Source: an uncultured Ruminobacter sp. (GTDB lineage: Bacteria > Pseudomonadota > Gammaproteobacteria > Enterobacterales > Succinivibrionaceae). From it: a DNA stretch of 32,324 bases. The notes under the pieces were generated by a model. That model saw only the letters and a program-made list of their open reading frames with translations. It did not search any database and was not told the origin of the DNA. Made by a program: the position numbers and the translations under genes. The stretch covers positions 1 through 32,324 of the forward strand of contig CACWVT010000022.1 in assembly GCA_902764345.1 (NCBI GenBank), given 5' to 3'. Below are positions 1 through 32,324 of this stretch, piece after piece (position 1 is the first letter of the stretch; the number at the start of each line of letters is the position of its first letter).

Positions 1-2
1 TT

Positions 3-113
3 GAGCTTCATGTTGAGGATAAAGCTTTGATTGTCCTGATAGAGCTTATGTATATTTTTGACTGAACCATATCCCTTGTCTGCGACCAGAACTTTTTTAC
101 CCGAGTTTGATAC
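3..113 (-). pseudogene. Remnant of a second transposase, cut by the window edge
   Basis: Reading the minus strand, an open frame starts just after a TAA at 114-116 and runs off the window. It encodes a segment with VLVADKGYGS followed by a hydrophilic helix and SFILNMKL. The ADKGY pattern is the second catalytic Asp block of IS4-type DDE transposases. The residues differ from the corresponding ITADKGLNSG block of the intact transposase next door, so this is a different element. No start codon is visible. The coding similarity ends at the terminal repeat of the neighbouring insertion sequence, and the N-terminal part is not found on the other side of that element. Probably a fragment left by nested insertion or deletion. 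Confidence 0.5.
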
Positions 114-114
114 T
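100..114 (+). repeat. Left terminal inverted repeat of the IS
   Basis: The sequence CCCGAGTTTGATACT is the exact reverse complement of 1980-1994. It lies 41 bp beyond the transposase stop codon. Confidence 0.75.
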
Positions 115-155
115 TAATCGGTGACACCCCCTGTATTTAAGCCAAAAACGAGCTT

Positions 156-1862
156 TTAAGGTGTTGTGTACATCGATTTTAGTATTTTTGAATGATATCG
201 TTTTAAATCTTCAATCCTCACATATCTGGAATCAAAATTGATGCCAAGGATTTTATCCAGCTCATCCACAACAGACTCTCTTCTGTTCAATGAATATATG
301 TCCTTGGACAATTCTGTTGCCATGGCAGAATTTAATCCGTCAATTATTTTCCTGCCGGAGTATTGATGTTTCAATCTGAGCTCAAGCATTCTGAGCATGG
401 TGAGAGAAATGAAACAGGTAAGGAAATGAGCTTCTATATGTTCCCTTGTACGTACAAAAACAGGTCTGCCTTTCAGGTCTGTTTTTGTAATTCTGAAAGA
501 TTCTTCTATACGCCATAACCCTCGGTATTTGGAAATAACTTCAGAAAGGGACAATTGGGTCTCCGATGTGACTATGAGATAATATCCATCTAAAGCTTCA
601 TCTTCTGATATTTTTTCCTGATTAAGCTCTGTTTGCGTGGTTACCGTTTTACTTTTCAGTCCCGTAATCTTATCTACTGAAAACTCATCAATGTATTTTT
701 TCATTCCGGTGTGGCAGCTTTGTTTGAATTTAGTCGGATTGGCTGCAAGAACAGCTATTTTATCAAGAAGATTATCACGGGTGTTTTTCTCCTTTACCTG
801 ATATTTCTCTGACCAGATGCATACAACTTTTTGGCGATGAAGATGCTTCGTTCCGTCAGGATACGGGACTGTTATTTCTCTTATAAATTCCTTGAATTTG
901 AAATCATGCTGAGAATTGAAATGCCATCCTTCATCTGACAGTACTTGAGACTTGAGCTGTTTACTTGCACCGCGTATCTTCTGACTGACAATATAACCGT
1001 TGTTGCTGCTGAGGATATATCCAAGATTTGCTCCGCTGTTTAACCCCTTATCTGCGGTAATAATTACTTTCTCTGAAGCGTACCGATGCTTTACATCATC
1101 GAAAGACGGTTTTAATGTACTGCAATCTGCCGTATTGCCGTCATACAGGTAGAAATCAACGGGTAATCCCTGATTATCAATGAATAACCCCATCTGAACA
1201 ATTGGATTTGGACGATGTTCTTTACTGCATCCCTTCTTACGAAAATCATCGGCTTCATCAATTTCAAAAAAATAGTTTGTTACATCATAGTAAATAATTT
1301 CAGTATTGCGATTGTACTTCTCACACAATTGATTGTGCATCCGTTCAACGATTTCATTCTTGTATTCATGAAACAACGTCAGTGATTTGTACAGGTGTTC
1401 TATTTTGATTTCATAATCTTCCATGAAAAAATCGAAACCTTTTTCCAAGGATGCTTTCTTTGAATTTGGTTTCAACACCCGCATAAAACAAAGGAATTTG
1501 AGACAGTCATCAATACTGTACTCAATATCCGTCTGTGATTGGATTTCTTCACAGACTTTATCCAGTCCAAGTTCCTGATACATCTTATCAAGATAAAAGT
1601 AGCCGTAGTTTCTTAACGTATTCCTGTCAGAAATCTTCTCAGCAAGATTGATGGTTAACTTAATGAAAGCTTCTTTTTTATTCTGCTCATTTCTATATTT
1701 TTCAATAAGTTTGTTAACCGCATCTGGATCGTTCTTTGTCAGTTCTGATTCTGTCCCAAGATATTCAACTGTTCTCTGCTTAACTTTGCCGTTTTCACGA
1801 TAGCCTTCAACCAGAACAATGCTTACCTGTCCATTTGCTCTTTTAATCCTGCGAACAAACAT
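156..1862 (-). CDS. IS1634-family transposase, intact (568 aa)
   Basis: DDE transposase that would catalyse cut-and-paste movement of the surrounding element. The N-terminus (MFVRRIKRANGQ...) and the length near 570 residues are typical of IS1634-like proteins. The catalytic acids can be placed: Asp about 193 in YYDVTNYFF, Asp about 271 in ITADKG, and Glu about 453 in the C-terminal block YRGLWRIEESFRITK, which is the family's Y-R-E-K signature. The ATG at 1862 is preferred because AGGAG lies 7 bases upstream; the longer frame would need a TTG at 1883 with no ribosome binding site. No frameshift or internal stop is seen. A hairpin terminator lies between its start and the right repeat. Confidence 0.85.
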   Translation of the reverse strand: MFVRRIKRANGQVSIVLVEGYRENGKVKQRTVEYLGTESELTKNDPDAVNKLIEKYRNEQNKKEAFIKLTINLAEKISDRNTLRNYGYFYLDKMYQELGLDKVCEEIQSQTDIEYSIDDCLKFLCFMRVLKPNSKKASLEKGFDFFMEDYEIKIEHLYKSLTLFHEYKNEIVERMHNQLCEKYNRNTEIIYYDVTNYFFEIDEADDFRKKGCSKEHRPNPIVQMGLFIDNQGLPVDFYLYDGNTADCSTLKPSFDDVKHRYASEKVIITADKGLNSGANLGYILSSNNGYIVSQKIRGASKQLKSQVLSDEGWHFNSQHDFKFKEFIREITVPYPDGTKHLHRQKVVCIWSEKYQVKEKNTRDNLLDKIAVLAANPTKFKQSCHTGMKKYIDEFSVDKITGLKSKTVTTQTELNQEKISEDEALDGYYLIVTSETQLSLSEVISKYRGLWRIEESFRITKTDLKGRPVFVRTREHIEAHFLTCFISLTMLRMLELRLKHQYSGRKIIDGLNSAMATELSKDIYSLNRRESVVDELDKILGINFDSRYVRIEDLKRYHSKILKSMYTTP

Positions 1863-1940
1863 TTTTGGACTCCTTAATATCAAAAGACAACCTCAAGAAT
1901 ATTATACCATATACATTACGTATACACAACATAATTATTT

Positions 1941-1967
1941 AAAGAAAAACCTCTTTTTTCAAGAGGT
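1941..1967 (-). terminator. Inward-facing terminator just inside the right IS end
   Basis: On the minus strand the stem ACCTCTT / AAGAGGT (1961-1967 with 1949-1955) has a GAAAA loop and is followed by TTTTCTTT. It sits between the right inverted repeat and the transposase start. It would stop transcription arriving from the glg side before it reaches the transposase, a known self-limiting arrangement in insertion sequences. Confidence 0.6.
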
Positions 1968-1979
1968 CTGTGATGGTTT

Positions 1980-1994
1980 AGTATCAAACTCGGG
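1980..1994 (-). repeat. Right terminal inverted repeat of the IS
   Basis: Exact reverse complement of 100-114. It is followed by an A-rich tract and non-coding sequence. Confidence 0.75.
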
Positions 1995-2060
1995 AAAAAA
2001 ATAAAACTTAAGACCAAAAAACTTGTAAAAACAAAGTCTTCAAAATTCATAATTCAACAG

Positions 2061-2106
2061 AAGAAAAATATAAGGCATCCACGGTATAATCCGGGGATGC
2101 CTTATA
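2061..2106 (-). terminator. Rho-independent terminator of glgB-glgX
   Basis: A perfect 12-bp stem (2069-2080 with 2095-2106, core AAGGCATCC / GGATGCCTT) is followed on the minus strand by ATTTTTCTT. It lies about 105 bases after the glgX stop. Confidence 0.85.
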
Positions 2107-2211
2107 AGTCTTGGAAACGACGCAATAAACAGAGTTCCCCCCTGTCCTGACGTGAAAGCGGAGACCTGCACTGTCCCCGCTCTCAATTATCACAAGCGTT
2201 TCAGGGCAGAA

Positions 2212-4503
2212 TTACTTTTTAACGTTTGCCCGTGTCAGAGTAGACAGAATTCCCTTTGGCAGGACGTTACCGAGTTCCCTGTAATGACTGGAAACGGTCT
2301 GTGCCACGCTTTCAATCATTCTGCGGCTTACGGATACGCCATGGACGTGAAGATGCTCTTCTTCACTCGCATTAATGGCTGCGCCCGATGACCTGTAGGC
2401 CCCGGAAACAAGTTCCCTGTCAACCTGCTTCAGAAGCTTCATGCAGAGTGAGCAACATACCGGAATCAGTCCCTTTCTGTCGCCGTAGCGATCAGGAATG
2501 CCGTTTTCCTCGGCAGTATCCATAACCGCACTCCATGCCATATCTTCATCCGGCTCAGGCAGGTGGAAGCAGATATCATAACGACTTGCGTTAAAGAGTA
2601 TTATGTATCTTTCCCCGCCCTCGCGGTGTTCACCGATATCAAGCATGAAGGCCTGAGATACAGGAGAAGCCCAGTCTGAATCCTCAAGAGGCTGACCGCT
2701 CGGATGATACCAGTCAACGTCATGCTTAACGCCCTTCTGAATTCTGAAGTTGTCACCGTCAAGCTGAAGATCCGTAAACACTTTAGAGCTTGTGCGGATA
2801 TGCGTCAACAGGCTGACGAAATCGCGGAAATTCTGCTGAGCCTGATTCAGATCCCAGTGAACATAGCTTATTTCATTATCCTGACAATAAGCGTTGTTGT
2901 TTCCACCCTGGGTTCTGCCGATTTCATCACCGGCCACAAAATGAGGAATCCCCTGAGACAGAAGCAGCGTCGCCATCATGTTACGCTTAACCTGATTACG
3001 TCTTCTGAGAATTGTAGGATTCTTTGTCGGACCTTCCTCACCCCAGTTATACGAAACATTGTTTCCGGAACCGTCACGGTTATGCTCACCGTTGGCCTCA
3101 TTGTGTCTGTCGTTATAGGAAACCACATCCTCAAGAGTAAAACCGTCATGATAGCTCACGAAGTTCACAGATGTGTTTATCGAGCGAATGTTCTTCGGAT
3201 AAAGATCCCTTGAACCAAGAAGCCTTGTGGCCAATTCGCCCATCTTTCCCTGATCACCGCGCCAGAAGGATCTTACGGTGTCACGGTATCTGTCATTCTG
3301 TTCGCTCCACTGTGAAGGGAACTGACCGACACGGTAACCGAAGCCGCCGACATCCCAAGGTTCACCGATAAGTATGGCCTGGCTGATAATCGGATCGGCA
3401 TGGCACGCCTTAAAGAAGGTACCGTGCGTTTCGAATGAATTGAACACGTACGGAGTGGTTTCTCGGGCAACGGTTACGGCCAGGTCGAATCTGAAGCCGT
3501 CCACCTGCATCTCCGTAAGCCAGTAGCGCATTGAATCGAGAATAATGTGCAGTCCCGGTTCGCTTGAGGAATTGAAGCTGTTGCCGCATCCCGTCACGTT
3601 GGTGGTGGCAAGATAGTTTACGCTCTTGTCTTCATTGAATTCGTATACGTAGTAGTTTCTGCTGTCAAATCCCCTGAAGGAAATGTTCGGACCGCCATAA
3701 CCGCCTTCGGCAGTATGGTTGTACACCACATCCATGATAACACCGATGCCCGCACGGTGAAGTTCCCTCACCATTGTCTTGAACTCGTTTACGGCATCAC
3801 TTCTGGCGTATCCCGGTTCGGGAGCGAAGAAGCACATCGGGTTATAGCCCCAGTAGTTTGACAGTCCCATGTCGATAAGACGTGATTCACTCATCTTGGC
3901 AAACACCGGCATCAGCTGTACCGCAGTTATGCCGAGTTCCTTCAGATACTTAATCACGGACGGCTGGCACAGACCGAGAAATGTACCGCGGTATTCCTCC
4001 GGAATGTCAGCACGAAGCTTTGTAAAGCCCTTTACGTGGGTTTCATAAAGAATTGTTCCGGACTTGGTTAATCCCGGCTTCTTTACTCCCTGCCAGTCAA
4101 ATGATGTGTCGTCAACAACAACTGACTTGCTTATCATCTTACCCGAATCGTTCAGGTAGAGTTCGTAATTCCAGTCAATCGGTCTGTTAATCTTTTTGGC
4201 ATACGGGTCAATAAGAATCTTTGTTGCATCAAATGACAGTCCGTTCTTCGGCTCGTTCCTGCCGTCAACGCTGTATGCGTAAAGCTGACCCGGCTTTACG
4301 TTTGCAACGAAGCCGAACCATAAACCGTCATGCTTTTCCGGTAAATCGTAACGTACGATTTCCTTTTCATCTTCAGTGTAAAGAATCAGAGTCACTTTGG
4401 TGGCTTCTGGAGCCCAAACACTGAAATTACAGCCCCCATCACGGACAGAGGCCCCTAATGGGGCCTCTTTTCCGGACATGAGCACGAAATGCTCATTAGT
4501 CAT
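2212..4503 (-). CDS. glgX: Glycogen debranching enzyme GlgX (763 aa)
   Basis: GH13 isoamylase-type debranching enzyme that hydrolyses alpha-1,6 branch points of phosphorylase-trimmed glycogen in the cytoplasm. An N-terminal CBM48-like domain (about 15-110) precedes the TIM barrel. Conserved GH13 blocks are visible: DVVYNH near 258, DGFRFDLAV with nucleophile Asp340, LIGEPWDVG with acid/base Glu381, and YHDG with Asp453. The protein is about 100 residues longer than E. coli GlgX (657 aa), and the last 72 residues (692-763) follow the end of the C-terminal beta domain without a recognised match. The gene starts 8 bases after the glgB stop, and its ribosome binding site (AGGAGA) lies within the end of glgB, so the two are co-transcribed and probably translationally coupled. 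Confidence 0.93.
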   Translation of the reverse strand: MTNEHFVLMSGKEAPLGASVRDGGCNFSVWAPEATKVTLILYTEDEKEIVRYDLPEKHDGLWFGFVANVKPGQLYAYSVDGRNEPKNGLSFDATKILIDPYAKKINRPIDWNYELYLNDSGKMISKSVVVDDTSFDWQGVKKPGLTKSGTILYETHVKGFTKLRADIPEEYRGTFLGLCQPSVIKYLKELGITAVQLMPVFAKMSESRLIDMGLSNYWGYNPMCFFAPEPGYARSDAVNEFKTMVRELHRAGIGVIMDVVYNHTAEGGYGGPNISFRGFDSRNYYVYEFNEDKSVNYLATTNVTGCGNSFNSSSEPGLHIILDSMRYWLTEMQVDGFRFDLAVTVARETTPYVFNSFETHGTFFKACHADPIISQAILIGEPWDVGGFGYRVGQFPSQWSEQNDRYRDTVRSFWRGDQGKMGELATRLLGSRDLYPKNIRSINTSVNFVSYHDGFTLEDVVSYNDRHNEANGEHNRDGSGNNVSYNWGEEGPTKNPTILRRRNQVKRNMMATLLLSQGIPHFVAGDEIGRTQGGNNNAYCQDNEISYVHWDLNQAQQNFRDFVSLLTHIRTSSKVFTDLQLDGDNFRIQKGVKHDVDWYHPSGQPLEDSDWASPVSQAFMLDIGEHREGGERYIILFNASRYDICFHLPEPDEDMAWSAVMDTAEENGIPDRYGDRKGLIPVCCSLCMKLLKQVDRELVSGAYRSSGAAINASEEEHLHVHGVSVSRRMIESVAQTVSSHYRELGNVLPKGILSTLTRANVKK

Positions 4504-4511
4504 ATTTTATT

Positions 4512-6698
4512 TTAATCTCCTATACGCTTAATAAAGACAGTAGCTAAAGGAGGAAGATTCAGTACGATAGAATGATACTGGCCGTGCCATGAAACATCAG
4601 AGGCCTCAAATTCAATGCCGCCCAGATCATAATCACTACCCCAATAGTACTTGCTGTCCGTATTCAGGATAACCTTGTACTTGCCTGCAGTCGGAACACC
4701 GAGGCGATACTGCTCGTGGGTTGTAGGAGTGAAGTTACTTACCACGATTACAGGATTTTCACCGTTGGCATCTCTGCGCATCATGGCAAAAATACTGTTC
4801 TGGTAATCGCTGTGATCCAACCACATGAAACCGCTCTTGTCGTAATCGGCATTGTACAGGGCAGGTTCAGACTTATACATTGCGTTCAGATCCTGAATAA
4901 GCTTCTTCTGTCCCTTATGCTTATCGAACTGGAGCAGCCACCACTGAAGCTGGCTGTCATGGTTCCATTCTGCAGTCTGTGCAAATTCCGTACCCATGAA
5001 GTTAAGCTTCTTACCAGGATGCGCATACATGTAGCCCATGTAGGCTCTCAGGTTTGCAGCCTGCTGCCATTCGTCACCAGGCATCTTGTACAGCATTGAA
5101 AGCTTGCCGTGTACAACTTCGTCGTGAGAAATAGACAGAATGAAGTTTTCATCATAGGCATAAATCATGGAGAAGGTCATTTCACTGTGATGATACTTAC
5201 GGTAGATAGGATCCTTCTTCATGTATTCAAGAGTATCGTGCATCCAACCCATGTTCCACTTGAAGCCGAAGCCGAGACCACCGGTGTAGGTAGGACGTGA
5301 AACACCAGCGAAAGCTGTTGATTCTTCAGCAATGGTCATGCACTGAGGATAATTCTTGTAAACTTCTTCGTTAAACCATCTTAAGAGACTGATGGCTTCG
5401 TAGTTGTGGTTACCGCCGTCAACGTTAGGTACCCATTCACCGGCCTTACGTGAGTAGTCCCAGTAAAGCATTGAAGCTACGGCGTCTACACGGAGACCGT
5501 CAACATGGTAGTAGTCGAGCCATACAAGGGCACTTGCAACCAGGAACTGACGAACGGTGTCACGACCAAAGTCGTAAATGTATGAATTCCAGTCAGGATG
5601 CCAACCACGACGAGGGTCTTCGTATTCGTATAAAGGAGTACCGTCGAAACGGGCGAGACCGTGTGAATCTGAAGGGAAGTGAGCAGGTACCCAGTCGAGA
5701 ATTACACCGATGCCGTTCTGGTGACACTGATCGATGAAGTACTTAAAGTCATCGGCAGTACCGAATCTGCTGGTTGGAGAGAACAGACCAACCGGCTGAT
5801 AACCCCAGGAACCGGAGAACGGATGTTCCATGATAGGAAGAAGTTCGATATGGGTGTACCCCATTTCCTTTACGTAAGGAATCAGTTGTTCAGCCATTTC
5901 ACGATAGCTCAGACTGTCACCGTTTTCGTGACGGCGCCATGAAGCAAAATGAAGCTCGTAGATACTGATTGCCTGCTTGAGCTTGTCATTCTTCTGACTT
6001 TCAATCCAAGCGGCATCGTTCCACTTGTAACGTTTCTGATCGTATACAACTGAAGCGAATGAAGGATACTGTTCGGCATAGAAGCCTACAGGGTCAGACT
6101 TGTGCGGTAAACGATTGCCGAACGGGTCCTTAAGTTCGTACTTATAGCGTTCACCTTCGCCGAGACCAGGAACGAACAGAACCCATTCACCCATTAAGCT
6201 TCTCTGCATAGGATGGCGGCGACCGTCCCAGAAGTTAAAGTCACCGATTACGCTTACGTTACTTGCTGACGGAGCATAAACTGCAAAACGAACACCCTTA
6301 ATCTTAACGCCTTCAACTTCAATCTCCACCAGCTGGGCCCCCATGGTACGATACAGGTTTGCGGCATCATTACGCATGGTAGACAGACCTTCGTAAGCTT
6401 CGTTACGGAACTGGTACGGATCGATTACCTGAATCTTTGAATCTTGGTATTCAACGTCAAACAGGTAGTTGAATTCCTTGTCGGCCTTAGGGAAGTTAAG
6501 CTCAAAAAGACCTTCCTCTTCAACCTTTGCCATGGAACCGAGTTTCTTCTTGCCGTCGATTGACTTCACGTCAACACTGATTGCACCAGGCAACCAGGTA
6601 CGGAGAATGTAACCGCCCTGACCTTCAGGATTCTTTTGCAAACCAAAAGTCTCAAAAGGTCTTGCCAAACTGGCATTATTCAAATCATCAATAAGCAT
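4512..6698 (-). CDS. glgB: 1,4-alpha-glucan branching enzyme GlgB (728 aa)
   Basis: Transfers segments of alpha-1,4 glucan chains to the 6-position, creating branches in glycogen. The length is the same as E. coli GlgB (728 aa) and the catalytic residues fall at the same numbers: nucleophile Asp405 in DGLRVDAV, acid/base Glu458 in TIAEES, and Asp526 in ISHDEVVHGK. Two N-terminal beta domains occupy about 1-220; the second carries VIGDFNFWDGRRHPM, typical of CBM48. AAGGA lies 6 bases before the ATG. It is the first gene of a glgB-glgX unit. No glgC, glgA or glgP is present in the window, so synthesis and phosphorolysis must be encoded elsewhere. Confidence 0.96.
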   Translation of the reverse strand: MLIDDLNNASLARPFETFGLQKNPEGQGGYILRTWLPGAISVDVKSIDGKKKLGSMAKVEEEGLFELNFPKADKEFNYLFDVEYQDSKIQVIDPYQFRNEAYEGLSTMRNDAANLYRTMGAQLVEIEVEGVKIKGVRFAVYAPSASNVSVIGDFNFWDGRRHPMQRSLMGEWVLFVPGLGEGERYKYELKDPFGNRLPHKSDPVGFYAEQYPSFASVVYDQKRYKWNDAAWIESQKNDKLKQAISIYELHFASWRRHENGDSLSYREMAEQLIPYVKEMGYTHIELLPIMEHPFSGSWGYQPVGLFSPTSRFGTADDFKYFIDQCHQNGIGVILDWVPAHFPSDSHGLARFDGTPLYEYEDPRRGWHPDWNSYIYDFGRDTVRQFLVASALVWLDYYHVDGLRVDAVASMLYWDYSRKAGEWVPNVDGGNHNYEAISLLRWFNEEVYKNYPQCMTIAEESTAFAGVSRPTYTGGLGFGFKWNMGWMHDTLEYMKKDPIYRKYHHSEMTFSMIYAYDENFILSISHDEVVHGKLSMLYKMPGDEWQQAANLRAYMGYMYAHPGKKLNFMGTEFAQTAEWNHDSQLQWWLLQFDKHKGQKKLIQDLNAMYKSEPALYNADYDKSGFMWLDHSDYQNSIFAMMRRDANGENPVIVVSNFTPTTHEQYRLGVPTAGKYKVILNTDSKYYWGSDYDLGGIEFEASDVSWHGQYHSIVLNLPPLATVFIKRIGD

Positions 6699-7138
6699 TA
6701 GTGTTCCTTAGTTTTTATAGCAGTAACTGCTTTATTGTTTTATAAATCAGATTCTAATTGCGTCTTAACTGCAGACCTGTAGAGTACACACGACTTAACT
6801 AAAACGTTCGGCCCGTTTTTGTTCCTAAGAACTGATATTAGACATCGGAGATGCCTGCCGTACGTTCTGAAGCATCCAACACTTAAGTTTTTCGCATAAA
6901 ACGGAAAGGATGCCCGTGCCTGCAATATTAATAAACTGTCTATGATTATTGCATTTTTTGGATTAAAACATGCTGTAAATTGTGCAATATTGTCGGATAG
7001 ATCATTTAATTTACAACTTTTATTTCAGTAAAAATAAATGAAAACGATTTAGATAAAAATTAAGCACTTTAACCGTAAGGTTCGAGAGAAAAAATGATGA
7101 CGGATGTAATAAGAATACCGATAACAAAGACAGACATA
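6699..7138. other. Non-coding gap upstream of glgB
   Basis: Between the malQ terminator and the glgB start. It must carry the glgB promoter if glgB is not read through from malQ, but no convincing -35/-10 pair and no CRP-like palindrome was found by eye. The only open frame (6740-6925, minus) lacks a ribosome binding site and is not called. Confidence 0.5.
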
Positions 7139-7168
7139 AAAACGGGAGTGCATACACACTCCCGTTTT
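7139..7168 (-). terminator. Terminator of malQ
   Basis: Perfect 12-bp stem AAAACGGGAGTG (7139-7150) with CACTCCCGTTTT (7157-7168) and a 6-base loop. The A/T arms supply U-tracts in both directions. It lies 28 bases after the malQ stop, separating malQ from glgB transcriptionally. Confidence 0.85.
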
Positions 7169-7195
7169 CGTTAAAACTTAAGTCAGTTCCAGAAA

Positions 7196-9394
7196 TTACA
7201 TTCTGTTGCTGGCCTTGAGTCTTGCCTCAGTCATCTTCTTCAGGAGAGACTTGATCTCGCGATTGTTGAATACTTCGCTTAAGTTCTTGGCAATCTTACG
7301 TCTCCAGTTAGGATATTCGGTAGAAGTACCAGGAACATTTACAGGCTTGTCCATACCTAACCAGTCTTCAATCTGAGTACTGAATAAGGCACAGTTGCCG
7401 AGACACATGTGAATCTGCATGCCGTCACGAAGTTCCTTGCTCATTGGGCAGTTGTGAGCATCTCTTGAAACCTTGTCAGAGATTACGCCGTGCCAGTGTA
7501 AGCTGTCAAGAATGCGTTGCTGGTCTTCAGTACGTGCATTACCGATTGACTGTACTGCTGCATCGTCATATAAACCAAGTTCTCTGCCGAGAGTAAGGTC
7601 ACTGTGACTCCACCAGCCTTCAATGGTAGGCATGTCATGGGTAGACAGTGCACTCATAGCCTGTTCAACGTAATCCTTAGGAGAAATGAAGCCACCGTCG
7701 GTTTCACTCTTTTCCCAGAAGAAAATCTTGTATGAATGAATACCGGCATCACGGAGAATTGCCTTCATTTCGTATGGAACGGTACCTAAGTCTTCACCAA
7801 TGATGAGACACTTGTTACGCTGTGATTCAAGCGCAAGAATACCTACAAGATCATGTACACGGTAGTAAACATATACACCCTGCTTAGCTGAAGCTGCAGG
7901 TGGAACCCACCACAGACGGAGTAATGACATTGCGTGGTCAATACGTAATGAACCGCAGTGCTGCATGTTTGATCTGAAGAGATCAATGATTGGCTGATAA
8001 CGGTTTTCTACCAGCTTCTTAGGATCCATTGGAGGTAAGCCCCAGTTCTGTCCTAAAGGTCCTAACGGATCTGGCGGAGCACCTACGGAAGCCTTAACAC
8101 AGTAGAGACTGCCGTTAGCCCAGATTTCTTCTGAACCTTCTGATACGCCTACTGCGAGGTCACGATAGATACCTACAGCCATCTTGCTGTCCTTTGCAGC
8201 CTGATGAGCAGCTTCAAGCTGTTCGTCAGCGAGGAACTGGAGGTACATGTAGAATTCAACGTCGATTTCATGTAAGTTAGCCCATTCCTTGGCGATTGGG
8301 TCACTGTACTTTCTGAAACCGTCTCTCCATACCGGCCAACCCCAGGCATTTTCGCCGTTTGAATAGAAGTGAGCCATGATGGCATCGTATAAAGCCATAG
8401 CCTTGAGAGATTCACCGCCGTTTTCCTTGAACTTGGCGTAAGCCTTACCTCTGATGGTACGGTTATCGAACAGAGCCTTCTGTTCGTCAAAAAGCTTACG
8501 GAGAACTTCAAGCTTAAGCTTCATTACATTGGTGTAATCTACATAGTCAACACTGCGCAGAGCATTCAGCTTCTTCTGGAAGTCAGAAGAGCGAACAAGC
8601 TTCTGGGCATCTTCGTTGTTCTTGAATTCGAAGGTATTTTCAGGATTGATGTAAATTACGTTCAGCCATCTGCGTGATGAAGGACTGTACGGACTTGCTG
8701 ATTCAGGGTTTGAAGGGTAAGCTGCATGAATAGGATTTACGCCGACGAAACCTGCACCATTTTCAGCAAGATTGATAATAAGATCCTTAAGATCACCGAA
8801 ATCACCGATACCCCAGTTCTTTTCAGATCTGAGAGCGTAGAGCTGCACGCTTGGACCCCATACTTTATTGCCGTTTAAAATTTCTTCAGGCTTGTAGCAG
8901 GCACGAGGACAAATGATTAAGCGCATTGGCTCAAAGGTTCTTTCACAGGTCTTGAAGGTGATATCATGATAACCTAACGGTAATGCAACGATTAAGTTAG
9001 TTCTGTATTCGATGTATTCAACACCCTTAACGACACGTGAATAAGCACGGGTATTCTTGTCAATGTAGAACTTACCCTGACACTTGGTGCCATCTTCCTG
9101 AACTACGTAATACTCGATCTCGTTATTTGATTCATTATCCGTAAGTCTTACGGTGATTTCAATTGCCTTGTTTTCGGTAGTAACAAATACAGGTTCGGTA
9201 CCGCTTACGAATAAAGCGTCCTGTTCCTGATTGTACTGTTCAGCAAGAGCTTCCTGATCATCGACATTGTAACCCAATGCCTTAAGACACTGAAGTTTGC
9301 ATTCATCAGAGATGATTACTTTCTGACCACTAGCATCGATGTATTCACCAGCGATACCGCGAGCATAAGCAATTTGTTCAATTAGATTAGCCAT
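7196..9394 (-). CDS. malQ: 4-alpha-glucanotransferase (amylomaltase) MalQ (732 aa)
   Basis: GH77 enzyme that disproportionates maltodextrins, releasing glucose and longer chains for phosphorylase. The N-terminal extension of about 170 residues is typical of the long proteobacterial MalQ. The catalytic part begins at VWGPSVQLYALRS and has NWGIGDFGDL, nucleophile Asp486 in SLRIDHAM, acid/base Glu534 in IIGEDLGTVP, and Asp587 in LSTHDMPT. The ATG at 9394 (MANLIEQ) is chosen because GGGAA stands 6 bases upstream; the in-frame ATG at 9424 has no ribosome binding site and would lie close to the predicted transcript start. A terminator separates it from glgB, so it is a single-gene unit upstream of the glycogen pair. 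Confidence 0.93.
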   Translation of the reverse strand: MANLIEQIAYARGIAGEYIDASGQKVIISDECKLQCLKALGYNVDDQEALAEQYNQEQDALFVSGTEPVFVTTENKAIEITVRLTDNESNNEIEYYVVQEDGTKCQGKFYIDKNTRAYSRVVKGVEYIEYRTNLIVALPLGYHDITFKTCERTFEPMRLIICPRACYKPEEILNGNKVWGPSVQLYALRSEKNWGIGDFGDLKDLIINLAENGAGFVGVNPIHAAYPSNPESASPYSPSSRRWLNVIYINPENTFEFKNNEDAQKLVRSSDFQKKLNALRSVDYVDYTNVMKLKLEVLRKLFDEQKALFDNRTIRGKAYAKFKENGGESLKAMALYDAIMAHFYSNGENAWGWPVWRDGFRKYSDPIAKEWANLHEIDVEFYMYLQFLADEQLEAAHQAAKDSKMAVGIYRDLAVGVSEGSEEIWANGSLYCVKASVGAPPDPLGPLGQNWGLPPMDPKKLVENRYQPIIDLFRSNMQHCGSLRIDHAMSLLRLWWVPPAASAKQGVYVYYRVHDLVGILALESQRNKCLIIGEDLGTVPYEMKAILRDAGIHSYKIFFWEKSETDGGFISPKDYVEQAMSALSTHDMPTIEGWWSHSDLTLGRELGLYDDAAVQSIGNARTEDQQRILDSLHWHGVISDKVSRDAHNCPMSKELRDGMQIHMCLGNCALFSTQIEDWLGMDKPVNVPGTSTEYPNWRRKIAKNLSEVFNNREIKSLLKKMTEARLKASNRM

Positions 9395-9438
9395 ATAATG
9401 TTCCCAACTTAAATAGGTTATCATTTGTTAATGTCAAT

Positions 9439-9467
9439 ATTTTATCAGAAAAGAAAAAAATTGTTAG
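9439..9467 (-). promoter_or_regulatory. Candidate malQ promoter (extended -10)
   Basis: On the minus strand, TGATAAAAT (9447 to 9439) is an extended -10. A 17-base spacer separates TAAAAT from a weak -35, CTAACA (9467 to 9462, 4 of 6 matches). The predicted leader to the 9394 start is about 38 bases. AT-rich surroundings make chance matches easy. Confidence 0.45.
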
Positions 9468-10547
9468 TTAAATTTTGATATTTACTTTCAAATTTTCAAA
9501 AAATTACATAATTATATACTATATATTTATTATCAATATACATATTATTCTTTGTAATTCAATAAATTTGAATAATTAACAATCAATTACATAAAAAACT
9601 TTTTAATAATGATTTAGAAATAAAACATTAAAATAACCTTGTTTTATATAGTTTTCAAAATACCAAACTCATTCAAAATTCAGGAAATTTAATTTTTTAC
9701 AAAATTCAGACACAAGCAGAATTTTATTTTGAAACTTTTGAGTATTATCACATTATTAGCGTCTTTTTACGTAATTTTACCAAAATTTATACGCATCCAT
9801 AATCTGCGTACAAGTATAAAAAATAGCGTTACACATTAATTTTTATCAATTTACAAATCCTTAACAATATAAAAATACATCAATTATTTAATATCCATTA
9901 CCTGCTTTTACTGTCCATAAAATGTAAACTGTTACCCCAGCCTTCAACAGATTCACCATTAGTTAAACAATCAAGAATCAACAGTATCCTTCTGCAAACT
10001 TAAGTTATTCACTAATAAACACATTTAATCCCTCATTAATATTGGAATGGAGATGCAACAATGAAGATTAAAACCACGTTATCATCATTGTTCAATGAAC
10101 GGAGTCTAAACCATATATTCCTCCAACTCCTGTATTGGCCCAGACTGTTACGACATAGTCAGTTATACTGCCCGGACATAAAATCAGGTATAGTCATAGA
10201 CGGATGTACCATAAAACTTTATTTATGGTCTTCATCAGTATGAATATTCAATCTTAACAGCACAGTACAATGACTCTACTCACCAATCTAATACCGCATG
10301 CTTTTTCCTTTCAGCACCTAATTACAAATCCTGTCATTGTCCTACTGTCATTTCCCCATATGAAGATTTGAGAATTATTTACATAAAATGCCTTGTATCC
10401 GGGAATCTGTACATATTTTGATTGATGTTATTTATTATTACATCACGTTCAGTGTCTGTTTTACCGTAAAACACTATGTTTTAATCCGATTTGCTCATCA
10501 ACTATTAATGATAATTAGTATGGTATCTGCAGTATTACCATTTTATT
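9468..10547. other. AT-rich intergenic region with no supported gene
   Basis: About 1.1 kb with long A/T runs (richest at 9468-9900) and no recognisable protein, RNA gene or terminator. The best open frame is 10061-10243 on the plus strand (60 aa, beginning MKIKTTLSSLFNE). It has GGAG 8 bases before its ATG but resembles no known family and has a basic, mixed composition without domain features. It is left uncalled. The frame at 10388-10597 has no ribosome binding site. Confidence 0.5.
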
Positions 10548-10599
10548 TTTTAGACAACACTCACATACATAGCAAAAGTATGAAAAAAGTTGTCTAAAA
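10548..10599. promoter_or_regulatory. Inverted repeat overlapping the gapA -35, possible operator
   Basis: TTTTAGACAAC (10548-10558) and its exact complement GTTGTCTAAAA (10589-10599) are separated by 30 bases. The right arm covers the -35 hexamer of the gapA promoter. A further GACAAC half-site lies at 10621-10626, just past the -10. A DNA-binding regulator could occupy these sites; a hairpin in an upstream transcript is the alternative. Confidence 0.45.
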
Positions 10600-10618
10600 T
10601 TCAGAATTAATCTATAAT
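10590..10618 (+). promoter_or_regulatory. gapA promoter
   Basis: A -35 TTGTCT at 10590-10595, a 17-base spacer, and a perfect -10 TATAAT at 10613-10618. The predicted start near 10625 gives a leader of about 105 bases before gapA. Confidence 0.75.
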
Positions 10619-10717
10619 ACTGACAACTTAAGCGGTAAGCTTTTTTTCAGTCTTTGATAATGTTTACGTGCTTTCACCGTATACATTGTCAGGATTATTT
10701 CATTAAACACATTTTAG

Positions 10718-11743
<1,026 letters not shown>

Positions 11744-11775
11744 TTTTAACTTTAGTTTGTAACTAAGTTATCGTG

Positions 11776-11806
11776 AAAAAGGGAGTTTTTAAAACTCCCT
11801 TTTTTA
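11776..11806 (+). terminator. Terminator of gapA
   Basis: AAAAAGGGAGTTTT (11776-11789) pairs with AAAACTCCCTTTTT (11791-11804); the functional part is AAAAAGGGAGT / ACTCCCTTTTT followed by T's. It lies 32 bases after the gapA stop. Confidence 0.85.
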
Positions 11807-12179
11807 TTATCTGAAATTCCTGCCATAAGACATTCAATAGCGGCAACTTTCCCCACCCTACTCTATTTAACTTATCTCTTGCTTAAGAAATATCATCTGA
11901 TGAAAGTTTATTGCATTTCTCATGTATGATATACACACCTCTTACATCTTATTCATATTTACTCAAATTACGTCTCTTAAAGATAAAAGTCTCTGACGAA
12001 GCTTTTCTCAATTTTTCGTTCCGTTTTACATCACGGCCCTTGCATCATAATACAATACTGTTCTGAGTGAATCTTCGCGTATGCATAACTTTGCCAGCTA
12101 CGAATAAGTTATTGCCATAAGACTAAAGATATCGTTCAGAATCACCGCATTCCATGCACTGAATAATTTTTTACAGAGA
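11807..12179. other. Convergent intergenic gap, nothing recognised
   Basis: Lies between the gapA terminator (plus) and the terminator of the VWA gene (minus). No open frame with a ribosome binding site, RNA gene, repeat or clear promoter was seen. Confidence 0.5.
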
Positions 12180-12216
12180 CAAAAAAAAGACAGGTCAGGA
12201 GAACTCTCCCGACCTG
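12180..12216 (-). terminator. Terminator of the CobT-like gene
   Basis: CAGGTCAGGAGA (12191-12202) pairs with TCTCCCGACCTG (12205-12216) with one mismatch. On the minus strand it is followed by TCTTTTTTTT. It lies 12 bases past the stop codon. Confidence 0.85.
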
Positions 12217-12228
12217 CTTCCTAATTTA

Positions 12229-14127
12229 CTAACAGTAGCTGAATACCTTATGTGCAAGAAGTTCAGTCAGTGCCGCCGGAAGTTCTGAGGCATTACCGAT
12301 ATCAACACTCTCCTCAAACAGTGTCCTTAACCTGTCACCGTTAGGTGCAACCCTAAGTGCATATACTTCAATGTTGTTGCCTTTTGCCTTATTAAGCATC
12401 TCCGTTGCAAAGTCGTAATTATCCGGCTCTCCGTCGGTGATAACTATAATGATATTGCGGTGGTATTTATCGACGCTCGGCATGTTGCTCATTGAATAAA
12501 GAAGAGCCTGAGCAAGAGGAGTACATCCTCTCGGCATTAAATCAAAATATGTAGCCCTCTCAACAAGTGACTGCCCGCTGCGATAGACCTCCTCATATTC
12601 ACAGCAGTTTCCGGGAAAATAGATAACACGGTTATCAACATTTCTGACATTCTCAAGTGACATGGCAAGCGACAACGCCAGATGATTTGCCACCTGAGAC
12701 CTGGTAACCTTGCTGTCAGGTCTGCATGGTCTGCTCATTGAACCGGAAATATCCACAAGAAGATGCACTGTGGTATTTAAAGCGCGGCGCGGACTCTTCT
12801 TTTTGAACACATCATCACTGAGCTTTCCCCCGTATGTATATTGATAGCGTCTCACGTCAAGACATCTTCCTGATGAGGCTGCGCCGTAATTCCACTCCTC
12901 ATAGCCCTTAACAAGATGGCTAATATCCGCACGGAGTGTATTGTCATTAAGAACTTTCCTGTAAAGTGACAAATCCTTGGCCGGTGCTGAGTTTCTGGAA
13001 ACAAGAGAACCTATATCCACTGCTCCTTTAGACTTAGCTGAACAGTTTTCAATAATGGTGGCAAGATCCGGATGTCTGCGGTCACACTGAGAGTTTTCAG
13101 AAAAACTGAACGGTTCCTTCATTCTGCCGATAATCTTTTCAAACTCACGGATCATTTTTTGTCTTCTTCTGGATCCGTTACCATCCTCATCACCGGTTCC
13201 GAACTCTGAAAGAAATTCTCCGTATTCACCGAGACTCTGTTCAACGTGAGATTTAGGCTCCGTTGAGGTGATTGCTTCGCCTCCATTTGCGCCAGAGCTA
13301 CCCTCACTGCCGTTAAATACTGAGTCAAAGAGATCAGTCTGAAACGGTGCACCGGTCTTCCCTTGAGTTTTTAAAGGTTCAGAGCATTCTATCGAATCAG
13401 AGATTCTTCCTCCGGTCCATGACGACTCAGAAAACATGCCTGTATTACCAGCTTTTTCGGAAGACTCCTTATCTGCCTCCTTCTGACGCATGTATTCGTC
13501 ATTGGCGAGCTCAAAGCAATTCATGAATATATTAAGTATTTCACGACTAAGTTCAAGAACCTCTGCAGAATCACGGCAGTTTACCGATCCTGCGGCCTTT
13601 TCCTCAATTGCATCAATCACGGTCTCCGGTATTATCTTCTTAAGTCTGGTTCTCGCAGCCTTGAGGCTGTTACCGGAATTCTGATTCAGACAGCGGACTC
13701 TGTTTGAACAGTCAAGAAACGCTGTTATGAGACTTGCCCTGTTTTTGCAGTTCTTAAGATAACGGCATACGGATTCATCCAACTTTCCTACTATGTTATT
13801 AAAGGTTTTTCTTAACCCGGGCCAGTTGGCAATCTGCAGATTCTCTATGCGCGTATCTTCCAGGGCGTTGAAAATTCTCGGAAGAATCCCTGCCTTGTCA
13901 TAAGATTTACCGAAGACATCAAAATCACTGTATCTTACGTGACCGCATTCGTGTGCCACATAGCCGAATGCCAGATCCATTTCCTCCGGATTGTTGAAAT
14001 TGAGTCGCGGTATCGTAATGTTTTTGCCGTCGGTGTACGCGGCGGCACCGTACATGTAAAGATTGATACCAAAATTACTTGCGTAATTGCCCATGATTAG
14101 CGGCAGTGCGCCATGATTTATCTGCAT
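12229..14127 (-). CDS. CobT-like protein: metallopeptidase-type N-terminus plus VWA domain (632 aa)
   Basis: The N-terminal part contains VAHECGHVRYSDF with a full HExxH zinc motif (residues 59-63) and a downstream EDTRIE (90-95) that could supply further ligand or catalytic residues. Residues about 215-330 are a polar, Gly/Ser/Glu-rich linker. The C-terminus is a von Willebrand A domain with an intact MIDAS: DISGSMS (Asp459), Thr536 in CTPLAQAL, and Asp565 in VITDGEPD. This layout matches CobT/DUF2201-type proteins, which usually work with a MoxR/CobS-type AAA+ ATPase. No such ATPase or cobalamin gene is nearby, so a cobaltochelatase role is not supported. The start at 14127 has GGAAGGA 8 bases upstream; an ATG at 14133 is too close to it, and the frame extends to 14202. 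Isolated gene with its own terminator. Confidence 0.75.
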   Translation of the reverse strand: MQINHGALPLIMGNYASNFGINLYMYGAAAYTDGKNITIPRLNFNNPEEMDLAFGYVAHECGHVRYSDFDVFGKSYDKAGILPRIFNALEDTRIENLQIANWPGLRKTFNNIVGKLDESVCRYLKNCKNRASLITAFLDCSNRVRCLNQNSGNSLKAARTRLKKIIPETVIDAIEEKAAGSVNCRDSAEVLELSREILNIFMNCFELANDEYMRQKEADKESSEKAGNTGMFSESSWTGGRISDSIECSEPLKTQGKTGAPFQTDLFDSVFNGSEGSSGANGGEAITSTEPKSHVEQSLGEYGEFLSEFGTGDEDGNGSRRRQKMIREFEKIIGRMKEPFSFSENSQCDRRHPDLATIIENCSAKSKGAVDIGSLVSRNSAPAKDLSLYRKVLNDNTLRADISHLVKGYEEWNYGAASSGRCLDVRRYQYTYGGKLSDDVFKKKSPRRALNTTVHLLVDISGSMSRPCRPDSKVTRSQVANHLALSLAMSLENVRNVDNRVIYFPGNCCEYEEVYRSGQSLVERATYFDLMPRGCTPLAQALLYSMSNMPSVDKYHRNIIIVITDGEPDNYDFATEMLNKAKGNNIEVYALRVAPNGDRLRTLFEESVDIGNASELPAALTELLAHKVFSYC

Positions 14128-14509
14128 GTTCATTATCCTTCCAACTAAATTACAACTTCTTCGAACTTTTATATGGATTTCAGTCTTCAAACTAATTTTC
14201 AATACAGGGAAGGAAATCTCATTTCCTTCGCTTTTTATATATTACATCTATTTTTTATATTTACAATACTAATACTATAATTTTTATTCCTTATGTACAA
14301 ATAATAGACATTTAACACTTCATGAATTAATATCCTACAGAAAATCGTATTTTAAATAATGGCAGGTTCATAGTATTCAGAACACCGTAAAACAGCCATA
14401 TCGTAAATAACCGCAATAAACATACGTTAACGGTGACTAGCGTATATGCAATTCGAAACGCTCTACAAACCTGATGTCAGCTCTCTCATTATCGTTCAGC
14501 ATACAGAAA
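14128..14509. other. Intergenic gap upstream of the CobT-like gene
   Basis: AT-rich sequence (most so at 14220-14300) that should carry the promoter of the CobT-like gene. No confident -35/-10 pair, RNA or small gene was identified. Confidence 0.45.
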
Positions 14510-14538
14510 GCCCCGGTCCGCATCATACGAACCGGGGC
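14510..14538 (-). terminator. Probable terminator of htpX
   Basis: GCCCCGGT (14510-14517) pairs with ACCGGGGC (14531-14538), with two more pairs inside the loop. The minus-strand continuation TTTCTGTAT is only weakly U-rich. It lies 28 bases after the htpX stop. Confidence 0.65.
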
Positions 14539-14565
14539 CTCAAAATGCCTTATAAAGCGTTACTA

Positions 14566-15459
14566 TTACTTGGCTCTTGCCTGAAGAGCGGCAATGCGCT
14601 TTTCAAGAGGAGGATGAGACATGAAAAGTTCCCCAAAATCACGAGCGTTAATGCAGAGAGCCTTAACCACGCGACTCTTTTTGGTTACAGGTGAACTGTC
14701 ACCCTTTAGTGCTTCCAATGCGGAAATCATGCTTTCCTTACCAAGCACGTCAGCTGAGCCGGCATCAGCCCTGTACTCTCTGTATCTGGAAAACCACATC
14801 ACAACGGCAGTGCCTAGAAAACCGAACAGAGTCTGCATCACGTAAAACATTGTGTTGCTTGCCATTGACGTGCTTACACGACTTCTGTTTCCATCCTTGC
14901 CGGCCATTACGGCTGTAAGAACAGATGCCAGAATACTAGAAAGCACCAGAACGAAGGTATTAACCACCCCCTGCACCAGAGTAAAAGTTACCATATCTCC
15001 GTTATCCACGTGTGAAAGCTCATGCCCCAAAACCGCTTCAATCTGCTTTTTGTTCATAGAACGGAGAAGACCGGTGGATACGGCAACAAGAGCTGAGTTC
15101 CTGTTCCAACCGGTGGCAAAGGCATTCATTTCATTTGCATCATAGATGCCCACGTCAGGCATCTTGAGTCCCTTTTTGTCGGCTATGTTTCTGATAGTGT
15201 CGACAAGCCACTGTTCACCGTCGTTTGAAGGATTGTTTATGAGCTGAACATGCATCTGATTCATTACGAAACTCTTGGACATGAACAGGCTTATGAGTGA
15301 ACCGCCGATGCCCATTACCGACATGGTGCCGACGCACATGACAAGATCCTCCGAACTCAACGGATAACCGAGAGCCGAACAGATTATGTTAAGGGCAACG
15401 GTTCCGACTATGAGAACGGCAATAACTGTCAGAAAATAGAAAAACAATCTGATTACCAT
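14566..15459 (-). CDS. htpX: Membrane zinc metalloprotease HtpX (297 aa)
   Basis: M48 inner-membrane protease that degrades misfolded membrane proteins, working alongside FtsH in E. coli. Two hydrophobic helices at the N-terminus (about 5-30 and 38-60) precede the catalytic domain, with HELSH at 146-150 and the third ligand Glu228 in YREYRADAGS. Further hydrophobic segments lie at about 160-185 and 200-222. Length and order match the gammaproteobacterial protein (about 293 aa). GGAGGAT lies directly upstream of the ATG with short spacing. A TATAAT on the minus strand (15597 to 15592), about 130 bases upstream, could be the -10 but has no good -35. HtpX is under CpxR control in E. coli; no Cpx box was identified here. 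Confidence 0.95.
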   Translation of the reverse strand: MVIRLFFYFLTVIAVLIVGTVALNIICSALGYPLSSEDLVMCVGTMSVMGIGGSLISLFMSKSFVMNQMHVQLINNPSNDGEQWLVDTIRNIADKKGLKMPDVGIYDANEMNAFATGWNRNSALVAVSTGLLRSMNKKQIEAVLGHELSHVDNGDMVTFTLVQGVVNTFVLVLSSILASVLTAVMAGKDGNRSRVSTSMASNTMFYVMQTLFGFLGTAVVMWFSRYREYRADAGSADVLGKESMISALEALKGDSSPVTKKSRVVKALCINARDFGELFMSHPPLEKRIAALQARAK

Positions 15460-15634
15460 CTATCCTCCGGGATAATAATTTCAATATCTGAAAAATATAA
15501 CAATTCCTTACGGTTTAATTCTGACTGGTTCAGTTATAAATGAACAGACAGAATATCTTAAACCGGTAAGGGATAAAATCTACAGTTTCGCATTATAACC
15601 AATTTATAACGTAAATTATTGCGTGTTCATTACA

Positions 15635-16315
15635 TTATTTGCAGAAGCCAAGTGCCGACAGATCGAGAGTGTCATGAGCCTTCATGAAATCTCCGTCCTC
15701 CCGATAACTGACCTCACCGATGAACGGACACGGCATTATTCTTTTAAGAGTATTAAGGTTCTCCTCATAAAAAGGCATCTTCTGCGGCGTGGTCGTATTT
15801 GCGATAAAGCCGACAGGATTGAATCCCTCCTTCTTAAGAAGAGTAGCAGTCATCATGGCATGATTAAGGCAGCCAAGCTTCATGCCGACAACGATTATTA
15901 TCTCCATCCCCTTAAGTGCCGGCCACTCAGGCAGAAGTACTGTGTCACTGACAGGAAGATACCAGCCTCCGGCCCCCTCGGTGATTACCACATCGGCACC
16001 TGAAGCTTCCGCCTTAGCCAGATCCCTGTCCAGACTCCCGAAATCAATGGGATTATTCTCATGAACGGCGGCAATGTGTGGAGCAATGGCCTCCTGATAG
16101 GCAAATGTCGTGATGTCCTCAGGCCTTAAATCTAGTCCTGATGCCCTTATGTGACTTTCCAGATCGGCATTTCGGCCGTTCTCAAACCCCGCAACAACAG
16201 GCTTGTACGGTCTCACTTTAAGTCCTGCCTCCTTAAGTCTGCGCATAAGCACGCACGCACAGAAAGTCTTACCTGCATCCGTATCCGTTCCAGTTATGAA
16301 AAACCTTCTTGCCAT
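15635..16315 (-). CDS. bioD: Dethiobiotin synthetase BioD (226 aa)
   Basis: ATP-dependent carboxylation and ring closure of 7,8-diaminopelargonate to dethiobiotin, the penultimate step of biotin synthesis. The P-loop variant GTDTDAGKT (9-17) starts the protein. KPVVAGFE carries the substrate-binding Lys, and TEGAGGWYLPV is the second BioD signature; this position is usually GGxxxP with V or L. The frame is open to 16402, but the ATG at 16315 starts exactly at the family N-terminus and has GGAGG upstream. It stands alone, away from any bioA/B/F/C. No terminator was identified after the stop. Confidence 0.93.
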   Translation of the reverse strand: MARRFFITGTDTDAGKTFCACVLMRRLKEAGLKVRPYKPVVAGFENGRNADLESHIRASGLDLRPEDITTFAYQEAIAPHIAAVHENNPIDFGSLDRDLAKAEASGADVVITEGAGGWYLPVSDTVLLPEWPALKGMEIIIVVGMKLGCLNHAMMTATLLKKEGFNPVGFIANTTTPQKMPFYEENLNTLKRIMPCPFIGEVSYREDGDFMKAHDTLDLSALGFCK

Positions 16316-16588
16316 GATTATCCTCCGATGTGTCATCATGCATTCCAATGATTTCTGCAATGATAATTCCGTCGGGGCAAAAATTAAAGTACGTTCTGCC
16401 ATAACAGACTATCTTCCGTTCGTAATCCGAACCACGCTACCGACAGAAATAACCAAAACAGTGCATCTAACTTACAGATCACAACAAAAAACAAATTTTA
16501 GGCAATGGTCTTTATGTTTTGAGTCCTTTTCACTTATCATAGATAAAGTGGCTGACCGCCTAAATATTTTTTCACCCGAAGGTATCAT

Positions 16589-17458
16589 ATGCTCGGTATT
16601 ATTGTAAGGATTCCAAAACAGCAGAAATACGGCATAATCATCAGCTATGATGACAACCGTTATTACTTTTCAGCAGAGGATTGTGACCCAAGGCTGAAGC
16701 TGTCCATTTCCGATGACGTGGAATTCACACCCCTTACAGACACCGAAAACAGACGCCGAAGCTTTTTCCGCAAATTTGCGGCAGTCTCCGACATCGTAAA
16801 GTATCAGATACCGAACGAGCGCAACGGTTTTTATTTAAGCAGTTTCACGGATACACGAAAACTCAAGGTTACCGAAGTCTCCAAAAGTTATGTTCTCGTC
16901 GGAGAAAGTCCCAACAAGGAACATGCTCTGGATCTTATGATTGAAACAGCGGTAAAAGCCGGATGTACCGCACTCACCGACATCAAGGTCAAGGCTCACG
17001 TTCCCAAATTTAACAATAATATCAGCTTTATCATCGAGGGCGTTCCAGCCCGCGGTGAAAAGGTTGACCGTGACAGGATTAAGGAACAGGAAAACCGTGA
17101 ACGTAAGAGAATCATGACCCCAAAAACAGACGACACTCAGTCCCGGAATGAAGCTGAATCCACCCGACAGGAAAAAACCATAATAGTCGAACCGGACAGG
17201 ATACGCATTCCGCCTGAAATGATTAGAACGCATTCACCAAACAGGAGCAAGAGACTGTTCCAACGAATGGTGATATCCATTATCATGCTTCTCATGCTGC
17301 CTCTTATCGGTACGCTGGCTCAGGCCTTCAGCAACATATACGAATCACTGTTCTCAATTCTGCTGATACTGCTTGCGGAAATCGGGCTTGTGGTTATCTA
17401 CTACAGTATCAATCCCCGCAAGTCATGCTGTTTCTTCAGAATAAGACAAGGAGTGTAG
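16589..17458 (+). CDS. Unrecognised membrane protein with a cold-shock-like N-terminal domain (289 aa)
   Basis: I do not recognise this gene as a named family. Residues 1-50 follow the pattern of a cold-shock/OB fold: a first strand GIIVRI, then KYGIIISYDDNRYYFS, then a strand ending DDVEFTPL. Residues about 95-165 (VTEVSKSYVLVGES, an Ala/Gly-rich helix, then a strand ending IIEGVPARG) look like a small alpha/beta domain reminiscent of YbjQ-like proteins; this is only an impression. A charged linker (165-225) leads to two transmembrane helices at about 229-252 and 258-280, with a short basic tail. The N-terminal domains would therefore be cytoplasmic. AAGG lies 6 bases before the ATG. The next gene follows 106 bases later on the same strand. 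Confidence 0.7.
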   Translation: MLGIIVRIPKQQKYGIIISYDDNRYYFSAEDCDPRLKLSISDDVEFTPLTDTENRRRSFFRKFAAVSDIVKYQIPNERNGFYLSSFTDTRKLKVTEVSKSYVLVGESPNKEHALDLMIETAVKAGCTALTDIKVKAHVPKFNNNISFIIEGVPARGEKVDRDRIKEQENRERKRIMTPKTDDTQSRNEAESTRQEKTIIVEPDRIRIPPEMIRTHSPNRSKRLFQRMVISIIMLLMLPLIGTLAQAFSNIYESLFSILLILLAEIGLVVIYYSINPRKSCCFFRIRQGV

Positions 17459-17564
17459 CCGACATGTTGAAATCTGAGTGGTAGACAGGCTGATCTGACA
17501 GACAGAGAAAAATCGAATAATATAAACAGAATCAGAATAATATATTTATATGGAGTAGGAAATA

Positions 17565-18200
17565 ATGAACGGGAATATCTTAAAGAACATAAGTCACGGT
17601 GTTTACGTAATAGGCGTAATCGATGAGAACGGCAGACAGTGTGGATGCATTGTTGACGCCCTGTTGCAGGCCACTGTAACACCTCTCGGCATCGAAGTAT
17701 GTACCAACAAGAAGTCATATACCACCCAATGTATCAGAAATGCCAGGGAATTCACCGTTTCAATCCTTCCGGAAAATGCCTCTCCTGAACTCATTGCAAA
17801 CTTCGGCTACCAGAGTGCCGCAACCGCAAACAAGTGGGAAAATACCGAACATGAACTGCTTGACGGCATTCCCGTCATCAAAAACTCTCTCGGAGCCTTC
17901 AAGGTAAGAGTATTCCATGAACTGGAACTTTCCACCCACATGCTATGGAGCTGTGAGGTTGTGGATACCATGGACGGAGTTTCAGCTGAAGAACCGATGA
18001 CATACAGATACTACCAGAACAACGTTGCGGCATCCACAAGCAGCTCTGCTTCCTCTAAGGCGTCACCGGCTGAAAAGGAGACCTATACCTGCGGAGTCTG
18101 CGGTTATCACTATGACGGCGATATTCCTTTTGAGGAACTGCCTGATGACTGGGTATGTCCGCAATGCGGAATGAGCAAGGAATGCTTCGTAAAAGATTAA
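17565..18200 (+). CDS. Flavin reductase-like/rubredoxin fusion, Hrb type (211 aa)
   Basis: Residues 1-150 form an FMN-binding flavin reductase-like split barrel ([10 protein letters not shown], then CTNKKSYTT and FTVSILPE). A Ser/Ala linker (154-167) joins this to a C-terminal rubredoxin (172-211) with two Cys pairs, CGVCG and CPQCG, before the ending KECFVKD. The order matches high-molecular-weight rubredoxin (Hrb) of Moorella, which passes electrons from NADH to a flavodiiron protein for NO or O2 reduction. The rubredoxin is short: after YDGDIPF it goes straight to [10 protein letters not shown], lacking about ten residues of a classical rubredoxin loop. No flavodiiron partner is adjacent. 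GGAG and AGGA precede the ATG. A strong terminator follows. Confidence 0.88.
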
Positions 18201-18261
18201 CATCCGTATTCTGAAAATATCCGTAAAGATAATACCATAAGCGGAATTACCGCAGAGACAC

Positions 18262-18296
18262 AAAAAAACCGACGGCACGCCGTCGGTTTCCTTTTT
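18262..18296. terminator. Bidirectional terminator between convergent genes
   Basis: AAACCGACGG and CCGTCGGTTT around a CACG loop form a near-perfect stem, with A's on the left and CCTTTTT on the right. It serves the flavin reductase gene (plus) and the DUF945 gene (minus). Confidence 0.85.
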
Positions 18297-18332
18297 GCTT
18301 ATACAGCCATTCAGAATGAAAGCCGATGTCTT

Positions 18333-19739
18333 TTAGAACATCTGAACAAGCTTGCCGTTTGCGTAGATTTCAAATGAATCCTTGCTGGTTACGGTGGTGG
18401 AATATACACCGTCCTTTAAGGTAACGTAACCCTGAGCGACAAAACCGTCAACGGCTTCCTTTATTGAAGGATCCTGTTCAAACAGTCTCTGGGCAACCTT
18501 TTCTGATACAGAGTAGTTGATTACAAGATCGTGTTTCTGCAGCAGGTAATCCATGTCAGGAGTCTTAAGAGAGGCATCAAGCACTGTATCACCGTCGGTT
18601 GTCTTAACATCTGACTTAACTGCAAGGTTTATACTCTGATTTTCAAACAGTTTGTCGGTATTCATGTTCACGAGCAGGTCTTCGAGATTTGACTTCTTTA
18701 AATCACTGAGGGAGATTCTGAAGTCAGCCTTAGCAATGCTAACCTTATCTACAGAGGCTGCAGAAGTCTTTTCTTCGGCGGCAACGGTATTTTCGGCAGC
18801 AACATCTACACTTGCGGCAGGAGCCTTTTCTTCAGCGTTCACGGTGTTTTCAGCTGCTGCTTCAACGCTTTCTGCTGATTCCGTTGCGGTTTTGGCATTT
18901 TCAGTAATTGGAGTTTCGAGATTAAAATCTGAAACGCTGGCAACTATGGAGAAAACATTGTCATCTTCACCACTGCCGTTGTTTATGATTGAGAACTGAC
19001 CTTCAGCTGAACCAACACTTAACTTTGAGTCATCTGACATCTGACCGGTAATTTTTCCGATCTTCCAGCCTGAAATACTTGGAATGGTGAATACGAGTTG
19101 CTGAATGTTTACATTGAAATCAGCCATTTCCATGTTGAAATCATCAGAGGCACACTTGATGGAATCGACGTGTGACTTCTGAACGATAGGATCTGCCTTC
19201 TTAATCATGTAATCCATGATCTTTGAAGCTTCACGTGAAAGCTGGCTATTGGTGAAATCAATGTTTGAGGTAATCTTACCGATGTCACAGGTTATTGAGT
19301 CATCAATGAGTGCAACCTTGAAAGGATCGTTCTCAAAATGAACGGTACCGTTCTCTGATGGATAGCTGAAATCAACATAACCCCTGTTTTCAGGCTTATT
19401 CTTGATAATAACGCTGTCATTCAGAACCTTGATACTTTCGTAGTCATAGTTGATGTTGAAATCTGAATGAAAACCGTCCAGCGCGAATTTGGTATCAATG
19501 GTAAATTCATATTCCTTGATAACCGCATAAGGATCTTTTGACTTAACCGTGATTTTGTCCTTGCGGGTATCAAAGCTTTTTTCAAGATTCTCGTATGAAA
19601 TATTTGGGTTCTTGGCCAAATGTTCAAGCTTCTTCTCAAAAAGATTCTGACCGAGCATCCTGCTGGCTACAAAACCGCCCGCACCTGCAGTACCCACGGC
19701 AACTGCTGTTACCAAGGCAACTTTCGCAAAAGTATTCAT
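18333..19739 (-). CDS. DUF945/YdgA-family envelope protein (468 aa)
   Basis: Residues 1-27 are a signal peptide or membrane anchor rich in Ala, Val and Gly. The rest alternates beta strands in the way of YdgA/DUF945 proteins, which are periplasmic or membrane-anchored and of uncertain function in gammaproteobacteria. The C-terminal third (LSDLKKSNLEDLLVNMNTDKL onward, ending EIYANGKLVQMF) fits this family best. An Ala/Glu/Thr-rich insert (about 280-331) contains two 19-residue repeats with ENTVxAEEK and AASVD. The ATG at 19739 has AAGGA 8 bases upstream; one extra codon upstream is a TTG. Single gene ending in the shared terminator. Family assignment rests on overall pattern, so it is moderate. 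Confidence 0.65.
   Translation of the reverse strand: MNTFAKVALVTAVAVGTAGAGGFVASRMLGQNLFEKKLEHLAKNPNISYENLEKSFDTRKDKITVKSKDPYAVIKEYEFTIDTKFALDGFHSDFNINYDYESIKVLNDSVIIKNKPENRGYVDFSYPSENGTVHFENDPFKVALIDDSITCDIGKITSNIDFTNSQLSREASKIMDYMIKKADPIVQKSHVDSIKCASDDFNMEMADFNVNIQQLVFTIPSISGWKIGKITGQMSDDSKLSVGSAEGQFSIINNGSGEDDNVFSIVASVSDFNLETPITENAKTATESAESVEAAAENTVNAEEKAPAASVDVAAENTVAAEEKTSAASVDKVSIAKADFRISLSDLKKSNLEDLLVNMNTDKLFENQSINLAVKSDVKTTDGDTVLDASLKTPDMDYLLQKHDLVINYSVSEKVAQRLFEQDPSIKEAVDGFVAQGYVTLKDGVYSTTVTSKDSFEIYANGKLVQMF
18747..18860 (-). repeat. Two 57-bp tandem repeats inside the DUF945 gene
   Basis: They encode two consecutive 19-residue units sharing AAENTVxAEEKxxAASVD. The DNA copies have diverged at many third positions, so the duplication is not recent. 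Confidence 0.6.
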
Positions 19740-20185
19740 CAAATATATCCTTATATTCTTATAGTAAATTCATAACGAAAAATAATTTTTCGTATCAGTT
19801 TTATTGAAATCATCTGTTTATTCTGCATCAGCAGCCTGAGGACACTACTGCATTCAGGCATTCCGAAACAGGAATTTTTCAGCCTGAACGGACAATTGAT
19901 ACAAAACCGACTAATTTTAAAAAAAATTAACAGACATGTCCACGAATTTCTGTTGCAATGATGCGGGTTACGGGCGGTTTTCCGTTCCCGGAATCAAAGC
20001 TCAGGATATAAACGTATTTTCAGTCGGCAGAATAACGATTCGGAACCACCGTTAAGTGCATTAATCAGTGCATGTCTGAACATGCCAAAACACGGCAGAC
20101 ACAGTGGAACGAGAGAGGATTACATCGGAAATTCCGGGTTACGTTTTCCGAAAAAGGAGAGGCATTAAGGATTGGAGAGAATGTC
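19740..20185. other. Intergenic gap between the DUF945 gene and tyrA
   Basis: About 450 bases with no supported gene. It should contain the DUF945 promoter. The plus-strand frames entering it from 20104 and 20213 run into the antisense strand of tyrA and lack family features. Confidence 0.45.
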
Positions 20186-20220
20186 TGATTCTGACGGGAA
20201 CACACTCCCGTCATGAATCA
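20186..20220 (-). terminator. Hairpin after tyrA, possible terminator
   Basis: TGACGGGA (20192-20199) pairs with TCCCGTCA (20206-20213), extended by TGATTC / GAATCA past a one-base bulge. There is no U-run on the minus strand, so an RNA-stabilising or rho-assisted role is possible. A second inverted repeat, CTGACTGC / GCAGTCAG, lies at 20225-20257. Confidence 0.4.
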
Positions 20221-20311
20221 GGAACTGACTGCAGAAGAAAATCAGATCAGCAGTCAGGGCGGATCCGCAGTCGGTTCCGAACTTACGGAAAGCCCCCACC
20301 TGTTCAGCCGA

Positions 20312-21436
20312 TCAGACCTTTGCGTCGTGCATCTTGGCAATAAGGTTCTTGCTTTCGGACATAAAGTAGTCGGCCAGAGGCCCGAAGAATTCCTTGGTCA
20401 TTCTGAACTGTTCAATGAAGGCATCTCGGTCCCCCTGCTTCAGCAGTCTGATGGCTCCCTCAATCTCTTCGGCATAACGCTCAATGATGTCAAGATTACG
20501 CTTATTGGAAAGTATGATGTCGGCATAAAGCACAGGATCCTGAGCAAACAGACGCCCTACCATCATGAGTTCCATGCGGTAAATAGGAGAGCTCAATTCC
20601 ATGAGAACGTTCAGATCCGGATTTTCCCTGGCGAGGAACACACCGTAGCTGAAGGTGGTAAAGTGTCTCAAGGCCTGAATGTAGCTCATGGCATCATCGT
20701 GCTCGGATGCACTGAACTTTTTGATGCGGGCTCCCCAAAGGCTCATCTGTTCAAGTACCCATGAGCACTTCTCAGGATAACGTCCGTCAACGGAAATGAT
20801 TACCTGCTTTGCCATATTGGAAATATCCGGTCCGAACATCGGATGAAGCCCGATTACTGGGCCTTCATGAACTTCCATCATCTGACGTACGGGACTGGTC
20901 TTTACGGATGTAAAATCGGCAAGCACGCAGTCGGGACTTAAAAGCCCCTTAAGTCTGCCGATAACTTCGGCTGTACAGTCAATCGGCACGCATACAACAA
21001 CAAGTCCTGCACCGGACATAATCTCCGGCGCACGATCCCAGTCACGGTGTCCCATCACCTCAACTGTATAACCAGAACTCCGGAACAGGCGCGTAAAAAT
21101 ACGACCGATGCCGCCACGTCCGCCTATAATGACAATCTTTTTTACTGATTCGTTAAGACACTTGAATCCGACGTCATTTTCAGCACCGTATGATTCTCTC
21201 ATCACACGTCTCAGAACGTCTTCGGCAAGGTCCGGATTAAGCCCCAGATTTTCAGCCTGTGCACGACGCTTTTCAATTAGGCTCAGTTCTCTCTCGGGAA
21301 CATATACAGGAGTCCCCTCCCTGCTTTTGATAACGCCTACCTGCTTAACCAGTTCAAGACGTTTGCGTAAAACCTTCAGTAACTCACTGTCATTCTCATC
21401 AATCTGAGCTCTTACCTGATCTAATGTTAAGTTCAT
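20312..21436 (-). CDS. tyrA: T-protein: chorismate mutase/prephenate dehydrogenase TyrA (374 aa)
   Basis: Bifunctional enzyme for the first two tyrosine-specific steps: chorismate to prephenate, then NAD-dependent oxidative decarboxylation to 4-hydroxyphenylpyruvate. Residues 1-90 are an AroQ-class mutase with the conserved Arg/Lys helix ([18 protein letters not shown]). The dehydrogenase begins at about 98 with [14 protein letters not shown] (105-111 is the dinucleotide loop). His198 in [10 protein letters not shown] corresponds to the catalytic His197 of E. coli. Length matches E. coli TyrA (373 aa). The ATG lies 4 bases after the mlaA stop with no clear ribosome binding site, implying translational coupling. 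No TyrR box or leader peptide precedes it, as its upstream region is the mlaA gene. Confidence 0.95.
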
Positions 21437-21440
21437 AAAA

Positions 21441-22271
21441 TTATTCGTCTATCTCATCCATATACTGTTCAAGGTTCTCGTCATTCTCATCAACTGAGGA
21501 GGTGGCATCGGTACCTGAAACAAGACCTTCCTGATACATTAAATAAAAATCTCTTGCCTGGCTGTACGGGTCAAGTGAATTGCGCAACACCTCATCCTGA
21601 TCCAGTGTAGCGGCTCTGCTGTCCACGGCATTAAAGCCCCAGAGAATGCCGTCAACCCATAAAGGAAAATACGTAAACGGGAAATACAGAGTATCCACGG
21701 CACTGCCGATGTAGCTTCTGTAGGTACCGATTCCGAGTCCGGGAATAACCACGTATGCTCCCTGATCGACACCCCACTTACCGAGGACGGTATCCATTGA
21801 CATGCGCTTTCTTTCCAGACCCATGTATTTTGCGACATCAATACATCCCAAAAGGCCTACCGTAGAGTTGATGCCGAAACGGAGAGCACTTGTTCCGCTG
21901 TCGAGAGGTCTTGCAACCAGCAGATTGTTCACCGTGTTGTTTACCTCACGCAGATTCTGATGGGCATTAGACAAACAGACACGGATGACTTCAGGTACGT
22001 AGTCCACGTATGCCACGGACACCGGTCTTAAGAGATTCTTGTCCAGGTAGTCATAATTGACAGTCCAGCCGATTCTGCGGTTCGGGGTTTCATATACGTC
22101 CAGTGCATCCCCGGGAAGATACGTATACCCGTAGGTATAATCCTTATCCACATTAACCACGTTGCGCGGAGACATAATCCCCACTGATGACCTTGAAGCC
22201 CAGGCTCCCTCTGAAAGACAGAATGCGGCAATTCCAACCGCCACGGCAAAGGTATTTTTAAACAAACTCAT
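21441..22271 (-). CDS. mlaA: MlaA/VacJ-family outer-membrane lipid transport protein (276 aa)
   Basis: Component of the Mla pathway that removes mislocalised phospholipids from the outer leaflet. Family features include [20 protein letters not shown] followed by [11 protein letters not shown], then [18 protein letters not shown] and the [15 protein letters not shown] stretch. The N-terminus is a signal peptide (1-25, with AWA before the cut). The only Cys there, Cys18 after Phe17, is not a proper lipobox, so unlike E. coli MlaA this may not be a lipoprotein. The C-terminal tail is strongly acidic. GAGG stands 7 bases before the ATG. First gene of an mlaA-tyrA pair; mlaBCDEF are not in the window. 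Confidence 0.88.
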
Positions 22272-22379
22272 AAAAAGGCCTCTGAGTTTAATGACACTCC
22301 TTTCATTATACTTTATTTTTGGGACTTTTAATAAATACGGCCGTCTTTAGGCTCTGAAAAATATGATAATGCATTCACG

Positions 22380-22412
22380 GGGTACAGAAAAATGCATAAT
22401 TTTTCTGTACCC
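22380..22412. repeat. Perfect 14-bp inverted repeat in the mlaA upstream region
   Basis: GGGTACAGAAAAAT (22380-22393) and ATTTTTCTGTACCC (22399-22412) flank a 5-base GCATA loop. It lies 109 bases upstream of mlaA and 370 bases upstream of the plus-strand repeat gene. It has no T-run on either side, so it does not look like an ordinary terminator. It may be an operator, an RNA hairpin, or the remnant of a terminator. Confidence 0.7.
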
Positions 22413-22668
22413 AGGGCCGGAACAGCCTAATTCAGAATCAGAAATTTCTTCCGTCTGACATTTCTGATGTTCACCGCATTCTGATAAAACATTTATAAAC
22501 TTTTTTCGGGCAAATGACCGCTTACTATTTTCGATTATTAATTCATAACCAAAAAACAAAGAAATGTGATAATAATCAATAAAATTTTCATGGAAAAACA
22601 TAAAAATTTGTGTTACATTCCAAAATCAAAGGGATAAAAAACTGGAGTTTTTCCCCTTTACGGACATT
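22413..22668. other. Divergent intergenic region, mostly featureless
   Basis: AT-rich leader region for the plus-strand exported repeat protein. A weak hairpin (AAAAACT / AGTTTTT at 22637-22652, enclosed by GGG / CCC) is present. No gene is supported; the minus-strand frame at 22347-22601 spans the hairpin and has no family features. Confidence 0.4.
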
Positions 22669-22692
22669 TCTCACTTCTTTTGTGAGATTTTT
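22669..22692 (+). terminator. Hairpin plus T-run in the leader of the repeat-protein gene
   Basis: TCTCAC (22669-22674) pairs with GTGAGA (22682-22687) and is followed by TTTTTC. It is a small terminator-like structure 92 bases upstream of the ATG at 22784. It could attenuate that gene or end a short upstream RNA. Confidence 0.4.
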
Positions 22693-22783
22693 CGTACATG
22701 ATTTCTAAACCCCAAGGATAGGGATTCTGAAATCAAATTATTATAACGGGATATTAGTCTTCATATTTTTAAGGATTAAGTTT

Positions 22784-23398
22784 ATGAAGAGATTACAAAA
22801 CATACTCACGGCCCTAATTGTAGGCTGTGCATTCTTTCTGGCATCTTCCTCAGTCGGCGCAGCCGATTCCGAAGACAACGTAATTACTGATCGTTACGGC
22901 AATGCCATCGGTTCATTTCAGACAAACAGCGACGGTTCCACCGTCTATAAAGACAGCTTCGGCCGTGAAATATCCACTTCACAGCATGATGCTGACGGTG
23001 CTCTGATTTTTACCCAGTCCGGAGCTGACAACGACAAGTACGCCGCAAACGCATCCGACACTTCAGGATACAGTGAAAAGAATACCGTTTACCGTGACAG
23101 ATACGGCAGCAAGGTTGGCACCTCAAAAACCGATTCAAAAGGTCACACCGTAATGAGGAACCGCTACGGTCAGAAGATCGGCACATCCGATACCGACAAG
23201 ACCGGCAAGACCACCTACCGTGACAAATACGGCAGAAAAATCGGAACATCAACCGAAAACTCCAACGGTCAAACCGTAATCAGAGACAGATACGGCAAAA
23301 AGATCGGTACTTCAACCACTGACGACAGAACCGGTAAGACCACCTACCGCGACAAATACGGCAGAAAAATCGGGCAGTCAGAAACCAAAACAAAATAG
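22784..23398 (+). CDS. Exported protein made of 21-residue repeats (204 aa)
   Basis: A signal peptide (1-26, ending SSVGA) is followed by a repetitive chain with a 21-residue period. Two degenerate units (33-53 and 54-74) and a linker precede five close copies: 102-122, 123-143, 144-164, 165-186 (one residue longer) and a partial last unit at 187-204. The consensus is (V/T)YRDRYGxKIGTSxTDxxGKT. The unit is rich in Gly, Lys, Arg, Thr and Tyr with no Cys, resembling short beta-hairpin repeats of surface proteins. It is not YD/Rhs, whose motif differs. I do not recognise a named family and assign no function. AAGGA lies 8 bases before the ATG. A strong terminator follows; single-gene unit. Confidence 0.8.
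   Translation: MKRLQNILTALIVGCAFFLASSSVGAADSEDNVITDRYGNAIGSFQTNSDGSTVYKDSFGREISTSQHDADGALIFTQSGADNDKYAANASDTSGYSEKNTVYRDRYGSKVGTSKTDSKGHTVMRNRYGQKIGTSDTDKTGKTTYRDKYGRKIGTSTENSNGQTVIRDRYGKKIGTSTTDDRTGKTTYRDKYGRKIGQSETKTK
23087..23395 (+). repeat. Tandem 63-66 bp coding repeats
   Basis: Five units encode the YRDRYGxKIGTS repeat. Units 2-3 and 4-5 resemble each other in pairs (GGCAAGACCACCTACCG against GGTAAGACCACCTACCG), indicating a two-unit duplication of about 129 bp. Confidence 0.75.
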
Positions 23399-23461
23399 TT
23401 TTATTTCCAAAAACTCAAAGCGCCGTAACACATGACGGCAGTGACTATTATCCTAAAAGGC

Positions 23462-23499
23462 GAAGGCGGGCACGGAATAATCCGTGTCCGCCTTCTCTT
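23462..23499 (+). terminator. Terminator of the repeat-protein gene
   Basis: A 15-bp stem (23462-23476 with 23481-23495, one G-T pair) around an ATAA loop is followed by TCTTTTAT. Confidence 0.9.
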
Positions 23500-23633
23500 T
23501 TATCATTTTCCTGCAACCGGAGCCATTCATCCCTGCCCAAGGCAGTCCTGTGGAATCCCGAATCTCCCGGCTCAGTCCGAAAGAACATCGCAATTTCCGT
23601 TGCTCACATCGGAGAGTGAAACCTCATCCGGCC

Positions 23634-23852
23634 TTACCTTTTTTCATTTTCGGAGAGCTGCTTTGCATAGGCCACCGTTTCGGCAATAATGCTGTATACG
23701 GCATGGCCGGCATTTCTCTGTTGCCTGGATTCAGCCCGGTTTACCGGAAGGTCCGCATTGGGATGCAGATTAAAGCCGAGATCCGATGACATTGAAACGA
23801 TGTCGTCGGATAAAGCGTCATCCTGCCTGCCGTTTTCGTTATTATCAGTCAT
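23634..23852 (-). CDS. Small FlhB C-terminal-like protein (72 aa)
   Basis: Soluble protein whose second half reads like the last part of the FlhB/YscU cytoplasmic domain: GFNLHPNADLP corresponds to the stretch preceding the final helices, and HAVYSIIAETVAYAKQL to the signature LYxAVAEVLAxVYxL. The N-terminal 25 residues are acidic and unlike FlhB, and the autocleavage motif NPTH is absent. AGGAG lies 6 bases before the ATG, a strong site that argues for a real gene. It follows the FliK-like gene after 50 bases on the same strand. Stand-alone FlhB C-terminal homologues are known (Helicobacter pylori HP1575), but this one is shorter. Homology is inferred by eye; at this length chance similarity is possible. 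Confidence 0.6.
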   Translation of the reverse strand: MTDNNENGRQDDALSDDIVSMSSDLGFNLHPNADLPVNRAESRQQRNAGHAVYSIIAETVAYAKQLSENEKR

Positions 23853-23902
23853 AACACACTCCTGTGTACGTATTTCATCCTAAAGGGATTATTCCGCATA
23901 TC

Positions 23903-26900
23903 CTATACGGATGGTGGATAAACAGTGCCCATACGGCTGTTAATGTTCACAACTCTGAGACCGTGTCTTTCAATACCATTCTTCAGACTGTCCGAGGTAT
24001 CATTGATAAGTCTCAACGCTTCAAATTTTTCCGAAACGATACTGATGCTCACATCCTCACCGTTAAGCTCTGTCAGAATCTGCACAGCACCAAGGTTTTC
24101 CAACTCAAAGAAGAAATTAATCTTCCACACCGTGCCGTTGGCACCTTCGGTATGGCTCACGTTCATTCCGCCTTCCCTGCCGTGTGCGTAAAGCGGAGGC
24201 AAAGGAAGGAATGCCGGAAGTCCCAGCTCATCGGTAAAACCGCTCAGAAGCTGCATTCTTTCAATCTGCTGCAGGGTAAGGAAAATACTTTCGTCCACCC
24301 ATCTGCAGTCCCCCCTGACGTCAAGATCCCCATACGGCTCTGCAGAACTGAATACGGACACATCCCTGCCCAGAAGCCGGAACTTCAGAGAAAGAAGCAT
24401 CACGGTCCACTGCTGAATTATCCTGCCGCGTCTTCCCGAAGTGGTAAGTGGATTTCCAACAAAACCGAGCCACTCCATAACATCGTCCGCATCCTTCAGA
24501 GGTTCCGTAAGAGCCCTGCGCATACCTTTGGCGATATTGATGATTCCTTCTGAGGCATTACCGCGCTCAATGAGTTCATTAAGAGAATTCACAATACGAT
24601 CCATCGGTACGCTGCGGTGGTTAACATCATTGAAATCTCTGTCGAATCTGCGTTTTTCCCTGACACGTGAAGAGCTTCCGAAGAATTTTCTGAATCTTGA
24701 GAAGAGGCCTTCAGAACGTTTTTCATTATCCGATGATTCATGTGAGTCATCAAACTTGCCGGCATCATTCTCTCCTTCAGCGGACGAAGATGCCTGAGAA
24801 AACGACTCCTTAATATCAGTCTCAGAACGAGACACTGCTGATGATTCATCTTTTACGAAAACCGAATCTTCATGAATGTCATCAGCCATTTCGGCTTCAC
24901 TCTCACTGCTAACCGGCAGTTCAACGATTCCGGTAACGGTATCGGTTATAACCTGATTCTCATCGATGCTTATCACCTCGTCACTGCCGGTAAATTCCCC
25001 GGTATCGACATTTATAACCTCATTATCATCAACAAATCTTTCTGCTTTAGGCTCGTCTGAAACCGAGTCATCACCTGCGATATGAGAACTGCCTACCCAT
25101 GAATAACGTCCCGTACTGCCTATGCTTATCGTTTTAACCGCACCACGCTCGGAAGATTCATGATGAGGTTCAGCCTCATTTTCCTGATGAGATGAAAAGC
25201 CGGTGTCTGATAAAGCATCAGATGCAGAATCCGCAGTGGATGCATTCTCCACGTCAGAAAGCATTTCGCTTTCGGTTTCACTCAGAGAAATTTCGGAGTT
25301 GACGTTATCCCGCTCATCCCCGGAACCGGAGATCATTTCAGGTTCTTCCTGTTCTGCGGCATTCAGGAAAACCGGCTGTGATACTTCAGGAGCCGTATAT
25401 TCGGACTCCACACTGTCGCAGGCATCATTTATGGCCTCATCCTCTCTGCCTTCGTCAGGAGCAGATAATGTCTCTGCATAGTCTGAATCAGACTGAACAT
25501 AAGATTCGGTATTGAGGCTTTCAGCCCCATCATCTTCAGTCTCAGTATTTCCGGAAGCTTCCGCCACCGGATCCGGATATACGGTTACAACGTCGTTTCT
25601 TACTGTTTCGGCAAGTCTTAAAAGAACATTCTGCTCCTCTTCAAGGTTTTCCATGAACTTGTCGTCATTATCGGCTTCGTTCTCCGAAGCAGGAGCATCG
25701 GCCTCATCAGTTCCGGAAGATTCCCCACCATCGTCTGAACTGCCGTCAGTGGAATTTTCAGTATTTTCCATGGCAATGGCGGCACTTAAGGAATCCTCGT
25801 CAGAAAAAATATCCAGCCCGTCTGAACCTATAACCATATCGTTTTCGGCCGAAGTTTCTTCAGTCGTATCCGGATTTTTATCAGGTTCCGCATCATCTTT
25901 TACATAATTTTCATATGACTCACTGACAGCTGAAACATTTGAGCTTGCCGAAGCTTCGGATTTCTGTTCTCCGGGCTCTCCGGTTCCGGAAACCGGATTC
26001 GGAGAGTTAATGTATTCCACGTCGTTTGCGACCTTCTGAATAAGCTCGTTGACGCGACGGCTGAGATTTGCGTTCTGCGGGATCTCGGTACTGCGCTCTC
26101 TGGCGTTACCGCTTAACTTCTCGCACTGTTCCTTAAAGGAATTGAATTCCCCGATAAGGTCTATATCCATCTGAGGAAGAGGAGTTCCTCCGTTCCCGGC
26201 ACTTAGAGCTGCCGCCCCTGTGGCATTTTCCTGAACGGAACCATCTTTTACCGGACCGTTAACACCTTCCGGAGATTCCGGGAAAAGCACATTACGGGTT
26301 ACGGCATCGGCACGGCTTCTTGAGAAGTCATACCTTGAAAGCATCTCTTCATCATAAAGACCGGACATGCCCGCATGAGGATTCTCCCTGAAGAACCTGG
26401 CAATTTCCTCTTCTGTAAGATTTCCTGCATCAAAGGCCTCGCCTTTTCCTGGAAGATCAGCCTCGACGATTTCACCGTTACCATCACCCTTTATGAGGTT
26501 TGCGGATCTGGCAATTGAAGCCGCCCTGCGGATAAGATTGTCCACTCTTCTGGCGATGGCCTCACTCTCCTCATCCTGATACTTTCCGTCAGACTCGAAA
26601 AGTCCCATGTTGCCGGTATCCTCTGGAATCTCATCAACGGCATCACGGATAAAGTTGCGAAGCTCCTGTTCCTTCGCAGCCTGATACAGCGCAACCCTGT
26701 TCCTGGAAACAAGATAAAGCACGTGAGGCTGATGCGCCATGATAAATTCTACTGCAGCCACAAACAGACGGCTGAATACCACCCTGCCCTTAACCGTAAG
26801 TGCCTGTGACGGCACGGATATTCTCAGCTTTTCAAGACGCTTTACGAGAGCAGGAGTTATGTTTTCGGCTGTCAGGATATTGGCGATAAGGGCGCAAAGA

Positions 26901-27391
26901 TAATGCATCAGTGCGGCCCCTGGGGCATTATTCTCCCTGAAGATGCGAGGAAGAGTGGTACACAGACTGAAAAACTCATCGGCGGCGGCATAGCTCTTTA
27001 CCACGTGAAATCTGCCGGTAAGGGTATTTGAAAGAAGCTCTGTAAGTTCTGCGTCAGAAGAAGCAAGATCCCTGATAAGTGAAACACAGGTCATATCATC
27101 CGTACCGGCAGAAGCTGCCAGTGCAGAAATAGGATCGGCAGCTAGGGCCGCCACATAGCGCTGAACGTTCTCCTGCAGTGCGGCAAGCTCCGGAGGAAGC
27201 AATGGACAGTCTCTTGTAAGTGCACTCAGGTAGGCGTAAGAGGCACTTACGTTAATAACCTTTCCGGCATTCTCCGCAAGAACCGCACGAAGGTCCTCCC
27301 CGCTGATCCCATCGGGCGCATTCACGGCGGAAGGTCCGTCTTTTCCCGCAGAAACACCGGAATCCTTTAATTTTAAATCTTCTCTCAACAT
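23903..27391 (-). CDS. Very long acidic protein with FliK-like C-terminal domain (1162 aa)
   Basis: Three zones are visible. Residues 1-460 are largely helical (ELAALQENVQRYVAAL and similar). Residues 465-895 are low-complexity and rich in Ser, Glu and Asp, likely disordered. A basic patch (SRFRKFFGSSSRVREKRR, about 898-915) then leads to a folded C-terminus. The last 74 residues (1089-1162; WKINFFFELENLGAVQ, then LNGEDVSISI, then LKNGIERHGLRVVNI) follow the Flg_hook pattern of flagellar hook-length protein FliK: strand, LG, strand, helix, then GLxVxxI. Many gammaproteobacteria carry such FliK-like genes beside a small FlhB-like gene, as appears here. The start at 27391 has no obvious ribosome binding site. 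No other flagellar genes are in view. The role is unknown. Confidence 0.65.
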   Translation of the reverse strand: MLREDLKLKDSGVSAGKDGPSAVNAPDGISGEDLRAVLAENAGKVINVSASYAYLSALTRDCPLLPPELAALQENVQRYVAALAADPISALAASAGTDDMTCVSLIRDLASSDAELTELLSNTLTGRFHVVKSYAAADEFFSLCTTLPRIFRENNAPGAALMHYLCALIANILTAENITPALVKRLEKLRISVPSQALTVKGRVVFSRLFVAAVEFIMAHQPHVLYLVSRNRVALYQAAKEQELRNFIRDAVDEIPEDTGNMGLFESDGKYQDEESEAIARRVDNLIRRAASIARSANLIKGDGNGEIVEADLPGKGEAFDAGNLTEEEIARFFRENPHAGMSGLYDEEMLSRYDFSRSRADAVTRNVLFPESPEGVNGPVKDGSVQENATGAAALSAGNGGTPLPQMDIDLIGEFNSFKEQCEKLSGNARERSTEIPQNANLSRRVNELIQKVANDVEYINSPNPVSGTGEPGEQKSEASASSNVSAVSESYENYVKDDAEPDKNPDTTEETSAENDMVIGSDGLDIFSDEDSLSAAIAMENTENSTDGSSDDGGESSGTDEADAPASENEADNDDKFMENLEEEQNVLLRLAETVRNDVVTVYPDPVAEASGNTETEDDGAESLNTESYVQSDSDYAETLSAPDEGREDEAINDACDSVESEYTAPEVSQPVFLNAAEQEEPEMISGSGDERDNVNSEISLSETESEMLSDVENASTADSASDALSDTGFSSHQENEAEPHHESSERGAVKTISIGSTGRYSWVGSSHIAGDDSVSDEPKAERFVDDNEVINVDTGEFTGSDEVISIDENQVITDTVTGIVELPVSSESEAEMADDIHEDSVFVKDESSAVSRSETDIKESFSQASSSAEGENDAGKFDDSHESSDNEKRSEGLFSRFRKFFGSSSRVREKRRFDRDFNDVNHRSVPMDRIVNSLNELIERGNASEGIINIAKGMRRALTEPLKDADDVMEWLGFVGNPLTTSGRRGRIIQQWTVMLLSLKFRLLGRDVSVFSSAEPYGDLDVRGDCRWVDESIFLTLQQIERMQLLSGFTDELGLPAFLPLPPLYAHGREGGMNVSHTEGANGTVWKINFFFELENLGAVQILTELNGEDVSISIVSEKFEALRLINDTSDSLKNGIERHGLRVVNINSRMGTVYPPSV

Positions 27392-27481
27392 AACCGTCGT
27401 TACGATATATTCTTATCAGTCACATGCCTTACGGCCTGACATTTTTATATTCTTATGCTATTTCTTACTGAATTCTTTATG

Positions 27482-27520
27482 CGGAATCGTCCGCACCTTT
27501 TCCGGATACGGACGATTCCG
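27482..27520 (-). terminator. Hairpin between mrcB and the FliK-like gene
   Basis: A perfect 12-bp stem CGGAATCGTCCG (27482-27493) with CGGACGATTCCG (27509-27520) and a 15-base loop. No U-run follows on the minus strand, so termination is uncertain. It could equally modulate read-through from mrcB. Confidence 0.45.
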
Positions 27521-27628
27521 ACAGATAAAACCTGTTCAGATTCTATCATCAGACAGGCATGAGGCGCCCTTTTATGCTGATTATTGTGAGGCAATTTAAG
27601 ACTGACCGCACACTATAATCTTCGGGCT

Positions 27629-29932
27629 TTAAAACAGAGACCTGATGAAGTTCCCCATCACGTCATCATCTTCAGATTCACTGTTACAGTAACGGACTTC
27701 CTCCTCGCTTATCATGTCTTCCCTGACAGGAAGCAGCTCAAAGCCGGATACATCGGTACAGGTCTCCGGATCCATTATGTAGCTTTTACTGCCGTCATAG
27801 CTGAAATAGGCATCGGCAATACCCTCAGGAATGGCCGGAACAAGAGAACGCACGCCTCTGATGCTGAGGAAGCGGTCATACACCGGCAGTGCTCCGGTTG
27901 CACCGGTGAGATTTGTTCTGGAGTTATCATCGTTACCGACCCAGACTGTAACAAGCTCATCATTGTCAAAACCGCTGAACCAGGAGTCAATACCGTCGTT
28001 AGACGTACCTGTTTTACCGGCAATCACGGCATTGTATTTTTTAAGAGACTTGGCGGTACCTATGGAAGTAACCTTTGTCATGCCGTAAACCGTCAGATAG
28101 GCATCACGTGGATCAAGAACCTGAACCTTGTCGGACTGCAGTTCCCTGTCGTAGATAACCTCATTCCCTCTGCGGACGACACGCACCGCGGACAGCGGTC
28201 TGTAAGCGCCCTCTGTGGCAATGGTGGAATACATCTGGTTAACCTCAATCGGAGTGAGTCCGAAGCTTCCAAGAAGCGTGCTCGGTACGGACTCTATGTT
28301 CTGCTCAATCCCGAGGCGGTGAATGGTGTCAACAACCTTCTGCACACCGACGTTCATACCGACTCTTACCATCGGTACGTTCAGGGATTTTGCAAAACCG
28401 CGGTACAGAGGAATCCAGCCGCTGAAGGTACCGCTGAAATTCTTCGGAGACCAATTCTGTCCGTTACGCATTTTTACGGTAACGGGAGCATCATGAACCA
28501 TACTGCCAAGATGCCAGCCGTTATTGAAGGCTGTCAGGTAGGCGGCCGGCTTCACCAATGAACCAATCTGTCTGCGTGCCTTGGTAACCCTGTTCATGCC
28601 CTGAAACTGCGGATCGCTACTGCCGACCACGGCGAGAATGTCTCCGGTACGCCAGTTGGAAACAACCACTGCACTTTCAAGCTTCTTTGTTCTTTTGGCG
28701 TTGAGTCCGCCAACCACTTCTTTTACGGCGGTGTTGGCGGCAAGCTGAACCTGTGGATCGAGACTCGTGAAGATGACGAGCCCGTTTCCGTTCAGATAAT
28801 CCTCACCGAGACGGCTCTTCAGTTCGTCCTTGAGAATGCTTATGTATCCCGGAACCTTGATTACGGAGAAGTTCTGCTCCTTGTCCACAACTCCGAGAGG
28901 CTTGGCAGCATACTCACGGTACTGCTTTTCGGTAAGCTTACCGGCCTGCACCATGAGACTCAGCACCAGATTTCTTCTCTTAAGTGCAGCTTCAGGATGT
29001 CTTCTCGGATCAAACTGTGAAGGCCCCTTTACCATTCCGACAAGAAGCGCCACCTGATGCCAGTCAAGCTCGCTTACCGGAATACCGAAATAGAAATATG
29101 AAGCCAGACCGAAACCGTATATATCCCTGTTTGAATGTCCGAGATAGATCTCATTGAGATACATTTCCAGAATCTGTGATTTTTCATATCTGGCATCAAC
29201 GATGATGGACATGAAGAGTTCCCTTACCTTTCGGTCAAGACTCTTCTGACTGTTAAGGAAGTAGTTTTTCACCAGCTGCTGGGAAATGGTGCTTCCTCCC
29301 TGAACCTTCTTACCGGCCTTGAAGTTCACCCACAAGGCTCTGAGAATGCCCTTAATGCTGATGCCGTGGTGATTGTAGAAATCACGATCCTCCACGTAGA
29401 CCAGGGTATCAATGAGCTTCTGCGGCACGTCATCTATGCTGATGAGCATGCGATCCTCTTCCCCGCTGGAGGACAGACGTTCGAGAAGAACGGGATCAAG
29501 CTGCACGATATCGATGTTTTCTCCCGTAGCGGCATCAGATATCGAGCTTATTCTGCTGTTTGAAAAGGTAATGTGAATCGGACGTGATTCCTCATATCCG
29601 TAGGAAAAATTGAACGGTCTTCTGATAATGACCATTCTGTCGCGGTTCTTGCTGACCCCGTACTCTCCAGGCTTACCCGGATTGGAAACCTTGCGGTACT
29701 TCAGCAGTGACAGTTCATGCTCCAACTGATCAAAGGTAATCTTCTGTTCAACAGTAAGTTCAAGAGGACGGCTGTAGACTACGGCCGGGGTGCGCCATTT
29801 CTGTTCGGCTGAGAGACTGCTGCTCGATATCACCACATAATAGTATGCACAGAGCATTACAAAAATTACTGCCAAAACAAGACCGAGCTTTATGCAGAGA
29901 CTGATTAATCTGCCAAAAAACGATTTACTCAT
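27629..29932 (-). CDS. mrcB: Bifunctional penicillin-binding protein 1b (767 aa)
   Basis: Inner-membrane enzyme that polymerises and cross-links peptidoglycan. One transmembrane helix (about 10-35) is followed by a UB2H-like region, where PBP1b of gammaproteobacteria binds the activator LpoB. The GT51 glycosyltransferase has EDRDFYNHHG (catalytic Glu181) and QGGSTISQQLVKN. The transpeptidase has SLVK (nucleophile Ser458), SLN (Ser516) and KTGT (from Lys640). The ATG at 29932 is preferred; an in-frame TTG at 29953 has no better ribosome binding site, and both are weak. The next gene downstream starts 237 bases away, so co-transcription is possible but not shown. Confidence 0.95.
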   Translation of the reverse strand: MSKSFFGRLISLCIKLGLVLAVIFVMLCAYYYVVISSSSLSAEQKWRTPAVVYSRPLELTVEQKITFDQLEHELSLLKYRKVSNPGKPGEYGVSKNRDRMVIIRRPFNFSYGYEESRPIHITFSNSRISSISDAATGENIDIVQLDPVLLERLSSSGEEDRMLISIDDVPQKLIDTLVYVEDRDFYNHHGISIKGILRALWVNFKAGKKVQGGSTISQQLVKNYFLNSQKSLDRKVRELFMSIIVDARYEKSQILEMYLNEIYLGHSNRDIYGFGLASYFYFGIPVSELDWHQVALLVGMVKGPSQFDPRRHPEAALKRRNLVLSLMVQAGKLTEKQYREYAAKPLGVVDKEQNFSVIKVPGYISILKDELKSRLGEDYLNGNGLVIFTSLDPQVQLAANTAVKEVVGGLNAKRTKKLESAVVVSNWRTGDILAVVGSSDPQFQGMNRVTKARRQIGSLVKPAAYLTAFNNGWHLGSMVHDAPVTVKMRNGQNWSPKNFSGTFSGWIPLYRGFAKSLNVPMVRVGMNVGVQKVVDTIHRLGIEQNIESVPSTLLGSFGLTPIEVNQMYSTIATEGAYRPLSAVRVVRRGNEVIYDRELQSDKVQVLDPRDAYLTVYGMTKVTSIGTAKSLKKYNAVIAGKTGTSNDGIDSWFSGFDNDELVTVWVGNDDNSRTNLTGATGALPVYDRFLSIRGVRSLVPAIPEGIADAYFSYDGSKSYIMDPETCTDVSGFELLPVREDMISEEEVRYCNSESEDDDVMGNFIRSLF

Positions 29933-30666
29933 AAAAATTAACACCGTCACCAAAATCAGGCATCCAACGGCTGATGCCCGTCATTCCGACATTGCCGCCG
30001 CTACGGAACTCAGAATTTTCCCGTCGCACGGCGCAATCCGTCGCTTAATCAAACATCCGTGTAATTTTTGTGAAGCCGGCTCAAACATGTAAGATTTCCA
30101 GTTCCCGAAGAACGTAAATTTACCCTTCCTAAAGCGGCAAGGCCCCAAAATAGAAACGCCGGCAAAAGGTAATAAGCCATCCTGGATTATACCGGCCTTA
30201 CGCAGTCATACCCGTATACTGAGATCAGGGAAGGGACAAAAAATTCCGCATCATTATATCATTGATAGCATGTTTGTTTACACAAAAATAGCCGTACCGG
30301 AAACAAGGTATGACGGCGATCATTTCCGGCTGACCGTCACCCGACGCGATTTCCGTCAGACAGGCACTGTCACGAACAGCATACGAAACACACATAATTC
30401 CGACAGAATGCGGAAATTCTCAAAGACAAAAACCTACCTGCGTTCAACTAATAAACATCTATGACGACATCTTTTGACAAAGATCTATTTTTTATAAAAA
30501 AAGATTTCAGATAAAAGGAAAAATGAAAAAGAATTAAATCATGACCTGATGCTTTTATGTCACTGTTTATGCGTAACGTGGCCTGCTCCGGCTGTTCAGA
30601 CCTGGTCCACGATGTCAAAACCTAGGCTAAACTTCATATTTATGAAAAAGAATTTGACATAAATCT
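29933..30666. other. Divergent intergenic region between mrcB and dksA
   Basis: About 730 bases plus the dksA leader, without a supported gene. A TATAAT on the minus strand (30191 to 30186) could be an mrcB -10 but lacks a matching -35. A small AT-rich inverted repeat lies at about 30483-30505. The plus-strand frame at 30270-30464 (64 aa) has no ribosome binding site and no recognisable features. Confidence 0.45.
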
Positions 30667-30695
30667 TTGAATATATGCCTTAAGTAATGTATATT
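30667..30695 (+). promoter_or_regulatory. Candidate dksA promoter
   Basis: A -35 TTGAAT (30667-30672), a 17-base spacer and a -10 TATATT (30690-30695). The leader to the ATG at 30829 would be about 127 bases. Confidence 0.5.
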
Positions 30696-30828
30696 CTAGT
30701 GAATTTATTTTTATTCAGGAACCGGTTCCGATTTTCACGGACTCAAACGTGATGAATACACGTAGCGGCACCGGTGCAGAATGCCACGTGTCTCGTTGCA
30801 CGGGTATGGACATTTTAGGAGAAAGACT

Positions 30829-31281
30829 ATGAGCGACAACAAAAAGGATTTAATTGAGCTGAGTCCTCTGGCCATTGCCGGCTTAAAACCATATGAAGTT
30901 CAGCCAGGCGAAGAATATATGAACGATAAGCAGAAGGCTCATTTCCGCAAGATTCTGGAAAGCTGGCGTGATCAGTTAATGACCGAGGTTTCAAACACCG
31001 TTGATCATATGAACGATGAAACCACCAACTTCCCTGACGACATTGACCGCGCCGCTCAGGAAGAAGAATTCTCTCTCGAATTAAGAATCAGAGACAGAGA
31101 AAGAAAGCTTGTAAAGAAGATTGAAAAGACTATCCGCAAGCTTGATTCAGATGACTACGGCTACTGTGACGACTGCGGTGAAGAGATCGGCATCAAGCGT
31201 CTTGAAGCCCGTCCTACCGCTGACCTCTGCATCAACTGTAAGCACCTTGCCGAAATCAAGGAAAAGCAGGGCGCCAAATAG
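30829..31281 (+). CDS. dksA: RNA polymerase-binding transcription factor DksA (150 aa)
   Basis: Binds in the RNA polymerase secondary channel and, with ppGpp, reprogrammes transcription during starvation. The coiled-coil tip carries the two key acids in [15 protein letters not shown]: Asp70 and Asp73, equivalent to Asp71 and Asp74 of E. coli. The four-Cys zinc finger is complete (Cys113, 116, 134 and 137, in CDDC and CINC), so this is the zinc-containing form. The frame is open to 30781, but AGGAGA 6 bases before the ATG at 30829 and the family N-terminus fix the start there. gluQ follows after 3 bases, the usual proteobacterial arrangement. Confidence 0.97.
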
Positions 31282-31284
31282 TAA

Positions 31285-32151
31285 ATGGACTCTTATCACG
31301 GGCGCTTTGCCCCGTCTCCGAGCGGCAGGCTGCACTTCGGTTCGCTGGTGGCCGCTACTGGAAGTTATCTTCGTGCCAGAAGCCGGAAAGGTTTCTGGCA
31401 TCTTCGTATTGAAGACATCGATACCACCCGATGCCGACCTGAATTCAGTGACGCCATATTAAGAGATCTTGAGCTTCTTGGCTTTGAATATGACGGACCG
31501 GTACTCCATCAAACCCAGAGACTGGATTTCTACCGGGAACACCTTGATGAACTTATACGGGAAGGCAAAACCTACTGCTGTACCTGCACAAGAGCTGACG
31601 TCCGTAAAATGGGCGGGGTCTACAACGGTCATTGCAGAAATCTCAACCTGCCTCAGACTGAAGGCAGCAGCATCCGGTTCAGAAGCACAATATACGTGGA
31701 TCAGTACGCGGATGAGATTAGAGGTACCGTTAAAAATCCGTATCCGGACGTTCAGGACATGATTCTCCGCAGAAGGGACGGACTTTATTCCTATAATCTT
31801 GTATGCCTTCTTGACGACATTGACACAGGCATCACTGAGGTTGTCAGGGGGGCGGATTTTCTTTATGAAACCTTCATGCAGATATCCTTTATCAGGGAAT
31901 TAAATGAAAAGGTACCGGGATATATTCATCTGCCTCTGGCCATGGAGGACGACGGACATAAATACTCCAAACAGAATCATGCCGTGCCTATAGATACCGC
32001 ACATGCCTCTGAACTTCTGGTTAAGGCCATAAAATTTCTGGGACAGCACATTCCTGACGCTCTTGAACATGAAAAGCCTGCGGACATTCTCAGATATGCA
32101 ACGGAGCATTTCTCAGTGGAGAAGATTCCGACAGACGACCGCATTATCTGA
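31285..32151 (+). CDS. gluQ: Glutamyl-Q tRNA(Asp) synthetase GluQ (288 aa)
   Basis: Truncated glutamyl-tRNA synthetase paralogue that attaches glutamate to queuosine at position 34 of tRNA(Asp), not to a tRNA 3' end. The class I signature is seen as PSGRLHFGS near the N-terminus (HFGS replacing HIGH) and as KYSKQN in the KMSKS position. A zinc site is suggested by CTC followed by YNGHC. The anticodon-binding domain of GltX is absent, giving the normal length of about 290 residues. The ATG lies 3 bases past the dksA stop; its ribosome binding site would be in the end of dksA, and the two genes form an operon. No clear terminator is seen before the next gene. Confidence 0.95.
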   Translation: MDSYHGRFAPSPSGRLHFGSLVAATGSYLRARSRKGFWHLRIEDIDTTRCRPEFSDAILRDLELLGFEYDGPVLHQTQRLDFYREHLDELIREGKTYCCTCTRADVRKMGGVYNGHCRNLNLPQTEGSSIRFRSTIYVDQYADEIRGTVKNPYPDVQDMILRRRDGLYSYNLVCLLDDIDTGITEVVRGADFLYETFMQISFIRELNEKVPGYIHLPLAMEDDGHKYSKQNHAVPIDTAHASELLVKAIKFLGQHIPDALEHEKPADILRYATEHFSVEKIPTDDRII

Positions 32152-32277
32152 CAGAACTCGTGTTTCTGCGAGGATACGGCATTCTCTTCAAACGGCAAAA
32201 CCACAAAACAGTCTGAACCAACGACTTTACCGCTATTTTGGATCTATAAAAACCTATAAAATAAATTTTTTACCAAA

Positions 32278-32324
32278 TTAAGCCTTCATCGCCAGATTTG
32301 CCAGCTGATTCTTATTTAAGTCAG
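32278..32324 (-). CDS. Possible C-terminal end of a gene entering from the right
   Basis: On the minus strand an open frame enters at the window edge and ends at a TAA at 32280-32278, encoding DLNKNQLANLAMKA. It would be convergent with gluQ. The visible 14 residues are too few to recognise; the downstream A/T-rich sequence is compatible with a gene end. Confidence 0.25.
   Translation of the reverse strand, partial: DLNKNQLANLAMKA

Follow-up and report, generated by a model that had tools for sequence, protein, structure and literature searches.

Within the window (the whole 32,324-nucleotide stretch of DNA that was analyzed, from an uncultured Ruminobacter sp.), two neighboring minus-strand genes encode a 1,162-aa FliK-like protein, here called FliK2 (positions 23903..27391), and a 72-aa protein, here called FlhX (23634..23852), both lying where the first-pass annotation had placed them. 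The flhX gene starts 50 bp downstream of fliK2, and its ATG is preceded, at a distance of six bases, by an AGGAG ribosome-binding site read from the sequence (23859..23863, minus strand); an in-frame TAG lies 27 bases 5' of the ATG. A 15-pair inverted repeat at 23462..23495 is a possible terminator between the FliK2-FlhX unit and a plus-strand 204-aa gene; terminator-like sites in the region were within chance (10 seen versus 7.6 expected; standard deviation, 2.7). The other neighbors, also on the minus strand, provide positional context only: mrcB (PBP1B) upstream (27629..29953; TIGR02071 above its cutoff) and, downstream, an mlaA-like gene (21441..22271; NF011672 match below its cutoff) and tyrA (20312..21436; NF008400 above its cutoff).

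FliK2 ends, as initially proposed, in a Flg_hook domain, the FliK C-terminal switch domain, since PF02120 matches residues 1084-1155 (23927..24142, minus strand) with 36.7 bits against a cutoff of 29.8. The fold of this C-terminal domain matched the PscP switch domain (5cuk) with a probability of 0.98, yet with an E value of 0.16. The acidic middle of 430 residues also proved real by composition: the low-complexity linker covers approximately residues 501-930 (24602..25891, minus strand), and residues 501-900 contain 23 to 32 D+E and 2 to 7 K+R per 100. A conserved N-terminal domain at approximately residues 38-305 (26477..27280, minus strand) was delimited in alignment A1 and is predicted to be all-helical at low confidence (mean pLDDT, 43); a PDB sequence search with this domain gave nothing better than an E value of 0.11, and a Pfam search gave no family match, just scattered single-member matches. 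Orthologues of FliK2 were found at loci L002, L003, and L004, and relatives at 17 further loci.

Flagellar FliK is usually ~400 aa long. The length of FliK2, which the first-pass annotation considered abnormal, is indeed abnormal relative to flagellar FliK but not relative to the second FliK of the Succinivibrionaceae, whose paired open frames are anywhere between 297 and 2255 aa long (contig ends may cut some of the short ones). Compared with the FliK/T3S4 switch proteins of PF02120, FliK2 likewise carries a C-terminal switch domain above the family cutoff but differs in its 1,162-aa length, its acidic linker, its conserved N-terminal domain that no Pfam family matched, and its absent C-terminal tail, which is missing from Ruminobacter FliK2, as well as in the lack of a detected export apparatus in its genome.

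Kinship of the 72-aa protein with the FlhB C-terminal domain

The 72-aa protein had been read as the end of the FlhB cytoplasmic domain, with neither a membrane part nor an NPTH cleavage site. Direct reading of its sequence confirmed that NPTH is lacking and that the protein is too short for a membrane part. By itself, it had no match in an NCBIfam search at E ≤ 1, and a Pfam search at E ≤ 10 matched neither the protein nor its orthologues (0/4). A profile of the four Ruminobacter orthologues (A2), however, aligned with a profile of free-standing FlhB C-domain proteins of the Succinivibrionaceae (A3, confirmed as FlhB) over 58 columns with an hhalign score of 42.5 and a probability of 94%, and none of 200 column shuffles reached this score (best shuffle, 22.5). 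The sequence-profile side of the original proposal therefore held directly for Flg_hook and, for the small protein, at the level of its family profile but not of the protein alone. In addition, BLASTP against all open reading frames of 65 records gave a weak match to the syntenic FlhX of L052 (22% over 59 aa; E = 2e-5), and the gene has a constant place after fliK2 in all four Ruminobacter genomes. Based on the profile comparison, the weak BLASTP match, and the conserved place after a FliK-like gene, the 72-aa protein is, as judged from sequence, a relative of the FlhB C-terminal domain of the FlhX/FhlB type. An unrelated small gene without FlhB kinship would be in keeping with the failed Pfam and NCBIfam searches of the protein alone and with the fact that no FlhB chain was found when the A2 profile was compared with solved structures, but such a gene would hardly be expected to yield an alignment that beat 200 of 200 shuffles, the match at L052, or a constant place in four genomes, and we regard this explanation as very improbable.

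The A2-A3 alignment spans positions 29 to 86 of 106. Ruminobacter FlhX thus lacks some 28 positions at the start and some 20 at the end, and the N-terminal strand region and the C-terminal tail are gone; the in-frame TAG 5' of the ATG was also taken as evidence that the C-domain is incomplete.

Comparable gene arrangements are known. In Bacillus subtilis, the FliK-like gene ylqG lies beside the lone FlhB C-domain gene ylqH, outside the flagellar operon; B. subtilis is flagellate, and its likeness to the Ruminobacter pair is one of gene arrangement. Helicobacter pylori HP1575 is reportedly also a free-standing FlhB C-domain protein of the FlhX/FhlB/YlqH type. An flhX-fliK locus is described for Nitratiruptor (PMC9321776). 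For one of the free-standing FlhB C-domain proteins and second FliKs, a role as a spare part has been reported. In these systems too, a gene for an isolated FlhB C-domain adjoins one of the FliK type, away from the main flagellar cluster, with HP1575 likened by description only; these organisms, however, are flagellate, whereas Ruminobacter FlhX has lost residues from either end and resides in a genome in which FlhA, FlhB, and FliF/YscJ were not found.

A family-wide pair and the export genes

Of 56 Succinivibrionaceae genomes, 46 carry a second FliK next to a free-standing FlhB C-domain of the FlhX/FhlB type. The linkage of the two genes, on which the suggestion of functional partners depended, is thus conserved, and the FliK2-FlhX pair is a trait of the family. 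Searches for FlhA and FlhB came up empty in all four Ruminobacter genomes and in no other of the 56; FliF/YscJ was likewise not found in the four, which are 92 to 97% complete and include the isolate R. amylophilus DSM 1361. R. amylophilus is not known to be motile. Among the open-access matches listed, we found no statement on motility for R. amylophilus; neither did the open-access matches listed include a report of the FliK2-FlhX pair in Ruminobacter.

Since FlhA, FlhB, and FliF/YscJ were not found, an export switch or hook ruler in Ruminobacter would have nothing to act on. That the pair still works as a spare or modified switch of export, as suggested when it was first noticed, was consequently not supported: the domain types and their pairing are correct, and flagellate relatives have the same pair, but the missing export genes, the absence from FlhX of the strand region seen in the family alignment, and the spread of paired frame lengths make it most improbable that the pair functions in Ruminobacter as a specificity switch, as a spare part for FlhB, or as a hook ruler. 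A ruler of unusual length, the other initial suggestion, was rejected, as the export apparatus was not detected and paired frames range so widely, although contig ends may cut some of the short ones. Secretion of FliK2 during hook assembly and the setting of hook length are similarly unlikely without an export apparatus.

Two wider samples put the pair in context. The class sample comprised 276 genomes, in each of which up to 7 best candidates for FlhB and 18 for Flg_hook were scored; the phylum sample comprised 396 genomes, with up to 5 and 13 candidates, respectively, so that misses are possible in both. In the class sample, Flg_hook was nearly always missing where FlhB was missing, so that the two share their pattern of presence and absence, and Flg_hook without any FlhB match occurred in G000 and G292 only. 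FlhB gave just a weak match in G086, G099, and G321 (4.7e-9, 1.6e-17, and 3.2e-18, respectively), which we took as fragments. FlhA, searched for in such genomes of the class sample, was present in G292, G099, and G321 and absent in G086, the one other Flg_hook holder in this sample without FlhA and full FlhB; both of its pair genes are broken by repeats. In the phylum sample, Flg_hook was present in 323 genomes and FlhB in 332, with Flg_hook but no FlhB in G000, G403, and G567. Co-retention of the pair in other export-less genomes was hardly found. Since FlhB-less genomes of the class almost never keep a Flg_hook gene, the ancestral role of the FliK2-type gene was probably export alone.

These data also bear on whether, throughout the family and thus in flagellates as well, the pair serves some purpose other than export, which Ruminobacter would merely reveal. 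The locus lies outside flagellar operons at a chromosomal position that is conserved, with mrcB and/or mlaA-tyrA alongside in 19 of 21 loci, as might be expected of such a function. However, the orientation of the pair relative to these neighbors varies between genera, Flg_hook tracks FlhB in the class sample, G026 has just a lower-scoring FlhA and no Flg_hook, and both partners are trimmed in Ruminobacter, all of which render this explanation unlikely. An operon with mrcB or mlaA was not adopted, because orientation varies and a scan for promoters gave about as many sites as chance would (9 found versus 9.1 expected).

Selection on the pair and the case for decay

Between the window and L002, dN/dS for FliK2 was 0.09 over residues 1-300, 0.31 over residues 301-900, and 0.07 over residues 901-1162, and that for FlhX was 0.17. 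Both frames are open in all four Ruminobacter genomes, with identical trimmed ends, and FliK2 and FlhX are under purifying selection in this genus. The same measure was 0.03 for mrcB, 0.08 for mlaA, and 0.02 for tyrA, and the values for the pair were judged to be well above those of these neighbors. Relative to TyrA, the FliK2 C-terminal domain diverges faster in Ruminobacter than in near flagellates, which is compatible with relaxed constraint.

The main rival to re-use is slow decay, in which the export apparatus was lost and the two genes are being shortened under weakening constraint, neither having a present function. The trimmed ends of both proteins and the faster divergence of the FliK2 C-terminal domain would be explained in this way, as would the broken genes of export-less G086 and the eroded FlhX of G013. 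Nevertheless, the frames have stayed open in four of four genomes although, in the end domains of FliK2, the two most distant genomes agree at no more than roughly half of the residues, dN/dS outside the linker is 0.07 to 0.17, and, because the trimmed ends are the same in all four genomes, trimming predates the divergence of Ruminobacter. We consider slow decay a serious but lesser possibility than re-use.

A proposed re-use outside type III export

We estimate at roughly one-half (~0.5) the probability that an export-switch pair has outlived its machine and now has a non-export role, being exapted rather than dead. FliK-C contacts FlhB-C in the control of type III export, and by analogy the pair most likely tunes export through this contact in flagellate relatives. 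FliK2 and FlhX would be the Ruminobacter form of this Succinivibrionaceae accessory pair. Ruminobacter would have lost the export apparatus while both genes were kept and trimmed, with FlhX losing its N-terminal strand region and C-terminal tail and FliK2 losing its C-terminal tail. The two products may have kept their mutual binding in the cytosol, where the acidic linker would tether the FliK2-C/FlhX module to the N-terminal helical domain, and this module would serve a non-export role today; re-use would probably be as a cytosolic binding module.

The decay of the pair after export loss elsewhere (both genes broken in G086, FlhX eroded in G013) was counted in support of exaptation, together with the Flg_hook match, the FlhX profile homology, the restriction of FlhA and FlhB loss to Ruminobacter within the family, the missing FliF/YscJ, the open and identically trimmed frames in four genomes, and the dN/dS values of the pair. 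Counted against it were the faster divergence of the FliK2 C-terminal domain relative to TyrA, dN/dS values above those of mrcB, mlaA, and tyrA, the near absence of Flg_hook genes from FlhB-less genomes of the class, and the complex prediction, a single-chain model of FliK2-C and FlhX from L004 that left FlhX placed at low confidence. More tentatively, a switch module may have become independent of type III export and taken on a new use as a self-sufficient protein-protein module of the cytosol, the lost parts of the two partners being matched and needed by the export machine only.

Having lost the machine and kept the pair, Ruminobacter is a well-suited genus for testing function outside export. 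The stretches of the pair that disappeared together with the machine hint at a division between parts dedicated to export and parts with another purpose. That a rumen bacterium without detected FlhA, FlhB, and FliF/YscJ keeps a trimmed FliK-FlhB switch pair suggests that such a pair can act beyond the building of flagella.

Sequence identity of the FliK-like and FlhB-C proteins

Both ORFs, of 1,162 and 72 aa, were confirmed as the first-pass annotation had given them, and the Flg_hook domain it proposed at the C terminus of the larger protein, FliK2 (23903-27391, minus strand), was borne out by a match over residues 1084 to 1155 (36.7 bits; cut-off, 29.8). The alignment reveals a conserved domain at the FliK2 N terminus, and residues 501 to 900 form a linker with 23 to 32 acidic and 2 to 7 basic residues per 100. 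The closest relatives of the window's FliK2, compared along its last 199 residues, are those of Ruminobacter sp. RGIG8895 (L002, 93%), R. amylophilus DSM 1361 (L003, 74%) and the uncultured bacterium RUG065 (L004, 55%). These three genomes share a genus with that of the window, and we refer to this genus as Ruminobacter.

The proposal that the 72-aa protein, FlhX (23634-23852, minus strand), is the end of an FlhB C-domain held at the family level but not in single-protein searches of Pfam and NCBIfam, where none of the four orthologues matched Pfam (E ≤ 10) and the 72-aa protein matched no NCBIfam model. When an alignment of the four Ruminobacter FlhX proteins (L003 was entered from an internal ATG; its listed ORF has a GTG start and 96 aa) was compared as a profile with that of 16 free-standing FlhB-C proteins encoded in other Succinivibrionaceae genera, the two aligned over 58 columns with 94% probability and a score of 42.5. 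None of 200 column shuffles scored above 22.5, and reversing the profile gave 14.7. The 16-member set is FlhB, since all of its members match PF01312 and its profile matches the solved FlhB C-domain 3b1s at 7e-13. BLASTP also linked the 72-aa protein to its syntenic counterpart in locus L052 (22% over 59 aa, E 2e-5). Counting against the FlhB identity, the Ruminobacter profile alone found no FlhB chain in the PDB.

Structure models were weak, resting on four or seven sequences. The FliK2 N-domain was modeled as all-helical (pLDDT 43). In a single-chain model of the L004 C-domain plus FlhX, the Flg_hook core (residues 161 to 240) was strand-rich with one helix and had block means of 63 to 84, while the FlhX part fell below 60. 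Foldseek found no PDB match to this model at E ≤ 0.001; among the best 50 of 465 matches, the highest probability (0.98; E 0.16, rank 4) belonged to the PscP switch domain 5cuk, which superposed at 2.3 Å over 68 columns. This predicted fold is consistent with the sequence evidence without proving it independently.

Distribution of the pair and of the export machine

The linkage of FliK and FlhB-C genes noticed in the window is kept across the family: reading both match lists jointly, we found that in 46 of 56 genomes a contig carries a Flg_hook ORF no more than ~0.6 kb away from a lone FlhB-C match (PF01312, starting at position 258-264 and ending at 334). At least one Flg_hook match (E ≤ 0.001) occurs in 55 genomes and an FlhB-type match in 52. 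The 10 genomes pairless by this count are the four Ruminobacter genomes, whose small protein falls below detection, G013 (eroded), G026 (without Flg_hook), and G039, G040, G046 and G053, which have a single Flg_hook each and are 77 to 89% complete.

We compared 21 loci, namely, the window, L002 to L004 and 17 of 20 further regions (the other three were duplicates). The genes mrcB and/or mlaA-tyrA adjoin the pair in 19. Both are absent from the 5.1 kb upstream in L049, whose contig stops 0.9 kb downstream, and from the 3.9 kb downstream in L061, whose contig starts 0.4 kb upstream. Since the pair's orientation relative to its neighbors varies, this neighborhood looks like a chromosomal position rather than an operon. 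On the opposite strand, the window's pair adjoins a 204-aa protein (22784-23398, plus strand) with an apparent signal peptide, judged by eye, and tandem DRYGxKIGTS-type repeats; it has no Pfam match above cut-off and has relatives in L002, L003, L004 and L063. Elsewhere in the window, glycogen/starch enzymes of the debranching, GlgB and MalQ types (2212-9424 and 156-1883, both minus strand) adjoin a DDE transposase, which fits a starch-degrading rumen bacterium.

FlhB (PF01312) and FlhA (PF00771) were not found in the four Ruminobacter genomes, and these are exactly the family genomes, among 56, of which this is true. FliF/YscJ (PF01514) was likewise not found in any of the four; it is present in G021, G013 and G026. 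Given that the four genomes are 92 to 97% complete (the window's own, of 2.49 Mb, is 92% complete) and that one is the isolate DSM 1361, an assembly gap is an unlikely cause.

In 24 of the 56 family genomes, a FlhA-type match falls in a separate, lower-scoring class (about 718 to 753 bits) accompanied by lower-scoring FlhB matches, possibly representing a type III system other than the flagellar one. In genus g10, both genomes carry an extra lone FlhB-C match (G027, C2:214636-214872; G028, C24:37651-37887) ~0.55 kb downstream of a lower-scoring full-length FlhB.

Among 276 gammaproteobacterial genomes drawn at ≥90% completeness, FlhB matches occurred in 154 and Flg_hook matches in 153; only the window's genome and G292, which has FlhA, combined Flg_hook with no FlhB match. 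G086, on one contig, has only a weak FlhB match (4.7e-9), and FlhA and FliF/YscJ were not found there. It retains both genes of the pair, each broken by a ~290-bp repeat (L065, 7492-7783 and 8684-8967), with further copies near 1522-1809, 1858-2148 and 13545-13824. Genomes that have lost the machine thus normally lack the pair as well, with Ruminobacter the only intact exception found in the class sample. In this sample and in a phylum sample of 396 genomes, searches scored each genome's best candidates only. In the phylum sample, Flg_hook without an FlhB match occurred in the window's genome, G403 and G567; the latter two could be further export-less holders or have missed FlhB genes.

Trimming, constraint and a candidate role

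Both proteins are trimmed in Ruminobacter. All four FliK2 sequences terminate in YPPSV or YPPTM, and the other 17 extend roughly 17 residues or more beyond this point; 14 of these end in LSVDI-, LSVKI- or LNLRI-like motifs, as read by eye (the exceptions are L045, L048 and L064). Ruminobacter FlhX covers positions 29 to 86 of the 106-position family profile. At its N terminus, about 28 positions are missing (the strand region YD...P.V.AKG), and at its C terminus about 20 (LQGKTPE...DGT.AIN). The window's FlhX ATG is preceded by a ribosome-binding site and has an in-frame TAG 27 bases 5' of it. FlhX is likewise eroded in G013, whose sole FlhA belongs to the lower-scoring class (747 bits) and, from that score, is probably of the type III secretion type.

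By Nei-Gojobori counts between the window and L002, FliK2 dN/dS was 0.09 for residues 1 to 300, 0.31 for 301 to 900 and 0.07 for 901 to 1162, and that of FlhX was 0.17, compared with 0.03 for mrcB, 0.08 for mlaA and 0.02 for tyrA. Against L003 and L004, synonymous sites were saturated or nearly so (FlhX versus L003, 0.11 at a dS of 2.2). FliK2 C-domain identity was 0.52 to 0.68 within Ruminobacter at TyrA identities of 0.80 to 0.89, 0.45 to 0.49 at 0.63 to 0.68 for three near flagellates, 0.62 at 0.76 for the g12 genus pair and 0.57 at 0.52 for the g3 pair. Relative to TyrA, the domain thus diverges faster in Ruminobacter than in the three flagellates or the g12 pair. These comparisons indicate that the pair is under constraint in Ruminobacter, though weaker than in flagellates. 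The main rival explanation, slow decay of the pair, is possible though somewhat improbable.

H. pylori HP1575 is reportedly the subject of a spare-part report. PMC9321776 places a flhX-fliK locus of Nitratiruptor outside the main cluster, and FlhX is counted among export components in PMC10746217 and PMC4758666. For the FliK/FlhB mechanism, we draw on PMC3040844 and on general knowledge.

In the reading we prefer, to which we give a probability of about one half for both the binding and the present role, the FliK2 C-domain would most likely still touch the trimmed FlhX, in the cytosol. The acidic, probably disordered linker would tie this module to the N-terminal helical domain with some partner. 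Lacking an export gate, such a module would be unable to switch export.
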